DNA of 64,000 nt from an uncultured Prevotellaceae bacterium. GTDB taxonomy: Bacteria > Bacteroidota > Bacteroidia > Bacteroidales > Bacteroidaceae. The notes beneath the pieces were generated by a model. That model made no database searches, was not told where the DNA came from, and saw only the letters and a program-made list of their open reading frames with translations. Numbering within the stretch: position 1 is the stretch's first letter; every line of letters starts with the position of its first letter. This document shows, in pieces, positions 1 through 64,000 of the stretch. Position numbers and translations under genes: made by a program. The DNA is taken from positions 34,351 to 98,350 of the forward strand of contig ONCG01000011.1 in the NCBI GenBank assembly GCA_900316285.1, written 5' to 3'.

Positions 1-1884
1 GACTTCTGGATTTGTTAGGCTGCCATCCTTTTCTACGATGAACCTCACAATTACACGACCTTGCACACCATTTTCCGTTGCAATTTTAGGGTATTTGATG
101 TTCCGCGAAATGAATTCCATCAGCTTCACATCGCCTCCGGGAAACTGAGGCAACTCCTCTACTAAATCAAATATCGGGTCGTCACCTTGTTTCTTGGTTT
201 GCACGACTACGGCTTCATCTGCATCGACGTGGTAGGCTTTCTTGATGTTGTCGGCTGAACTAATCTCATCAACATAAGTAATGTCTTCCGTGTTTATCTT
301 ACCGACCACATCTTCCGAAGTAAGCTCTCCATCAACCACATATACGGTTTTTCCTTTCGTCTTAACAATCGTAACACCATACCTGCCTTTTTCTCCATAG
401 ACTTTCTTTGCTGGGCCAACGTCCATCACCGTTACCGAGGCAATGGCTTCAGGCTTTATCTGGTTGAACTCCTCGCGTGAGACCTCTTTTCCATCAACGA
501 TAAACAAGTTGCCTTTTTTGCTGCCATACACACCATTAAGATGGAGAATATGAGCACGGCTGATACTTCCAGCCTCGTTCAACATGGCTTGAGTAATAGC
601 ACTTTGTTCCAATCCCGCTGCCTTTTGCTTCTTCGCATAAATAACAAACTCCGTGTCGCTCATTTTTGAGCTGTATTTCATCGTCTTTGTTGTCATCAGA
701 TTGCAGACATACTGGCCAGGGGCGGTCTCTGTGAGATGAATCTCCTTGAGTGCACCCGCAGGAAGGTCAAGTAAGTTGAGCCGTTCCATGGGTTTTCCAT
801 TCACCAACATAGTGGTCTTCGACACCTCGAGTGCAATACTGCGACCTTCAGGAATTTGTTCTTCCTTTCCATTACGAAAGAACTTAACGCCAGGCTGATG
901 GCGAATTTGGTAACTATCGCCTCTGCCATTGGTTTTCTCATGAAATACACGTATAGCAGGGTCGTTGCCTTCGGTGGAGTGATAGTCCACGACCGTTTTG
1001 GCAGTCATAGCTAACGAGGTGAGCACGACAGGAACGATATACAAAGCCTTGAGCCATGCGTAGTTTTTAGTTTTTGGTTTGAACATCATAAAGATTCTTT
1101 TTTTCGTTCTGTGGGTGTTGATGCCGTTAACGAGGGCACAGGCCTGAATACCGGTCGCTTTCTGCATCAGTAGATGAATGTACTGGCTTTCATTGAAGCC
1201 GCGTGAGAGGACGGATGCATCGGCCTCATACTCGTGAAGTGTGCGCAATTCCTGACGCAAGAACCACACCACGGGATTGAACCATTGCAGAGCCGTGAGC
1301 ACTTCTACGAACAATATGTCGTAGCTATGACGATGACGCACATGCGCCTCTTCGTGGGCGAGTACAGATGCCGATTGCGACAGCCATTCGGCACGCGGTA
1401 AGACCACCGTATGCATCCAAGAGAATGGAGACACGGGTGCATCAACCACGCAAACCTTCGTCCCGGAGGACAATACGTGCTGCTCACCATTAGCAATAAG
1501 ACGATGCAACCTCCAGCAATCACGACCGACGATGAACAGTCGCGTCAAGATTCCTGCTGCAAGTAGTACTCCAAGGAGTCGCCACCACTGTTCTTCCCTC
1601 ATAAAGAAGGTCGTCGTGGGTTCTGGTGTGTCGAACGTCTGGGGAGCCAGTGCCGTTGGTAACAGGAGTTCTCCACCATCGCCACGAGGAACCAGAGGTG
1701 CAGCAACATGAATGGTCACCACACACAGTGGCAGCACGAACGAAAGAGCGATGGCCGCCAGCAAAATCACACGATTCAGGGTATGCGTGGTTTCGCGGGC
1801 CAGCAGCAGTTGGTAGAACAGATAGAAGACAGCTATCAGGACTGCCACTTTCAGGTCATAGGTAATCAAGTCTATTATCATCAT
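1..1884 (-). CDS. M56 (BlaR1-like) membrane metallopeptidase with TonB C-terminal domain, partial
   Basis: The gene runs off the left edge, so its 3' end is missing; 628 codons are visible. Reading from 1884 the protein starts MMIIDLITYDLKV, followed by hydrophobic segments and a zinc-protease motif HEEAH near residue 175, with further His residues after it (VRHRHSYD). Another membrane segment lies near residue 275. The visible 3' end reads GRVIVRFIVEKDGSLTNPEV, typical of a TonB C-terminal domain. M56 proteins sense a signal at the envelope and cleave a cytoplasmic repressor; the BlaI-like gene directly upstream in the same direction is the obvious partner. The TonB-domain fusion is common in Bacteroidetes M56 proteins. 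The signal sensed cannot be told from sequence. Two adjacent ATG codons (1884 and 1881) are possible starts. Confidence 0.88.
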   Translation of the reverse strand, partial: MMIIDLITYDLKVAVLIAVFYLFYQLLLARETTHTLNRVILLAAIALSFVLPLCVVTIHVAAPLVPRGDGGELLLPTALAPQTFDTPEPTTTFFMREEQWWRLLGVLLAAGILTRLFIVGRDCWRLHRLIANGEQHVLSSGTKVCVVDAPVSPFSWMHTVVLPRAEWLSQSASVLAHEEAHVRHRHSYDILFVEVLTALQWFNPVVWFLRQELRTLHEYEADASVLSRGFNESQYIHLLMQKATGIQACALVNGINTHRTKKRIFMMFKPKTKNYAWLKALYIVPVVLTSLAMTAKTVVDYHSTEGNDPAIRVFHEKTNGRGDSYQIRHQPGVKFFRNGKEEQIPEGRSIALEVSKTTMLVNGKPMERLNLLDLPAGALKEIHLTETAPGQYVCNLMTTKTMKYSSKMSDTEFVIYAKKQKAAGLEQSAITQAMLNEAGSISRAHILHLNGVYGSKKGNLFIVDGKEVSREEFNQIKPEAIASVTVMDVGPAKKVYGEKGRYGVTIVKTKGKTVYVVDGELTSEDVVGKINTEDITYVDEISSADNIKKAYHVDADEAVVVQTKKQGDDPIFDLVEELPQFPGGDVKLMEFISRNIKYPKIATENGVQGRVIVRFIVEKDGSLTNPEV

Positions 1885-1907
1885 GGTGAGTCTATTCGTT
1901 GTTTTTT

Positions 1908-2291
1908 TTATTGTACTGGATTTCTACTCTTCAGTATAGCTAAAATCACATTGATGTCCTCTTGCGACAGTTCGTCTTCTTCCGCAAAGAAAGAGACGAG
2001 TGAGGCTACCGATCCGTCGAAGAACGTTTGCTTCACATCATCCATCACCTGTCTGCAATAGCGCTCCTTCGTCATCAGAGGTGTATAAACCAACTGTTTT
2101 CCCGCATTGCCTTTACGCCTCTCTACAAAGCCTTTTTGCTCTAGAATTTTCAGGAACGTGGCAATGGTGGTATAAGCTGGTTTAGGTTCAGGGTATTGCG
2201 ATAAGATGTCGTTGACACAAGCACCTTTCCCCATACTCCACAGGATGTTCATCACCTGCATCTCGCCTTTGGTCAGAGTCTGTCGTTTCAT
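1908..2291 (-). CDS. BlaI/MecI/CopY-family transcriptional repressor
   Basis: A 127-residue protein of normal length for the BlaI/MecI family. The N-terminal winged helix is recognisable (LTKGEMQVMNILWSMGKG, then AYTTIATFLKILEQKGFVERR) and the C-terminal half is helical and acidic, as expected for the dimerisation part. The family binds palindromic operators as a dimer and is inactivated by proteolysis by a BlaR1-like M56 peptidase. Such a gene begins 24 bp downstream on the same strand, so the two form a repressor/antirepressor operon. A 30-bp dyad lies on the promoter upstream and is the likely autoregulatory operator. No beta-lactamase gene is adjacent in this window, so the regulated target is unknown. 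Confidence 0.9.
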   Translation of the reverse strand: MKRQTLTKGEMQVMNILWSMGKGACVNDILSQYPEPKPAYTTIATFLKILEQKGFVERRKGNAGKQLVYTPLMTKERYCRQVMDDVKQTFFDGSVASLVSFFAEEDELSQEDINVILAILKSRNPVQ

Positions 2292-2316
2292 AACGTTTCA
2301 GTTTTGTTTTCGCTTG

Positions 2317-2353
2317 CAAAACTACTAAAACATTAGAATTCTAAAAACTTAGT
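2317..2353 (-). promoter_or_regulatory. blaI-type promoter with overlapping 30-bp operator dyad
   Basis: On the minus strand a -7 box TAGTTTTG (2317-2324) fits the Bacteroidetes TAnnTTTG pattern. Immediately upstream is an inverted repeat, 2324-2353: arms ACTAA-N4-TTAGAA on each side, with a perfect 12-bp centre TTAGAATTCTAA (2333-2344). The dyad fills the -7/-33 spacer, so a bound repressor dimer would block transcription of both this operon's genes. The operator assignment is inferred from position and symmetry. Confidence 0.7.
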
Positions 2354-2432
2354 AATACGAATTCTTTCCAAAAGCCCGTTTTTTTAACTTTCATTCTTAG
2401 TAATTCAGACAGCATTATTAGTAATTAACCAT

Positions 2433-2473
2433 TGAAAAAGCAAATCCCAACTCCTCAAGTGGAAGAGCTGGGA
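2433..2473 (-). terminator. Rho-independent terminator after nadD
   Basis: An 11-bp stem (2445-2455 with 2463-2473) forms best on the minus-strand RNA, where the imperfect positions become G-U pairs, and is followed by a T-rich tract (2434-2444). It lies just past the nadD stop. Confidence 0.65.
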
Positions 2474-2498
2474 CTGCATGTTTTCTATGACGGGACGC

Positions 2499-3074
2499 TT
2501 ACGTCGTCTGATAGGCTTTGACGACGTCGTCGTAGATGTTCGTGGGCAACAGGCGTCGCACAGGACGGCCCTCGCGAATGCGCTGGCGGATGTCTGTACT
2601 GCTGATGTTGTAGAGGCGTGTCTGCACAAGGGTGACATTAGCGGGTAAGGTGGCGATGTCAATAGGCGATCCCTCGCGCGGATAAATAATAATATGGTAA
2701 TGGTCGAGGATGTCTTGCGAATGATACCAGCGGTCGAAAACTAGCCAGTTGTCGGCTCCGATGACAAGAAAGAACTCATGCTCGGGGTAGTCGCGCGAGA
2801 GTGCCTGCAGGGTGTCCCACGTGTAGGAGGGACGTGGCAAATGGAACTCGTAGTCGCTGGCGATGAGACGTGGCTCTGCAGCGAGTGCCTGACGGACGAA
2901 CGCCAGCCGAAGGTCATCGTCAAGAAGGTCGGTATCGGCCTGCTTAAACGGGTTCAGCGGCGACACAAGGAACCACACCTCGTCGAGCCGAGCCTTGCGG
3001 AGTATCTGCCGTGCCAGGGCGACGTGTCCGCGATGAATAGGGTTGAACGACCCACCGTAGATGCCTATCTTCAT
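2499..3074 (-). CDS. nadD: Nicotinate-nucleotide adenylyltransferase
   Basis: A 191-residue protein, normal for NadD. It carries the nucleotidyltransferase signature GGSFNPIHRGHV at residues 8-19 and the C-terminal ISSTDIR motif that contacts the phosphates. NadD joins ATP and nicotinate mononucleotide to give deamido-NAD in the cytoplasm. It is the last gene of a minus-strand group (yicC, GxxExxY gene, gmk, nadD). The ATG at 3074 gives the conserved MKIGIYGGSFNP start. An interspersed hairpin repeat separates it from gmk. Confidence 0.95.
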   Translation of the reverse strand: MKIGIYGGSFNPIHRGHVALARQILRKARLDEVWFLVSPLNPFKQADTDLLDDDLRLAFVRQALAAEPRLIASDYEFHLPRPSYTWDTLQALSRDYPEHEFFLVIGADNWLVFDRWYHSQDILDHYHIIIYPREGSPIDIATLPANVTLVQTRLYNISSTDIRQRIREGRPVRRLLPTNIYDDVVKAYQTT

Positions 3075-3082
3075 CGTTGAGA

Positions 3083-3115
3083 GTTATGTTACTACGTTCC
3101 GTGACTATTGTCACG
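3083..3115. repeat. GTTACT-type interspersed hairpin repeat, copy 1
   Basis: The element contains GTTACTnCGT followed by the hairpin CGTGAC-tatt-GTCACG. A close copy lies at 42808-42839. It fills most of the gap between gmk and nadD. Confidence 0.6.
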
Positions 3116-3144
3116 TTGATAAACGTCCTCTTCCATTTCCAAAA

Positions 3145-3768
3145 CTATTCAGACTCCACTCCCTTCGGAAGGGACTGGGGGTGGGTTAAGAACTCGCCGA
3201 CGAGCTTTAGTGCCTCAGCCTTGGCGACCTCGAGGTCGTCGTTAACGAGGATGCTGTCGAACTGCGGAGCGAACGTCATCTCGTAGGCGGCCTTGGCCAA
3301 TCGCTCTTCAATAGCCTCTGGTGTGTCAGTAGCACGACTGACGAGGCGGCGGCGCAGCTCATCAATGGACGGCGGCTGGATGAAGATGCTCAGTGCCTCA
3401 TCGCCATAGTGGCGCTTGATGTTGACACCACCTTTCACGTCGACGTCGAAGACGACGTTCTGGCCTGCGCGGCGCTGCCGCTCCACCTGTTTCTTCAGCG
3501 TGCCATAGAAGCTGTCTTCATACACCTCCTCATACTCCAGGAACTCGTCGTTCTCAATCTTCGCGCGGAACTCCTCAGGAGTAAGGAAGAAATACTCCAC
3601 GCCATCCTGCTCGGTGCCACGCGGTGCACGACTGGTACACGAGATGGAGAAATACAAGTTCAACTCCGGATGCTCCTGCATCAGCCAGTTCACAATGGTC
3701 GACTTGCCACTGCCCGAAGGTGCACTAACAATTATCAACCTGCCCCGTTTACTATTATTCTTTTTCAT
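3145..3768 (-). CDS. gmk: Guanylate kinase
   Basis: A 207-residue protein with the P-loop APSGSGKST near residue 15, the GMP-binding stretch ISCTSRAPRGTEQDGVEY near residue 43, and the expected order of the family. It phosphorylates GMP to GDP with ATP in the cytoplasm. It sits between a GxxExxY gene and nadD on the minus strand. The last dozen residues (LTHPQSLPKGVESE) are not guanylate-kinase sequence; they are encoded by a C-rich/G-rich palindromic repeat (3154-3187) also found elsewhere in the window, so a repeat appears to have supplied the C-terminus and stop. Confidence 0.95.
   Translation of the reverse strand: MKKNNSKRGRLIIVSAPSGSGKSTIVNWLMQEHPELNLYFSISCTSRAPRGTEQDGVEYFFLTPEEFRAKIENDEFLEYEEVYEDSFYGTLKKQVERQRRAGQNVVFDVDVKGGVNIKRHYGDEALSIFIQPPSIDELRRRLVSRATDTPEAIEERLAKAAYEMTFAPQFDSILVNDDLEVAKAEALKLVGEFLTHPQSLPKGVESE
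3154..3187. repeat. CTCCC...GGGGGTGGG palindromic repeat, gmk copy
   Basis: Arms CTCCCTTC and GAAGGGA are followed by CTGGGGGTGGGTT. The element overlaps the last codons of gmk. Related copies lie at 6169-6200, 12797-12824, 17222-17338, 18887-18975, 34745-34780 and 38413-38455. Confidence 0.65.
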
Positions 3769-3779
3769 CTGCGTAGTTA

Positions 3780-3814
3780 TTTATCGGAAAGAAATTATCA
3801 TAATTAGAATAATT
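3780..3814. repeat. 35-bp inverted repeat, arm next to gmk
   Basis: Starts TTTATCGGAAAGAAATTATC and matches, in perfect reverse complement over 35 bp, the arm at 4336-4370. The two arms enclose only the GxxExxY gene. Confidence 0.9.
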
Positions 3815-3859
3815 ATTCCATCAATTATTTTTCTCTTTGCAAATGATTATCACCTTTTT

Positions 3860-4312
3860 TTATTCATTAATCTCTTTTTCTTCGCTCGTGATATATTCTT
3901 TGTAATTCTCTTGTGATAAGAGAACAAAGTCATCTACATCCTCAAGATACAAATAGCGTTCAGCCCGAAGGCTCTTTTCCCCGAAATTGACGAGTAAGCC
4001 TCTATGGTTCTTACTGATGCGCATGTAATTGAATAGCTGAGCACGATGCTCCGAACAGACGTCTGACGAAGCCTTCAACTCCACCAACACACCATTGCAA
4101 TAGAAATCAGCCACATAAAATTGGTTGAGTTTCTCATTTTTATAATATACCTCCAGCTTCTTCTCACGTTCAGCAACGATGCCCCTTTTAGCAAGTTCGA
4201 TCTGAAGAGACTCTTGGTAGATAGATTCCGACAACCCTCTCCCTAACACTCTGTGAACTTCCATGGCGGCACCTACGATTTCGTATATTTCAAGATATTC
4301 TTGTCTTGTCAT
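3860..4312 (-). CDS. GxxExxY family protein
   Basis: A 150-residue protein with the family signature GLSESIY near residue 25 and the later block VADFYCNGVLVELKA, whose D...E-x-K spacing resembles a PD-(D/E)xK nuclease core. The family is common in Bacteroidetes as isolated small genes; its function is not established, and nuclease activity is only an inference from the motif pattern. The gene stands between yicC and gmk, which otherwise run in the same direction, and is flanked by perfect 35-bp inverted repeats. This suggests insertion as a cassette. Its base composition is clearly more AT-rich than its neighbours. Confidence 0.85.
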   Translation of the reverse strand: MTRQEYLEIYEIVGAAMEVHRVLGRGLSESIYQESLQIELAKRGIVAEREKKLEVYYKNEKLNQFYVADFYCNGVLVELKASSDVCSEHRAQLFNYMRISKNHRGLLVNFGEKSLRAERYLYLEDVDDFVLLSQENYKEYITSEEKEINE

Positions 4313-4335
4313 ACAAAAACCAAATTATTGGATAA

Positions 4336-4370
4336 AATTATTCTAATTATGATAATTTCTTTCCGATAAA
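4336..4370. repeat. 35-bp inverted repeat, arm next to yicC
   Basis: Perfect reverse complement of 3780-3814. A further partial copy of its outer end (TTCCGATAAAA) follows at 4378-4388, so the end sequence is present twice in tandem on this side. Confidence 0.9.
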
Positions 4371-4416
4371 AATAGCCTTCCGATAAAAAAGAATTAGCTT
4401 CCCTTCGGGGGAGGTT

Positions 4417-5295
4417 TTACAGTGCGTTCAGCACTTGCTCCTTGATCTGCTCGAGCTCGTCCTTCATCATGACGACGAGGTTTTGCATCTCGGCCTGGTT
4501 CGACTTAGAGCCGGTGGTGTTGATCTCGCGACCCATCTCCTGCGCGATGAAACCGAGCTTCTTGCCGATGCCGCGACCTTCTTCCTGCATGGTCTCGCGG
4601 AAGTACTTCAGGTGGTTGGCCAGGCGTTGCTTCTCCTCGCTGATATCGAGCTTCTCGATGTAGTAGATGAGCTCCTGCTCGAGGCGGTTCTTGTCGTAGT
4701 CAACCTCGGGAATCTCCTTCAGACCATCGACGATGCGCTGGCGAATCTTCTCCACGCGCGACTTCTCGTAGGGCTCAATCTGCGCGAGCAGCGAGGCGAT
4801 ATTATCAATCTTCTCCGTGAACTTACGCTGCAGGGCGGCACCCTCCTGACGACGGAACGCCTCGAGCTGCGCCAACGACTCTTCGATGGCCCGACGAGCA
4901 GCCTTCCACTCCTCTTCATCGAGCTCTTCCATCTCGGTGCGCGTGGTGACATCGGGCAGTCGCATGAGCGTCTGCAGCCAGTCCTGCGGCTCGGGGATTC
5001 CCACCTGGTCGACGATGCGCCGCAGCTGCTGGTAGTAGTTCTCTACGATGGCTCCGTTGATGGGTGTGGCATCCGAACCGGCATCCTTCTCCACCCAAAT
5101 AGAGAAATCCACTTTCCCTCGTTCCACACTCTTTGCCACCATCTGGCGAATCTCCATTTCTTTCTCACGATAGAGGGGTGCGATACGTGTCGAAAGGTCG
5201 AGTTGCTTGGAGTTGAGCGACTTCACTTCGACGTTGATTTTTTTGTCTTTATAGGCCACGACAGCCTTGCCGTAACCCGTCATTGATAGTATCAT
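4417..5295 (-). CDS. yicC: YicC family endoribonuclease
   Basis: A 292-residue protein of the usual YicC length. It starts MILSMTGYGKA, the family hallmark, and ends with the conserved region NTTGSKSNQAEMQNLVVMMKDELEQIKEQVLN. The central part is strongly helical. YicC proteins are reported single-strand endoribonucleases in other bacteria. The gene heads the minus-strand group that continues to gmk and nadD, and is divergent from tsaB; yicC-gmk linkage is common in bacteria. A -7 box (TACTTTTGC, 5321-5329) lies just upstream. Confidence 0.92.
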   Translation of the reverse strand: MILSMTGYGKAVVAYKDKKINVEVKSLNSKQLDLSTRIAPLYREKEMEIRQMVAKSVERGKVDFSIWVEKDAGSDATPINGAIVENYYQQLRRIVDQVGIPEPQDWLQTLMRLPDVTTRTEMEELDEEEWKAARRAIEESLAQLEAFRRQEGAALQRKFTEKIDNIASLLAQIEPYEKSRVEKIRQRIVDGLKEIPEVDYDKNRLEQELIYYIEKLDISEEKQRLANHLKYFRETMQEEGRGIGKKLGFIAQEMGREINTTGSKSNQAEMQNLVVMMKDELEQIKEQVLNAL

Positions 5296-5320
5296 AATGG
5301 TTTTTATGCGTTAAATTTCT

Positions 5321-5360
5321 GCAAAAGTACGAAATTCCGACGAAAAATCAGTAAATTTGC
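5321..5360. promoter_or_regulatory. Divergent promoter pair for yicC and tsaB
   Basis: Minus strand: -7 box TACTTTTGC at 5321-5329, reading toward yicC. Plus strand: -7 box TAAATTTGC at 5352-5360, reading toward tsaB. Both fit TAnnTTTG; neither has a clear -33 TTTG. The boxes are about 23 bp apart, so the two polymerases would compete. Confidence 0.6.
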
Positions 5361-5386
5361 ACTTTATTTATGAAGAAAAAGCAATT

Positions 5387-6121
5387 ATGTCGACAATATT
5401 GCATATAGAAACAAGCACCGACGTGTGTTCCGTGGCCGTTAGCCAAGACGGAAAATGCATCTTTGAACGCGAAGACCGACCGGAGCTCGGCAGCAAGGAC
5501 AGCAAGGACGGAAAGGGTGCTCAGCGGCGAGGCAGCGCGGTGATGGCAGGCGTCTTCATCGACGAGGCATTGTCGTTCACCGACTCCCAACTCATCGACC
5601 TCGACGCCGTGGCCGTGAGCAGCGGTCCCGGCAGCTATACAGGACTACGCGTGGGCACATCGGTGGCGAAGGGCATCTGCTACGGGCAGAACCTAAAGCT
5701 CATCAGCGTTCCGACATTGGAACTGCTGTGCGTGCCCGTGCTGCTGGCCGAGAAAGTGAAGGAAGAGAATGCCCTGCTCTGCCCGATGATCGACGCACGT
5801 CGCATGGAGGTGTACGCGCAGCTCTTCGACCGTGGGCTGCATGAGGTTAGGGGCATACAGGCCGACATCGTAGATGCCGACACCTACCGCGAGTATCTCG
5901 ATGAGCGACCCGTCTACTTCTTTGGAAACGGTGCCGCAAAATGCATGGAAGCCATCAACCACCCCAACGCACACCTCATCGAGAACATCGTGCCACTGGC
6001 ACGGTGGATGTTCCCCTTGGCCGAGCGCCGCTTCTTCCAAGAGAAGTTCGAGGACGTGGCCTACTTCGTTCCCTTCTACCTGAAGGACTTCGTGGCCAAG
6101 CAGCCGAAAAAGCTACTATAA
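5387..6121 (+). CDS. tsaB: tRNA threonylcarbamoyladenosine biosynthesis protein TsaB
   Basis: A 244-residue protein of the ASKHA fold. Recognisable motifs are MSTILHIETSTDVCSVA at the start, VSSGPGSYTGLRVG near residue 78, and PMIDARRMEVYAQLF near residue 130. TsaB partners TsaD and TsaE to make t6A at position 37 of ANN-decoding tRNAs. The ATG at 5387 gives the family start; a TTG 30 bp upstream is in frame but lies within the -7 box and is rejected. The stretch GSKDSKDGKGAQRRG near residue 40 is longer than usual in the family. It heads a plus-strand run ending with rseP. Confidence 0.93.
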   Translation: MSTILHIETSTDVCSVAVSQDGKCIFEREDRPELGSKDSKDGKGAQRRGSAVMAGVFIDEALSFTDSQLIDLDAVAVSSGPGSYTGLRVGTSVAKGICYGQNLKLISVPTLELLCVPVLLAEKVKEENALLCPMIDARRMEVYAQLFDRGLHEVRGIQADIVDADTYREYLDERPVYFFGNGAAKCMEAINHPNAHLIENIVPLARWMFPLAERRFFQEKFEDVAYFVPFYLKDFVAKQPKKLL

Positions 6122-6168
6122 TAAAAAAGAACATAGCAAGCCTGCACATCCCCCTGAAACCGGCAGGC

Positions 6169-6200
6169 ACTCCCCTCTATAGGAGGGGTCGGGGGAGGAT
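6169..6200. repeat. CTCCC...GGGGG palindromic repeat, intergenic copy
   Basis: Contains ACTCCCCTCTATAGGAGGGG followed by TCGGGGGAGG, lying directly before the start codon of the DUF4290 gene. It belongs to the same family as the copy in gmk. Confidence 0.6.
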
Positions 6201-6202
6201 TC

Positions 6203-6802
6203 ATGAATATAGAAGGATTAGACTACAACACGCAACGTGAGAAGCTGGCTCTGCCAGAGTATGGTCGAGAGATTCAACGCATGGTGGACCATGCCAAGAC
6301 GCTTCCCGACAAGAAAGAACGGCAGCGCTGCGCACAGACCATTGTGGCCATCATGGACCGCATGTTCCCACAGAACCGACAAAATGCCGACTACAAGCAC
6401 AAGCTTTGGGACCATTTGGCGCTGATGAGCAACTTCGAACTCGACATCGACTGGCCTTACGACATTCATCAGGCTGCCGACATCACCACTCGTCCAGAGC
6501 CGATGCCCTACCCGATGAAGGACATCGCCGTGAGACACTATGGTTACATGGTGTTCGAGCTATTCGACAAGCTGAAGCAGATGCCTCCGGGCAAGGAGCG
6601 CGACGAGCTGGCTCGCGTCACCGCCAACCAGATGAAGCGTAACCTGATGCTGTGGAGCCACGGCTCGTCGGACGATGAGAAGGTGGCAAGCGACCTGGCA
6701 CGTTTCACCGATGGAAAAATCCAGCTCGACTTGAGTACGTTCAAGTTCGAGAAGGTCTCGATGAGAGATATGGAAGTGCGCACAAAGAAGAAGAAACGCT
6801 GA
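6203..6802 (+). CDS. DUF4290 family protein
   Basis: A 199-residue protein starting MNIEGLDYNTQREKLALPEYGREIQRMV, with the block DIAVRHYGYMVFELFDKLK after the middle and a strongly basic end (RTKKKKR). I recognise this as the DUF4290 family, a Bacteroidetes-restricted family of unknown role, usually found next to murA and rimM as here. No enzyme motif or membrane segment is visible; it looks cytoplasmic and helical. The start at 6203 lies only 2 bp after a palindromic repeat, so the repeat forms the whole ribosome-binding region. Confidence 0.88.
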   Translation: MNIEGLDYNTQREKLALPEYGREIQRMVDHAKTLPDKKERQRCAQTIVAIMDRMFPQNRQNADYKHKLWDHLALMSNFELDIDWPYDIHQAADITTRPEPMPYPMKDIAVRHYGYMVFELFDKLKQMPPGKERDELARVTANQMKRNLMLWSHGSSDDEKVASDLARFTDGKIQLDLSTFKFEKVSMRDMEVRTKKKKR

Positions 6803-6852
6803 ACCCACCCGTTCTGCTTTCTCCCTACTCACACACACCAAAAAACACGCTT

Positions 6853-8163
6853 ATGGAATCATTCATCATAGAAGGAGGCCAACTGCTCAAAGGAACCATC
6901 ACACCACAGGGCGCCAAGAATGAGGCCCTGCAGGTGATCAGTGCCTGTCTGCTCACCGACGATGAGGTACATATCAAAAACGTGCCCGACATTCTGGACG
7001 TGAACAACCTCATCCGCCTGCTGAAGGACATGGGGGTGGACGTGAAGAAGAATGCGCCCAACGACTACACGTTCTGTGCCAAGAACCTGAACTTGGACTA
7101 TCTGCAGAGCGACGCATTTGTACGCAAGTGTGCCTCGCTGCGCGGCTCAGTACTGCTCATCGGTCCGCTGCTCGGACGTTTCGGCAAGGCCGTCATCGCC
7201 GAGCCAGGTGGAGACAAGATTGGTCGCCGCCGTCTGGACACCCACTTCCTGGGATTCAAGAAGCTGGGTGCGAAGTTCGTACACGAAGAAGAGCGCAATG
7301 TCTACGACATCGAGGCCAAACGCCTGAAGGGCTGCTACATGCTGCTCGACGAGGCTTCGGTGACGGGAACGGCAAATGTCGTCATGGCGGCTGTGATGGC
7401 TGAGGGCACCACCACCATTTACAATGCTGCCTGCGAACCCTATCTGCAGCAGCTTTGCCACCTGCTAAACGCCATGGGTGCACAGATCAGCGGCATTGCC
7501 TCAAACTTGCTCACCATCGTCGGCGTAAAGTCGTTACACGGTGCCAATCATACGATTCTGCCTGATATGATTGAGGTGGGCTCGTTCATTGGAATGGCTG
7601 CCATGGTGGGCGACGGCATCACCATTAAGAATGTGTCGCTGAAGAACCTGGGCATCATCCCCGATGCCTTCCGTCGGCTGGGCATCAAGATCAAGGAAGA
7701 CGGCGACGACCTGTTCATTCCGCGTCAACCACACTACGCCGTGGAGTCGTTCATCGATGGAACCATCATGACGCTTGCCGATGCCCCGTGGCCAGGACTC
7801 ACGCCCGACCTGCTGAGTGTGCTACTCGTCGTAGCCACGCAGGCACGAGGCTCGGTGCTCATCCACCAGAAGATGTTCGAGAGCCGACTGTTCTTCGTCG
7901 ACAAACTCATCGACATGGGTGCACAGATCATTCTCTGCGACCCGCATCGAGCAGTCGTCGTGGGCCACGATCGGAAAATCCGCCTGCGTGCCGGACGCAT
8001 GACGAGTCCCGACATTCGTGCGGGTATCGCCTTGCTCATTGCCGCCCTTTCGGCCAATGGCACCAGCCGCATTGCCAACATCGCACAGATAGACCGCGGC
8101 TATGAAAACATTGAACACCGACTGAACCTGCTCGGTGCAAAAATCACTCGTGTCAATGATTAA
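6853..8163 (+). CDS. murA: UDP-N-acetylglucosamine 1-carboxyvinyltransferase MurA (Asp-type active site)
   Basis: A 436-residue EPSP-synthase-fold protein with family blocks GAKNEALQVISACLL near residue 20 and ALLIAALSANGTSRIANI near the C-terminus. MurA transfers enolpyruvate from PEP to UDP-GlcNAc, the first committed step of peptidoglycan synthesis. In the catalytic loop (PGGDKIGRRRLD, residues 118-129) the usual Cys is Asp121. The Asp variant in other bacteria keeps activity and is not alkylated by fosfomycin, so intrinsic resistance to that drug is expected. The gene overlaps rimM by 8 bp. Confidence 0.95.
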   Translation: MESFIIEGGQLLKGTITPQGAKNEALQVISACLLTDDEVHIKNVPDILDVNNLIRLLKDMGVDVKKNAPNDYTFCAKNLNLDYLQSDAFVRKCASLRGSVLLIGPLLGRFGKAVIAEPGGDKIGRRRLDTHFLGFKKLGAKFVHEEERNVYDIEAKRLKGCYMLLDEASVTGTANVVMAAVMAEGTTTIYNAACEPYLQQLCHLLNAMGAQISGIASNLLTIVGVKSLHGANHTILPDMIEVGSFIGMAAMVGDGITIKNVSLKNLGIIPDAFRRLGIKIKEDGDDLFIPRQPHYAVESFIDGTIMTLADAPWPGLTPDLLSVLLVVATQARGSVLIHQKMFESRLFFVDKLIDMGAQIILCDPHRAVVVGHDRKIRLRAGRMTSPDIRAGIALLIAALSANGTSRIANIAQIDRGYENIEHRLNLLGAKITRVND

Positions 8164-8689
8164 GAAAGAGGATGTCTACCAGATAGGACGCATCGGCAAG
8201 CCGCATGGCGTGAAAGGTGAGGTGCTCTTCCATTTCAGCGACGACGTCTTCGATCGGGCTGAATCGGAATACCTCATCTTGGAAGTCGACGGCATCCTCG
8301 TTCCGTTCTTTATGGAAGAGTATCGCTTCCGCAGCGACGAAACTGCGCTGGTGCGATTCTGCGACATCAACACACAGGAGCGGGCCCGCCAGCTGACTGG
8401 CTGCGACGTGTACTTCCTGCGCAGTGAGGTGCCAGCCGATGAAGAAGGCGAACTCTCGTGGGCTCAAATCGTTGGCTTCACCGTACGCAACGATGCAGCC
8501 GATGACGATGCAGCCCCCGTGGGCACAATCACTGCAGTCGACGACACCACCATCAACACCCTATTCGATATTAAGACTCCCGACGGACGCGATGTGCTCG
8601 TTCCTGCCAGCGACGATCTGATCACAGACGTCGACACAGAGGCACGCACCATCACAATGATTATCCCCGAGGGACTTCTAGAACTTTGA
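8156..8689 (+). CDS. rimM: Ribosome maturation factor RimM
   Basis: A 177-residue protein with the N-terminal RimM beta-barrel motif IGRIGKPHGVKGEVLFHF and a C-terminal PRC-like domain (ALVPASDDLI-type stretch, here DVLVPASDDLITDVD). RimM assists 30S subunit assembly around the 16S 3' domain. The start ATG at 8156 lies inside the last codons of murA (overlap 8 bp), which suggests translational coupling; an in-frame GTG 21 bp earlier is less likely. trmD is not next to it. The gene ends directly in a repeat array. Confidence 0.92.
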   Translation: MIKKEDVYQIGRIGKPHGVKGEVLFHFSDDVFDRAESEYLILEVDGILVPFFMEEYRFRSDETALVRFCDINTQERARQLTGCDVYFLRSEVPADEEGELSWAQIVGFTVRNDAADDDAAPVGTITAVDDTTINTLFDIKTPDGRDVLVPASDDLITDVDTEARTITMIIPEGLLEL

Positions 8690-8786
8690 ACACTGCATAG
8701 CAGGCGCATTGAACTTTGAACGCTGCGCAGCAGCTTTTGAACCGTCGCGCAGCGACACTTGAACCGCGCCGCAGGCGCATTGATAT
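8690..8786. repeat. TTGAAC-plus-hairpin repeat array, rimM-dxr
   Basis: Several units of the form TTGAAC followed by a short GC-rich hairpin, for example GCGCcgcagGCGC and CGTCGCGCAGCGAC. The array fills the whole gap between rimM and dxr. The same family occurs at 33068-33228, 33836-33890 and 35985-36062. Confidence 0.75.
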
Positions 8787-9938
8787 ATGAAACACTCTAT
8801 ATGCATCCTTGGCTCTACCGGCTCTATCGGCACCCAGGCACTCGACGTCATCTCACAGCATGAGGACCGCTACGAGGTGTATGCCCTCACGGCAAACAAC
8901 AAAGTGGAACTGCTGGCCAAGCAGGCCCGGCAGTATAACCCAGCCGCGGTGGTCATTGCCAACGAGGAGCGCTACGACGAACTGAAGGCGCTACTCAGCG
9001 ATCGCCCCGACATCAAGGTTTATGCCGGAGCACAGGCTCTCTGCGACATCGTGGAGGCCGGCCCCATCGACATGGTGCTCACAGCCATGGTGGGTTTTTC
9101 AGGTCTTGAGCCAACCATCCATGCCATCCGTGCACGGAAGAAGATATGTCTGGCTAATAAAGAGACACTCGTCGTGGCTGGGGAACTCATCTGCCAGCTG
9201 GCTGAGGAGTACCATGTGCCCATCCTGCCCGTTGACAGCGAGCACTCTGCCATCTTCCAGAGTCTGGTAGGCGAAGGCGACAACGAAATAGAAAAAATCC
9301 TGCTCACGTGCTCGGGTGGACCTTTCCGCAAGTTCACGCAAGAGCAGTTGCAGACGGTCACCGCTGCCGATGCCCTGAAGCATCCCACTTGGGACATGGG
9401 CGCAAAGATCACCATCGACTCGGCAACACTCATGAACAAAGGTTTCGAGGTGATGGAGGCACGCTGGCTTTTCGGCGTTCCTGCCGACCGCATACAAGTG
9501 CTCATCCATCCGCAATCGATTGTGCACAGCGCCGTACAGTTTGCCGACGGAAGCGTGAAGGCGCAGCTCGGTGTGCCCGATATGCGACTGCCCATTCAGT
9601 ATGCCTTCTCGTTCCCCGAGCGTCTGCACCTGAACGGTCCGCGCCTCGACCTCTTCAAGAGCCACGACCTGGAATTCCTGGAGCCCGACGTCGAGAAGTT
9701 CCGCTGTCTGCAGCTGGCCTTTGATGCCATCCATCGCGGTGGCAACATGCCCTGCATCGTGAACGCTGCCAACGAGATTGTGAATGAGGCGTTCCGCCAC
9801 GACCGCTGCTCGTTCCCGCAGATGGCCGACATCATCGGCGAAACCATGCAGCGTGCCACCTTCAGTGCCACCCCCACCCTCGACACCTATCTGCAAACCG
9901 ATGCCGAGGCGCGTCGCATCGCAAGTGAATTACTGTAA
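8787..9938 (+). CDS. dxr: 1-deoxy-D-xylulose-5-phosphate reductoisomerase
   Basis: A 383-residue protein with the NADPH-binding start ILGSTGSIGTQALDV, the catalytic-loop region PVDSEHSAIFQSL (residues around 150) and the block DSATLMNKGFEVMEARWLF. Dxr converts DXP to MEP in the non-mevalonate isoprenoid pathway. ispF, another enzyme of this pathway, lies 2.3 kb away on the opposite strand. In related genomes dxr is commonly followed by rseP; here a toxin-antitoxin pair stands between. Confidence 0.96.
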   Translation: MKHSICILGSTGSIGTQALDVISQHEDRYEVYALTANNKVELLAKQARQYNPAAVVIANEERYDELKALLSDRPDIKVYAGAQALCDIVEAGPIDMVLTAMVGFSGLEPTIHAIRARKKICLANKETLVVAGELICQLAEEYHVPILPVDSEHSAIFQSLVGEGDNEIEKILLTCSGGPFRKFTQEQLQTVTAADALKHPTWDMGAKITIDSATLMNKGFEVMEARWLFGVPADRIQVLIHPQSIVHSAVQFADGSVKAQLGVPDMRLPIQYAFSFPERLHLNGPRLDLFKSHDLEFLEPDVEKFRCLQLAFDAIHRGGNMPCIVNAANEIVNEAFRHDRCSFPQMADIIGETMQRATFSATPTLDTYLQTDAEARRIASELL

Positions 9939-10005
9939 ACCGAAGAGCTACAGTAGGTGCCGATTGCAAAATAAACATAAAATGTAAGACTTTTCTTCCT
10001 TTATA

Positions 10006-10037
10006 TTTGGAAATACGTAATAAATACATTACTTTTG
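10006..10037 (+). promoter_or_regulatory. Promoter of the HigBA-like pair
   Basis: TTTG at 10006-10009, a 20-bp spacer, and TACTTTTG at 10030-10037 match the Bacteroidetes consensus. The predicted start of transcription falls at or next to the GTG start of the toxin gene (10042), so the mRNA may be leaderless. Confidence 0.7.
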
Positions 10038-10041
10038 CAAC

Positions 10042-10395
10042 GTGAAAGATAGAATAAGAGAAGCTACATATACCAAAGAATTTGAAGAATACTATCTGAA
10101 CTTGCCCGAAAAAGTGAGGGAAAAGTATGACTATGTATTCGAAATCATGTTCACAAAATATGTAGTTAGCACAAAATTCGTCAAACGTCTGGAAAAGACG
10201 GAGTTCTATGAGATGCGTGTTTCTTTGGGTAACAATCAACACCGAACGGTACTCTTTGCCATTGATGCCGATAATTTCATGGAATGCAAGCGAATGGTCA
10301 TGCTGAATTCCTTTATTGAAAAAAGTTCAAAACAATATCAGGCAGAGATAAAAAAGGCACAAAGGCTATTAAAACAATGGGAGGAAAACCTATGA
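10042..10395 (+). CDS. RelE/HigB-type toxin (Gp49-like family)
   Basis: A 117-residue protein whose order of segments (YTKEFEEYYLNLPEKVREKYDYV..., then FYEMRVSLGNNQHRTVLFAID, then a lysine-rich C-terminal helix) matches the HigB/Gp49 branch of RelE toxins, which are ribosome-dependent mRNA endonucleases. The next gene, an HTH protein, overlaps it by 4 bp (ATGA), giving the toxin-first order typical of HigBA. The apparent start is GTG at 10042, only 4 bp after the -7 box. The pair sits between dxr and rseP and carries its own promoter, suggesting a later insertion. Confidence 0.82.
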   Translation: MKDRIREATYTKEFEEYYLNLPEKVREKYDYVFEIMFTKYVVSTKFVKRLEKTEFYEMRVSLGNNQHRTVLFAIDADNFMECKRMVMLNSFIEKSSKQYQAEIKKAQRLLKQWEENL

Positions 10396-10730
10396 TAAAG
10401 ATTAGTGAAGAAAAATGGGAGAAGTTGCCCAAGGTTGAAGACCACCTGTCGGAAAAATATGGACCGGTAGGGTCTGCATCGCGCAAAGAGTTTCAAGCGA
10501 AAGCCGAGGCATGGTATTATGCAGAGCTTCTCCGTGAAGAGCGCAAACGCCAGAAAATCACGCAGAAAGAATTGGGTGAGCGAATCGGCAAGAAGCGAGA
10601 ATATATATCTGCCTTGGAACAAGGACAGACCGATATGCAATTGTCTACATTCATGCTCATTTCCAATGCACTAGGATTGAAGTTTTCATTGGTGGTTGGC
10701 TCATTTTTACTATTTATGATTTGCTTATAG
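10392..10730 (+). CDS. HigA-like antitoxin with Cro/C1-type HTH
   Basis: A 112-residue protein when started at the ATG at 10392, which overlaps the toxin stop. The HTH block is LREERKRQKITQKELGERIGKKREYISALEQGQTD, residues about 48-82. It should neutralise the neighbouring toxin and repress the shared promoter. The last 15 residues (LVVGSFLLFMICL) are hydrophobic and atypical for this family; a small frameshift near the 3' end or a replaced tail is possible. An in-frame ATG at 10377 is an alternative start. Confidence 0.8.
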   Translation: MIKISEEKWEKLPKVEDHLSEKYGPVGSASRKEFQAKAEAWYYAELLREERKRQKITQKELGERIGKKREYISALEQGQTDMQLSTFMLISNALGLKFSLVVGSFLLFMICL

Positions 10731-10739
10731 AATTACAAC

Positions 10740-12164
10740 ATGGAAATATTTCTGATTAAACTCCTGCAATTCCTGCTGGCCATCTCATTGCTTGTGCTCC
10801 TGCACGAGGGTGGCCACTTCTTTTTCTCGAAACTCTTCGGCGTGCGCGTCGAGAAGTTCTACATGTTCTTCGACATCGGCATCGGCAAGTGGGACGGCTC
10901 CCTCTTCAAGTTCAAACCGAAAAACAGCGACACGCAGTACGGTATGGGCTGGCTGCCACTGGGCGGCTATTGCAAGATTGCCGGCATGATCGACGAGTCG
11001 TTCGACACAGAACAAATGAAACAACCCGAACAACCTTGGGAGTTCCGCTCGAAGCCGGCATGGCAACGACTGCTCATCATGATCGGTGGTGTGCTGGTGA
11101 ACTTCCTATTGGCGCTGTTCATCTACTCCATGGTGCTCTTCACCTGGGGCGATGAGTACATCGCCACGAAGGATATGAAGATGGGTATGAAGTTCAACCA
11201 GGAAGCAAAGAGCTACGGATTCCGCGACGGCGACATCCTGATCGGCACCGAGGAAGGCGACTTCAAGGACTTCTCGGCCGACCTCTTCCGCGACATCAGC
11301 GTGGCTCATGAGGTTCGCATCATCCGCGATGGCAAGCCCATGAAGATTGCGCTGCCTGGTGATATCAACCTGCTGGGCATGCTGAAGGCAACGCCCAACT
11401 TCTGCCGCCCGTTCATCCCTGCCGAGATTGACAGTGTCTTGCCCGACTCACCGGCACAAAAGGCAGGCATCCGCAGAGGCGACAAGATTCTCGCCATCAA
11501 CGGTACCGCCGTTGACTCATGGAACGAGTTCACACAGCAGACAGGTCGTCTGGCCGACCAGATGACGGAGGCCAAGACCTCTGCCGACAGTCTGCGCCTG
11601 CGCACGGCAACGGTAGTGTTTGCACACAAAGAGGCACTGCCCGCCGGCAACGACAGTGTCGCTGCACCCATTGCTGCCGACACCGCCACCGTCGTCCTCA
11701 CTCCTGAGCTGCAGCTCGGCGTAGGAATGACGAGTATCCTGAGCTACTACGAGCCGATGAAGATTAAGTACGGATTCTTCGAGAGCTTCCCCGCCGGCAT
11801 CACCTATGGCTGGAACGTGCTGGGTGGCTATGTGGGCGACCTGAAGTATCTGTTCTCCGCCGATGGTGCTAAGTCGCTGGGCGGCTTCGGAGCCATCGGT
11901 AGTCTGTTCCCACCCGTCTGGGACTGGCACATGTTCTGGCTGATGACGGCCTTCTTGAGCATCATCCTCGCCTTCATGAACATCCTTCCCATCCCCGCCC
12001 TCGATGGTGGACACGTGCTGTTCCTCTTCTACGAGATGATTACCGGCCGCAAGCCATCGGAGAATTTCATGATTCGGGCGGAGTATGTAGGCTTCGGTAT
12101 TCTTATCCTGCTGATGGTGGTGGCAAACCTGAACGACATCCTGCGCTGGCTGGGATATATGTAA
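10740..12164 (+). CDS. rseP: RseP/site-2-type intramembrane zinc metalloprotease (M50)
   Basis: A 474-residue membrane protein. The first helix carries HEGGH (residues 22-26), the zinc site. A PDZ-like region lies near residues 225-260 (SPAQKAGIRRGDKILAINGTAVDSW) and the second catalytic motif NILPIPALDGGHVLF lies near residue 415. The family cleaves anti-sigma factors or other single-pass proteins in the inner membrane. The segment between the PDZ region and the last helices (residues about 290-320) is Ala/Thr-rich and looks like an insertion. It ends the plus-strand run begun by tsaB; a strong terminator follows. Confidence 0.93.
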   Translation: MEIFLIKLLQFLLAISLLVLLHEGGHFFFSKLFGVRVEKFYMFFDIGIGKWDGSLFKFKPKNSDTQYGMGWLPLGGYCKIAGMIDESFDTEQMKQPEQPWEFRSKPAWQRLLIMIGGVLVNFLLALFIYSMVLFTWGDEYIATKDMKMGMKFNQEAKSYGFRDGDILIGTEEGDFKDFSADLFRDISVAHEVRIIRDGKPMKIALPGDINLLGMLKATPNFCRPFIPAEIDSVLPDSPAQKAGIRRGDKILAINGTAVDSWNEFTQQTGRLADQMTEAKTSADSLRLRTATVVFAHKEALPAGNDSVAAPIAADTATVVLTPELQLGVGMTSILSYYEPMKIKYGFFESFPAGITYGWNVLGGYVGDLKYLFSADGAKSLGGFGAIGSLFPPVWDWHMFWLMTAFLSIILAFMNILPIPALDGGHVLFLFYEMITGRKPSENFMIRAEYVGFGILILLMVVANLNDILRWLGYM

Positions 12165-12193
12165 AAACCATCCATCTGCATACAGCATCATCA

Positions 12194-12252
12194 AAACAAC
12201 AATACTCCCGCTCCTCTGGCACATTGCCCATGAGAAGCGGGAGTATTGTTTG
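12194..12252. terminator. Bidirectional terminator between rseP and ispF
   Basis: A near-perfect stem with arms AACAATACTCCCGCT and AGCGGGAGTATTGTT separated by about 21 nt, A-rich on the left and T-rich on the right. It lies between two converging genes. Confidence 0.85.
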
Positions 12253-12281
12253 TATCTATATCAGGACTTTACCTGCTGCAA

Positions 12282-12779
12282 TCAGACTTTATAAATCAAG
12301 GCGACGGCATAAGCAGAGATGCCTTCCTCGCGACCAGTGAAGCCCAGGCGTTCCGTAGTGGTGGCCTTGATGGAAACAGAACCTGGGTCAACGTCCATCA
12401 CCTGAGCCATGGTCTGTTGCATCTGTGGAATGTGCGGATTGAGCTTCGGACGCTCTGCACACACAGTAGCATCCACATTGCCTACTTCATAACCGTGCTC
12501 TCGCAACAGTTCGACGGTCCTCCTTAAAATAATCTTGCTGTCCATGTTGAGTGTATCCTCCGACGTGTCGGGGAAATGGAAACCGATGTCGCGCAGTCCA
12601 GCCGCGCCGAGCAATGCATCGCAAATGGCATGAATGAGCACATCGGCATCGCTGTGACCCAGCAACCCCAGCGAGTGCTCAATCTTGATGCCGCCCAACC
12701 AAAGGTCGCGTCCTTCCACCAATTGGTGAACGTCGTAACCGAGACCAACGCGGAACCCGAAAGGATGATTCTTCATCAT
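12282..12779 (-). CDS. ispF: 2-C-methyl-D-erythritol 2,4-cyclodiphosphate synthase
   Basis: A 165-residue protein of normal length. It has the metal site GYDVHQL near residue 14, GHSDADVLIHAICDALLGAAGLRDIG near residue 42 and the C-terminal KATTTERLGFTGREEGI. IspF closes CDP-ME2P into MEcPP in the MEP isoprenoid pathway. It is transcribed with porV and porU in the same direction, with a palindromic repeat in the gap to porV. Confidence 0.96.
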   Translation of the reverse strand: MMKNHPFGFRVGLGYDVHQLVEGRDLWLGGIKIEHSLGLLGHSDADVLIHAICDALLGAAGLRDIGFHFPDTSEDTLNMDSKIILRRTVELLREHGYEVGNVDATVCAERPKLNPHIPQMQQTMAQVMDVDPGSVSIKATTTERLGFTGREEGISAYAVALIYKV

Positions 12780-12796
12780 AACGAAAGGATATTAAG

Positions 12797-12824
12797 TTCC
12801 CCCTCCCTAGTTGGGGGTGGGTTG
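12797..12824. repeat. CCCTCCC...GGGGGTGGG palindromic repeat, ispF-porV copy
   Basis: Contains CCCCCTCCCTAGTTGGGGGT in the gap between ispF and porV. It belongs to the family that also occurs inside genes. Confidence 0.6.
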
Positions 12825-12832
12825 TTGGGTTA

Positions 12833-14023
12833 TTACCTTCTAAACAAATCCTTAATGCCATCCATGTCGAACGACAGGGTGAAACGCAACGTCTGGTCGA
12901 GAGGGTTGCTCTTTGCAGTCGCGATGACGTAACCGGCATCGAGCGAGAACACACTCATCCTGAAACCGGCACCAAACGTGAAGTACTTACGGTTACCCTT
13001 GTTCTCGGCTTCGTGATGATAGCCGGCACGAAGGGTGAACTTATCGTTGTACCAATACTCGGCACCCACACTCCACTGAATCTCTTGCAGCTCTTCCTTG
13101 AAACCGTTCGGTGCATCGCCAAAGCTCTTCACGATACCACTAATCGATGAGATGTCGTAGTAGTCTTTCTGCACACGCTGCTGATAAGCCTCGGTAGACT
13201 CGCCTTCTTCCTGCTTCGGATAGGTAGGAACAAGCAACTTGTTGGCATCGGCTGCGAGTGTGAAGCGGTTGTAGTCGTCGATGGGAATCATCAGCGAAGC
13301 ACCCAGACGCAGGTTGGTAGGAATGAACTCAGAGTTGTCGTCGCCGCCGAAGGTAATCTTCGAACCGATGTTCGACACGTTCATACCCAAGCCCACCTGG
13401 CACTCACGGTCGCCCAGGTTCAGGTAGTCCTGATAGTAGAGGGCCACATCGGCAGCAAAGGCCGAGCCGGGAGAGGTGTCGTCGGTGTAGTCGTAGGTGA
13501 GGTCGCTATAGATGAAACGCAGAGCGGCTGCCCACGAGAACTTCTCGGAAAGCATCATCGAATAAGCCACGTCGACCGACATCTCATAAGGATTGATGGT
13601 CATGGCGTTATCGGTGGCAGAGATGTCGCTGGTCATAAACACTTCACCCAGTGAGAAGTAGCGCAGCGAACCTGAGATGGCCGAGTAGTCGCCGATGCGA
13701 TAGTAGCCTGCCAGATAAGCAAGGTCCATGTCGCTGACGAGTTCGCGAAGCCATGGTGTGTAGTTCAGCGACACACCGGCACGCGAGATGGCAAACGGAT
13801 ACTTCGCTGGATTCCAGTATTGCGAGTTGACGTCGGCCTCGGTGGCTGCACCCACATCACCCATACCGGCGGCACGGGCATCGGGGGCAATGGTCTGCGA
13901 GGTCACCGATGCATTGACGGGGTTGAACATGTCCTTCTTGTCCTGCGCCCGGCCAACGACGGCCACGAAGCACAACAACAACGCCAACAGCGCTACTTTC
14001 CTGATATTCTGTATTTCTGTCAT
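12833..14023 (-). CDS. porV: Type IX secretion system outer membrane protein PorV
   Basis: A 396-residue protein with signal peptide (VALLALLLCFVAVVGRAQ) and the PorV/PorQ-family start APDARAAGMGDVGAATEADVNSQYWNPAKY. The rest is rich in alternating short strands, as in a 14-stranded FadL-like barrel. PorV shuttles T9SS cargo from the translocon to the attachment complex and acts with the sortase PorU, whose gene lies directly upstream on the same strand. The giant proteins at 20.1 and 38.9 kb are plausible clients. Confidence 0.93.
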   Translation of the reverse strand: MTEIQNIRKVALLALLLCFVAVVGRAQDKKDMFNPVNASVTSQTIAPDARAAGMGDVGAATEADVNSQYWNPAKYPFAISRAGVSLNYTPWLRELVSDMDLAYLAGYYRIGDYSAISGSLRYFSLGEVFMTSDISATDNAMTINPYEMSVDVAYSMMLSEKFSWAAALRFIYSDLTYDYTDDTSPGSAFAADVALYYQDYLNLGDRECQVGLGMNVSNIGSKITFGGDDNSEFIPTNLRLGASLMIPIDDYNRFTLAADANKLLVPTYPKQEEGESTEAYQQRVQKDYYDISSISGIVKSFGDAPNGFKEELQEIQWSVGAEYWYNDKFTLRAGYHHEAENKGNRKYFTFGAGFRMSVFSLDAGYVIATAKSNPLDQTLRFTLSFDMDGIKDLFRR

Positions 14024-14107
14024 ATTCCTTCTGTTCTGTTTTTTGATACTATATGATAACGCAGAAATCTGCCTTTTATTTTACTGCCTAAGTTTTCGCC
14101 ACATTTT

Positions 14108-17100
14108 TTAAGGGGCAATAACAACGAGTTTCTTGGCCTTCGACACCTGCTTGCTGCCGTCTGACGAGATGCTGACACGATAGAGATAGACGCCCGTCTG
14201 CAGTCGCTGACCGCCATCGACGGTGAGGTCCCATGTCAGTGTGTAGGCACCATTGGTTGAAACACCGCTCTCGTTGTGACGCCACAACTGCCGGCCACTG
14301 GTGTCGAAGATGTCGAGTTCCACATCAACGGTGCATCCCGTACGATCGTGGCTGATGATGAACGTGGTACCAGTTCTTGCAGGATTCTGCGTACAGCTCA
14401 CGCTGAAGAGCTGCGGGGACAGTCCCTTCACAACGTTGAACGACAACTGGGCCGTCGACGAGTTGTTGAGCACGTCCCACGCACGGAAGAGCAATGTATG
14501 CATGCCGGGCTCCAACTCAGGTATATTATAATAGGTGGAACCGGTGGTATAGCTGCCGAAGTCGAACTGGAAGTTGTCGTTCAGCACGTAGGTCTTCGAC
14601 ATGTCACCATCGATGATGAGTTCCAAGTCGTGGCCGACGCCGTTTCCGGTGGTGTTGATACCGTCCTGATCGGTGAGCTGTGCCACGAAATAGGGCGTAG
14701 TGTTCACATTGCCGCCATTGACGAACGACGGGGAGTTCAGATAGCAATAGATGCTGGGACCGATGCTATCGTTGCCTGCAGTAGCACTTCCGCCCACGAG
14801 GAAATGGTCGTTGGCGCCATGGGCAAGCTGATGGTGGTCGTTTGAAACGGCATGCAGGTTGATCAATCCGGCAGCATCCTTGTAGTTGATGTCCATCGGA
14901 ACGGCAAACGACAACTGGAAGCGGCCATTGCGCACGCTGTCGTTACCGTTGTAGAGGGTCTTCGTGCGATCGCGATAGGTGAAAGCTGTCTGCGCTCCGT
15001 CCTTCTCAGTATTATTCAGTTTGCAGGTGATTGTCTCCTCGGAATCGCGAACGGTGGCAGCAACTATGCCGTTGAAGTCGCTGGCATCGGCCACATGTCC
15101 CACCACGCGGGCAATGCTGCCGGCCTTCAGCTGAGCCATCTGCACGCCATCGCCATTGGCCGCGATGCCGTTGATGGAGTCGACGACAATCGTCCTTGCA
15201 GGAATGTTCAGCGGCAGGGCCGGATCGCCGAGCAACTGATATTGCAGCATGTTCACGCTAGTATCGAGACGCTTCGTGATCATTTCGTTCTTAGCCAACA
15301 TCTGTGCTTCGCCGAGCGTAATGGGTTTGCCATCGGCGTTAACGGTGAGCACATGCCGCATAAAGGCCATATTCATCACCTTATTCTGCGTGACAAACAC
15401 CGTGCGTGCCGTGCCATAGAAGGCAATAGCACCGCCTTTGTTGTTCAAAACGGCCGTCTCGCCGATGGTAGCTGTGGAGCCGTCGTAGGGCATAATGTCA
15501 CAAGAAGCCGTGATCCACAACGGCAGATTCTTGTTCGAGAACTGCTGGAAGTCGGCCAGACGCAACACATTCTCGTGCGACACCTGATCGGCACGTCCGT
15601 GGCCGGCATAGTCCATGATGAGTGCGCCCTGCTGCTGGTATTGCTTCACGAGCTTCGTTACCTCGGGATAGCTATTACCCGTCGACGACGTCTCGCGCGT
15701 GTAGGCATCCCACATCACTTTCTTGATGAGATAGCCGGGGTGGCGCTGGTTGGTCTCGATGGCGGCATCGTTGATGTCGCGCATGTGGGCATTGCCATTA
15801 CCGTCGTCGCCCATGAACACAAGGGTGTTCTGCCAAGCGCCGGCATTTTGGTTTTCGGCATAGCTGATGACCTTGTCCACCATCACCTTTGCATCGCTCT
15901 CCGTCGTCACGGGGAAGCGGCCGACGGCCATATCGGCCAATCCGGCGGGTCGCTCATAGGGATAGCTGCCGGTGGTAAGGGCTTCGCCGTCGTCGAGCAT
16001 GCAGAAGAACTCATCGCTGACGTAGCAGTAGGTCTCGCTGAACGAGTCGTCGCTCTCGAAGCAGAGCAGGTAGTCGTCGGGCGAGGCCTGTCGCCAGTCG
16101 CTGGTGAGCATGCGGTTATCCCATGCGCAGTCGCCAAAGAGCAACAGGAAGCGCGGCTTGTCGGCCTCGGTCTCGGCACGGTCGTAGAGCATCTTCAGAT
16201 AGCGCTTGTAGGCGGTGGCATCGGGGGTTCCACTAGAGAACTCGTTGTAGAGCTCGTCGGCAGGAATGATGCGCACGCGCAGACCATCGTGAGTGCGGTG
16301 GAACTCGGCCAGCCGCTCGGCTTGCGAACGCAGCGTCTGCGTGGCAGGAATGATGATGACCATGTCAACGGCGCTGTCGCCATGCAGGTCTTGATTGGTG
16401 ATGTTATAAACGTACTCGGGTACTGCAAACTGGTCGGTGCTCAAGTTGGGTGCCGGCTTAGGATCGGGCAGGGTCAGCGAAATGAAGTCAAGTCGCACGG
16501 GACCGCCAGACAGAGTGGCAATGGAGATATCATTCGTGGCTTGTACGTCGGTGATGTTGAACACGCGATTGGTGGCGTGGCCCTTTTCGTAATAGGTCTC
16601 CGAGACGTTGATGGAGATGGTTCCGAGATCCTGCCCGTTGCACTTCACGCTGACAGCACTGTTGATGCCTGCCGACACGGTCACGGAAAGTTTCGCTGTA
16701 GTGCCCGTCACAGCCGATGACAAGGAATAGGTCTTCGACGTGCCGGCATTGATGGGCGTGTATTCATAGAGGTTCCGACCGCCCTGGAACCACGCATAGC
16801 CGTCGCTCTCATAGAGTTCATGATAGTCGGCGGGCAGCGGATAGCAGGCTGCAAGGAAATCGGATTCGCTGACGGTGAGGGGCTCTTCGTCGCTCTGCGT
16901 GAGGAAGTAGTAGCCGTAGTCGCTATAGGGATTGCGGGTGCGCTTGGTAGCGGTGTTGTTCTCCCAGCTCACAGGACCTTTCGCATAGAACAGTCTGCGG
17001 CCGCCCGAAATGCATTGTGCCACTTCATGCAGGTCGTCGGTCTGCTGCAGATAGTCCTGCGTGAGCAATTCCGGTTGCAGGTTGCCGCCATAGCCATACA

Positions 17101-17836
17101 CCTTCACCTTATTGATATCTGAGAAGCCGGCCTTGCGAATGAGCTCGTCAGTAATCTGGAACACGCCTGACTCCGGCACCCGAATCTTTGCCCAACGGCC
17201 AGAAGCAAGGACGGAAGAGGCAACCCCTCCCCTACTCTGCGCAAGGGTGGGAGCCCGATGAACCTTTGAGGAAAAGCCGCCGTCAGTAAAGGTATTCACA
17301 CCCTCTTCCCCTCGCAAGGAGTTGGGGGTGGGTGTCACCTTCAGCATGAAACTCACAAGCCACTGATAGCGCCCTTCGCGATAAACCAACGGACAGAAGC
17401 CGATGCTGAGGAATCCCTTTCCACGACTCGCCATCACCGTCTGCTCTATCTGCGGCAACTCTGGCAAAGCGCCATCCACCAAACTATTATCTACACTCCC
17501 ACACTCCTTTACTCCTACACTCCTCAAAGACTTGTATCTCACCACATCAATCGTTGTAGCATCAATGAATTCGGGATAGAGAATCTGCACGTCGTAAACG
17601 GAATCCTGATAGTTCTCGCCAAGGGACACACTATATCCGAAGTGTGGAAGCACGGAGTCTATCTTCACATCGTCATAAGTCAGGTTGAAGAAGCGCTGCG
17701 ACCACGTCGTTGTAGCACACAAACAAAGCAACAAAACCGCCACAAAACGCATGGACGTATGCACACAACAAGTCACGGCAGCAAGCAAACGTTGCCACCG
17801 CGCCATCACTTCGTATGACGTGTTATGTCTCTTCAT
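14108..17836 (-). CDS. porU: Type IX secretion system sortase PorU (C25 gingipain-like)
   Basis: A 1242-residue protein. The C25 catalytic core lies in the middle, with MDYAGHGRADQ placing His near residue 745 and LWITASCD placing Cys near residue 779. The C-terminus has the T9SS-type sandwich domain ending in YLYRVSISSDGSKQVSKAKKLVVIAP. PorU removes the C-terminal signal of T9SS cargo and attaches the cargo to A-LPS. The start is uncertain: ATG at 17836 gives a long N-region, ATG at 17752 gives a clean signal peptide MRFVAVLLLCLCATTTWS. Residues about 166-205 (near LRGEEGVNTFTDGG and LAQSRGGVASS) are encoded by two palindromic repeats (17222-17338) and look like an insertion. Confidence 0.92.
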   Translation of the reverse strand: MKRHNTSYEVMARWQRLLAAVTCCVHTSMRFVAVLLLCLCATTTWSQRFFNLTYDDVKIDSVLPHFGYSVSLGENYQDSVYDVQILYPEFIDATTIDVVRYKSLRSVGVKECGSVDNSLVDGALPELPQIEQTVMASRGKGFLSIGFCPLVYREGRYQWLVSFMLKVTPTPNSLRGEEGVNTFTDGGFSSKVHRAPTLAQSRGGVASSVLASGRWAKIRVPESGVFQITDELIRKAGFSDINKVKVYGYGGNLQPELLTQDYLQQTDDLHEVAQCISGGRRLFYAKGPVSWENNTATKRTRNPYSDYGYYFLTQSDEEPLTVSESDFLAACYPLPADYHELYESDGYAWFQGGRNLYEYTPINAGTSKTYSLSSAVTGTTAKLSVTVSAGINSAVSVKCNGQDLGTISINVSETYYEKGHATNRVFNITDVQATNDISIATLSGGPVRLDFISLTLPDPKPAPNLSTDQFAVPEYVYNITNQDLHGDSAVDMVIIIPATQTLRSQAERLAEFHRTHDGLRVRIIPADELYNEFSSGTPDATAYKRYLKMLYDRAETEADKPRFLLLFGDCAWDNRMLTSDWRQASPDDYLLCFESDDSFSETYCYVSDEFFCMLDDGEALTTGSYPYERPAGLADMAVGRFPVTTESDAKVMVDKVISYAENQNAGAWQNTLVFMGDDGNGNAHMRDINDAAIETNQRHPGYLIKKVMWDAYTRETSSTGNSYPEVTKLVKQYQQQGALIMDYAGHGRADQVSHENVLRLADFQQFSNKNLPLWITASCDIMPYDGSTATIGETAVLNNKGGAIAFYGTARTVFVTQNKVMNMAFMRHVLTVNADGKPITLGEAQMLAKNEMITKRLDTSVNMLQYQLLGDPALPLNIPARTIVVDSINGIAANGDGVQMAQLKAGSIARVVGHVADASDFNGIVAATVRDSEETITCKLNNTEKDGAQTAFTYRDRTKTLYNGNDSVRNGRFQLSFAVPMDINYKDAAGLINLHAVSNDHHQLAHGANDHFLVGGSATAGNDSIGPSIYCYLNSPSFVNGGNVNTTPYFVAQLTDQDGINTTGNGVGHDLELIIDGDMSKTYVLNDNFQFDFGSYTTGSTYYNIPELEPGMHTLLFRAWDVLNNSSTAQLSFNVVKGLSPQLFSVSCTQNPARTGTTFIISHDRTGCTVDVELDIFDTSGRQLWRHNESGVSTNGAYTLTWDLTVDGGQRLQTGVYLYRVSISSDGSKQVSKAKKLVVIAP
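17222..17338. repeat. Two palindromic repeats inside porU
   Basis: Copies at about 17222-17258 (CCCCTCCCC...GGGTGGGAG) and 17300-17338 (CTCTTCCCC...GGGGGTGGG) lie in frame in the N-terminal part of porU. Confidence 0.65.
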
Positions 17837-18167
17837 CTATCAAACAAACGTAATTCGCCGCAAAATATTGTGCTGAGTGGAAACAAAATAGGGTAACAAT
17901 TTGCAATTTGCCTACACCCCAAAACATGGGTAAAGAAATAGCAGATGGCACAAATACGGCCTGCTCTTGGCCCTTTGGGACGCTTTCAGAGCAAAGCAGG
18001 GAAAGAAAGGCCAGCAGCTCATAGCCCCGGGCATCATCTTGAGTGACGAGATGCTGGAGATGTCATGCTATGCAGATGGCACAAAAAACGGCCTGTAAGG
18101 CCAAAAGCAAATAGCCCAGGGCATCGCCCTGGGTGGCATGGCGTAGGAGTAATCGCGCCCTATAGGG
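17837..18167. other. Intergenic region upstream of porU with decayed repeats
   Basis: No gene is seen. Two related segments start GCAGATGGCACAAA at 17943 and 18071, each followed by CGGCCTG. A hairpin CCCAGGG-catc-(g)CCCTGGG lies at about 18115-18134. The segment near 17975-18010 (GGGACGCTTTCAGAGC...) resembles one inside the flippase gene at 34519-34550. These look like remnants of interspersed repeats. Confidence 0.45.
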
Positions 18168-18585
18168 GCAAAAGCATCATGTCCAACAACCAAAAGCACC
18201 TCTCTCGAATCTCTAAAGCACCACTATTAATACTCTCGAGCATTGCTCCCGTGGCACCAAACCATTGCTCTCGTGGCACCAAACCATTGCTCCCGACACC
18301 CTACTCCATTGCCTTGATTTCATAAATTAACCGACTTTATTCAGCAAATTAAGTTAATTTGTGCAGTAAATTAAGTTAATTTACCCAGTAAAATAAGTTA
18401 ATTTACATTGCAAATTAAGTTAATTTACTCATCAAATTAAGTTAATTTACTGAACGATAGCAATGCTCCTGAATCACGAAAGCATTCTTCCGCACACACA
18501 AAAGCACACCTCTTAATGCACAAAAGCACACCTCTTAATGCACAAAAGCATGCTTCCAGCTGTATGGAAGCATGCTTTTCGTTTG
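18168..18585. repeat. Array with strict 22-bp period, 19 units
   Basis: Cutting the sequence every 22 bp from 18168 gives 19 units without a single indel. Units share an A-rich start and an AGCA/CCA/TAA core at positions 3-9 (for example CAAAAGCACACCTCTT in units at 18498 and 18520, identical). Five units at 18344-18453 share the odd palindrome AAATTAAGTTAATTT with 7-nt variable spacers. Units at 18256 and 18278 share ACCAAACCATTGCTC. So local sub-families replace each other while the phase is kept throughout. Confidence 0.9.
18544..18579. terminator. Perfect 15-bp hairpin at array end
   Basis: Arms AAAAGCATGCTTCCA (18544-18558) and its complement (18565-18579) with a 6-nt loop. They come from two adjacent 22-bp units, the second being partly the reverse complement of the first. 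It could act as a terminator, but no gene clearly ends here on the plus strand. Confidence 0.4.
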
Positions 18586-18629
18586 TCTATATGCTTGACA
18601 TCATGGGTAAGTCCCTATGCAAGCGAGCC

Positions 18630-19352
18630 TCATCTCACCCAGAAATCCAGGAGTTTCTCGCCTTCGAGATAACCCTCCAGATGGTCATCCACATGAACGG
18701 GGCCTACACCAACGGGTGTTCCTGTATAGAGCATGTCGCCCGTCTTCAGCGTGAAGAAACGGCTGATGTAGCTGATGAGCTCGTCTATCTTATACAGCAT
18801 GTCAGCCGTATTGCCCGTCTGCACCGTCTTTCCGTTGATGTCGAGGTGGAAGGACAACCCGTTCCGGAGTCCATCCCAGTCTTTCTTAAGGGAGGGTTCT
18901 TCTTGGGCTTTCGCGACGGAGTCACCACCAGCAAGAGCCTCCACGCCCTCTTCCTTCGGGAGGTCCGAGCTGGGTTCCTGACAAGAAATGGTTCTCCACT
19001 CACCTAACGCAGCACTTCCGTCGAAGGCCTTAGCAATCTCCCAAGGATGTCCATTGTCCTTCAATCGGCGCTGTAGGTCGCGAGCCGTGAAGTCGATGCC
19101 CACGGTCACAGCGTCGTAGTAGCGATGGGCAAAGCGCTCGCTGATGTTTTTGCCAAGCCGGCAGATACGCACCACCACTTCCACTTCATGATCCACGCGC
19201 CCCAGATGCTCTGGCAGGAAGAATGGCTTGCCGTTCTTCAGCAACGCCGACTCAGGTTTCATAAACACTACAGGCTCAGCAGTTTTATACTTGCGGCCAT
19301 CCATCTCCTCGTTATGGAGTACGTAGTTTTTTCCGATGCAAAAGATTTTCAT
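18630..19352 (-). CDS. Fumarylacetoacetate hydrolase (FAH) family protein
   Basis: A 240-residue protein with the FAH-fold motifs KNY near the start, EPVVFMKPESALL near residue 26, HEVEVVVRICRLGKNI near residue 55, GIDFTARDLQ near residue 85 and GDMLYTGTPVGVGPV near the C-terminus. Family members are metal-dependent hydrolases, decarboxylases or isomerases of acylpyruvate-like compounds; the substrate here is not clear. About 40 residues in the middle (EPSSDLPKEEGVEALAGGD...EPSLKKDWD) are not FAH sequence; they are encoded by two palindromic repeats (18887-18975) inserted in frame, leaving the motifs on both sides intact. Confidence 0.88.
   Translation of the reverse strand: MKIFCIGKNYVLHNEEMDGRKYKTAEPVVFMKPESALLKNGKPFFLPEHLGRVDHEVEVVVRICRLGKNISERFAHRYYDAVTVGIDFTARDLQRRLKDNGHPWEIAKAFDGSAALGEWRTISCQEPSSDLPKEEGVEALAGGDSVAKAQEEPSLKKDWDGLRNGLSFHLDINGKTVQTGNTADMLYKIDELISYISRFFTLKTGDMLYTGTPVGVGPVHVDDHLEGYLEGEKLLDFWVR
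18887..18975. repeat. Two palindromic repeats inside the FAH-family gene
   Basis: C-rich/G-rich elements (minus strand CCTCCCGAAGGAAGAGGGCG and ACCCTCCCTTAAGAAAGACT) are read in frame and add about 40 residues between conserved motifs. Confidence 0.6.
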
Positions 19353-19426
19353 GTCTTGTTGTTACTGAAACTTATTGGATTTCTTCAGTAATATAACGCA
19401 TTTACCTTCAATATATTGCAGAAAAA

Positions 19427-19480
19427 CGGGAACTAATTGGAACAATCTTCATGCTTGATTCTTATTCCAATTAGCTCCCG
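19427..19480 (-). terminator. Terminator after the small membrane protein gene
   Basis: Arms CGGGAACTAATTGGAA (19427-19442) and TTCCAATTAGCTCCCG (19465-19480) pair with one mismatch; on the minus strand a T run follows. It separates this gene from the FAH-family gene. Confidence 0.8.
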
Positions 19481-19502
19481 CTTGTTTCTCGAGAACTCTC
19501 TA

Positions 19503-19802
19503 CTAGAGACCATCGTCGGCTTCGCCGAGGTCGTCGTCGCTCATCGCGCGATAGTCCTTCACCTTGAAGCGGAACTCAAAGCCGGCGAACAGCGAACTCA
19601 AGTAGAAACCGCCACCTTCTCCGCCGCCACCGCCGACAGACTCCATGTCGTCGTCGTTGCCCAGCAGATTGTCTATCCACGATGTCGTGGGCGGCTCATA
19701 CGATCCCACCTCCGTACCCTCGTTGCTCTTCACATAGAGGAAGATCAACAACAGCACGAACGCTGCAATCACAATGAATCCTTTTCCGTTTCCGCTTTGC
19801 AT
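19503..19802 (-). CDS. Small single-pass membrane protein, unknown function
   Basis: A 99-residue protein starting MQSGNGKGFIVIAAFVLLLIFLYVKS, with one membrane helix at residues 8-24. A Gly/Glu-rich linker (VGGGGGEGGGFYLSS) and an acidic C-terminus (MSDDDLGEADDGL) follow. I do not recognise the family. It lies downstream of the small NLWDD-type gene in the same direction with a 125-bp gap and has its own terminator. The clean terminator and the helix support a real gene. Confidence 0.6.
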   Translation of the reverse strand: MQSGNGKGFIVIAAFVLLLIFLYVKSNEGTEVGSYEPPTTSWIDNLLGNDDDMESVGGGGGEGGGFYLSSLFAGFEFRFKVKDYRAMSDDDLGEADDGL

Positions 19803-19927
19803 AACCTTAATTTCCTTAAAGGGGTTAAAGAGAAGTTAGTCTGGTTTGAAAGGGGAGGAGCGGGCGGGGCTATCGTCCCTTGATGCCCTTTCACTCCCCT
19901 TTATTACCCTTTATGCCTTATGATTGA

Positions 19928-20107
19928 TTAGTCGTCCCAGAGGTTTTCGTTCCCCTGCATCTTACCGTTCTCAATCACTTGGGGACCGCCGCCCCAGCCG
20001 CCAGAGAATCCCTTAGCGTCTGCGTGGTCCTGCGACTGAATCATCAACTTCCCCTCTTGGGTGTAAGCAACAGTCTCTGTTGTGGGCTTTAAATATATTT
20101 TCTTCAT
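19928..20107 (-). CDS. Small NLWDD-type partner protein A (59 aa)
   Basis: A 59-codon gene 16 bp behind the giant secreted protein. It begins MKKIYLKPTTETVAY, has AKGFS in the middle, a Gly/Trp-rich stretch (GGWGGGP) and ends NLWDD. A strong AGGAGGA Shine-Dalgarno sequence precedes the ATG, unusual in this phylum where most genes here lack one. A homologue with the same start, AKGFS and NLWDD ending follows the paralogous giant protein at 38.7 kb. It has no signal peptide. The function is unknown; the pairing suggests a chaperone, inhibitor, maturation target or peptide precursor linked to the large protein. Confidence 0.85.
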   Translation of the reverse strand: MKKIYLKPTTETVAYTQEGKLMIQSQDHADAKGFSGGWGGGPQVIENGKMQGNENLWDD

Positions 20108-20123
20108 AATTTATGTCCTCCTG

Positions 20124-23100
20124 TTACTTTACAATGATTTTCATTCCGTTAACGACATATACACCAGCGGGCAGAGCAACTGTCTGTGATGTACCAGCAT
20201 TCAGATTCATGTTTGCCATAGTCACACCATTCAGGGCATGGATTCTTACATTCTTATCTACAGCAGATGTCACTGTGACAAAACCCTTTCCTGTCTGGAT
20301 GGCGAAATCAATCTTCCGCTTAATATCCTTGATACCCGTAACTTCAGAATCATTGAACAATGCCATGAATGACGTAAGCTTGCTGAGACCAGTGCCAGAT
20401 ACTGAATAGTAGGCACGGAACGGGTAGATGTACAGATAAGGCCTAACCAAATCAGCTGTGCTACGGAAGAATCCTGATGCATAGTAGAAATAAGTGTTGG
20501 AGTCAGCCTTCTTATCAATCTTCTTTCCAGAGTATGAACCCATATTCTGGAAGTCGAGATTTCCATCATGATAAGATGTCGTTACTTCCTCACCCCACAA
20601 GGTATAATCATCTTTATAATTAGTAGCTGTAGGAGTAGCTAACACTTTTGCACCCGTCTGTTTGATGGTAAAGATATTATCATCTGTTCCAGAAGATGTG
20701 GCCTGCACCATATAAGGTTGGTTAGCTACAGCTGACTGACCACTGATAGCACCAAATGTAGCTTGGACTATCGAACCGGTTCCTGCATCTTCAGCATCTG
20801 ACATACTACCTGTCATACGTGTAAATTTAAGATCCGTAGTGGAGAGGAGAACATCGAATGGCAAAATCACACTCTGATAAGCCGTGCGCTTGTAATTATT
20901 GTTCTCATCCTCCTTGAAGACAGCCTCACGAGTATACTGTGCATACTTGGCTGCACCTACCTGAATATCATACGGAGCAAAGAAAGGCTTGCGATCGGTC
21001 AATACGATGTTACCACCGGCATTGAATGCACCACTACCTGTCTTATAAGCAAAGTTGTCAGCGGTGGAGGTCATATTTTCGGGCAGATAAACCAGAGCAT
21101 TGGGAGCAAGATTCTCCTTGAAACTCTCCAAGCTATAATCGCCAGCACTGGCAACAATCGTACGCAAATCGCTACCATCGACATAAAGAATCTGATCTGC
21201 CGATTCGGGAGCATTGCTTCCTCCGATAGTAGATCCGACAACAAGTTGAGTTGATACGCCATTAAAGGCGTCAAGAATCTCCTTCACTGACAAGTAACCA
21301 CCTTTAACAGGTTCTGACAATGGCTCACCATCATCATCTGTATCATAAGCTAACAGCTTCAAACCCCACATCGGCTTTTCTGCATCAATAGTCTTGCCGT
21401 TTTCAACATCAGCATAGCAGGTAGCATCGTATACCTTCGTCCAATCGAAACCGGGAACATAGTTCTTTGCAACCAATTCGATATCCATGCGGTAGAAGGC
21501 ATAGCTGCGGTGCTCTAAAGCGGTAGTAGGAGCAATGTTATAACGGGTTTCATCAGCAGTAAATACAAAGTAGATACCACTCTTCTGATTCTCCTTGGAG
21601 GCATTCATAACAATTTCCTTGAATTCACCTTTCTTATCGGTACCATCTGGATCGTCAGAACCGAGATACTTCGACACAGAGAACTGGTATTCTTTCAGGG
21701 TTTGGGTGGAACCTGTACCCGTAAGTTCTTCCGCATTGTTGAACTCAAAGCGAATATTACCTGCTCTCAATGTATAAATTTTATCTGTACTTGCTGCGTT
21801 TGGGTTATATCTGTTATCATACAAGCCAGCATCACCCGAAGCGTCAGCGCCACTGGCAGCATTGTTTGCCACACCGTCGAATTCCTGGAAGTAGGGTGAA
21901 GTCACATAGCTATAACGTGCATTACCTTCACCACCATAGCTGGCATCGCCATAATCACTTGACAAATCACGGAAGCTAAATGTTAGGTCACTATTGCTGT
22001 AGTCTGTCGGGATGTAGAAGATAAACTTGCCACCACTCACCTTGAAGTCATTGGCCGTAAACGGCTGGATAATTTCCAACTGCTTACCTCCAACATTCTC
22101 ACTCTGACATACAATATTCATACTATTGATATATGGATTCAGAGCCTCTAACTGCAACGTGACATTCACAAGAGCCTGACAACCTGTTGCTACATCTTTA
22201 ATCTTGAACATCACAGCATCGTTGTTGATATTCTCCAATTCATAAGTGCCTTTGTCAGCTGCACTTCTTACCGTTTTTGTAAAGACAGGAGTCGTTTTAT
22301 TGGTGCCATAAACCTCAATCGTATACTCGCCAGGCGTGAAAGAAGGCAAGTCTACTGTATAAGTACCATTAATAGCAGTGGCTGTTGCCAGGTCTGAATT
22401 GGCATTTTGTGTTACATATCCCCTTCGGTGAGTGGTGCCACCCTCTTGGATGCTAACATAGTTCAAATAGTAGTAATTACCACCATCACTCAGATAATAG
22501 ACACGACCATCGCTGGCAACTCTCAAATTCCATGTTGCTTCATGACCGGAAGCTGCCGAACCCAACGAAAGGATACGCTGGGTACCCGTTCCGAAGCACG
22601 ACAGGTAGCGCTTATAATCATCACCTGTATAGAGGTTACCAAACTCATCCATCTGCCACACAAACGCATTGGCTTGAGTAGATTGGACGAAATCCAAATT
22701 GTCATTCAAATAATAACCATTTCCACCGCTAATACGATATCCATTGGCGATTGAAATTGTTCCACCTTCGGTTGCCGTACCCCAATCATAGTTGAACGTG
22801 GCACCAACAACTCTAAAACCAATAGGCGATTCCCAAGCAGAGGCAGTTTCAATCGTGGTGGGAGGCTCAATAAAGAACGTTCCTTCGCCAAAGGCAAAAG
22901 CACCCTTTCCGTCGAGTTCTAAGGGATAAATATGCTTATTCTCTGCAACACCTTCGGAAGGTTTTCCTCCATTAATGGCATCTTCTTGATACAACCAAGT
23001 GTAAGCAATAAGATCACGCACACCCGTATAATCATAAGTATAAACACCATCCTTTAATTCAATAGCACCCACGTCCATCTTACTCGTTGAGAAAGGAGAT

Positions 23101-23960
23101 CTCACAACACTAACAGCCTCACCTGGTTTAGCAGGCATAACCTCTGCATCAAACGTACCCTCTGCTGTAAAAGTAATCTCGAAATGCTTAATAGTAACAG
23201 CATATTGATATGGAGAATCACGATTTTCACCGCTTGCACCCATCCAGAAGTGAAGCTGGTTGCTCATGTCAGAAGGAGTCTTACTAGTACGAGTGATGAC
23301 AAATTCCTTAGCCTGATTCGTAGCATTGTTATTCTGCATCAACGTTGAACCGTCAGCGGCAGTTGCAACTGCATAATACTCATAATTATGATCATCAAGA
23401 TTTGTAATATTATAGTGTGTATTTGATGCATTACCAGTAGTCGCACCAGGCCTAATATAAGGATTACCTTTACTCCAAGCAGGTGTCTCATAAAAACACA
23501 TCGTATCATCAGTTCCGATACTCCATGAGTTCTTTCCTGGATGTAGGGTGATGGTACCAGTAATATTGGGTTGCAGCACTAACCGGTAACCCGTGATACG
23601 ATAACCCTTGGGCAGAGAAACAACTACGAAGGTCTGTGTCTGACCGGCACCGATAATCAAATTGCCATTGTAAACATCAATGGCACAAGAGGGGTCGGCC
23701 AGTTCACCGGCACCCGTAAGGTTGGCAATGTCAGAAGTAGTCATAGTCAGCGCTAACTGCTCATGACGCCACATGGAGGCCATGCCTCTTCCGATACCAG
23801 AGTCTCCAGTGTTACCACCAGCCTGACCGGTAATCAAACTACCGTTGTTCGGGCCGATCGTCACATTCTGCGCCTGCACGTTCGTTGCAAACGCAGCGAG
23901 GAAGAAGATGGCGACAAGAGCGTGCCATTTCTTCAGAATTCCTTTAGTAGATTTTTCCAT
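20124..23960 (-). CDS. Giant secreted protein A with T9SS-like C-terminal sorting domain
   Basis: A 1278-residue protein from the ATG at 23960 (an in-frame ATG at 23966 is also possible). The signal peptide is visible (WHALVAIFFLAAFATNVQAQ). The body is Thr/Asn/Gly/Tyr-rich, as in beta-rich adhesins or glycan-binding proteins. No catalytic motif is recognised. The last 70 residues (VTVTSAVDKNVRIHALNGV...LPAGVYVVNGMKIIVK) resemble a type A T9SS sorting domain. A paralogue of similar length lies at 38.9 kb, sharing blocks such as AETRYNIAPSTA/ADETRYNIAPTTA and LYVDGS. Expected location is the cell surface via PorU/PorV. Confidence 0.85.
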   Translation of the reverse strand: MEKSTKGILKKWHALVAIFFLAAFATNVQAQNVTIGPNNGSLITGQAGGNTGDSGIGRGMASMWRHEQLALTMTTSDIANLTGAGELADPSCAIDVYNGNLIIGAGQTQTFVVVSLPKGYRITGYRLVLQPNITGTITLHPGKNSWSIGTDDTMCFYETPAWSKGNPYIRPGATTGNASNTHYNITNLDDHNYEYYAVATAADGSTLMQNNNATNQAKEFVITRTSKTPSDMSNQLHFWMGASGENRDSPYQYAVTIKHFEITFTAEGTFDAEVMPAKPGEAVSVVRSPFSTSKMDVGAIELKDGVYTYDYTGVRDLIAYTWLYQEDAINGGKPSEGVAENKHIYPLELDGKGAFAFGEGTFFIEPPTTIETASAWESPIGFRVVGATFNYDWGTATEGGTISIANGYRISGGNGYYLNDNLDFVQSTQANAFVWQMDEFGNLYTGDDYKRYLSCFGTGTQRILSLGSAASGHEATWNLRVASDGRVYYLSDGGNYYYLNYVSIQEGGTTHRRGYVTQNANSDLATATAINGTYTVDLPSFTPGEYTIEVYGTNKTTPVFTKTVRSAADKGTYELENINNDAVMFKIKDVATGCQALVNVTLQLEALNPYINSMNIVCQSENVGGKQLEIIQPFTANDFKVSGGKFIFYIPTDYSNSDLTFSFRDLSSDYGDASYGGEGNARYSYVTSPYFQEFDGVANNAASGADASGDAGLYDNRYNPNAASTDKIYTLRAGNIRFEFNNAEELTGTGSTQTLKEYQFSVSKYLGSDDPDGTDKKGEFKEIVMNASKENQKSGIYFVFTADETRYNIAPTTALEHRSYAFYRMDIELVAKNYVPGFDWTKVYDATCYADVENGKTIDAEKPMWGLKLLAYDTDDDGEPLSEPVKGGYLSVKEILDAFNGVSTQLVVGSTIGGSNAPESADQILYVDGSDLRTIVASAGDYSLESFKENLAPNALVYLPENMTSTADNFAYKTGSGAFNAGGNIVLTDRKPFFAPYDIQVGAAKYAQYTREAVFKEDENNNYKRTAYQSVILPFDVLLSTTDLKFTRMTGSMSDAEDAGTGSIVQATFGAISGQSAVANQPYMVQATSSGTDDNIFTIKQTGAKVLATPTATNYKDDYTLWGEEVTTSYHDGNLDFQNMGSYSGKKIDKKADSNTYFYYASGFFRSTADLVRPYLYIYPFRAYYSVSGTGLSKLTSFMALFNDSEVTGIKDIKRKIDFAIQTGKGFVTVTSAVDKNVRIHALNGVTMANMNLNAGTSQTVALPAGVYVVNGMKIIVK

Positions 23961-24101
23961 AATCATTAATTTTAAAATTATAAGTTTATTCAAATAATTT
24001 GCAAATCGCAGAATCCCCTCTATCCGTCATGCTTTTCACAAACGGCATCAGGGTTTTAGTTCTACAGGCACCTTCTGCCTGACACTACTTTAGTTTTCAA
24101 T

Positions 24102-24110
24102 GCAAAAGTA
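24102..24110 (-). promoter_or_regulatory. -7 box of giant protein A
   Basis: TACTTTTGC on the minus strand, with an ATTG about 20 bp upstream as a weak -33. It leaves a leader of about 135 nt that contains the hairpin AGGCA-gaagg-TGCCT. Confidence 0.55.
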
Positions 24111-24423
24111 AGGAAATAATTTAAAAAATGCAATGATTTTATAAAAAAAAGTTCGATTTCATCGCATTTTGTTCCAAAAATCCAAATTGATGAACGATTT
24201 GTCCAAATTTATTCAGCCTTTTTTGCATGGTAAACACCACATGAGTTTTCATGGACAACAACAAATTGGAGTACGAAAACAAATGGGAACAAGCAAAAGA
24301 GGCGGAAAAGCATGGGTAAAGCAGTAGGAAACATGACTATCTAGTTCCGATTCGCATAATCTTCTAAATCTATGGAATCTGTAGATAGGATGAACCAACT
24401 AACACTCATCCTCGAAACCTGAA

Positions 24424-24554
24424 ATCGGTAGACAATAAGAGTGATGTCATGGACAATGTGAGTGATAGTTGTGAACTACAAGAGTGATAGATATAGGCAA
24501 CAGGAGTGATATCCATGAACAACATGCATGATGGCTGTGGAAGAAGCAGCCGAT
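24424..24554. repeat. 22-bp-period array, 6 units (tsf side)
   Basis: Six units, each ending in GAGTGAT or a variant (GCATGAT, GCCGAT). Five are 22 bp and one is 21 bp. The first parts of the units vary, with ACAA-rich middles. The array lies between giant protein A and the tsf terminator; the sequence just to its left (24111-24423) shows no gene, and units there are too decayed to define. Confidence 0.75.
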
Positions 24555-24556
24555 AC

Positions 24557-24595
24557 AAAAAAAACGTCAGCCTTTCTTCGCAGAAAGGACTGACG
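24557..24595 (-). terminator. Terminator of the rpsB-tsf group
   Basis: The stem CGTCAGcCTTTCT/AGAAAGgaCTGACG (24565-24595) is followed on the minus strand by eight T (24557-24564). Confidence 0.9.
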
Positions 24596-24709
24596 CCAAC
24601 AAATAAAATTATGAAAAATAAATTATTACAAATATACCCTCACGGGCTGTATCGATAAACAAAAGTTTTTCTAAAAAGTGTCACAATTGTTTACGATCGA
24701 CTTTGCGTA

Positions 24710-25705
24710 TTACTCTGCAACCAGAGTGAAACGCTTGAAGTCGACGATCGACAGCTCCTTGTCCTGCTGGGCGAGCCACTGGCTAACAGTAGCCTTGTCG
24801 CCGTCACCGAACTGGAACTCCTGGTCAACCAGGCAGTTCTCCTTGAGGAACTTCTGCACGCGACCCTTGGCAATGCCCTCAATCATAGGCATCTTCAGCT
24901 GGGCCTCGCCCTCTGCCTTAGCCTCGGCAATGATCTTGCGAGCTTCGTCGGCCTGCTCCTTTGTGAGCCATCCCTTCGACATGTTCGACTCGATGTGGTC
25001 TTCGCTGTCAACGAGGTTGGGGTTGATGCCAGCCTTCTTCAGCTTCATGTCGACGAACTTCTGCACCTGCTCGAGCTTGGTCTTCTCAACAGCGGTCTTG
25101 TACTCCTCGTCGAGAATCTTCTGATCAACGCTCTGTGCATTGAGAGCAACGGGCTTCATAGCTGCCACCTGCATGGCGAGCTTGTGACCGGCGTCGACGT
25201 TCTCCTTGTTGAGCTGAACCATGGTGCAGAGGATGTGCTTACCCATGTGGTCGTAAACCTCAACATTGTCACCGGTAAGGGTGAGGTATCCGTCGAGCTC
25301 CATCTTCTCACCGGTGATACCCGAACGCTGAGTAACAACGTCCTGAGCCTTCTGACCGTTGATGTCGAGTTCCTTTACCTCGTCGAGATTCTGGCACTTG
25401 GCAGCCACAGCGGCGTCGAGGATGGTCTGAGTCATAGCGATGAAATCGGCACCGTTAGCAACGAAGTCGGTCTCACACTTCACAGCAACCATAGCAGCAA
25501 AGCCCTCTACCTTCTTCACGAGCACGCAGCCGTTGGAAGTCTCACGGTCGGAACGCTTGGCAGCAATAGCCAGTCCGCGCTCACGGAGCAGCTCCTTAGC
25601 CTTATCGAAATCGCCTTCAGCCTCAGTAAGGGCCTTCTTGACATCAGCCAGACCGGCACCTGTCATTGCGCGCAGTTTCTTGATATCTTCAATTGTAATA
25701 GCCAT
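24710..25705 (-). CDS. tsf: Elongation factor Ts
   Basis: A 331-residue protein with the UBA-like start IEDIKKLRAMTGAGLADVKKAL and the signature MVAVKCETDFVANG, residues about 71-84. EF-Ts exchanges GDP for GTP on EF-Tu. It is longer than the enterobacterial protein because the C-terminal part is extended, as usual in Bacteroidetes. It follows rpsB in the same direction with a 43-bp gap and ends before a strong terminator. Confidence 0.97.
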   Translation of the reverse strand: MAITIEDIKKLRAMTGAGLADVKKALTEAEGDFDKAKELLRERGLAIAAKRSDRETSNGCVLVKKVEGFAAMVAVKCETDFVANGADFIAMTQTILDAAVAAKCQNLDEVKELDINGQKAQDVVTQRSGITGEKMELDGYLTLTGDNVEVYDHMGKHILCTMVQLNKENVDAGHKLAMQVAAMKPVALNAQSVDQKILDEEYKTAVEKTKLEQVQKFVDMKLKKAGINPNLVDSEDHIESNMSKGWLTKEQADEARKIIAEAKAEGEAQLKMPMIEGIAKGRVQKFLKENCLVDQEFQFGDGDKATVSQWLAQQDKELSIVDFKRFTLVAE

Positions 25706-25748
25706 AATTCAAATGTAAAATTGATGATTAATAATTGAGAAATGATAA

Positions 25749-26603
25749 TTACTCAGCGGCGGGAGCCTCTTCCTCCTGAGCAGGAGCCTCTTCCTGAACG
25801 GGAGCTTCCTGAGCGGGAGCCTCAGCATCCTTGCGAGCCTTGCGGGCGCGGCGGGGCTTCTGCTCGGCAGCTTCTTCAGCCTGCTCGGCGGCAGCCTTCT
25901 CGTCGGCCTTCTCAGCCTTGCGCTCCTCGAGACCCTCGGCGATAGCCTGGCAGCAGGCAGTCAGGATGACGTCTACTGAATCCTTAGCGTCGTCGTTAGC
26001 GGGGATGACGAAGTCGATGTTGTTAGGATCGCTGTTGGTGTCGACCATAGCGAACACGGGGATGCCAAGGCGGTTAGCCTCGCGCACGGCGATGTTCTCC
26101 TTCAGCACGTCGACAACGAAGAGTGCGCTGGGCAGACGGGTGAGGTCAGCGATAGAGCCGAGGTTCTTCTCGAGCTTTGCGCGCTGGCGAGTCACCTGCA
26201 GGAGCTCGCGCTTCGACAGGTTGGCGAATGTGCCGTCCTGCATGAGCTTATCGATGTTAGACATCTTCTTCACAGCCTTGCGGATGGTGGGGAAGTTGGT
26301 GAGCATGCCACCGGGCCAACGCTCGATGACGTAAGGCATGCCTACGCTTGTAGCCTTCTCGGCTACGATGTCCTTGGCCTGTTTTTTAGTAGATACGAAG
26401 AGGATCTTCTTTCCTGCCTTCGCGATCTGCTTCAGGGCTTCAGCAGCCTCGTCGACCTTGGCGACAGTCTTGTGCAGATCGATGATATGAATGCCATTGC
26501 GCTCCATGAAGATGTAGGGAGCCATGGCGGGATTCCACTTACGCTTCAGGTGGCCGAAATGGCAGCCTGCCTGCAGCAGCTGGTCAAAATTTGTTCTTGA
26601 CAT
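25749..26603 (-). CDS. rpsB: 30S ribosomal protein S2
   Basis: A 284-residue protein starting MSRTNFDQLLQAGCHFGHLKRKWNPAMAPYI, with the S2 signatures ILFVSTKKQAKDIV and GIPVFAMVDTNSDPNNIDFVIPANDDA. The last 55 residues form an Ala/Glu/Pro-rich repetitive tail (AQEAPVQEEAPAQEEEAPAAE), a low-complexity extension common in this group. It is followed by tsf and preceded by rpsI. Confidence 0.97.
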   Translation of the reverse strand: MSRTNFDQLLQAGCHFGHLKRKWNPAMAPYIFMERNGIHIIDLHKTVAKVDEAAEALKQIAKAGKKILFVSTKKQAKDIVAEKATSVGMPYVIERWPGGMLTNFPTIRKAVKKMSNIDKLMQDGTFANLSKRELLQVTRQRAKLEKNLGSIADLTRLPSALFVVDVLKENIAVREANRLGIPVFAMVDTNSDPNNIDFVIPANDDAKDSVDVILTACCQAIAEGLEERKAEKADEKAAAEQAEEAAEQKPRRARKARKDAEAPAQEAPVQEEAPAQEEEAPAAE

Positions 26604-26687
26604 AATTGTTGTTTTGCTTTTTGATTTGTTTGTTTACTTTCTTTTTCGATTCTCTCTTAGAATCCAACCAGCGGGTAGTCCTTTTTT

Positions 26688-26769
26688 CGGTTAACGGTAA
26701 ACGGTTAACGGTGAACGGTTAATGGTTATCGGTTACCTTGTCACCTTGTTACCTTGTTACTTTGTTACC
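26688..26769. repeat. Short tandem repeats between rpsI and rpsB
   Basis: A run of GGTTAACGGT-like units (26688-26742) followed by four 8-bp units of ACCTTGTT type (26744-26769). It sits in the 281-bp gap between rpsI and rpsB. No promoter is obvious beside it. Confidence 0.7.
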
Positions 26770-26884
26770 TTTTTCAGAGTCCTGCCGGTTTAGATGCTAA
26801 ACCGTTCAGTTATAATCAGTGTGACAGGGATAGTTGTAAGTAATAAACACTATCAACCACCAACTGCCAACTATCCACTGAATA

Positions 26885-27271
26885 TTAACGCTTACTGAAC
26901 TGGAAGCGACGACGTGCCTTCGGCTGACCCGGCTTCTTGCGCTCAACCTCGCGAGCATCGCGGGTGAGGAATCCGTGGTCCTTCAGGGCCTTCTTGTCCT
27001 CGGCATTGATCTTCACCAGTGCACGGGCGATAGCCATGCGCAGAGCCTGGCTCTGACCGGTGAAACCACCACCGTCGAGGTTTGCCTTGATGTCGTACTT
27101 CTCTTCAACGCCCAGGAGCTGCAGGGGCTGCTTCACAACGTACTGCAGAATGCCTGAGGGGAAGTACTTGTCGAGTTCACGCTTGTTAATAACGATCTTG
27201 CCGGTACCCTCTGTGAGGTAAACGCGAGCTACTGAGCTCTTACGACGGCCTATTGCATTGATCTGTTCCAT
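26885..27271 (-). CDS. rpsI: 30S ribosomal protein S9
   Basis: A 128-residue protein with start INAIGRRKSSVARVYLTEGTGKIVINKR and the basic C-terminal end KKPGQPKARRRFQFSKR, which reaches the P-site tRNA in the ribosome. Length and order are normal. It lies 38 bp downstream of rplM in the conserved rplM-rpsI pair. Confidence 0.97.
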   Translation of the reverse strand: MEQINAIGRRKSSVARVYLTEGTGKIVINKRELDKYFPSGILQYVVKQPLQLLGVEEKYDIKANLDGGGFTGQSQALRMAIARALVKINAEDKKALKDHGFLTRDAREVERKKPGQPKARRRFQFSKR

Positions 27272-27309
27272 ATCTTTTATTTCGACTTTTTACGTTCAAC
27301 CATCAACGA

Positions 27310-27771
27310 TTACTTATACAGATTGATATCGATAGCCTTCGGCTTCTGTGCCTCGTGCTTGTGCTCAGTACCATTGTAGACATAGAGGTTGTCGAGCAGA
27401 TGACGGCCCAGACGACCCTTCGGGAGCATACCCTTCACGGCGTGCTTGATGATGCGCTCGGTACCGAACGGACGCTTGCGCAGCTCGGCGGGAGTGTTGA
27501 AGCGCTGGCCACCGGGATAACCCGTGTAGCGGGTGTAGAGCTTCTCGGTCTCCTTCTTGCCAGTGAAGACCACCTTGTCGGCGTTGATGATAATCACGTT
27601 GTCGCCACAGTCCACGTGCGGGGTGAATGTGGGCTTGTACTTTCCGCGGAGCAGCTTGGCTACCTTTGTGCAAAGACGACCGACAACCTGGTCGGTAGCG
27701 TCGATGACCACCCACTCCTTCTTAGCTGTTTCCTTGTTAAGGGAAATAGTCTTGTAACTTAAAGTATCCAT
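27310..27771 (-). CDS. rplM: 50S ribosomal protein L13
   Basis: A 153-residue protein with the L13 blocks WVVIDATDQVVGRLCTKVAKLLRGK and VKGMLPKGRLGRHLLDNLYVYNG. It is the first gene of the rplM, rpsI, rpsB, tsf group. In other bacteria L13 expression is under feedback control through the leader; a 5' leader of about 150 nt with the hairpin GGGGAG...CTCCCC exists here, but its role is not known. Confidence 0.97.
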   Translation of the reverse strand: MDTLSYKTISLNKETAKKEWVVIDATDQVVGRLCTKVAKLLRGKYKPTFTPHVDCGDNVIIINADKVVFTGKKETEKLYTRYTGYPGGQRFNTPAELRKRPFGTERIIKHAVKGMLPKGRLGRHLLDNLYVYNGTEHKHEAQKPKAIDINLYK

Positions 27772-27926
27772 TTCTGAATTAAAAATTTTACTACTAAAAA
27801 ACGTTTTTATTTAAAATAATGTATACATCTGCACGAGCGATTCACTAACCACGATGCCTGGCCAAAGACACCGCTATTAACACTCCCGTGCTGGGGAGCC
27901 TAAGACTCTCCCCGAATAATCGGACT

Positions 27927-27935
27927 GCAAAGGTA
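27927..27935 (-). promoter_or_regulatory. -7 box of the rplM group
   Basis: TACCTTTGC on the minus strand, about 155 bp upstream of the rplM start. No convincing -33 TTTG is seen. A hairpin with arms GGGGAG and CTCCCC follows in the leader. Confidence 0.6.
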
Positions 27936-28147
27936 CGAAGATTCTGCCGAACAGCGAAGACAGCATGGGGATAAAAGTCGTTGATTTAATGTTATTTAAT
28001 TGATTTTAGGTTTTTTAACGTCAATTTTTACCAACTAACGGTGCTAGATTATGAAAACGGCACATCGATGTTACTTGATTTCAGCTCTCTTTTTGTCCCC
28101 TTGAAGATACGAAAAAACGCGTGTCTGACAGGAGGAAAACTGCCCTT

Positions 28148-28567
28148 ATTCACCAATAGCTATGATGTCATTCACCAATAGCTATGATGTCATTCGCCTG
28201 GAACTATGATGTTATTCATCTGGAGCTATGGAGTTATCCATATAAAGCAATGATGTTATGCGCCATTAGCATAACTCCCATCAAGTAATATATGATATAT
28301 TGCAAAGTAATATATGATATATTGCTCGGTAATATATGATATATTGGTCAGTAATATATGATATATTACTTTGTGATAAAAGATATATTACTTCATCAAA
28401 GCAATACTTTGGATGCATAAGACGATGTCTTTCGGCTTATAAAAAGAGAGCTTTTGAAGGACGAGAGCATGCAAATTGACAAGAAAGGTGCTGCTTTATA
28501 TATAGAAAGGTGCTGCTTCATATATAAGAAAGGTACTGCTTTATAGACAAGAAAGGTGCCGCTTTAT
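28148..28567. repeat. 22-bp-period array, about 19 units (rplM to GH2 gene)
   Basis: Seventeen consecutive 22-bp units from 28148 to 28521 without indel, then two of 23 bp. The first two are identical (CACCAATAGCTATGATG core). Units 7 to 10 share TAATATATGATATATT with 6-nt variable spacers. The last four share AGAAAGGTGCTGCTTT-like cores. The boundaries between sub-families fall exactly on the 22-bp grid. Most units keep an AGC at the same phase (AATAGCTATG, AAAGCAATG, TTAGCATAA, CAAAGCAATA, GAGAGCATG). Confidence 0.9.
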
Positions 28568-28632
28568 ATATAAATAAGGTGTACCACCTTGGCGAATGTG
28601 CACGGGGATTATATAAAAAAAGAATAAATTCT

Positions 28633-28663
28633 TTTGCTGTGTGCAGACTTTTCGCTATCTTTG
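28633..28663 (+). promoter_or_regulatory. Promoter of the GH2 beta-galactosidase gene
   Basis: TTTG (28633-28636), a 19-bp spacer, TATCTTTG (28656-28663): an exact match to the Bacteroidetes consensus. The leader of about 118 nt contains ACTCGAC...GTCGAGT, which can form a hairpin. Confidence 0.85.
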
Positions 28664-28711
28664 CAACGTAAACCTCGCAGGCCTGCCTACACTCGACTAT
28701 TGAAGCCTTGA

Positions 28712-32119
<3,408 letters not shown>

Positions 32120-32120
32120 A

Positions 32121-32195
32121 ATGAAAAAAGCAATTGTTGTAGGCGGTAGCAATGGCATCGGACTTGCCATTGCTACCTGCCTTGCTGAGGAATAA
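32121..32195 (+). pseudogene. N-terminal remnant of a short-chain dehydrogenase (24 codons)
   Basis: One base after the GH2 stop an ATG opens MKKAIVVGGSNGIGLAIA..., the beta-alpha start and Gly-rich nucleotide loop (GGSNGIG) of an SDR enzyme. A stop codon follows at codon 25, and the LicD gene begins 14 bp later. The rest of the enzyme is missing, so this is a deletion remnant. It may still be translated. Confidence 0.75.
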
Positions 32196-32209
32196 AGGCT
32201 GTCATTAGA

Positions 32210-33064
32210 ATGAAAGCACCAGAAATTGATCAAGCGGCACTCCGCCAGCGTTTCAACCCCGATGGCTCTCTTTTGCGCCGTCAGCAGATGCGTATGCTCG
32301 AACTGCTGATAGAGGTAGACCGCATTTGCAAAAAGCATAACATCAAGTACTGGCTAGGCAGCGGAACTCTTATCGGTGCTGCACGCCACAAGGGTTTCAT
32401 CCCATGGGACGACGATCTTGACATCGAAATGCTATGGGACGACTACAAGCATCTGATGAAGGTGCTACCCGACGAATTGCCCGAGACAATGGCACTGCAG
32501 ACCACAGAGACCGACCCGAACTACTTTTTCTTCTATGCGAAGGTGCGCGACAGGCGCTCCCATTTAGAAGAGCAAAACCAATACGACCGTGTTTGGCACG
32601 AACAAGGCATCTATATCGATATATTCCCGTTCCATCGGCAACCGCTATGGATTCATATACTCTCCGAGAAGGCGCAAGGACATGTTTATTCCATCATGAA
32701 CAAGGAGTTGAAGAAGTCGAGGAAGCCAAAGAAGTTAAAGGACGACAGTTTCCTCAACTCCCCGCTGTATATGAAGAAAGTTCGCTTCATCACACGCTTC
32801 AACGAGAAGGTTTTCTTCCCACTGCTGCGTTTTCTCTGTAAGTTCTCCAATGCCCACATGACCGACGGATTGGGTATTCCCTATCACAAACCACGCCGCA
32901 TGGAGGACACGCTTCCACTCTCGGAAATGGAGTTCGAAGGGCATATGTTCCCTGTGCCACACGACACACATGCCGCCCTCACTTTAATATACGGCGATTA
33001 CATGCAGTTGCCAGATATTGATAAGATAAACCTACACGTAGGGGAACTTACTATTGACGATTAA
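32210..33064 (+). CDS. LicD family phosphotransferase
   Basis: A 284-residue protein with the LicD core KYWLGSGTLIGAARHKGFIPWDDDLDIEM (residues about 46-74), whose DDDLD carries the metal-binding Asp residues of the nucleotidyltransferase fold. Family members attach phosphocholine or related phospho-groups to surface glycans. The second half is basic with the C-terminal block IYGDYMQLP typical of the family. It starts a run of surface-glycan genes (flippase, glycosyltransferase) but is separated from the flippase by a repeat array. The donor substrate cannot be told; no choline pathway genes are visible. Confidence 0.88.
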   Translation: MKAPEIDQAALRQRFNPDGSLLRRQQMRMLELLIEVDRICKKHNIKYWLGSGTLIGAARHKGFIPWDDDLDIEMLWDDYKHLMKVLPDELPETMALQTTETDPNYFFFYAKVRDRRSHLEEQNQYDRVWHEQGIYIDIFPFHRQPLWIHILSEKAQGHVYSIMNKELKKSRKPKKLKDDSFLNSPLYMKKVRFITRFNEKVFFPLLRFLCKFSNAHMTDGLGIPYHKPRRMEDTLPLSEMEFEGHMFPVPHDTHAALTLIYGDYMQLPDIDKINLHVGELTIDD

Positions 33065-33067
33065 AAA

Positions 33068-33228
33068 CATTTGAACCGCGCCGCAGGCGCATTGAACCAA
33101 AGGTCACTTGAACTTTTGAACGGCCCGAAGGGCTTTTGAACCGCGCCACAGGCGCATTGAACGGCCGAAGGCCACTTGAACTTTTGAACGTCGCGCAGCG
33201 ACATTTAAACAGCGCCATAGGCGCATTA
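33068..33228. repeat. TTGAAC-plus-hairpin repeat array, licD-flippase
   Basis: Seven or more units of TTGAAC or TTTGAAC alternating with GC-rich hairpins (GCGCcgcagGCGC, GGCCCGAAGGGC, GTCGCGCAGCGAC). The array fills the gap completely. Confidence 0.8.
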
Positions 33229-33230
33229 CC

Positions 33231-34886
33231 ATGCCAGAGACCCTGAAAGAAAAAACTGCAAAAGGACTGTTCTGGGGCGGTCTAAGCAGCACGGTGCAGC
33301 AACTGCTTGGCATCGTGTTCGGTATCATTTTGGCCCGTCGCCTCAACCAGTCGGACTTTGGCATGATTGCCATGATCACCATCTTTCAGCTCATTGGCAA
33401 CGACCTGCAGAACAGTGGTTTTAAGGTTGCATTGGCCAATCTCCGACAACCTACTGACCGCGACTACAACTCCGTGTTCTGGTTCAACATCCTCATGGGT
33501 GGTTCTCTCTATGTACTACTCTTTTTCCTGGCTCCATTCATCGCCAATTTCTACCACATCCCCTCGCTCACGCCGTTGGCACGCTATGCATTCCTGAGCA
33601 TCGTCTTTGCCAGCTTCGGTACGGCGCAATCGGCATGGCTCTTCAAAAACCTGCATGCAAAGCAACAGGCCAAGGCAGGCATGATGGCCGTACTCATCTC
33701 GAGTAGCGTGGCGGTAGCCATGGCCTATATGGGCTTTGCCTACTGGGCACTAGCCACGCAAACCAACCTATACATCTTGCTCTGCACCCTGCTCTATTGG
33801 CACTATAGCCCATGGCGACCGACAGTAGCTGCTGCGCAGCGTTCAAAGTTCAAGGTTCAAAGTTCAAAGGCTTCTACGCAGCGTTCAAGAATTTTCAATT
33901 ATCAATTATCAATTTTCAATTTTGATGTCCTTCGTCCTGCCTTGCGCATGTTCCGCTTCAGCGTGAAACTACTTATATCGCAAGTACTTACCGACATCAA
34001 CAATAACGTCCTGAACATTCTGCTCGGACGCTTCTACGGTCGTCACGACACTGGTAACTACAACCAAGCTTTCCAATGGAGCACGAAAGGATCGAACATC
34101 ATCCAGAGCATGGTGCAGCAGGTGGCACAACCCGTCCTCGTCAGCATCGACAACGAACACGAGCGACAGCTGCACGTGCTGCGAAAGATGATGCGCTTCG
34201 CCGCCTTCTTGTCATTCCCTTTATTGTTTGGTTTATCGCTGGTTAGCCACGAGTTCATCGTCACTCTGTTGGGTGAGAAGTGGGCTCAAAGCGCTCACTA
34301 CCTGCGTTTACTCGCCATCGCCAGTGCCTTCCTGCCACTCTCCACACTGCTTGCCAACGTCGTCATCACCAAGGGTCGCAGCAGCATCTTCATGTATGTC
34401 AACCTCGCCCTCGCCATCTGCCAGACAACGACTATGCTCACCATTTACCACTTCAAAGTTTCTTGTTTCGAGTTTCTAGGACCCTTCTCAACCCTCAACT
34501 CTCCGCTCGACCCAACGGGGCGCTTTCTGAGCGAAGCGGGGAAAGAACTCTCAACTCTCAACTCTCAACTCCTAACCATGGTCCTTGCCTTCGTTGCACT
34601 CACCATCCTCTGGTTCTTCGTCTGGGCCTACTTCGCACGGCGACTGGCTGGCTATCGCTTCACCATGCTCCTTCGCGATGTATTACCCTTCCTCCTCTCT
34701 GCCGCTGCTGTAATGCTTACTACAGGTTTTACCACATCTCTTATCCCCGCCCTTGGGGAGGGGTCGGGGGTGGGCCTCCTCCTCACTCGCATCCTCCTCG
34801 CTGCCCTACTCTATTACGCCCTCATGCGTCTCTTCCATGTCCAGATTCTCAACGAGTGCCTGCAGTTCCTGAAACGTAAAAAATAG
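33231..34886 (+). CDS. Polysaccharide flippase (Wzx/MOP family) with repeat-encoded insertions
   Basis: A 551-residue membrane protein beginning LKEKTAKGLFWGGLSSTVQQLLGIVFGIILARRL, the usual start of Bacteroidetes MOP-family flippases, with about 12-14 hydrophobic helices. It should move lipid-linked oligosaccharides across the inner membrane. Three stretches are not flippase sequence but translated repeats: residues about 203-232 (AQRSKFKVQSSKASTQRS...), 416-445 (STLNSPLDPTGRFLSEAGKELSTLNSQL) and about 505-517 (LGEGSGVG). They fall between helices, so the protein may tolerate them. Two consist of heptamer repeats, so slippage would shift the frame. Confidence 0.88.
   Translation: MPETLKEKTAKGLFWGGLSSTVQQLLGIVFGIILARRLNQSDFGMIAMITIFQLIGNDLQNSGFKVALANLRQPTDRDYNSVFWFNILMGGSLYVLLFFLAPFIANFYHIPSLTPLARYAFLSIVFASFGTAQSAWLFKNLHAKQQAKAGMMAVLISSSVAVAMAYMGFAYWALATQTNLYILLCTLLYWHYSPWRPTVAAAQRSKFKVQSSKASTQRSRIFNYQLSIFNFDVLRPALRMFRFSVKLLISQVLTDINNNVLNILLGRFYGRHDTGNYNQAFQWSTKGSNIIQSMVQQVAQPVLVSIDNEHERQLHVLRKMMRFAAFLSFPLLFGLSLVSHEFIVTLLGEKWAQSAHYLRLLAIASAFLPLSTLLANVVITKGRSSIFMYVNLALAICQTTTMLTIYHFKVSCFEFLGPFSTLNSPLDPTGRFLSEAGKELSTLNSQLLTMVLAFVALTILWFFVWAYFARRLAGYRFTMLLRDVLPFLLSAAAVMLTTGFTTSLIPALGEGSGVGLLLTRILLAALLYYALMRLFHVQILNECLQFLKRKK
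33836..33923. repeat. Heptamer repeats inside the flippase gene, site 1
   Basis: Four TTCAAAG/TTCAAGG heptamers (33842-33869), a TTGAAC-type hairpin remnant, then four CAATTAT/CAATTTT heptamers (33896-33923). All are read in frame at present. Confidence 0.8.
34487..34573. repeat. Heptamer repeats inside the flippase gene, site 2
   Basis: CTCAACC/CTCAACT copies at 34488-34503, a hairpin-like GC-rich segment (GCGCTTTCTGAGCGAAGCGG), then three to four CTCTCAA heptamers (34549-34571). Confidence 0.75.
34745..34780. repeat. CCCGCCC...GGGGGTGGG palindromic repeat in the flippase gene
   Basis: The copy reads CCGCCCTTGGGGAGGGGTCG then GGGGTGGG, in frame, and encodes LGEGSGVG. Confidence 0.6.
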
Positions 34887-34956
34887 CTCTCAACCGCTGC
34901 GAAGCAGCACTCCCAACTCTCTCAACTGACTCTAAACCCTCAACTCTCAACTAAAT

Positions 34957-35979
34957 ATGCCTCCTGCCAAGACCGATATTGCGGTGCTGATGCTTTTCTT
35001 CACCCGCTCCGACACCCTACAGCTTGTGTTCAACGAAGTACGCAAGGCGCGTCCCTCGCGATTGTTCCTCTATCAGGATGGTCCGCGTGGACCACAGGAC
35101 ATGCCTGGCATAGAGGCGTGTCGGCAGATTGTCAGCGACGAGCAGATTGATTGGGAGTGCGACGTGCATCGCCAATACCTTGACCATAACCAAGGCTGCG
35201 ACCCCTCGGGATTTCTCTCCCACCAATGGGCGTTCTCCATGGCTGATAAGGTCATGGTATTGGAAGACGATGTTGTCCCATCGCAGTCGTTCTTCCCATT
35301 CTGCAAGGAGATGCTCGACCGCTATGAACACGATGAACGCATCACAATGATCTGCGGTTTCAATACCGATGAGGTGACACCCGACATCGATGACGACTAT
35401 TTCTTCACTTCGTTCATGAGCATCTGGGGCTGGGCATCATGGCGACGAGTAGCCCAGCGCTGGGATTCGGAATACACTTTTATGCGCGACAAGCAGGCCA
35501 TGCGGCAACTGCAGGCATTGGCTCGTGAGCGCCACTTGCGCAACACGATGTTGAAGATGTTCAGCGACCATAGCCAGAGTGGGAAGCCCTATTTTGAAAC
35601 CATCTACTGGGCCGACCTGCTACTCAACTCCGGCCTTTGCATCATGCCGACAAAGAACCTTGTTAACAACGTAGGGCTCACGGCCGACAGCACCCATTTC
35701 TCTGCCGAGCTGCAGACCATGCCTCGTCGTCTTCGCCACATCTTCACCATGCCTCGCTATGAGTTGCAGTTCCCCCTCCGCCACCCACGCTATGTCGTTG
35801 AGCACGTCGACTACCTCGACCGCCGCTATAAAACCATGGGATGGAATCACCCCTGGACAAAAATCCAATACTCCCTTGAAGAGCTCTGGCTCAACCTTCG
35901 TCGTGGTAACTTCCGCCACATCGGCCGCTCTCTGACCCGTCGCATCCGCAAGTGGACGGGGCGCGACCGCCACCAATAA
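34957..35979 (+). CDS. Glycosyltransferase (GT-A fold, GNT-I-like)
   Basis: A 340-residue protein. The start TDIAVLMLFFTRSDTLQLVFNEVRKARPSRLFLYQDG is that of a GT-A nucleotide-sugar-binding domain, and VMVLEDDVVPSQSFFPFC carries the acidic DxD-like metal site near residue 105. FMSIWGWASWRRVAQRWD follows. Proteins of this type are often annotated as hemolysin-like, a label without functional support. It probably builds the glycan exported by the flippase upstream. A heptamer run (CTCAACT) occupies the 70-bp gap before it, and a TTGAAC array follows. Confidence 0.83.
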   Translation: MPPAKTDIAVLMLFFTRSDTLQLVFNEVRKARPSRLFLYQDGPRGPQDMPGIEACRQIVSDEQIDWECDVHRQYLDHNQGCDPSGFLSHQWAFSMADKVMVLEDDVVPSQSFFPFCKEMLDRYEHDERITMICGFNTDEVTPDIDDDYFFTSFMSIWGWASWRRVAQRWDSEYTFMRDKQAMRQLQALARERHLRNTMLKMFSDHSQSGKPYFETIYWADLLLNSGLCIMPTKNLVNNVGLTADSTHFSAELQTMPRRLRHIFTMPRYELQFPLRHPRYVVEHVDYLDRRYKTMGWNHPWTKIQYSLEELWLNLRRGNFRHIGRSLTRRIRKWTGRDRHQ

Positions 35980-35984
35980 AGCCC

Positions 35985-36062
35985 TACGGGCGTTCAAAAG
36001 CTGCTGCGCAGCGTTCAAAGTTTAAATGCCCTTCGGGCGTTCAAGGTTCAAGGTTCAAAACA
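35985..36062. repeat. TTGAAC-type repeat array after the glycosyltransferase
   Basis: Hairpins CGGGC...GCCCG and GCTGCTGCGCAGC alternate with GTTCAAA units (here in the opposite orientation to the array at 33068), ending with two TTCAAGG heptamers. Confidence 0.7.
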
Positions 36063-36065
36063 ATA

Positions 36066-36100
36066 ATCGCCACCGTTCCTCTCACAGGAACAGTGGCGAT
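36066..36100. terminator. Terminator between glycosyltransferase and C10 protease genes
   Basis: Arms ATCGCCACCGTTCCT and AGGAACAGTGGCGAT with a CTCAC loop; the one mismatch becomes G-U on the minus strand. A related hairpin is at 43308-43342, so this terminator belongs to a repeated type. Confidence 0.8.
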
Positions 36101-36139
36101 TGTGATTATGGAAAAACATAGCAGCCGTGCTGCTAATAT

Positions 36140-38566
36140 CTATTCTTTGTTAGGTTTACTCAATATGGTATTCACGAGTGCTGTCACGTCAGCAATAGTA
36201 ATATCTCCATCGCTATTCACATCGGCATTCTCTTCGCTGAACGTTTCCATTTTCTTTCCTAAAATGTATGCTACCATCGCCGTCACGTCTTCCTTACTTA
36301 TCACGCCATCATGATTTACGTCGCCAAGCAAATGCGTCATTTCTACAGGAGTGACGGTATAGACGAAGAATGTGCGGGGTTGCGGTGTCGTCATGTTTCC
36401 AATCTCCACCGTATATGAACCAGAAGACAAAGTGATGGTATAGGGCTGATTGTAAGTCAGGCCGTCAAACTCCAAACGTTCTGTCTGGATGCCCAGAAGC
36501 TCCACTTGTGGGGTGAAGGTCTTCGTAGCGACGGCAGCCGTAGAACCCTCCTTGCAAAGCTCCACAGAAACCTGCGAACCGTAAGTAGAGGTAGAACTAT
36601 TGTTTGTCACCGAAACATCGAGCACCAGTGTCTGGCCCTCAAAACATCCGTTCTTATCGGCATTCACGGCACATGCGGTTAGAGCAATGTTAGGAACCGA
36701 CGATGAATTCGTCCACAACACATGATGCCCGTCGAAGTCACTGGTCACCTTCACGACACTTCCCGAGGCAAGTGTCACAGTTTTCGTCTCGCCAGGAGCC
36801 AAATCCGTCTGGACGACATTCAACAGTCTCTGCGAGCTGAACGCATAGAGCAGACCACGGCTTTCTTCCGAACCGTTATTGGTGACGGTGGCTGTGCACG
36901 AACTGCTGTACCAAGACCCACCACTCTTCACATTCGAGATGGTCAGATCCACCGATGGCTGCAAGGTCAATTCCGTCTCTGTAATTGTTGCCGTGATGTA
37001 GTTATGCTCAGCATTCGCACTCTGACGCCATGTATCCTCTGACGGCGAACGACTGATAGATCGAATGTAATAGGTCCCGTCCTTCAAGCCTTTTCCTAAA
37101 GAGAGATTACCAAACGTGAACTCTAGGCCAAAGCCATCGTAGCGGTCGAAACGGCCTAATGGAGCCTCTGCCATCACTTCAATCAACTTGTCACTCTCAT
37201 CATACAGACCCAGACCTGCCACAAGTTCCGTATTGTATTCCAAATGATTATAAACGGCATTGAACAGCGTAATACCTCTGAAAGCCTCATCTGGATTCTC
37301 GCGATTGAACTGTCGGTTGCCTGTAATACCTAGGTCAACTATGGCTGCACGCGGTTCTGCTTCGTTGTACTCATGGCCCTCTACGGGCGGTTGGATGCCA
37401 ATGACGCAGTTCAAGTAGATGTCGAAACCTTTACCCGTTGTATTCGAACCACCCCAGCTGTTCAGTGAACTATTCAAAGCTGAGAGGGGGAAGTATCCAT
37501 CATCTTGACCGTTCCATCCCCAGTTGATATGATAATAGCCGTTGGATTCCTGATAACCGTCGCAAACGAAAGAATGGCCACCCCAACTGCTACCATCAGA
37601 ATTGATGTAAGAACCAGTAATGACAACTGGCCTGCCATCTGCCAATTCATTGTAAACCATCTCCTCAAATTCGTCGTAGTTATAGTCTTGGCGAAATACG
37701 AGACGAGTATGTTTGTCATAGCCGAAGTAATCTCGATAAACAGCTCCTATATCTGATCCCCATGCCTCGGAACCATCTACACCATAGTCCATCTCCAAAG
37801 CCTGACCAACATAGCGGCAGAGTTTCGCTGCAGCGGCATCGCTACTGGCAGCATCCCTCATGCTTGCCCAATCAAATGTCGTGGCAGGAAGTTCTGGGCA
37901 TTGCAAGCCAAGCTTCCTAGTCGTGTAGGCAGGAATGGTGGTCGTTAGCAAGTTATAACCTCGCTGGTGCCCCCAATAATACATTACCTGTGAAGTGGCA
38001 GTAGCAGCACATCCAACAACACATCTGCCGCTGTTAGTTGAAGGACACTGGCCATTGTAAGGCGAACTTTGTCCCCACTGGCACGACAGCAACGGGCTAA
38101 TGTTCGCCCTTGCATCCATTGCCTTCCTTGGGGCATTCATCATCTTTTCCGAAGGTTCATCGCTTTGTTCTATTCGCTGGGCAAGTGGGAGGTTTTCTAT
38201 CTCCTCTCTATACATCGCCAAGAGCATCTCCAAACCACAGGGCATCGTTTCCGCAGTAAGTGAGCCTGAAGTTGAATATCCAAGAATATCGCGCGCCCGA
38301 TCGTCACCACTTACGATGACGAAGCCTTGACCGTCGTCAGCATTAAAGATGTAGTAAGGTGAGGATGTCGCTCCCTCGTTCGCGCCTTGTAAAGAGATAG
38401 CCTTCGCGAGTGGAACGGCTCCCTTCCCTTCAGGGAGTGACTGGGGGTAGGCTGTCTTTTTTAAAAACTTCTCTGCTTTTTGCTGAGCCTGTTGCAGAGT
38501 GATGCTTTGCGCAAATGATGTTGCCGACAAGAAGGCGAGCATCAAGGTAATGATGGACTTTTTCAT
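36140..38566 (-). CDS. Secreted C10 family cysteine protease (streptopain/interpain-like) with dockerin-like tail
   Basis: An 808-residue protein with signal peptide (IITLMLAFLSATSFAQ), an inhibitory propeptide, and the C10 catalytic domain: CVVGCAATATSQVMYYW with catalytic Cys near residue 186, and GGHSFVCDGY with catalytic His near residue 331, then HINWGWNGQDDGYF. Middle domains are beta-rich. The C-terminal 60 residues have two dockerin-like repeats (GDVNHDGVISKEDVTAMVAYILG, ADVNSDGDITIADVTALVNTIL). Homologues in Prevotella are streptopain-like interpains that degrade host proteins. A palindromic repeat (38413-38455) encodes QSLPEGKGAVPLAK in the propeptide. Confidence 0.92.
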   Translation of the reverse strand: MKKSIITLMLAFLSATSFAQSITLQQAQQKAEKFLKKTAYPQSLPEGKGAVPLAKAISLQGANEGATSSPYYIFNADDGQGFVIVSGDDRARDILGYSTSGSLTAETMPCGLEMLLAMYREEIENLPLAQRIEQSDEPSEKMMNAPRKAMDARANISPLLSCQWGQSSPYNGQCPSTNSGRCVVGCAATATSQVMYYWGHQRGYNLLTTTIPAYTTRKLGLQCPELPATTFDWASMRDAASSDAAAAKLCRYVGQALEMDYGVDGSEAWGSDIGAVYRDYFGYDKHTRLVFRQDYNYDEFEEMVYNELADGRPVVITGSYINSDGSSWGGHSFVCDGYQESNGYYHINWGWNGQDDGYFPLSALNSSLNSWGGSNTTGKGFDIYLNCVIGIQPPVEGHEYNEAEPRAAIVDLGITGNRQFNRENPDEAFRGITLFNAVYNHLEYNTELVAGLGLYDESDKLIEVMAEAPLGRFDRYDGFGLEFTFGNLSLGKGLKDGTYYIRSISRSPSEDTWRQSANAEHNYITATITETELTLQPSVDLTISNVKSGGSWYSSSCTATVTNNGSEESRGLLYAFSSQRLLNVVQTDLAPGETKTVTLASGSVVKVTSDFDGHHVLWTNSSSVPNIALTACAVNADKNGCFEGQTLVLDVSVTNNSSTSTYGSQVSVELCKEGSTAAVATKTFTPQVELLGIQTERLEFDGLTYNQPYTITLSSGSYTVEIGNMTTPQPRTFFVYTVTPVEMTHLLGDVNHDGVISKEDVTAMVAYILGKKMETFSEENADVNSDGDITIADVTALVNTILSKPNKE
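38413..38455. repeat. CTCCC palindromic repeat in the C10 propeptide
   Basis: The copy contains GGCTCCCTTCCCTTCAGGGA then GTGACTGGGGGTAGG, in frame near codons 38-51. Confidence 0.6.
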
Positions 38567-38675
38567 TTTGTTTTATTGTTTGTCCGTAGCCATTGTCACC
38601 AACCACAGACCTGGTTGATCTCACAGATTAGATTTAATCTTTATTTATTGTTTACTTATTATTAAAACAAAGTGA

Positions 38676-38710
38676 AAAGGAGTACGAGGTAGCTCGTACT
38701 CCTTCTTTTT
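38676..38710 (-). terminator. Terminator after small partner protein B
   Basis: Perfect arms AAGGAGTACGAG and CTCGTACTCCTT with loop GTAG, T-rich on both sides. It lies 10 bp past the stop of the small gene. Confidence 0.85.
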
Positions 38711-38719
38711 AGTTTGAAA

Positions 38720-38890
38720 TTAATCGTCCCAGAGATTATTATTCTCCATAATGTTGTTATCTACTTCTGAATCCTCTTCATCGAAACTAAAGCCCTTAGC
38801 ACCAATATGAGTATCAGAATGATCCATCAGATTACTTTCGTGCAAATAAGCAACAATCTCCATTTCTGGCTTTATATATACTTTTCTCAT
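38720..38890 (-). CDS. Small NLWDD-type partner protein B (56 aa)
   Basis: A 56-codon gene 13 bp behind giant protein B. It starts MRKVYIKPEMEIVAYLHESN, has AKGFS in the middle, an acidic stretch (DEEDSEVD) and ends NLWDD. The ATG is preceded by AAGGAGGA. It matches the gene at 19928 in start, AKGFS, ending, ribosome-binding site and position behind a giant secreted protein. The sequence between the shared motifs differs, which argues for selection on the motifs. Function unknown. Confidence 0.87.
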   Translation of the reverse strand: MRKVYIKPEMEIVAYLHESNLMDHSDTHIGAKGFSFDEEDSEVDNNIMENNNLWDD

Positions 38891-38903
38891 AATCAGTTCC
38901 TCC

Positions 38904-41900
38904 TTACTTTACAATAACTTTCATTCCATTTACAATATATACGCCAGAAGGCAGATTGATGGTACGCGTTTCACCAGAAGACATCTGCTCTATGGCAATC
39001 TGCATGCCGTTCAGGCTGGTGATACGAACATTAGCATCTTTACCAGATGTAATCTCCACATAACCCTTACCACTCTGTACTGCGAAATCAATTCGGTTCG
39101 CTAGGTCTTTGATTCCATCTGTCTCTTCCCCAAAGACTACGAGGAAGGCTGCCAGCTTACTAGCGGCACTTGGAGCATTATAGCCATAGAAGGCACGGTA
39201 TGGATAAGCGAAGAGCTCATGGAATGTTGTTTTGAGTTCGTTAGAACTACGGAACAGGTCATTCGAAGCATAATAGAAGAAAGTATTATTCCCTCGGAAT
39301 TCATTATCCGTAAAGATTCTACCTGCAAACGAGCCCATGGGCTTGAAGGTATGCGTCACTCCATTATATGTTGTTTCTATCTGTTCATCAAAGAACATAC
39401 CTGTTCCCGCATCCATATCCGTTGTTGCCTCAACAGTTGCAGCATCCTGCTCTATGCTGAAGGTTCCATCGGTGGGAGCAGTGATGTCAACCAGATAGGG
39501 AGTGTTGGCAGCTGCCTTAGCATCTGAGATAGCAGCGAATGTTGCTTCTACATAGGTCTTGTCTGCATCGTCCTTTAATGGATTGGCGGTAAGTTTTGTT
39601 ACCTTAAATGTAGTGCCATTATTTGAATATGTTCCTGCATTTAAGCTGAGCGTAAACGGCAATATCAAGCTCTGCTTGGTGGTAGCACCATATCTTGCCC
39701 AAGTAACCTGACGATTATACTTAGCTTTATTACCCGATCCAACCTGTATCTCATAAGGAGCATAGAACGGCTGTTTGTCGGTAATCACAATGTCCTTACC
39801 TGCACGGAACGCGGTCTCCGATATCTTATAGGCAACATTATCAAGAGTCGACGTGAGGTTCTCCGGCAAATAAATGAGGCCATTGGTGCCCATACTTGCT
39901 TTAAGGGTTGACAAATCCTTAACAGTTGTTTGATTGTTCACCGTGGTAGTAGAGTTGAGAATCGTCTTCAGGTTACTACCATCAACGTATAGAATCTGCT
40001 CAGTCAACTTCGGGCCGGCAACATCATCCTTTGTTCGATTGTCAATAACACTTTGGATCTCATCCACCGTCAGATAACCTTTAACGACTGTGTTTCCATC
40101 CTTGGTTTCAAGTTTCAAGCCCCACATATTATTACCAACATCTTTACCCTCGCTGTTCACATAGCAAGACTTTCCATAAACCTTCGTCCATGTAGGAACC
40201 GCCGTGTACGTCTTTGCTGACATATTAATCTTCATACGGTAGAAAGCATACAAGCGGTGCTGCCAAGCCGTGGAAGGAGCAATATTGTAACGGGTCTCAT
40301 CAGCAGTAAATACATAATAAGTACCGCTTTTTGTCGCATTGGTATTGAGCTGTATTGCATTAAAAGCACCTTTCGCAGTTGAACCATCTGGGTCGTTAGA
40401 ACCAAGATAAGCAGAAACGGAGAACGGATATTCCTCAAGGACTTGAGTTCCTGACTGGCCACCTGTGTTGGAAAGATTTTCAGCATTGTTGAACTTGAAG
40501 CGTATGTTACCAGCCACCGTAGCGTAGACCTTATGCTTGCCGTTAATAGCTGCACCGGGTTGAGGGTTATCGGTTGTTCCTACATAGCGAGTGTCATAAA
40601 GACCATTGTCAGCTGTGGCATCATTATTCCAATTGATAGTTTCTCCTTGGTCAAGTACGGGAGCCACTTTATTGTTTACCTTACCGTCGAATGCAGAGAA
40701 GTAGGGCGAAGTCACAAAGCTATAGCGGGAATTACCAGTACCAGGGGTAGGATAGGTGTTGTCACCATCCTCACAGTAAAGATCCTCGAAAGTGAAGTCC
40801 ATATTCTTACCAGCATAATCAGAAGGAATATAGAAGTTAAATTCACCACCACTAACCGAGAAATCATTAGCAGTAAATGACTGACGGAGTTCAATCACCT
40901 TATTCGCATCCCTACAGACTATATCCATTTTGTTGATGTATGGATCCAATGACTGCATCGTCAGGGTGACGGCAACAAGAGCCTGCTTGCCAGTTGCCAA
41001 ACCTGTGATTGAGAACTTGACCGCATCGTTGTTAAGATTTTTCAACTCATAAACTCCTGCATCACTTTTACCCTTCACCTCCTTCGAGAAAACAGGATCT
41101 CCTTCTCCTGTCGCACCGTACACGTTAATCGTATAAGTGCCTGGATTGAAAGCAGGGTAATTAATAGCTGCACCATCTTGAGTACTACTTCCTGCACGGT
41201 AGTTAGCATTATAGTAATTTGTTCCACTCTTTACCACCCTTGGCTCGGTCAGCGTGTACTGCCATTCACTATAATAACCATTAGAGACATAATTTCTATA
41301 TTGGAGATAATAATATGTGTTAGATTTAGAAATATAATAGATATTACCATTGGTATCTCTCTTTAAGTTATATCGAGATTCCGCGTTTGTACTATACGAC
41401 AGATAGCGCTGATCTTCATCACCATAACACGACAAATATTTCTTTAGACGTGGGTTATATACCTGATTATTACCATCTAATTCCCAAGCGACTTGAGTTC
41501 TCGTAAACTGTAACTGGTCATTCAGCCAACATGTCCTACTCCTACTATCAGTACAGGTAATATAGCACACAGTCTTATATTCTGTCGTTGCGTTTGTTTG
41601 CGTACCATATAGATAGTTGAACTTGGCTTCCGTTATTCTATATCCTATAGGAGCTTCCCAACCTGTTTGCCCATGAACAGTGACAGGAGTCTCTATGTAA
41701 TATGTGTCATTGCCAAGTGCATAAAGCATCTGGCCATCTACCTTCACTGGAGTTATTTTGGGGGTTTCTGACACATCTGAAGGTACACCATTTTCCACAG
41801 CATCCTGCTGATACAAATAGGTGTAGGCCTCCATATCCTGTGTATTCAGGTAGTCGTAAGCATAATAATATGTACTAGTATTACCGATTTGGTGACGGGT

Positions 41901-42695
41901 CAGATTTCCTACGTCAGTCTTACTCGTTTTAAATGGGGCCTGTGCCAAACTTACTGTCTGACCTATCTCTTGGGGCACCACGTCAGCTTCAAAAGTTCCT
42001 TCTGCCGTGAAATAAACAGTAAACGACTTGATGGTAACACCAAAGAAAGCAGTGTTTGTATGCGTCATTCGGAAATAAAGCAAATTACCCATCGGATCAG
42101 CATCCTCACTCTCACGCTCAATGACGTATTCACGGGTATCACTATTACTATTCGTTGTTCCAAGCATTGTGTTCTCCTTGTCGCCATCGGTATATGCACC
42201 TACTGCTTTAGGGGCATCGGTGTCATACTCACTGTCGGTTTCATACATCACCTTGTCTGATTGAACTAAAGTGTTACTGCTGTTACTACTATAACCGATT
42301 TTCATATTATTTACCGTTTTGCCATTCAGGTTATTCAGAAGCACCATCCTATAACCTTTAAAACGATAACCCTTCGGCAAGGATAACACACAATAGAGGT
42401 CTGTCGAAACGCCACCCATGATAACTAACTGACTATTGTTGACACTGATGTTACCAGCAGGTACTTGAACATCACCACCGCCAGTCAGTCCGGGGTCGTC
42501 AGCAACTGTGAAACTCATAGATAGTTGCTCATGCTTCCATACAGATGACCATCCATTCTGGAAACCGACCTCATTTCCACCAGTAGCCGCAGCCACAAGT
42601 TTACCAGTGGTCGGGCTAACGGTCACACTTTGTGCCATCATTGCTAACGGCACCAACAATAAGCTCAAAAGAGCAAGTGTAATTTTCTTTCTCAT
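38904..42695 (-). CDS. Giant secreted protein B with T9SS-like C-terminal sorting domain
   Basis: A 1263-residue paralogue of giant protein A. The signal peptide is clear (LALLSLLLVPLAMMAQ). The body is Thr/Asn/Tyr-rich. It shares order and many blocks with A: WSSVWKHEQLSMSFTVAD / MASMWRHEQLALTMTTSD near the start, LPKGYR, TFEADVVPQEIGQ / TFDAEVMPAKPGE, and the end IDFAVQSGKGYVEIT...LPSGVYIVNGMKVIVK. No catalytic residues are recognised. The conserved end fits a T9SS type A sorting domain, so a surface or secreted location is expected. Confidence 0.85.
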   Translation of the reverse strand: MRKKITLALLSLLLVPLAMMAQSVTVSPTTGKLVAAATGGNEVGFQNGWSSVWKHEQLSMSFTVADDPGLTGGGDVQVPAGNISVNNSQLVIMGGVSTDLYCVLSLPKGYRFKGYRMVLLNNLNGKTVNNMKIGYSSNSSNTLVQSDKVMYETDSEYDTDAPKAVGAYTDGDKENTMLGTTNSNSDTREYVIERESEDADPMGNLLYFRMTHTNTAFFGVTIKSFTVYFTAEGTFEADVVPQEIGQTVSLAQAPFKTSKTDVGNLTRHQIGNTSTYYYAYDYLNTQDMEAYTYLYQQDAVENGVPSDVSETPKITPVKVDGQMLYALGNDTYYIETPVTVHGQTGWEAPIGYRITEAKFNYLYGTQTNATTEYKTVCYITCTDSRSRTCWLNDQLQFTRTQVAWELDGNNQVYNPRLKKYLSCYGDEDQRYLSYSTNAESRYNLKRDTNGNIYYISKSNTYYYLQYRNYVSNGYYSEWQYTLTEPRVVKSGTNYYNANYRAGSSTQDGAAINYPAFNPGTYTINVYGATGEGDPVFSKEVKGKSDAGVYELKNLNNDAVKFSITGLATGKQALVAVTLTMQSLDPYINKMDIVCRDANKVIELRQSFTANDFSVSGGEFNFYIPSDYAGKNMDFTFEDLYCEDGDNTYPTPGTGNSRYSFVTSPYFSAFDGKVNNKVAPVLDQGETINWNNDATADNGLYDTRYVGTTDNPQPGAAINGKHKVYATVAGNIRFKFNNAENLSNTGGQSGTQVLEEYPFSVSAYLGSNDPDGSTAKGAFNAIQLNTNATKSGTYYVFTADETRYNIAPSTAWQHRLYAFYRMKINMSAKTYTAVPTWTKVYGKSCYVNSEGKDVGNNMWGLKLETKDGNTVVKGYLTVDEIQSVIDNRTKDDVAGPKLTEQILYVDGSNLKTILNSTTTVNNQTTVKDLSTLKASMGTNGLIYLPENLTSTLDNVAYKISETAFRAGKDIVITDKQPFYAPYEIQVGSGNKAKYNRQVTWARYGATTKQSLILPFTLSLNAGTYSNNGTTFKVTKLTANPLKDDADKTYVEATFAAISDAKAAANTPYLVDITAPTDGTFSIEQDAATVEATTDMDAGTGMFFDEQIETTYNGVTHTFKPMGSFAGRIFTDNEFRGNNTFFYYASNDLFRSSNELKTTFHELFAYPYRAFYGYNAPSAASKLAAFLVVFGEETDGIKDLANRIDFAVQSGKGYVEITSGKDANVRITSLNGMQIAIEQMSSGETRTINLPSGVYIVNGMKVIVK

Positions 42696-43129
42696 AATCG
42701 AAAATTGTTTTAAGTTGTTTTTTAATATTTGAGTTTATTCTATTCTTGGTTGGCTGACGCTGAAGGCTTACGGGTGCATGCGCTTCGCGCAGTTTCTGGT
42801 TTCAAGTTTATGTTACTCCGTACCATGACTTTTGTCACGACTCGGCAGAGCTCAAACAAGTTTGGCTTTGCACTCACTGATCCAAAAGTTCAAGAGCTGT
42901 AGGACTGCAAGAGTTGTGGGTATTGTCTCTTTTCTCCCCTTTTAATCCCTTTATGCCCTTTAGTCTTTTAAGCCGAGGCTCACACCTCTGCCGCAGGCAT
43001 CAACACAATGTTTACCTTATTGTTTTTTTTATATTTGAGTATTTAATCGTGCCTTTTACGAGGCTGTCGGTCTAACGGATTCTGATAATCTCTCCATGGA
43101 GTGGTTCATACAGATATCCATAATCCGCT
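42696..43129 (-). other. Long 5' leader of giant protein B
   Basis: About 430 bp between the promoter at 43130 and the ATG. No convincing gene is seen. It contains the second copy of the GTTACT hairpin repeat (42808-42839), CCCTTTA-like heptamers (42945-42975), and short palindromes such as TGCGCTTCGCGCA (42779-42791). Confidence 0.5.
42808..42839. repeat. GTTACT-type interspersed hairpin repeat, copy 2
   Basis: GTTACTCCGTACCATGACTT then TTGTCACG; matches 3083-3115 over most of its length. Confidence 0.6.
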
Positions 43130-43161
43130 GCAAAATTACAAACTTTTTCGGAAGTTGCAAA
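43130..43161 (-). promoter_or_regulatory. Promoter of giant protein B
   Basis: On the minus strand TTTG (43158-43161), a 19-bp spacer and TAATTTTG (43131-43138) match the consensus exactly. Confidence 0.75.
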
Positions 43162-43307
43162 TATTTTCTTCATTTTTTTACGATTATTCGCTGTTTTTGT
43201 TGCATTTTCCATGATAAAACTATGAGAACAAAGGAAAAAACACTTCAATTTCTTTCTCATTTATTCCCGTAAACACTCTCTTTGGGGGTACGCATACCCT
43301 AAATAAA

Positions 43308-43342
43308 ATCGCCACCGCTCCTCTCACAGGAACGATGACGAT
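43308..43342 (-). terminator. Terminator after the BspA-like remnant
   Basis: A 15-bp stem with G-U pairs on the minus strand only, loop GTGAG. Same hairpin type as 36066-36100. Confidence 0.65.
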
Positions 43343-43412
43343 TCTATATGTCTTAGTAATGTCCCTCCAATCTTTTCACCAAGAGGGGGGAAGGTTATGA
43401 TGGACCGATTGC

Positions 43413-43865
43413 TTACTTGATGATGTTGATGAGGGCTGTGATGTCGGCAATAGTGATGCTCCCATCCCCATTTACGTCGGCACGCTCATGGTCGTACAAA
43501 TATGGCTCCGTGTCGTCTTCGCCCAGAATGATGCTTACGAGGGCAGTTACATCGTCGATGGTAGTAGCTCCATCTTTGTTGACGTCAGCATTGACATTGA
43601 CGTTCTCAACGATTTGTTTAAATTCCTTCCAGAATTCGGCTTCCTGGTAAGCTGCTTTGCAGCCTTGAGGCACATAGAGCGTTGCATTTTTGCGATTGAA
43701 GAATGTGGATTGAGTAATTGTCAACGGGGACTTAATATCAACTTTCACAGTAGTCAGGTTAGTGCTGCCACCGCCGAATGCTGCATTGCCGATAGATGTA
43801 ACAGAGCTGGGAATAGAGACTTCTGTCAGACTACTACAATACCTGAATTTGCATATCGTTTTATA
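43413..43865 (-). pseudogene. 3' remnant of a BspA-type leucine-rich-repeat protein with dockerin-like tail
   Basis: The open frame starts just after a TGA at 43866-43868 and reads one LRR_5-type repeat (YCSSLTEVSIPSSVTSIGNAAF), a short linker with YVPQGCKAAYQ, then two dockerin-like repeats (ADVNKDGATTIDDVTALVSIILG and ADVNGDGSITIADITALINII). BspA-like proteins have a signal peptide and many such repeats; all of that is missing. The cut coincides with the start of AT-rich DNA, so the gene was probably interrupted by the island to its right. Confidence 0.8.
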
Positions 43866-44040
43866 TCAACAATTTATATATTAAACGGTAGAAAAGTGAT
43901 TACGTAGATTCTATATATTATTGGGTAAAAGATGAGCATTTAACGTTTTTAACTTTTGTAAACCACAAAAAGAATGAGTTTGTGTATTCTAATCGGCACA
44001 CTAACATTCACACATTTTAGAGATATATGTTGATACGCTT

Positions 44041-44270
44041 ATAAAAAGTAAAAAGGAATCAGTTACGGCCTCTGAGGGTCATTAGTGTGTGGGAATTTCT
44101 CCCCTCGTTCATTTTTCATTGCGAATGCATTCGTTGAACAACATCAATGCACCCTCAGGTGCTATGATATAGCCAGCAATTTCAAATGTACGTATATTCT
44201 CCGGCTGCATTCTTGATCAAGGACTGCTACCTTTGAACTGTCTCTTCGGGCTTTCACTGATTCCTTATAG
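44041..44270 (-). ncRNA. Structured RNA 3' of the DRT3 genes
   Basis: Immediately after the drt3b stop, AAGGAATCAGT (44266-44256 on the minus strand) pairs perfectly with 44063-44053, followed by T-rich sequence (44054-44041). Inside, CTGAGGGTgCATT (44158-44146) pairs with AATGACCCTCAG (44083-44072) with one bulge. Next to this inner stem is CACACAC (44091-44085). Smaller palindromes CGAATGCATTCG and CTTGATCAAG lie in between. No open frame fits. DRT-type reverse transcriptases often work with a nearby ncRNA, so this is the likely RNA partner of about 215-230 nt. Confidence 0.7.
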
Positions 44271-44275
44271 TTTTG

Positions 44276-46192
44276 TTACTCATATGCTGAATGGTACTCT
44301 CTCTTGGATAGTATTTCAGATAATTTTTGGGTTTTATCCCAATTGAAGAACCATCTGTTTGTTTTCGTCAATTCTTTGTACTTCTTTCCATAAGCGCTTT
44401 CTGAACATCCATATACTTTTAGAATAATTTGCTTAATCTCCTGTTTCTTTACATAAGGACAAACCATTATGTCAAAGAATAGCATCGCATTATCTGAATG
44501 CCATAGCGCACAATCGACAAGAAGGCATCTATTTACTTCTTCTATAATTCTTTTTCGGACATCTTCATAACTAATGTTCCCGCCAATAATATACATTAAT
44601 GTACAAATCTGAAAATAGTTGAGACGTTCGTAATCCTCTTTGTTTCCTTCTGAAATAGAGAAAATTTTCACCAAATGGGTACGAGACAGTGGAGTTTTCA
44701 TAAATCGGCTCAGGCACAACAATAAATTTAGCACTTCAATATTAATATCGTTCTCCAAATGTTTTGTCTCATAAATATCCAAACAACGCTTCATTTCTCG
44801 GTAAAACCTGTTCTCCATTTCTAACAGAGCGGTCTTATCAGTACAATTCTCTGCCCACCTATGTAAATATTCCAAAATTCTGCACAACTTGATAGAAGCT
44901 GATGCATTCATATCTAGAGAGAACACATAAAAGGCTATCTCTGTATACATCAATAACAGACCTGTCGAAGCATCGGGTATATTATCGCAATCCATTTCAT
45001 TTCCAATCTGAGAAATAAGTAAAGTAAGTAGATAGCGATTTAGGGTACCATACTTCTGCTTGTATCTATGCGTCAACGAACGAAATGCATTAACAACTGA
45101 TGAAAATGCCTTCATTTCGTTATTGACCATGTTCAAGTAGTGTCCCTCGTCATCTTTCTTCAACCATTTATTAGCGATGCATGACATCAATTCACTAATT
45201 TCACGTTTTGCATCTGATATGTCAGATACAAAAGGGCGCTCTAAGAATTCAAGTTTGCTCTCATTTACAAAGAGTTTATAAAACTGTAGTTCTTCTTTAT
45301 AAACCTCTAAGATTTTTCGAAGATTCTCCTCACTATTTGCATATACATAATGATCATCCAAATATCGTCTAACCTCATAATCACGACCCAATTTTAACGA
45401 AAGAGGTTCTTTTTTCAAACGATTGAGAACATTGATATCTATGCGTTGAAAAATTATTTCTGCAAAGATTCTTGATATTTCTGGACCTACAATGATTCCG
45501 TTAGTTTCATTATAATTAGTGTGTTGCATGAGAGAATCGAAATCATTTTCAAAAGTTGTTTTTCCTATCAAATCTTTAGCCTGTTCCTTGCCTTTTATAG
45601 CCCAAGCAATTGTATGTGTATATAAATGATAGAAACAATTAGCAACATCCAATTTCATCAGATGAGTGTATTTCTGTTCAAGGCGAAGATAATCACCACT
45701 GATGAAAAATTTATACATCATATCATATTGCTTATAACTGAAATATGAGCGATAATACTTCTCTATTTCATCATCGAATATTTCAACTCGTTTCTGAAAG
45801 TTCTGAGCAACTTCATTATTATCTTCTTCTTTCTTAAATATACATTTCGCTCGTTTTTCTATATATCGAATGGAAAAAGGACTGTTGCAGCACAGAGACA
45901 GCATGTAATTATCATGCTTCGCATAAAAATCAACACACTGCAATTGAGTATATGGATGCATTAAACTGAGTTTACGGCTCTTGTCCCCTCCATATTTACG
46001 GACAGAATAATCATAGGGTATAGTCCAGTCCTTCAGTTTACCCACAAAAGTTTCCTTAAATATCTTTTGTAGGCTTTCATCCTGCATATTCAAATAAAAA
46101 CCTCCATTGTCGAGCATTAATGGTAGTTCGTACGGAAGAACTTCCGTTAAAAGTACCCTGTATTTGTTGTTAAGATTTATCTCTTTACTCAT
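44276..46192 (-). CDS. Defence-associated reverse transcriptase, Drt3b-like
   Basis: A 638-residue protein from the ATG at 46192, which overlaps the upstream stop by 4 bp (ATGA). Reverse-transcriptase motifs are visible: MKLDVANCFYHLYTH (motif A Asp near residue 182), GIIVGPEISRIFAEIIF (the B region), and RRYLDDHYVYA (YLDD at about 277-280). The last 300 residues are helical without known domain. The arrangement of two different RTs in tandem, a shorter one first and a longer one second, matches type DRT3 (UG3 plus UG8), an anti-phage system. The gene could in principle belong to another two-RT system, but I know no better match. Confidence 0.78.
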   Translation of the reverse strand: MSKEINLNNKYRVLLTEVLPYELPLMLDNGGFYLNMQDESLQKIFKETFVGKLKDWTIPYDYSVRKYGGDKSRKLSLMHPYTQLQCVDFYAKHDNYMLSLCCNSPFSIRYIEKRAKCIFKKEEDNNEVAQNFQKRVEIFDDEIEKYYRSYFSYKQYDMMYKFFISGDYLRLEQKYTHLMKLDVANCFYHLYTHTIAWAIKGKEQAKDLIGKTTFENDFDSLMQHTNYNETNGIIVGPEISRIFAEIIFQRIDINVLNRLKKEPLSLKLGRDYEVRRYLDDHYVYANSEENLRKILEVYKEELQFYKLFVNESKLEFLERPFVSDISDAKREISELMSCIANKWLKKDDEGHYLNMVNNEMKAFSSVVNAFRSLTHRYKQKYGTLNRYLLTLLISQIGNEMDCDNIPDASTGLLLMYTEIAFYVFSLDMNASASIKLCRILEYLHRWAENCTDKTALLEMENRFYREMKRCLDIYETKHLENDINIEVLNLLLCLSRFMKTPLSRTHLVKIFSISEGNKEDYERLNYFQICTLMYIIGGNISYEDVRKRIIEEVNRCLLVDCALWHSDNAMLFFDIMVCPYVKKQEIKQIILKVYGCSESAYGKKYKELTKTNRWFFNWDKTQKLSEILSKREYHSAYE

Positions 46193-47379
46193 CGCCAGCA
46201 ACTTTTTATATCTGCAAGAGTTGCAGAAGTGAAAAAATGATTCACATGGTGCTCAAATCCAAATACGAATGAATACTTAGCCAAATATGTCCGCTGAGCT
46301 GCAGACAACCGTGCAGCTAATAGGGAGCCTAAACGACCCGTCTTGCAATGCAGCAATTTCTGGTAGTACTCGTCAAGAGCATACAAAACTGCTTTATCTG
46401 TCACCATGTTGTAGTTAAAGTAGATGCCGACCTTGATAGGTAGCAAGGTGGAAGGGTTATAAAGCGTGAAGTTACCTGTAAGGAACTTAATCCTATCCTT
46501 AAGTATTTCATAATCACCATCCTTAGCAAATCGCAAAAAAGTCTTTGTGATACGGGTCTTTATCATGTTGATTTTCCTCTCTGCGATTGACACCTCTACG
46601 TCTTTTTTCCCTTTAGGCAAAAAGGTATAACCCAGATAGGTCAGTTTTACTACCTGCTGTTGATTATCCCATTTGTATGATTTATTTGGATTCAAATGTA
46701 ACCCGATTTTGGATAGCACATCTGGCACCTTTTCCCACACATTCGTTTGTGCTGTCGGATTATTACAGAATACGATAACATCATCCACAAAACGCGCATA
46801 ATAGAAAACGCCATCCATTCTTCGGATTTCAAGATCGAAATACTTCATATAAAGCTCCGACATTACAGAACTGACACTTAATCCACGAGGAAGTCCTTTT
46901 TCTGGATTAATAGTAGGGTGCGCAAATAGATTTTTAAGCAAACATATCGACTGATAGTTAAGTCTTCCATCCTCCTGAAAACGTTCCATCAAAAGGGTAC
47001 GATTAATGGACTCAAAGAAGTGGCGCACATCGAGACGAACAACCCATTTCGGCGATTCTTCCTTTAATAGTGATACTATTTGTTTCACTATTTGATTGCG
47101 ATTTGCTTGCTCCACTCCATATATACGCTTGATATTGTTGTACAGTTTGCGCAAAATAAGATCCTGGCATAGGTATTCCATTGAACCTTTCTGTTGGTCA
47201 TTAAGGAATAAATCGCCCAAAGTCCTTATTTGGTATCGAAATGCACCCTTATTTATGCTATCATTAATACACAATTCCACTTCCTGAACAAGTTCTTCCT
47301 TGCTCAGTCCGCTATTCCTACGCTCTGTTTGAGTTGTACAGGAATATAAGTTCAGTGGAGAAAATGATTGTGAATACAT
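46189..47379 (-). CDS. Defence-associated reverse transcriptase, Drt3a-like
   Basis: A 396-residue protein with RT motifs WVVRLDVRHFFESI (motif A Asp at residue 117), GLPRGLSVSSVMSELYM (162-178) and YARFVDDVIVF (FVDD at 197-200), followed by LTYLGYTF. No maturase, endonuclease or integrase part is present, so it is not a group II intron or retroelement RT. It precedes the second RT with an ATGA overlap and follows the AlbA_2-type gene with a 27-bp gap, all on the minus strand. This matches the small RT of DRT3. Confidence 0.8.
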   Translation of the reverse strand: MYSQSFSPLNLYSCTTQTERRNSGLSKEELVQEVELCINDSINKGAFRYQIRTLGDLFLNDQQKGSMEYLCQDLILRKLYNNIKRIYGVEQANRNQIVKQIVSLLKEESPKWVVRLDVRHFFESINRTLLMERFQEDGRLNYQSICLLKNLFAHPTINPEKGLPRGLSVSSVMSELYMKYFDLEIRRMDGVFYYARFVDDVIVFCNNPTAQTNVWEKVPDVLSKIGLHLNPNKSYKWDNQQQVVKLTYLGYTFLPKGKKDVEVSIAERKINMIKTRITKTFLRFAKDGDYEILKDRIKFLTGNFTLYNPSTLLPIKVGIYFNYNMVTDKAVLYALDEYYQKLLHCKTGRLGSLLAARLSAAQRTYLAKYSFVFGFEHHVNHFFTSATLADIKSCWR

Positions 47380-47406
47380 AAAAGATTATTGTCGTCCCCA
47401 AAGCTA

Positions 47407-48780
47407 TCATATACATATCACCCACACACCATCATTATCTTTGCCTTCGCGTTTCAAAGCACCAAGCTTCTGCAAAGCAGAAAGGTCGCGTTCGATGGTG
47501 CGTTGACTCACCGACAAAGTCTCCGACATTTGTTTGCCAGTGATTGTCGGAGACTTTTTGATAAGATTAAGAATTTTCTGCTGACGCACAGTGAGTTTCG
47601 TCTCCGACATGTCTCCGACATTATCTCCGACATTCGATGTGTCGGAGGAGGCAAAGATGATGGTTTGGAATTGGGTCGGGGTTGATTTGAACTTGGGCTT
47701 TAACTCGTCCTTATACCCATCCAATGCTTTGGTCTCATTGCAGATGCGTGTGAGTCCACTGCCTCGCTTCTCCATGTAATCAAGTTGAGCCATCACATTT
47801 GCAAGGATAGGATTGCGCCTTTCAGAAGACACATCCTTGATATCCAAATCCTGTATCAGTAAACCATTATACATCCCTCCTGGGGATGTTACCGTGAGGC
47901 GATCGTTGTAAATGTCAAGATGAACTTCACCGCCCATCACTGTGTAGTCACGATGAATGAAATGGTTTACCATTGCTTCCAAAACAGCACGTTCGGCATA
48001 CTCTGGTTTATTCTTTCGCCCATCAGGTAGTTTCTCCCAGCCTCTCTTGGTGTTTGACTTCACAAAGTTCATGGCTTCGCGAAGTAGCATGAGGACATTG
48101 CCTGTAAACTCTGCATCGTTGATGGCATCGCCCTTTTCTTTTCCATCCCAACGGGTGCAATAAAGACGAGACTGCCACAATGGACAATCATCGGAAAACA
48201 AAGCACCCGCATTGGTAAGATTCCCTGTTCCAGTTACCAGTCCAAACGACAAGAGATATTTTTTGTCCCATTCTCGTTTGGTGCGGTCTTTGAAGGTGTT
48301 CGCCAATATCGTAAAAGAATAATCCTCTGCTTTATAGTCTGTGCGAAGGGAATCAAAAGTTTTGTTGGAACCTTTCAGTACCAAACGTACCATCTGTTCT
48401 GCCGTGGCAGGAAGACTTTCATCACCGATGCGAACAAAGGCAATTCGTTGACCATCTCCAACGTAGTAATATGGGGTATAATGCCCTTCGTAGACTTTGA
48501 GTTGCAAGATATGTAAACCATCTATATCATGGGGAATCATCTCCACCTCTGGCAGGGGATCCATATAGTCACGAATCCTGCTACTGATGGCCTCACATAC
48601 ATGCTGCACATCATCAAGTCCTTTGACGATGCCATCATTATCTATGCCAAAGAAAAGGGAACCACCCAAGCCATTGGAAAAAGCGCTTACACTCTTCAGC
48701 CAGCTCTTAGGTTTCTTCTCTTCAAGCATCACCTTGAAGTCGTATGCAGTACATTCCGCAATCAGAGTGTTTAATTCCAT
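47407..48780 (-). CDS. AlbA_2 (Schlafen-like) ATP-binding transcriptional regulator
   Basis: A 457-residue protein. The N-terminal AlbA_2 domain has KPKSWLKSVSAFSNGLGGSLFFGIDNDG near residues 23-50. The central part ends with the HATPase-like block RNPILANVMAQLDYMEKRGSGLTRI near residues 320-345. The C-terminus is a winged helix (RQQKILNLIKKSPTITGKQMSETLSVSQRTIERDLSALQKLGALKREG). Such proteins are common regulators in accessory DNA. It is the first gene of the minus-strand unit that contains both RTs, so it may control or sense for the DRT3 module. It has its own -7 box upstream. Confidence 0.85.
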   Translation of the reverse strand: MELNTLIAECTAYDFKVMLEEKKPKSWLKSVSAFSNGLGGSLFFGIDNDGIVKGLDDVQHVCEAISSRIRDYMDPLPEVEMIPHDIDGLHILQLKVYEGHYTPYYYVGDGQRIAFVRIGDESLPATAEQMVRLVLKGSNKTFDSLRTDYKAEDYSFTILANTFKDRTKREWDKKYLLSFGLVTGTGNLTNAGALFSDDCPLWQSRLYCTRWDGKEKGDAINDAEFTGNVLMLLREAMNFVKSNTKRGWEKLPDGRKNKPEYAERAVLEAMVNHFIHRDYTVMGGEVHLDIYNDRLTVTSPGGMYNGLLIQDLDIKDVSSERRNPILANVMAQLDYMEKRGSGLTRICNETKALDGYKDELKPKFKSTPTQFQTIIFASSDTSNVGDNVGDMSETKLTVRQQKILNLIKKSPTITGKQMSETLSVSQRTIERDLSALQKLGALKREGKDNDGVWVICI

Positions 48781-48804
48781 TCTTTACAAATATCTTTTTA
48801 CCTT

Positions 48805-48813
48805 GCAAAGGTA
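48805..48813 (-). promoter_or_regulatory. -7 box of the AlbA_2-DRT3 operon
   Basis: TACCTTTGC on the minus strand, 25 bp upstream of the AlbA_2 gene. The -33 region is weak. Confidence 0.6.
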
Positions 48814-48929
48814 CTCATTTTTATCGAAAATACGACATCTATTTGACGTTTCGCGCGTAATTTAAGCAAATTTTATCTAAAATCACATTCAAGTGCTACC
48901 AAAAGTTGTGATAATTGAGAAAAATTGAG

Positions 48930-48937
48930 TAACTTTG
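48930..48937 (+). promoter_or_regulatory. -7 box of the leader RNA and vWA operon
   Basis: TAACTTTG, with TTGTG near the -33 position (48906-48910). It faces away from the DRT3 promoter; the two boxes are about 115 bp apart. Confidence 0.6.
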
Positions 48938-48943
48938 CAACCA

Positions 48944-49268
48944 GTTCCACGCCGAAGTGCTTTCGTCTATGATGGTTGCACGGTTGGGTGGGACTACATA
49001 CAGACATAGGCGTTTTCTGGACGCTTTGGCTTTGACGCTCTAAGAATCTCGCACGTTCGAACAGTTTGTCAAAAACAAAGCAACGGGAACGCCCCTTGGG
49101 ATGTTTATACGCTTCCCCTTTGACACTTTTGATAGAAGGAGTTGTCAGAGTCGTGGATTTGATATATTCATCGGCGTGGGGCTTTCGGCGTTGCTCGTTT
49201 CGACAAACTGGGCAATGCGAGAGCCTTTAGAGCGTGAAGCGAGTGACAGACTGGCTCCACGTTTTTGT
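48944..49268 (+). ncRNA. Structured leader RNA candidate upstream of the vWA operon
   Basis: About 390 bp lie between promoter and first gene. Four complementary pairs are nested: 49035-49052 with 49217-49235 (ACGCTCTAA and TCTCGC on the left), 49062-49070 with 49202-49210 (CAGTTTGTC), 49079-49085 with 49189-49195 (AGCAACG), and 49091-49095 with 49178-49182 (GCCCC). This nesting is not expected by chance. A T-rich stretch (GTTTTTGTTT) follows at 49261. A 61-codon frame at 49101-49286 runs through the stems and is probably not a gene. It may be a separate ncRNA or a regulatory leader. Confidence 0.6.
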
Positions 49269-49336
49269 TTGCATGTAACATCCTAAAATTGTAATCCTCT
49301 GCTGAGGGGGGCCAAGGCAGAACATTTTATTGTAAT

Positions 49337-50179
49337 ATGGCAAAGAATGACAAACAATGGAGTTCTGCAACCCCTGGCCTACTGATTATCTTGTTAGATC
49401 AGTCAGGTTCAATGATGAGTGATTATGAAGGCACAACACGTACCAAGTTCGCAACACTTGCTGTCAATAAGGTTATTGACAACATCATCCAGAAGAATTT
49501 CGACGGTGATGCACCTAAGAATCGCTGCTTTATTTCTGTGATTGGGTATAATCACAATGTGAAGGAGCTGTGTTCCGGTTGGCTCAAAGACCTTGATGCA
49601 AATCCATTGCGGTATGAAACATTGAAAAAGAAAACGCCCGATGGTACAGGTGGACTTGTAGAAGTTGAAGTGAAACAACCTGTTTGGGTAGAACCCATTG
49701 ACAAAGACGGGGCCACAAATATGCTTGGTGCTTTCCAACTTGCGAAAGACTTAGTTGAAAAGTGGATGACTGATAATGCAGATGGACCAGCACCTGTAAT
49801 CATCAACATTTCTGATGGTGTTCCATTTTATGATGGAAAAGACCCAAGAGAGTGCATGAAAGAAACTGTTTCTTTAGCAAACGAGATTATGGGACTTTCC
49901 AACAATGATGGTAATGTCTTAATTTTTAATGCACAAATAGATGAGTCTAATGGCAAGGTTGTTTTCCCGTCAAATAGGTCAGACATTTCTCAGGAGCAGG
50001 CTCAATTCTTGTACGACATTACCAGTGAAGTACCTGAATCATATAAGGCAGCTGCTGCCAAGAACGAACTACCCACAAAAGATGGTTCACGTGGCTGTAT
50101 CTTTGGTGCTGATGGTGTTCAACTGATTCAACTCATAGATTTTGGCTCTTCAAAAGGTCAAGGTGACAAAGGACTATAA
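49337..50179 (+). CDS. TerY-like von Willebrand factor A domain protein
   Basis: A 280-residue protein that is essentially one vWA domain. The metal (MIDAS) motif is LIILLDQSGSMMSD near residue 19-32; the threonine (DGATNMLGAF) and aspartate (NISDGVPF) positions of the MIDAS also appear. vWA proteins of the TerY group form triads with a PP2C phosphatase and a kinase (TerY-P), exactly the genes that follow with 8-bp gaps. A cytoplasmic scaffold or effector role is likely. No TerC, TerD or TerZ gene is seen here. Confidence 0.88.
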   Translation: MAKNDKQWSSATPGLLIILLDQSGSMMSDYEGTTRTKFATLAVNKVIDNIIQKNFDGDAPKNRCFISVIGYNHNVKELCSGWLKDLDANPLRYETLKKKTPDGTGGLVEVEVKQPVWVEPIDKDGATNMLGAFQLAKDLVEKWMTDNADGPAPVIINISDGVPFYDGKDPRECMKETVSLANEIMGLSNNDGNVLIFNAQIDESNGKVVFPSNRSDISQEQAQFLYDITSEVPESYKAAAAKNELPTKDGSRGCIFGADGVQLIQLIDFGSSKGQGDKGL

Positions 50180-50187
50180 TAGGCTAT

Positions 50188-51303
50188 ATGGTTATACGAG
50201 CTTTTATAACTCACAAGCAAGCTGAATTATTCGCAGATTGCCAAGATAGGTTTGGTGTTAATCCTGACACCAAATCTATCGCGGTGTCTGACGGAATGGG
50301 ATCAACTTGGCAACAAAAGATTTGGGCTCAATTACTCGTTGATACCTTTATCAATAGTACAGATTGGTGTCCTTCTAAAGAAACCATAAGACCTTTATGC
50401 CAAACGTGGCGAACTAAAGTCGCCGACTTTATTCAAAAGTTAAAGGATACGAATGCTCCTGATAATATGATTTACCGTAATGAGAGAAATTTGGCTGAAG
50501 GTCGATCTGCAGGAGCAACATTTGTAGGCATACGTTTTAATAGTAATGATTGGAACGGGTCTGTACTTGGGGATTCTTGTCTAATAGAGTGGGATGGAAA
50601 CGAAGCGCAATTCAACACTTCACAAGATTCTGGAACTTTTGACAGTTATCCTGATTATTTCGATAGTGACGCTTCAAAAGAAGGAAAAGGTACCCCCAAA
50701 CCCATAGGAGGTGTACTAACAAAAGGTAAATACTTACTGTTAGTATCTGACCCATTCTCTGAATTTCTGCTAGAACATAGCAAACATGGCGATATTGCCA
50801 AGTATGTTCAACAATTATTGTCGCTAGCTTCGCATGATGATTTTGAGATATTGGTATGTGAATGGAGAAAAGAAGGGATGCATAACGATGACACTACTTT
50901 GGTAATCGTTGAATATGACAATTCCGATGCACTTACTATTACCCATAGGGATGATATTGCAGAGAGGATTGAAAAGGAGAAGTCCATAGCAACAGAAACA
51001 GTTGAAGCAGAATCCGAAAACGGTAATGGAGCACCAAATGTAATAGGAGAAGCCCTAGATAAACATGGTGATAACAATATGGCAGCGGACACAATTGAGA
51101 TTTCTCCCCTCCCCATTGATACGGATATTTTTATTGAAGATTTCTTGACTGAATACAAGAGAGCCCTTGAGGACAGATGTAAAGGAAAATCTAAAAAAGC
51201 GATAAGAAAATTTTGGAGTGAATTGAAGTATAAAACCACTCAGGATGCTGCAAAAGAGGCCTTTCATATCATTCTCAACAAATACGTTATACACACCAAA
51301 TAA
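50188..51303 (+). CDS. PP2C-like protein phosphatase
   Basis: A 371-residue protein with PP2C motifs AVSDGMGSTWQ near residue 32, GATFVGIRF near residue 112, VLGDSCLIEW near residue 125, and a C-terminal NDDTTLVIVEYD near residue 233-244. The Asp residues would bind the two metals. A C-terminal extension of about 125 residues includes an acidic linker and a basic helical end (YKRALEDRCKGKSKKAIRKFWSELKYKT). It lies between the vWA gene and the kinase-like genes and should reverse their phosphorylation. Confidence 0.86.
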   Translation: MVIRAFITHKQAELFADCQDRFGVNPDTKSIAVSDGMGSTWQQKIWAQLLVDTFINSTDWCPSKETIRPLCQTWRTKVADFIQKLKDTNAPDNMIYRNERNLAEGRSAGATFVGIRFNSNDWNGSVLGDSCLIEWDGNEAQFNTSQDSGTFDSYPDYFDSDASKEGKGTPKPIGGVLTKGKYLLLVSDPFSEFLLEHSKHGDIAKYVQQLLSLASHDDFEILVCEWRKEGMHNDDTTLVIVEYDNSDALTITHRDDIAERIEKEKSIATETVEAESENGNGAPNVIGEALDKHGDNNMAADTIEISPLPIDTDIFIEDFLTEYKRALEDRCKGKSKKAIRKFWSELKYKTTQDAAKEAFHIILNKYVIHTK

Positions 51304-51311
51304 CATTTGCC

Positions 51312-52391
51312 ATGCCGTTACCAACTATTCCTGATTATAGTACATGCATCAAAACGCCAGCATTGGTTCATCCATCAGTGCTGAAAGATGGTCATCCTAT
51401 CGAAAAGGGAGTTCGTCTTATCAAGTATTCAGGTGGTTTCTGCGTGGTGTTCCCATATAAGACACCATCAAAGAAGTATGCAGTACGCTGCTGGCATGCA
51501 GAAGTCTCTGATGCAAAGCGCAGAACCCAGGTTATAGCAGATGCCTTGAAGAGGTCTAACCTGCCCTATTTCGTAGGATTTGATTTCTTCGAAGAAGGTA
51601 TAATGACACCATTGGGAATGCAACCAATAGTTGTAATGGATTGGGTGGATGCACAATCTTTAAAGAAATTTTTGGCTGAACATATTACAGAATCAAATGT
51701 AATCAATGATATTGCCGAGAATTTCAAGAGAATGGTGGCAGATTTACATACCAACCATTTTTCTCATGGCGACTTGCAGCACGGAAACATCATGGTCAAA
51801 CCAGATCTTTCTTTGGTTTTGGTAGACTATGATTCCATGTATGTCCCTGAACTAAACGGTATGCCAGACGAGATTAAAGGACTGGTTGGTTATCAGCATG
51901 AAGCAAGATGGAAGAACAAACTGGTTTCAGAAAAGGCGGACTATTTCTCCGAGCTAGTCATATATCTCAGTCTAAAAGCTCTTGCCAAGATGCCTTCTTT
52001 GTGGAATGACTTGAACATGGAAGACACAGAAACTCTCCTATTTTCTGGGGAAGATATACAATCAAAAGGTTCTTCCAATATATTCAGGCTGCTGAAGACC
52101 GATTCTGAGTTAGCTCCACTTGTCGATAAACTATGCGAGTTTATGGATAAGTCAACAATTGAAGACCTTACGCCTTTAGAGGATGCTGTAGTATCAAAAA
52201 GCGAAAGCATCGCATCCAAATGGAAAAGCGGTAATGGTCATATCGCCACAGCTAAAAAAGGCGAGGTGGATGATTCGGGCAAAATTGCAGGAAAATGGGA
52301 AAAAGGAAATGGATATGTTAAACCTGACAAAGAAGATGAACGTAAAAAGCTTTCATCCTCTATTTCAGAAAAGTTTAAGAAAATAGAATAA
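51312..52391 (+). CDS. Protein kinase-like protein 1 of the vWA operon
   Basis: A 359-residue protein. The catalytic loop is FSHGDLQHGNIMV (about residues 153-165) and the metal-binding motif is VDYDSM, replacing DFG by DYD. The beta-3 strand reads KYAVRCWHAEV, so the position of the ATP-binding Lys seems to hold Arg. A C-terminal tail has two copies of a KWKSGNGH/KWEKGNGY motif. The next gene starts 1 bp after its stop and is a paralogue. TerY-P triads contain such atypical kinases. Substrates are unknown. Confidence 0.83.
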   Translation: MPLPTIPDYSTCIKTPALVHPSVLKDGHPIEKGVRLIKYSGGFCVVFPYKTPSKKYAVRCWHAEVSDAKRRTQVIADALKRSNLPYFVGFDFFEEGIMTPLGMQPIVVMDWVDAQSLKKFLAEHITESNVINDIAENFKRMVADLHTNHFSHGDLQHGNIMVKPDLSLVLVDYDSMYVPELNGMPDEIKGLVGYQHEARWKNKLVSEKADYFSELVIYLSLKALAKMPSLWNDLNMEDTETLLFSGEDIQSKGSSNIFRLLKTDSELAPLVDKLCEFMDKSTIEDLTPLEDAVVSKSESIASKWKSGNGHIATAKKGEVDDSGKIAGKWEKGNGYVKPDKEDERKKLSSSISEKFKKIE

Positions 52392-54005
52392 ATGCCTACA
52401 ATACCAAATATAAGAACTTCCGTTGAGAACAAAGATGTTCTTGTTCTGGATAGTCACGCAAAGAATGGTACCTTTGAAAGGGATGCCAGAGGCCGACTAA
52501 TTGCGTACACTGGAGGTTTCTCTGTCGTTTTCCCTTACAGAACCACTAGTGGAGAAAAATGGGCTTTCCGCTGTTGGCATTCTGATATCAAGAATTCAAA
52601 GAAACGCTACGAAACAATTTCTGACGCAATCAAAAAGGCGAACTTAAGTTTCTTGTGTGAGTTTCAGTACATTGATAAAGGTATCAATGTGGAAGGTAAC
52701 ATCTATCCCACGACTAGAATGAGATGGATTGATGGCATTACGATTAAGGATTATATCTGTCAAAACCAAAATTCCAAAGACCTCTTAATTGCGCTTGCTG
52801 ACAATTTCCTCAAAATGACACGAGCATTACATGCTCAGGCTTTGGCACATGGAGATTTGCAGCATGGAAACATTCTAGTTGATAGGAACCATCAACTTTA
52901 CCTTGTAGATTATGATTCGTTCTATTGCCCACAGTTGAAAGGAGAAGCTGACACAGTAACAGGTCTTGCCGATTATCAACATCCAGCCCGAATAAGCAAT
53001 AAATCCGTCTCTGAGAAATTAGATTATTTCTCGGAACTGATAATATATCTTAGCATTCTCGCCATTGCGGAAGCCCCCTCTCTGGTTGATAAATATAAGG
53101 TCGCTGATGCCGACCGTCTCCTTTTCTCTAAAGAAGATTTTGTGGACATAAAGAATGCACCAATATACAAAGACATCTACTCTCTTGGGAATGAATTCTC
53201 ACGAATGTTGGCAGTATTAGAAGATTTTCTTGGTCATAGTAGTATTGATGATTTAGTCCCTTTCGAATCTTGTTTGTTATATCAAAAGGTTTCTTTCACT
53301 GTATCAACGACCAAAGCCGTTCGAAATACCCAATCTATTGAATTGGTCTGGGATGTTCCTTTTGATGCCGATATTTTTCTCCGCAAAGGTAATGATATTG
53401 CTATTCAACAATGCGAGAAACATGGGACATTTACTACAACTCTTTCAGAAAGCACAACTTTTGAATTGTCAATAAAGACATTCGACGGCCAAGTAATAAA
53501 GAAAGGAATCGCTATCGCTGTCTTTGACGAATGTGAAATAGAGTTCACTGCTGACAAATACTATGTATTTCCGACAATACCCGTCAAACTCTCATGGAAA
53601 GTTAAGAACGCCAAAAAGGTGTGGTTAGAAGATGAGGAAATTGCGTCTTCTGGAACTAGAATCATTGAACCCAAGAAAGCAATGGTATGTGTCTTGTCGG
53701 CAGAAGATGAGTTCGGAAAGAAGGAACAGCGAATTGAAATTGGGATGTTGCCCATTCCACAAGTAAAATCACTTCTCGTACCTACCCCAAATATCGTCAA
53801 TAACATGTCTGTCACTATAAAGCAACCAAGGTATAAAACTAGCGTATCGTTCCCCAAAATATCTATAGGGATGGTGACAGCTGAAATACCCAAAGTTCCT
53901 TCTCTTAAGGATATAGGTCTAAATGTGGAACTATCACCTCCACTTCCACGATTTTGCTTAAAACAATCAATTCAAAACATATTCAATCATATAACAAAAA
54001 AGTAA
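52392..54005 (+). CDS. Protein kinase-like protein 2 with Ig-like C-terminal domains
   Basis: A 537-residue paralogue of the preceding gene. Kinase-like domain residues 1 to about 295: KWAFRCWHSDI (again Arg at the beta-3 position), LAHGDLQHGNILV and LVDYDSFY. Then two beta-rich, Ig-like segments (IELVWDVPFDADIFLRKGND..., and VFPTIPVKLSWKVKNAKKVWLEDEEI...), and a Pro-rich end (VPTPNI, SPPLPRF). No membrane segment is seen. It follows kinase 1 without a gap; the following DUF4407 gene starts 2 bp after its stop. Confidence 0.82.
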   Translation: MPTIPNIRTSVENKDVLVLDSHAKNGTFERDARGRLIAYTGGFSVVFPYRTTSGEKWAFRCWHSDIKNSKKRYETISDAIKKANLSFLCEFQYIDKGINVEGNIYPTTRMRWIDGITIKDYICQNQNSKDLLIALADNFLKMTRALHAQALAHGDLQHGNILVDRNHQLYLVDYDSFYCPQLKGEADTVTGLADYQHPARISNKSVSEKLDYFSELIIYLSILAIAEAPSLVDKYKVADADRLLFSKEDFVDIKNAPIYKDIYSLGNEFSRMLAVLEDFLGHSSIDDLVPFESCLLYQKVSFTVSTTKAVRNTQSIELVWDVPFDADIFLRKGNDIAIQQCEKHGTFTTTLSESTTFELSIKTFDGQVIKKGIAIAVFDECEIEFTADKYYVFPTIPVKLSWKVKNAKKVWLEDEEIASSGTRIIEPKKAMVCVLSAEDEFGKKEQRIEIGMLPIPQVKSLLVPTPNIVNNMSVTIKQPRYKTSVSFPKISIGMVTAEIPKVPSLKDIGLNVELSPPLPRFCLKQSIQNIFNHITKK

Positions 54006-54007
54006 CA

Positions 54008-55222
54008 ATGGAAGCAAACAATATATCCAACAACAAAGAAGAGAAAATTGAATGGGGCGGCTGGCTTAATGAATTTTTGTGGATATGCGCTGGCTCAAAT
54101 CGTGAAGTCCTACGGCAGTGCCCAACTGATTATGCAAAGTATGCAGGTATTGGTGGTACGATTCTGTTTACGGCCCTTATGGCAATGCTATCTGGAGGAT
54201 ACGCTCTGTATTTCGTTTTTGAGAGTGTACCAAAAGCAATTGCGTTCGGTATCTTTTGGGGCATGCTCATTTTCAATCTAGACAGATTCATTGTCAATAC
54301 GATGTATTCCGACGGTAAGGTTACGATTAGTTGGCGAGAGTTTTACAGTGGCTTGCCACGTATTATTATGGCAATCTTCTTGGGAATTGTCATTTCTACT
54401 CCTTTGGAAATGAAGATTTTTGAGGATAGAATAAACTCTCAGCTTGTCAAGGACAATATTGAGCGAACAAATGCTTCACGAGCAAAGATAGACGAAGGTA
54501 ACAAACCACTCTCCGACCGTAGGAATCTTTTGGAACAACAGCAAGCAGAGATTCAAGACAGATTGGCCAAAGCCAATGAAGAACTCAAAAAAGAAGGAGA
54601 AGGAAGTGCGTTAAGTGGAAAAGCCGGTCATGGTCAAATCTATAAGGATAAAGAGCAGAACATGAAAGCCATTGAAAAGGAGTTGGCAATGTGGAATAGT
54701 TCTCATCAGCAGGAATTGGAAGATCTCAGAGAACAGATTAAAATCAATAGAGACAAGGGCAATGCAGATATTTCAGAAGGCAACCACGAAAATGGTTTTT
54801 GTGTGCGGTATGAAGCTTTCTCTAATGTGAAAAAAGAAAATTTTGCACTCAGCGTAGTCTCTTTAGTCATTATGCTTCTTTTCATCATCATAGAGACGGC
54901 TCCCACATTTTTTAAGATGATGATAGCATCAGGACCATATGATGACTATCTCCGCGCCGAAATGCATCGAGTGCGCGTCTTGTCTGACAAAAGAATCTCC
55001 GACCTGAATGATGAGGTTAACACCGAAGTCCAGATTTCCACTCAAAAGAACAAGGAACGCTTGGCTGCAGAAGCTCTTGCCAATAAAGAATTAATGGAGA
55101 GAATCGCCAAGGCACAGGCAGAGCTTCTTCAGACCGCAATAGATAAATGGCGAGAGGAAGAACTTGCCAAGATTAACGAGAATCCATCAATGTATATTCA
55201 ATCAAATACAACGAATTCATAA
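54008..55222 (+). CDS. DUF4407 membrane protein with coiled coil
   Basis: A 404-residue protein from the ATG at 54008 (an in-frame codon 54 bp earlier overlaps the upstream gene and is less likely). DUF4407 features: the start WGGWLNEFLWICAGSN, three membrane segments in the first 130 residues, a long charged coiled coil (residues about 160-265), a fourth membrane segment (FALSVVSLVIMLLFIIIETAPTFF), and a cytoplasmic coiled-coil tail. The role of DUF4407 is not known; as the only multi-pass membrane protein of this operon's core it may be the membrane sensor or effector. Confidence 0.85.
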   Translation: MEANNISNNKEEKIEWGGWLNEFLWICAGSNREVLRQCPTDYAKYAGIGGTILFTALMAMLSGGYALYFVFESVPKAIAFGIFWGMLIFNLDRFIVNTMYSDGKVTISWREFYSGLPRIIMAIFLGIVISTPLEMKIFEDRINSQLVKDNIERTNASRAKIDEGNKPLSDRRNLLEQQQAEIQDRLAKANEELKKEGEGSALSGKAGHGQIYKDKEQNMKAIEKELAMWNSSHQQELEDLREQIKINRDKGNADISEGNHENGFCVRYEAFSNVKKENFALSVVSLVIMLLFIIIETAPTFFKMMIASGPYDDYLRAEMHRVRVLSDKRISDLNDEVNTEVQISTQKNKERLAAEALANKELMERIAKAQAELLQTAIDKWREEELAKINENPSMYIQSNTTNS

Positions 55223-55231
55223 GTACGAACC

Positions 55232-55648
55232 ATGCCTATTCCAAAGATTTATAAAGAGTTATGCTTTGATTTTCTTGTCTCATACTCGGACTTGGCAACC
55301 ATTAGGACTAATGAAGAATTGGATAAGAAAAAGAAAGGTCTATCAAGGAATGTTATAAAGATTATACCCTATAAAGAAATTACATTGCTCACCAAAAAAG
55401 AACTCCAAACATATAAAGGGAACTATTTGACAGGGGAATGCATTCTCTGCACTCAGTGGGATAAGTGTTCTAAACCAATAGCGCTTTTACGGCATCTTAG
55501 GAATGCCATTGCTCATGGCTGCATCCGTCAAAATGGGAAATACTTTGAGTTGGAAGATTGGGATGACGACAAGAAAACCAACATAACTGCATTAGGAAAG
55601 TTTGACAAGATTCGGATAAAGCGTATATTAGAACTGTTCAAAACATAA
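55232..55648 (+). CDS. HEPN-motif protein
   Basis: A 138-residue protein whose centre reads PIALLRHLRNAIAHGCIRQNGKYFELEDWD. RNAIAH fits the R-x4-H signature of HEPN RNases, and the surrounding order resembles the small HEPN family of plasmid protein p136 type. HEPN proteins are frequent RNA-cleaving effectors in defence. Residues before the motif have two Cys (GECILCTQWDKC), possibly structural. It follows the DUF4407 gene with a 9-bp gap. The RNase role is an inference from the motif. Confidence 0.7.
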   Translation: MPIPKIYKELCFDFLVSYSDLATIRTNEELDKKKKGLSRNVIKIIPYKEITLLTKKELQTYKGNYLTGECILCTQWDKCSKPIALLRHLRNAIAHGCIRQNGKYFELEDWDDDKKTNITALGKFDKIRIKRILELFKT

Positions 55649-55665
55649 TTAGTTTTTGATACAAA

Positions 55666-55848
55666 ATGACTATGGGAAAGAAATCATCACCCATCCCAGG
55701 CCTTAGTTTCTCATGGAAACGAGCATTGGGAATAACGAAAGTAAAGCAGAATATAAGTCGCGCTACTGGCGTACCTATGTCTAAGGCTGGAATGGAACGC
55801 AAAATTGGAAATTCCATCATCAGGTTTCTTACAAAAGGAATTAGATAA
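55666..55848 (+). CDS. Small basic protein (60 aa)
   Basis: Sixty residues, strongly basic, with FSWKRALGITKVKQNISRATGVPMSKAGMERKIG in the middle. Short proteins of this type (SWKRA-G-T, then TGIP-T, then GR/ERK) occur widely in accessory regions of Bacteroidetes and other phyla; I know of no assigned function. The position in the operon (17 bp after the HEPN-motif gene) and the family resemblance support a real gene. It could bind nucleic acid. Confidence 0.7.
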   Translation: MTMGKKSSPIPGLSFSWKRALGITKVKQNISRATGVPMSKAGMERKIGNSIIRFLTKGIR

Positions 55849-55958
55849 CGGGATTTCGTACAATAATAATGCAACTTCATACAATAGGACTTTAATGGAC
55901 ACTGATTTTCAAAAATAGTTATTATTTTTGCTGTTGCAAACCAATAAACAAATGTATC

Positions 55959-57707
55959 ATGGGAATCTTTAAAAAACTTTTCAAGAAAAAAGGGGACAAT
56001 AAGGAATCTGACGCTGTATCTTCAAATCTTTATGATGAAGAGTTACATCAGATAGAGGAAAACTATAACCAAGGTTTTATAAGCCAAGAGGAGTATGATT
56101 TTCAGTTTGGCTTGTGTTCGAAATGGAGTAAATCTCCATTGCCATGCAATGGATTTCATGTTGTAGAAAAAGGAACTTTTGGAGATAGTGACTTGTATAA
56201 CATTTCCATTCGTGTTGGAAAATTTATTTCGAGCCTGTTCACTACAAATGGTGAACTTGATCCTGATTTTTGTTGGCTGAAATCTGTTGCGACTCGCCCT
56301 TGCTTCCATCATCTATGCTTCACCTATAAGAAAACCGTATATAGTTGCCTTATTGGAGTGGTTACCGACGAAGGAGGAGTGTCTGTGTCGGAACAAGACA
56401 AACGTAATTTCTTCAATGAAGTATTAAGCAATTGCTTATATCCATGCATTATTCCTATCAATCAAGATGGAGATATATACGATGAAAAAGCCCCAATACT
56501 GGACGCGAAATCACTTCAACCGATAAACTTCAATGAACAAGAAGAATTTGTTCCATCCGTCATGACTAAGTATGAACTTTATGCTCGTGCGCTCAATGAG
56601 GTCTTTATGTATTTGGCAGATAGGGGATGTTCGAAAATTGCTATTTGTGACATTCAGGGACTAACTCCTTCGCTATGGTTTAATGACGAGAAAGGAAACC
56701 ACTCTTATGTCATTATTCGATCTATACCTGCAGGCATGGAAGAGATGCCTTATGAATTCAATAAGGACTTGGTTGAATATTACATAAACGACAAAGGCTA
56801 TTTCGTTAATTTGTTGTGGAATAATCTGCTTGGTAACAATGGTGATTTCAAAGACAAAAGAATCTATAAAAACGGGTCATATATTCATAACAAGATTGAA
56901 CTTGAACCGCTTGCCCCTATAGAAGTCTTTGAACATAACCACCCACATTTCACCTTTACTTCAAAGGAATTACACAAGGTCAAAGTTGATGACACTTGGG
57001 ATTCCTCTTTAGAAGATATTTCCGAACAGGAAAAAATACGATATAAGATCTATAAGCACATAGGCGAATTAAAACGGGGAGATAGTTTTGATGCAGAGGA
57101 TATCTTTGGTAAAGGTAACGTAACAGTCGATGAGTACATGGAATATCTAAAAGTAACAGCAAGGTTGATAAATCCATATCCATATTATGAATCTCAGGAG
57201 GAGTTGGAAAAAGCCATTTCTGAAGTAAAAAACAATGATGCTGGTACCATGTACAGAATCGCAAACACTTTCCTCGGTAGTAATAATTTCGAAGAAGCGT
57301 TTAAATGGTACTCAAAGGCAGCCGATAAAGGCGATACCGATGCTCTCTGCAGACTTGCAGGAGCCTACAAATATGGTCACGGCGTTGAAAAAGATATGGA
57401 GCATACTTTGCAGTTATACAAAAAGGCAATTTCTATTGATGGAAATGCTGACGCACTGCTTGATCTTGGTCTATGTTACCTAAAAGGTGAAGGTGTTCCT
57501 CAAAATTATTCACATGGTTTCTTCCTAATGGAGCGATCTGCCAAACAAGGTAACATGATGGCACAGTATAACATGGGTGTGCTTTATAAAGATGGCATAG
57601 GTGTAGAGCCGAATATGGAAGAAGCATTTCGATGGTTTCACTTAAGTGCCGCACAAGGTTATGAACAAGCTATTGAGTTCTTGAATAGATATAAGCAAGG
57701 AAATTAA
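55959..57707 (+). CDS. Sel1-repeat protein
   Basis: A 582-residue protein. The first 420 residues have no family that I recognise; they begin with a Lys-rich stretch (MGIFKKLFKKKGDNK). The C-terminal 155 residues contain four Sel1-like repeats, for example AFKWYSKAADKGDTDALCRLAGAYKYG, LLDLGLCYLKGEGVPQNYSHGF and AQYNMGVLYKDGIGVEPNMEEAFRWF. Sel1 repeats mediate protein contacts. It follows the small basic gene after a 110-bp gap that shows no clear terminator, so it may be part of the same operon. Confidence 0.8.
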   Translation: MGIFKKLFKKKGDNKESDAVSSNLYDEELHQIEENYNQGFISQEEYDFQFGLCSKWSKSPLPCNGFHVVEKGTFGDSDLYNISIRVGKFISSLFTTNGELDPDFCWLKSVATRPCFHHLCFTYKKTVYSCLIGVVTDEGGVSVSEQDKRNFFNEVLSNCLYPCIIPINQDGDIYDEKAPILDAKSLQPINFNEQEEFVPSVMTKYELYARALNEVFMYLADRGCSKIAICDIQGLTPSLWFNDEKGNHSYVIIRSIPAGMEEMPYEFNKDLVEYYINDKGYFVNLLWNNLLGNNGDFKDKRIYKNGSYIHNKIELEPLAPIEVFEHNHPHFTFTSKELHKVKVDDTWDSSLEDISEQEKIRYKIYKHIGELKRGDSFDAEDIFGKGNVTVDEYMEYLKVTARLINPYPYYESQEELEKAISEVKNNDAGTMYRIANTFLGSNNFEEAFKWYSKAADKGDTDALCRLAGAYKYGHGVEKDMEHTLQLYKKAISIDGNADALLDLGLCYLKGEGVPQNYSHGFFLMERSAKQGNMMAQYNMGVLYKDGIGVEPNMEEAFRWFHLSAAQGYEQAIEFLNRYKQGN

Positions 57708-57712
57708 GTGCC

Positions 57713-58822
57713 ATGGTAAAGAAAACTATCATAAGCATAATTTTCGTTGTTGCGTGGCTTTTCTTCGCGACGCTGTTCTACAAGACTATATGTGTTGTAC
57801 TGCTTTTCTTTGTTTGGCGGAAGGTGTTGGCCGAGAAAATTCCTAAGCGTTACAGGAAATGGAGTATACGGGCAATATGGCTAAGTCTGGCATTTACCTT
57901 ATGGATAGCTATGCCGCGCTACCGTATTAATTCAGGCGACAGGGTGCGATTGCTTTACATCGACAAGGAGGGCAATACGCTGCAACCGCCCATCAGTCAT
58001 TGGCTGTTGAGCACATTCCTGCCTGAGGAAGAAATCGTGAATGTTGGCATTACGGGGATTCGTTTTACTGCGCCACTCATCAAAGAAGTGGGAATAGGCA
58101 CATCGCTTATCAATCAGGCTCAACACGACATCGAGAGTGGAAAGATTAACAATTTCTTTAAGCCCTACAAGCGTCTAGGGCTTGACAATCCAATTTCGGG
58201 GGTGTATTCACAAGTGTTCAATGAGAAATTGGGTACAAATTATAATGCCTTCTACCTCTGCGAACCGAAGCACTATGACAGCAACAAGGCTTATCCGCTT
58301 ATAGTATTCTGCCATGGTTATTTGGGCAACTGGCAGCTGTATCAAGGATTGTGGAAAGATCTTGATGGTGCAATCGTAGCCAGCATCGGCACACGCGACC
58401 TGAGCGGCATCTTCGGTCAGCAGGACGTAAACAATGTGCTTGATTTCTACGTCCCAATGTTGGAACGCATGGGGTATAAGATAGATACATCGCAAATACA
58501 TCTAATGGGACTATCGAATGGTGGCTCTGCCATCAGTGCCGCCATGCATTCACGCCATGTAATGGATTTCAAGAGCATTACATCAATATCCTGCAATCTC
58601 GAAGGACTGTGCCGTGTACCTTGCCAAGTAAACCTTATCGGTGGTGGACAGGATAATTCCTCAAAGAGAATGCCATCGCAATATCGCGAGCTGAAGCGCA
58701 TGAATGTGGATGTCGCACTGTATTTTGATGAAGATGAAAACCATTACATTATGGTTAACCAAAGAGAGCAAATCCTTGATTTCCTAAAAGAACGTATGAA
58801 TTTCCAGTTGGCTGAACTATGA
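57713..58822 (+). CDS. Membrane-anchored alpha/beta hydrolase
   Basis: A 369-residue protein with two or three hydrophobic segments in the first 70 residues, then an alpha/beta-hydrolase domain: LIVFCHGYLGNW near residue 200 (oxyanion region), HLMGLSNGGSAIS with the nucleophile Ser near residue 265, and a late DEDENHYIMV that supplies candidate Asp and His. The hydrolase part would be outside the cytoplasm if the N-terminal helices insert as expected. It starts 5 bp after the Sel1 gene and overlaps the next gene by 4 bp. The substrate is unknown. Confidence 0.78.
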   Translation: MVKKTIISIIFVVAWLFFATLFYKTICVVLLFFVWRKVLAEKIPKRYRKWSIRAIWLSLAFTLWIAMPRYRINSGDRVRLLYIDKEGNTLQPPISHWLLSTFLPEEEIVNVGITGIRFTAPLIKEVGIGTSLINQAQHDIESGKINNFFKPYKRLGLDNPISGVYSQVFNEKLGTNYNAFYLCEPKHYDSNKAYPLIVFCHGYLGNWQLYQGLWKDLDGAIVASIGTRDLSGIFGQQDVNNVLDFYVPMLERMGYKIDTSQIHLMGLSNGGSAISAAMHSRHVMDFKSITSISCNLEGLCRVPCQVNLIGGGQDNSSKRMPSQYRELKRMNVDVALYFDEDENHYIMVNQREQILDFLKERMNFQLAEL

Positions 58823-59268
58823 GAAGAATAAAGCGCTTGGCAATAATCGCAATATTTCTGGTTGCAGTTTTCTTCACATGGTCTCAATGCTACACGTTTG
58901 ACGTGAAGAAAGCAACTACCCATCTGACCGATCATGGGCGCAATAAAAGCATCCATTGTTGCGCGTGGTACACAATGAGGGCATTACAAGCTGGTGGTTG
59001 TCCCGCCATCATCCTTCCTGCTCAATGGTATAAGTATTTCATGCCTTTAGTGCAATTTGAGGAAGTGGCATCAGAAGGATATTCGCCACAGGCTGGTGAT
59101 GTTGTTGTGTTTGAACGTCCCAAAAGTAGAAGTTGGAAGAAGATTTCTGGTTGGTGGGGACATGTGGCCATGTACAATGGAGAGCAATGGGTTAGTGATT
59201 TCAAACAAAAGCGGATGAGTCCATATAGGCAACAGGTTCCGTATCGTTTGTATAGGTACAAAAAGTAA
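58819..59268 (+). CDS. CHAP/NlpC-like putative amidase
   Basis: A 149-residue protein with an N-terminal membrane or signal segment (LAIIAIFLVAVFFTWSQ). HCCAWYTMRALQAGG holds a candidate nucleophile Cys (residues 50-51), and GDVVVFERP followed by WWGHVAMYNGEQWVSDF gives the catalytic His, the order seen in CHAP and NlpC/P60 amidases that cut peptidoglycan peptides. Its start codon overlaps the hydrolase stop (ATGA). It could be a lysis effector or a wall-remodelling enzyme carried with the defence cargo. Confidence 0.72.
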   Translation: MRRIKRLAIIAIFLVAVFFTWSQCYTFDVKKATTHLTDHGRNKSIHCCAWYTMRALQAGGCPAIILPAQWYKYFMPLVQFEEVASEGYSPQAGDVVVFERPKSRSWKKISGWWGHVAMYNGEQWVSDFKQKRMSPYRQQVPYRLYRYKK

Positions 59269-59371
59269 GTGCTAAAATTTTAAAGACATGAACATTTTTC
59301 TATTTTGGTGGTTTTGACTACCACTATCACTTTTTTTTATTGGCTTAATATCCTATGTTGTTGCCTAATTA

Positions 59372-60268
59372 ATGCACAAGGAAAAGATTGCAAATGTAAG
59401 TTTGTGCTTTATGAGTTGGATGACATTGTCATTTCTTTTTCCATCAATGGCGAAAAAGAATGGTGTCATTAAGAGCTGGTGGCTTGCCATCTTTCTAATG
59501 CTTATCTCACCAGCAGCAATAGCGACATATTATGTCGTAGCAACATTAGGTTTTGGGATTAGTACTTATAGACTTAAGGATCTAAAATTCACAGACGAAC
59601 AGAGTTTAGTATCCCTTACGGGACTTCGGTCTATTCCTGAATATGAATATTTTAATAATTCTTACGATTATTGGTATGGAATACACTATGTTAGATATAA
59701 GTTCAAAGAAGAACCTAACATAAGCTTTTTCCAAGAAATAGAGGAGTTAAGAACACAAAAAGATAATATGTTTTGGTCATTAGATACATTGAGTCTTGAT
59801 GAAGACAAACAATTCTTTGGCTCCGATTCTATTTACGTCTATTCCAGAGGATGGGAAGGTATATATATTCAAACGCCTTCAACAGAAATGCCCGAAAATG
59901 TTGACATAAAATTATTCATTGGTAAAAAGGGATTTGTCTGCAAGTATTCAGAATATATCAACCGAACTTTTGACAGTTTTGGGCATAGAGACAGTATCAG
60001 CACTTTGACTGGAGTGCAATTCCCTTCGTATAAAAACATTGATTGTCATTATTATCCGTGTGGCCCTGATTGGTCAGAAGAATGGGTTATTCAACTTGAC
60101 GAACTCCCTAACAAAGAATTTATTCGTCAGATTAAATCAGCACCTAATTGGGAACAATTGAAAGATGGAAGCTACAAATTTGAGAAAGAGCATCCTGGAC
60201 AATTGTTTGAAACAATCTACATAAGGGAAGGAAGTAGAATAGTGAATGCCTCTTGTTGGACAATGTAA
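59372..60268 (+). CDS. Membrane protein of unknown function
   Basis: A 298-residue protein with two hydrophobic helices near the N-terminus (residues about 9-27 and 35-60), followed by a soluble, aromatic-rich domain with many Tyr and Asp residues. No family is recognised. It is separated by 103 bp from the CHAP-like gene, with no obvious terminator, and is followed by a strong hairpin terminator, so it may be the last gene of the plus-strand operon or an independent cargo gene. The domain looks extracytoplasmic. Confidence 0.65.
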   Translation: MHKEKIANVSLCFMSWMTLSFLFPSMAKKNGVIKSWWLAIFLMLISPAAIATYYVVATLGFGISTYRLKDLKFTDEQSLVSLTGLRSIPEYEYFNNSYDYWYGIHYVRYKFKEEPNISFFQEIEELRTQKDNMFWSLDTLSLDEDKQFFGSDSIYVYSRGWEGIYIQTPSTEMPENVDIKLFIGKKGFVCKYSEYINRTFDSFGHRDSISTLTGVQFPSYKNIDCHYYPCGPDWSEEWVIQLDELPNKEFIRQIKSAPNWEQLKDGSYKFEKEHPGQLFETIYIREGSRIVNASCWTM

Positions 60269-60300
60269 GTTAATATTGTAGATTCGACTGAATGAAATAA

Positions 60301-60360
60301 CCATATGATACAATGCGCTCCAAAGTACAGAATTTGCACTTTGGAGCGATTGCTATATGG
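60301..60360. terminator. Bidirectional terminator before the relaxase gene end
   Basis: Perfect 11-bp arms CGCTCCAAAGT (60316-60326) and ACTTTGGAGCG (60338-60348), extended outward by CCATAT...ATATGG. It separates the plus-strand operon from the converging mob gene. Confidence 0.85.
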
Positions 60361-60366
60361 GGTCAA

Positions 60367-62487
60367 TCAAGATATGCCCCATCCTGTCTTTTTCTTCGTG
60401 CCATCCCAGTTGGTAAGTTCGCTGGTGGAACCACCTCCGCCAACACCGACACCGCCTCTGCCACCTGCGGTAAGGAGTAGATTCGCCATCAAATCCTTGG
60501 AGATTGTCATAGCGTCACTGATTTGTCTGGTACGGGCAGCGGTGAGTTCTCTTTTGAATTCTGATGCGATACCAGTCCATGACACCTTCTCTAACAGGTA
60601 GGCAGTAGCCATCCTGCGTTGCTTTTCGTCAGTCGGGTCAAGGCCATATCTGAATGCTTCAGCAATGATGCCCCATGCAACAGCATTGCCCTGCTCTGCT
60701 TGGAAGTCGTTGTCTTTGCCTTCTACATAATCCCTGATAGCTGCGACAGCATCTTTAATCCACTTGTCTAGTTGCTTCGAGAAGGCATTCTTGTTCTGCT
60801 GTATACTCTCCCAGATTTCTTTGATTTCAGGGATGCCCAGCATTTCCCGGACTTGTCTTTCTGCGTTTTCGGCTCGTTGATGTTCACTATACGCTTTGTT
60901 GCCTGAACGGACAGCCTCGGACTCGGCTTTACCAAGTCGCTCCTGCAGTTCCTTGATTTCTGCATCCTTCTTCTCGCGAAGCCGGGTGATGGCATTCTCG
61001 TCCATCGAGGCTATCCGCTTTCTAAGGACATCGTTCTCTTCAGTCAATCGGCCATTCTCCTTTAGCAGCTGCTTGTTCTGCTCTATGATGGCTCTTACAT
61101 TTTGCATAGCTTTGTTATAGAGTGCCTTCCCCAGTTTCAGTATATCCCCCTTCTGGGCTTCCTTGGCTTGCATGAGTGCAGTCTGCATTTCGGTAAGGAT
61201 GACTTTAATCGCCTGTCTGCGTTCTTCTTTCCATTCTTTATGTCCGAATATAGGGATGGGCTTTTCAAGTTCGGTTTTGATGGCATCCCAAGCATTCTTT
61301 ACAAGTGGGTCAGTCTTTAGGGCCGGTACAATGAGGTCTTCTTCCTTGATGTCCAATGCCGCAGCATAATCTTCTAACTGAGAGATGCTGCCTTCCAGCC
61401 TTTCCTTATGCTGTTCCTTGTTTTGTATCTCACCCTCTAACTTGTCATTCTGTTCTTCCAAGCGCTCCTTCTGCTTTCTCATGTCCTGCACCTCGCCAAC
61501 CATCTTTTCCTTCTGACCCTCCAGACGTTCATTTTCCATCTGGGTCCTGACGATGGCATCCTTGGCCTGACGTTCTGCCTCCAACACTGCCTTGCTCTTG
61601 TGAACACGTTCACGTCGTTCCCCACCTGGCAGCATGGCGATGTCATCGCCACGCTCCAGTCCGTACTTGTGTCCCACCTCGTTATAGTAGTCTGTGTGCA
61701 TCTGTTTGTAGGTATTTCCTACGGCATATTTGTCCTTGCCCCATACACTGGCATAAGATACACTTTCCTTTTCCCTCCGTTCGGCTTCTGTTCTTACGAA
61801 GTTCGAGCGGATTTCTTCAGGCAGCTTCTTCCACTCCTTATGGGAGAGTACCTTCGACTTGTCGTCCTTATGTACATACCTGGCAGATGCACAACCTCTG
61901 GCTTTTGTCTTGGCAACAGGGATGGTTTGGATCTGGATATGGGGTGTGGTCTCGTCAAGATGGACATCGAAGCCGATGATGTTCTCAGCTCCCCATCGGT
62001 CACATGCCCAATGGTAGGTGTCCAATGCCCAGTCTTTGATACCCTGATTCAGCACGACATGGGCATTGCTCTTTTGAAGGGTGAAGTCCACATCTTGGTC
62101 ACCGAAGGCGAGTCGTGTCAGTACAGCATGGTCACCACTTACGATAATGCCGACGGTGCAGTTCGGACTGTTGTCGGAGATACCCAAGGGGTTGTTCTTG
62201 TCCATGTATGGTTTGAATTCAAGTTCATCTAAGCGTTTCTGCAAACGCTCATGAAGTGGCACGGGATTGGAACAAAGGGGAACGATTTCACCCTTGTTGT
62301 TAATCTCGAAGTTGAGATGCTTGCGTGAGAAATCGTAATGGTTGTTGGTGTCCTGATTCTTCAGGCGATAGGTGTTCTCGTCCCATCCTCTGCGTTCAGG
62401 CTCGTAGCCTTCCGCAGCAGAAAAAGACTTGGCTGGTGCGCCAACATGGATGGCAGCACGGGGAATGTTGTTTCTGGATTTACTCAT
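60367..62487 (-). CDS. MobV (Pre/Mob) family relaxase
   Basis: A 706-residue protein. The relaxase domain covers roughly the first 250 residues and ends in the MobV motif VHLDETTPHIQIQTIPV, whose HxDExxPHxx pattern binds metal; the block HLNFEINNKG and YNEVGHKYGLERGD also fit. A long coiled coil follows (residues about 290-560). The end is Gly-rich (TAGGRGGVGVGGGGST). MobV enzymes nick oriT so that an element can be mobilised by a helper conjugation system. A candidate oriT lies directly upstream. No type IV secretion genes are in the window. Confidence 0.9.
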   Translation of the reverse strand: MSKSRNNIPRAAIHVGAPAKSFSAAEGYEPERRGWDENTYRLKNQDTNNHYDFSRKHLNFEINNKGEIVPLCSNPVPLHERLQKRLDELEFKPYMDKNNPLGISDNSPNCTVGIIVSGDHAVLTRLAFGDQDVDFTLQKSNAHVVLNQGIKDWALDTYHWACDRWGAENIIGFDVHLDETTPHIQIQTIPVAKTKARGCASARYVHKDDKSKVLSHKEWKKLPEEIRSNFVRTEAERREKESVSYASVWGKDKYAVGNTYKQMHTDYYNEVGHKYGLERGDDIAMLPGGERRERVHKSKAVLEAERQAKDAIVRTQMENERLEGQKEKMVGEVQDMRKQKERLEEQNDKLEGEIQNKEQHKERLEGSISQLEDYAAALDIKEEDLIVPALKTDPLVKNAWDAIKTELEKPIPIFGHKEWKEERRQAIKVILTEMQTALMQAKEAQKGDILKLGKALYNKAMQNVRAIIEQNKQLLKENGRLTEENDVLRKRIASMDENAITRLREKKDAEIKELQERLGKAESEAVRSGNKAYSEHQRAENAERQVREMLGIPEIKEIWESIQQNKNAFSKQLDKWIKDAVAAIRDYVEGKDNDFQAEQGNAVAWGIIAEAFRYGLDPTDEKQRRMATAYLLEKVSWTGIASEFKRELTAARTRQISDAMTISKDLMANLLLTAGGRGGVGVGGGGSTSELTNWDGTKKKTGWGIS

Positions 62488-62539
62488 TTTATTCTATTGT
62501 TTTGAAGTTAAAGTATAAAGGTTTATCGGGTCTCGGGTG

Positions 62540-62750
62540 AAATCTGAGTGGAGGGTTGAGGGAGAGAGTCACTCCCTCACAGATGCGCTTAGCTTCTGGT
62601 TCTTGCCATGTGCGATGACGCAGCCTTATAGCACTGGCATACCCCTCGGAGAGCATAATGGGACTTTTTAAGGGAGCGTGGCGAATCTAAAAGTCCATAT
62701 TATGTTATGGGATTATTTCAGAATCCCTCTCGGCGAATGCCTCCACTCAG
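62540..62750. other. Candidate origin of transfer (oriT)
   Basis: The 299-bp gap upstream of the relaxase has nested inverted repeats: CTGAGTGGAGG (62544-62554) with CCTCCACTCAG (62740-62750); GAGGGAG/CTCCCTC at 62559-62579; and ATAATgGGACTTTT with AAAAGTCCatATTAT (62656-62702). A direct repeat TCCACTCAG follows at 62742 and 62752. Position and symmetry suggest the oriT of the MobV element; the nick site is not identified. Confidence 0.6.
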
Positions 62751-62786
62751 GTCCACTCAGACTGAAAGGATGTCACGAACATCGCC

Positions 62787-63482
62787 TTATTGGGTGACAG
62801 GTGACGTTGCTTTTGTCCATTCCTTGTCCCGCAGATAAACGTAGAGGTAGGAACGTGAACTTAGGTCACCTTGCATTCGCTGGGTATGTGCGAATGCTGC
62901 CGTCCGCTCACTTTCGCTAAGTTGCTGCCATACGCCAAAGGCTTGCGATTCGTTATCACCAACCTTCTTGTAGATTACTTTCAATCGGTCAAAGGAAGGA
63001 GTGACATCGCTTCCGTTGAAATCGTTGGAAGCAACAGTACCGTTGGAGTCTTTAGAATAGCTGCTATCGTTAAGCTGCCCTGAATCCTGGGAAACTGCAG
63101 CAACATTGGTGGTATCAGCGACAGGCGATGATACAACGGTTTCAGTAATTGCTTTTGACTTTGCTGTTGTTGCGTTCGCTACATTTGCTGCATTCGCTTT
63201 CTTAGTAGGAATGACAGGTGAACTTGCATTTCTTACAGCCCTACACTTGGCACTCTCGCTACATTTCTTGCTTTTCGCTTCTGCCGCTGCTCGCATAGAG
63301 TCAATGTCCTGTTGTAGCAAATCATAGTAGGCTTGCAAGCGAAGGTCATCAAGGACTGTTCTTGTACCTTCGGTTACATAGGTGACTACAGCCTTTACCA
63401 GTTTGCCTACTTCGGCATTCGGACGTGAACATGTTACAATGAGCACGTTCGCTAAAAACGGAATTCTTTCAAGTGACTTCAT
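62787..63482 (-). CDS. Mobilisation-region protein of unknown function
   Basis: A 231-residue protein. The N-terminal 75 residues are folded-looking (VGKLVKAVVTYVTEGTRTVLDDLRLQAYYDLLQQDIDSMRAAAEAKSKK); a long Ala/Ser/Thr/Asn-rich linker follows; the C-terminal part reads VGDNESQAFGVWQQLSESERTAAFAHTQRMQGDLSSRSYLYVYLRDKEW. The two-ended structure resembles DUF6291-type proteins of phages and mobile elements, but I am not certain. It lies between an excisionase-like gene and the oriT/mob region on the same strand, suggesting a role in replication or mobilisation. Confidence 0.6.
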   Translation of the reverse strand: MKSLERIPFLANVLIVTCSRPNAEVGKLVKAVVTYVTEGTRTVLDDLRLQAYYDLLQQDIDSMRAAAEAKSKKCSESAKCRAVRNASSPVIPTKKANAANVANATTAKSKAITETVVSSPVADTTNVAAVSQDSGQLNDSSYSKDSNGTVASNDFNGSDVTPSFDRLKVIYKKVGDNESQAFGVWQQLSESERTAAFAHTQRMQGDLSSRSYLYVYLRDKEWTKATSPVTQ

Positions 63483-63514
63483 AATCGTTTTGTTTTAGAT
63501 GTTTTACAATAAGT

Positions 63515-63898
63515 TTACTCATGCCAATCCGCTTTGTTCGGCTTGCGTTTGTGCGATGCAAGAATAGCATCGTTCTCCTCGTCCGCTGTTAGCGGGACGG
63601 CATTCCTGCGCGTGGTCTCCAGCCATTTGTCAAGCTCGTCCTGATACAGGATCCATCTTCTGCCTGGCTTGGTGGCAGGGATGGTGCCGTCCTCCAGTTT
63701 CATGTACATCGTTCCCCTGGGGATGTGTGTGTACTCGATGGCCTCATCCACAGTCATTGGCTTGTGGCGGTTCTCCTTTATTGGTTTACTACTCTCTGCC
63801 TGCTGTCTGGTCAGCATGGCTCTCATGCCCATCACCTCATCCCGAAGCTGGGCGACGACCTGCGGGAGGTCGTTGAATGTCAAATTCTCGTTTTGCAT
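63515..63898 (-). CDS. Excisionase-like helix-turn-helix protein
   Basis: A 127-residue protein. An N-terminal coiled segment (LPQVVAQLRDEVMGMRAMLTRQQ) precedes a HTH_17/excisionase domain: MTVDEAIEYTHIPRGTMYMKLEDGTIPATKPGRRWILYQDELDKWLE (residues about 48-95). Such proteins direct excision of integrated elements or regulate their mobilisation genes. It is the first gene of the minus-strand mob region. In the 102 bp up to the window edge no gene is seen; a weak -7 box (TTCCTTTGC on the minus strand, near 63926) and an imperfect inverted repeat (ATTATTC...GAATAAT) are present. Confidence 0.82.
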   Translation of the reverse strand: MQNENLTFNDLPQVVAQLRDEVMGMRAMLTRQQAESSKPIKENRHKPMTVDEAIEYTHIPRGTMYMKLEDGTIPATKPGRRWILYQDELDKWLETTRRNAVPLTADEENDAILASHKRKPNKADWHE

Positions 63899-64000
63899 AA
63901 CTTATCACTATTTTGGTGAATCGGCTGCAAAGGAACTCAATGATGCCATGCTGATTCCGATTATTCACGATAATCCACGAATAATCATGTCAACATGAAA

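Follow-up and report, generated by a model that had tools for sequence, protein, structure and literature searches.

Intergenic arrays of 22-bp palindromic units around an AT-rich core in an uncultured Prevotellaceae bacterium and its relatives

An intergenic gap of an uncultured Prevotellaceae bacterium, a rumen Prevotella, contains 418 bp of DNA in which units of 22 bp follow one another in register and their letters change from unit to unit. The question raised by this locus is what such an array is and what holds its step. The window is the whole stretch of DNA analysed, 64,000 nucleotides (GenBank assembly GCA_900316285.1, contig ONCG01000011.1, positions 34,351 to 98,350 of the forward strand), and coordinates refer to it unless a contig or locus is named. 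G, C and L numbers are our handles for genomes, contigs and loci, G000 being the genome of the window. The array and its neighbours, with genes named from Pfam, are the following.

12833–14023, PorV (PF19572), following the peptidase C25 gene
14108–17836, minus strand, peptidase C25 gene (PF01364), neighbour of the array
17940–18145, dispersed repeat (AGCAGATGGCACAAA...GGCC...AGGGCATC), two copies adjoining the array, off its grid
18168–18585, the whole 22-bp-period array, 19 units, in a gap flanked by two minus-strand genes
18168–18321, seven outer units of the AAAGCA... and CATTGCTC types, on the grid of the core
18322–18453, minus strand, AT-rich core of six units; the minus-strand reading approximates the family consensus GTAAATTAASTTAATTTRC plus 3 bp, and the unit at 18322 is degenerate
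18454–18585, six outer units, right side of the array
18630–19352, minus strand, FAA_hydrolase family gene (PF01557), neighbour of the array

The peptidase C25 gene is presumably PorU-like. The initial annotation had described nineteen consecutive 22-bp units without an indel, and 18168–18585 indeed divides in this way. The period was confirmed by autocorrelation: the self-match of the segment was 0.65, 0.53, 0.48, and 0.42 at lags of 22, 44, 66, and 88, compared to a background of about 0.27 ± 0.024 per lag with a maximum of 0.35 in 500 dinucleotide shuffles. Over all lags, another 300 shuffles reached at most 0.37. Chance periodicity was ruled out by the shuffled sequence. Adjacent units have from 5 to 22 identical letters out of 22, so the sequence varies and the phase is constant. 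The words CCATTGCTC and AAAAGCACACC occur twice each. The palindrome AAATTAAGTTAATTT, previously assigned to five units, is exact in four of them (18346, 18368, 18412, and 18434); the fifth (18388) departs from it at a single position. At the right end, AAAAGCATGCTTCC (18544–18557) and GGAAGCATGCTTTT (18566–18579) of the last two outer units are opposed and form a possible hairpin. The units are contiguous and have no spacers, and a CRISPR array was rejected.

Two more arrays of period 22 were found in the window.

24431–24541, third array, outer-type units only (GACAATRNGAGTGATAG...)
28144–28605, second tripartite array, with different sequences
28144–28275, its left outer units
Starts 28285 to 28373, its AT-rich core, five units (GTAATATATGATATATTGC), step 22
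28474–28605, its right outer units, steps 22, 23, 23, and 22 (28483–28573)

The statement that the phase never changes is true of the window array, 18168–18585, but fails between 28483 and 28573, where two steps are 23, and one of 37 oriented arrays, L063, apparently loses register inside. Array L237 of genome G172 (16841–17206) has the same build as 28144–28605 and a similar spelling. An L13-Bacteroidia ribosomal protein leader (RF03127, 77.2 bits) is located near 28144–28605, at 27839–27913 on the minus strand.

Arrays of this family are numerous in G000. Grouping of 82 pattern matches gave 40 places, at least 38 with an AT-rich core and two others; because 40 of the 85 candidates were scored, the number 38 is a minimum, and the core-only query yielded 42 candidates. 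Period 22 was the most frequent intergenic one, with 26 of the 84 segments in 455,673 bases of G000, namely the window and 20 stretches picked around known arrays. Locally shuffled G000 sequence contained zero periodic segments. Period 77 accounted for 16 of the 84 segments, mostly from one CRISPR-like array. A long CRISPR-like array with a period of 76–77 lies at L064 1039–4516 (contig C25, 49038–52515). None of 41 G000 arrays was flagged inside an ORF, with ORFs lying mostly within an array removed beforehand and one array at a contig edge left unclassified.

The order outer–core–outer recurs in 37 arrays oriented with an iterated profile, a count which leaves out L055, dropped before orientation. 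Six core units were counted in 26 of the 37; the other arrays have four (2 arrays), five (2), seven (4), or eight (3). Among the 43 loci of relatives, 28 of the 33 countable ones also had six. L055 (7889–8567, contig C15) carries about 14 core-like units where six are usual. Core units are position-specific: the identity of same-position units between arrays was 0.808 vs. 0.747 ± 0.001 with the unit order shuffled. The outer motif RAGCAWTGCTY, present at least once in 33 of the 37 arrays, was in phase with the core grid in 103 of 106 hits. A second type of array consists of outer units only, for example C12:112–337. The tandem outer unit gave 267 + 268 pattern matches in G000, the outer arms of core arrays included, vs. 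0 + 0 for the reversed pattern.

The GC content of the core was 0.18–0.24 vs. 0.41–0.46 in the five units on each side. Such a core, together with a period of two turns, would suit intrinsically bent or easily melted DNA, in which the 22-bp step phases A-tracts and the core takes up supercoiling with no sequence-specific protein involved. This explanation is very unlikely, since the outer units are not AT-rich, neither AGCA.TGCT in G000 nor GGAGG..CCTCC, conserved in the outer units of G035, is a bending motif, and bending needs no species-specific dyad.

The unit is composed of a 19-bp palindrome and a 3-bp linker, which places the site centres 22 bp, or about two helical turns, apart. The outer profile RCNARAGCAWTGCTYTNGT and the core GTAAATTAASTTAATTTRC have a common centre at grid position 10. 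Outer sites resemble those of the core at the outer edge and differ from them in the inner letters. Characteristic words of G000 are GTAAATTAA and AGCAWTGCT. An excess of dyad symmetry, defined as at most 2 of 60 column permutations being as good, was detected in 40 of 47 segments of G000, 5 of 9 of G016, 6 of 11 of G010 (two of the 11 being masked N runs), and 13 of 19 from other genomes.

Mirrored positions of the unit were compared for covariation. Among 299 outer units, none of the nine mirrored pairs covaried positively (z from 0 to −5; −5.0 for pair 1–19 and −2.9 for pair 3–17). These units were chosen by at least 5 of the 8 letters of AGCA.TGCT, a filter that forces part of the result at positions 6–14; pairs 1–19, 2–18, 3–17, 4–16, and 5–15 lie outside it. 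The core showed small positive covariation in five of nine pairs, with pairing of 0.90–0.99, which we read as symmetric constraint; a stem would give the same result. The lack of compensatory change in the outer arms favours a dimeric protein over RNA hairpins.

As RNA, the window array folded better than shuffles on both strands (z −6.7 and −8.9). We take this fold as a by-product of palindrome rows, any of which would do so. For the 16 arrays, out of 37, that were folded, the real unit order was on average about 3 kcal/mol (some 3%) more stable than within-class permutations, and it was the more stable one in 12 of 16 arrays on each strand. Complementarity between left and right outer units was 0.514 within one array vs. 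0.533 between different arrays, and nested outer pairs gave 0.538 (n = 109) vs. 0.531 for other pairs (n = 420). An Rfam search of positions 17000–29500 yielded only the L13 leader at 27839–27913 and no match on the array. A transcribed array acting through RNA hairpins, one long hairpin, or a DNA cruciform would account for the fold scores, the gain from unit order, and the slight core covariation, but not for the absence of positive covariation in the outer units or the lack of array-specific complementarity between the two sides; with no Rfam match on the array either, we regard it as very improbable and rejected an RNA element.

The arrays also have a polarity. Core pairs 1–6, 1–5, 2–6, and 3–6 matched better when reverse-complemented (0.85 vs. 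0.77 for 1–5 and 0.77 vs. 0.67 for 1–6), and the middle core units matched better as read (0.91 vs. 0.84 for 3–4). Left outer units compared with right outer units of other arrays gave 0.533 reverse-complemented and 0.486 as read. The mirror symmetry of the array is a tendency and has no exact plane; a slight asymmetry of the site tends to be reversed between the left and right ends.

Arrays of period 22 are also present in related genomes, as the initial annotation had expected. G010 and G016 are near-complete genomes of the genus and were sampled over 400 kb each in 20-kb stretches placed blind to arrays. Period 22 was the commonest one in both, with 21 of 30 segments in G010 and 20 of 38 in G016, the latter having 4 more at period 44. 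None of the 21 segments of G010, and one of the 24 of G016, lay mostly inside an ORF of at least 100 aa; a coding repeat was ruled out by the position of the arrays outside ORFs in G000, G010, and G016. Period-22 segments were found as well in G167, G162, G006, G047, G028, G035, G003, G004, G017, G001, G216, G172, and G366, many stretches of these 13 genomes having been chosen for known matches. There were none in G032, G103, and G019 (20 kb each), G009 (40 kb), or G248 and G361 (60 kb each). Beyond the family, 15 genomes of the order were represented by about 263 kb, in which no segment had period 22; G210 had one of period 23, and G209 had one of period 20 and another of period 21. Of 29 short loci of the family (25 from other genera and 4 from the same genus), two gave hits, both in other genera and one of them palindromic. 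The latter, L294 2595–2700 (G479, another genus of the family), has period-22 palindromes around ACGTACGTACGT and suggests that the array plan extends beyond the genus. Arrays of period 44 occur beside 22-bp arrays at L135 2475–2671 and L141 294–420 (G016) and L190 14923–15136 (G004).

Palindromic units were recovered without a symmetry constraint in G010 (r = 0.99, 21 arrays), G016 (0.97, 20 arrays), G366 (0.94, 4 arrays), G006 (0.99, 5 arrays), and G167/G162 (0.97, 3 arrays), and for each of these five motif sets, 0 of 500 column permutations were as good. A single core-less array of G000 gave r of 0.59, again with 0 of 500 permutations as good. The G010, G016, and G366 units have unrelated inner letters; the G006, G167, and G162 sets are variants of the G000 core because they were reached via similarity to it. 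Symmetric EM with a preset width of 19 produced the half-sites GTAAAAGAT in G010, GYAATTTGA in G016, CCAAAAGTT in G366, GYAAATTAA in G006, and GTAAATTCA in G167/G162. Characteristic words were GTAAAAG in G010 and GYAATTTG in G016. A GYNA outer edge is mostly shared across species, the edge in G366 being CC instead of GY. Sites were spaced by 22 in 64 of 90 cases in G010, 82 of 95 in G016, 15 of 18 in G366, 16 of 17 in G006, and 9 of 9 in G167/G162, counts that are no independent evidence because the arrays had been selected by period 22. G010 repeats the outer–core–outer plan, and its nine core-bearing arrays have a core of three (7 arrays) or four units (2 arrays); in four of the nine, the first and third units are reverse complements by exact pattern.

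We propose, with a probability of roughly 0.6, that the array consists of successive sites bound by a dimeric protein, which assembles cooperatively along one face of the helix. The 19-bp dyads, the fixed grid centre, the outer units without stem-like covariation, and the species-specific motifs point to this. Weak letter conservation, dispensability of the array at the locus, a partial polarity change, the slight core covariation, the fold gain of about 3 kcal/mol, the CC edge of G366, a dyad excess that is not universal, and L055 with its approximately 14 core-like units count against it, as does the existence, to our knowledge, of many minisatellites with no known function. Binding could nucleate on the AT-rich core and spread outward both ways, giving a nucleoprotein segment of about 350–420 bp. 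Slippage or recombination would add and remove whole units, and selection would keep the phase, the dyad, and the core number. The initial annotation had named a cooperatively binding protein or copying with a fixed step; protein binding is the better supported by the dyads, the fixed centre, and the species-specific motifs, and copying holds in part, as unit gain and loss by 22 or 44 bp.

Units are gained and lost whole. The differences between arrays L050 and L122 are exact multiples of the unit, two blocks of 22 bp and one of 44 bp; a single block of 44 bp, made of core units, distinguishes L084 from L118. L118 belongs to G415, which seems to be the same genome as G216 and is one of the nearest relatives found, with 74–85% at the window locus; 667 of 763 columns agree between L084 and L118. 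The array segments of L050 and L122 (RGIG2694) are nearly identical, with neighbour proteins up to 99%, in genomes otherwise distant. In G414, which holds L122, neither the peptidase nor the FAA-hydrolase gene of the window locus has a match at 1e-10, and the L050/L122 segment is therefore read as a recent transfer or MAG mixing.

Letters turn over faster than positions. Similar neighbour genes were found in 26 locus pairs, and 17 G000–G172 pairs were compared. In 14 of the 17 the gap is shared, as judged by a matching neighbour gene no more than 900 bp from the core in G000 as well as in G172; L056–L100, L059–L112, and L070–L128 are the pairs not shown to share it. Core identity in the 14 pairs was 0.69–0.93 with a mean of 0.83, compared to 0.81 for paralogous arrays. 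Conservation of individual letters at a locus is therefore weak: gaps are kept and letters turn over. At the window locus, 59 loci with an FAA-hydrolase or peptidase neighbour comprised 43 with both genes, 15 with one gene and the other not nearby, and the genome itself. No period-22 segment was present in the gap in any of the 43, and the genes abut in most. The gap measures 79 bp in G172, 101 bp in G216, and 797 bp here; G001 has an array on the opposite side of the FAA-hydrolase gene. The array is thus dispensable at this locus and was most likely gained here together with its flanking repeats.

This history could be that of a selfish or neutral minisatellite whose slippage has a mechanical step of two helical turns and leaves the sequence free. 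The whole-unit differences, the restriction of the array to G000 at this locus, and the closer similarity of outer units within an array (0.59 left, 0.54 right) than between arrays (0.51 and 0.48) are in line with it, as are satellites in the literature that match the arrays in size but have unrelated sequences. Free slippage would not lead one to expect a six-unit core in 26 of 37 arrays and at 28 of 33 relatives' loci, nor position-specific core units, and palindromic units in species with unrelated inner letters and a common centre for core and outer units of different sequence also speak against it. We consider a minisatellite of this kind unlikely.

The view that no described element has these properties was too strong. 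Subirana and Messeguer (PMC8161180) described bacterial satellites of 20–23 nt whose size is constant and whose sequence varies; in the sections available, they propose a role for nucleoid proteins or small RNAs and note short words that are constant within a species. “Prevotella,” “Bacteroid,” and “palindrom” are absent from the main text of PMC8161180. The present arrays share with the satellites, as far as these sections describe them, a repeat length close to two helical turns, multiple sequence families within a genome, species specificity, non-coding position, and shared short words, and the defining constant length with varying sequence, non-coding location, and species-wide short words were all found here. 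They differ from the satellites so described by the 19-bp dyad, an AT-rich core nearly constant in number, position-specific units, and the GYNA edge. The nearest case within Bacteroidales is BrickBuilt of Porphyromonas gingivalis, an intergenic 23-nt minisatellite at 19 places in ATCC 33277 (PMC4596501). The available part of this source presents BrickBuilt as one sequence family and as a MITE with leader and tail ends, and “palindrom” is absent from the source. BrickBuilt thus resembles our arrays in being an intergenic tandem repeat and differs, by the same partial account, in its unit of 23 nt instead of 22 bp and in its ends, no conserved leader or tail being present here. The BldC protein of Streptomyces is, in the part of PMC5859096 available, a small regulator forming a cooperative multimer on a variable number of direct repeats; it binds head-to-tail on asymmetric direct repeats, unlike the dyad units with a 22-bp step considered here. 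The literature searched contained no dyad-built or tripartite 22-bp arrays of Prevotella; tables of J Bacteriol 2020 e00229-20 may include Prevotella.

The flanks of the arrays are rich in repeats. The word CATGGGTAA stands on both sides of the window array (17925–17933 and 18602–18610) as a possible target site duplication, and the G172 and G216 spacers do not align there. Some other repeat is shared by 31 of 74 array flanks. Dispersed intergenic repeats (AGGGCATCGCCCTGGG and GTAGGGACGCGGCGTGCCGCG) occur in the same gaps as arrays. No common flank was found at a fixed position within 250 bp on either side of 37 arrays; shared flank repeats vary in offset, side, and orientation, which indicates the absence of any constant leader or tail. 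Similarity to the array family declines where the grid ends. A Y1_Tnp transposase family, of interest for a possible REP/BIME unit moved by a RAYT transposase, is present at three places of G000. Blastn of the window array against plasmids and phages gave no match, and viral contigs did not contain the exact core pattern; a phage or plasmid origin was ruled out by these missing matches. A mobile element of MITE or REP-like type, dispersed through the genome and carrying a 22-bp minisatellite incidentally, in the manner of BrickBuilt, would explain 38 related copies, the lineage-specific presence here with CATGGGTAA on both sides, the transposase at three places, and the repeats in 31 flanks. 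We find it rather improbable in view of flank repeats without fixed offset, side, or orientation, the fading at grid ends, and the lack of plasmid, phage, or viral-contig matches.

Plasmid iterons are tandem sites of about 22 bp on one helical face at a single plasmid origin. The likeness lies in the tandem 22-bp sites; here there are dozens of chromosomal arrays, and iterons were rejected given 38 core-bearing places on 22 contigs and no plasmid match.

Forty arrays of G000 had 24 co-directional, 11 divergent, and 5 convergent gene contexts, compared to 73, 22, and 21 for other gaps of at least 150 bp. With no clear context bias, a terminator or promoter role was rejected. Array orientation was independent of gene direction (12 vs. 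11 co-directional cases). The flanking ORFs, 69 of 74 of which were scanned, contained 94 Pfam families, the commonest being sigma-70 regions 2 and 4 in three members, with Penicillinase_R and outer-membrane barrels among the families in two. A theme among flanking genes was rejected, as no family occurred in more than 3 of the 69 ORFs. Because the arrays sit between unrelated genes in any orientation, our guess is that they may serve chromosome organisation or insulation of neighbouring transcription units and not the control of one pathway. As a broader and tentative proposal, which we think doubtful at present, one conserved family of dimeric proteins may act across the lineage on a 19-bp dyad whose edge is fixed and whose inner half-site evolves fast; at scores of chromosomal sites it would spread in both directions in 22-bp steps from an AT-rich core of fixed copy number, the arrays would mark chromosome position and serve its organisation, and protein and sites would co-evolve. 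Satellites of fixed size and free sequence have been a puzzle so far without a mechanism. The anatomy of the arrays, in which outer half-sites decay independently, narrows this puzzle to finding a dimeric protein. It also defines the bait DNA exactly and allows clear tests of spacing. Confirmation would mean that a genus abundant in gut and rumen possesses its own nucleoprotein system with rapidly rewired specificity.

Core arrays of G000 were more evenly spaced than chance (CV 0.45 vs. 0.83 for uniform placement, P 0.002; 16 gaps on nine contigs), with a smallest gap of 20 kb (P 0.003). The 38 core-bearing places are on 22 contigs, and 73 zero-mismatch pattern matches fall on 20 contigs, all among those 22. 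Sixteen contigs have no core array: C12 and 15 others totalling 0.99 Mb, for which P is about 1e-5, provided all arrays were found. In G010, core-bearing arrays were present in 5 of 6 sampled stretches at C3 600–1000 kb, a region picked post hoc, and in 1 of 14 elsewhere; an extra core array, L148 19382–19557, weakens this lead. Regional enrichment of core-bearing arrays in G000 and G010 is a lead only. Noc and SlmA have tens of single palindromic sites over the chromosome that are missing from one region; the likeness to our arrays, which are not single sites, is in distribution only and is a weak lead. The dnaA gene and the core arrays of G010 are on different contigs, and the GC skew was too noisy. 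In G000, dnaA (contig C15, 214 kb) has core arrays on both sides, at 193 and 265 kb.
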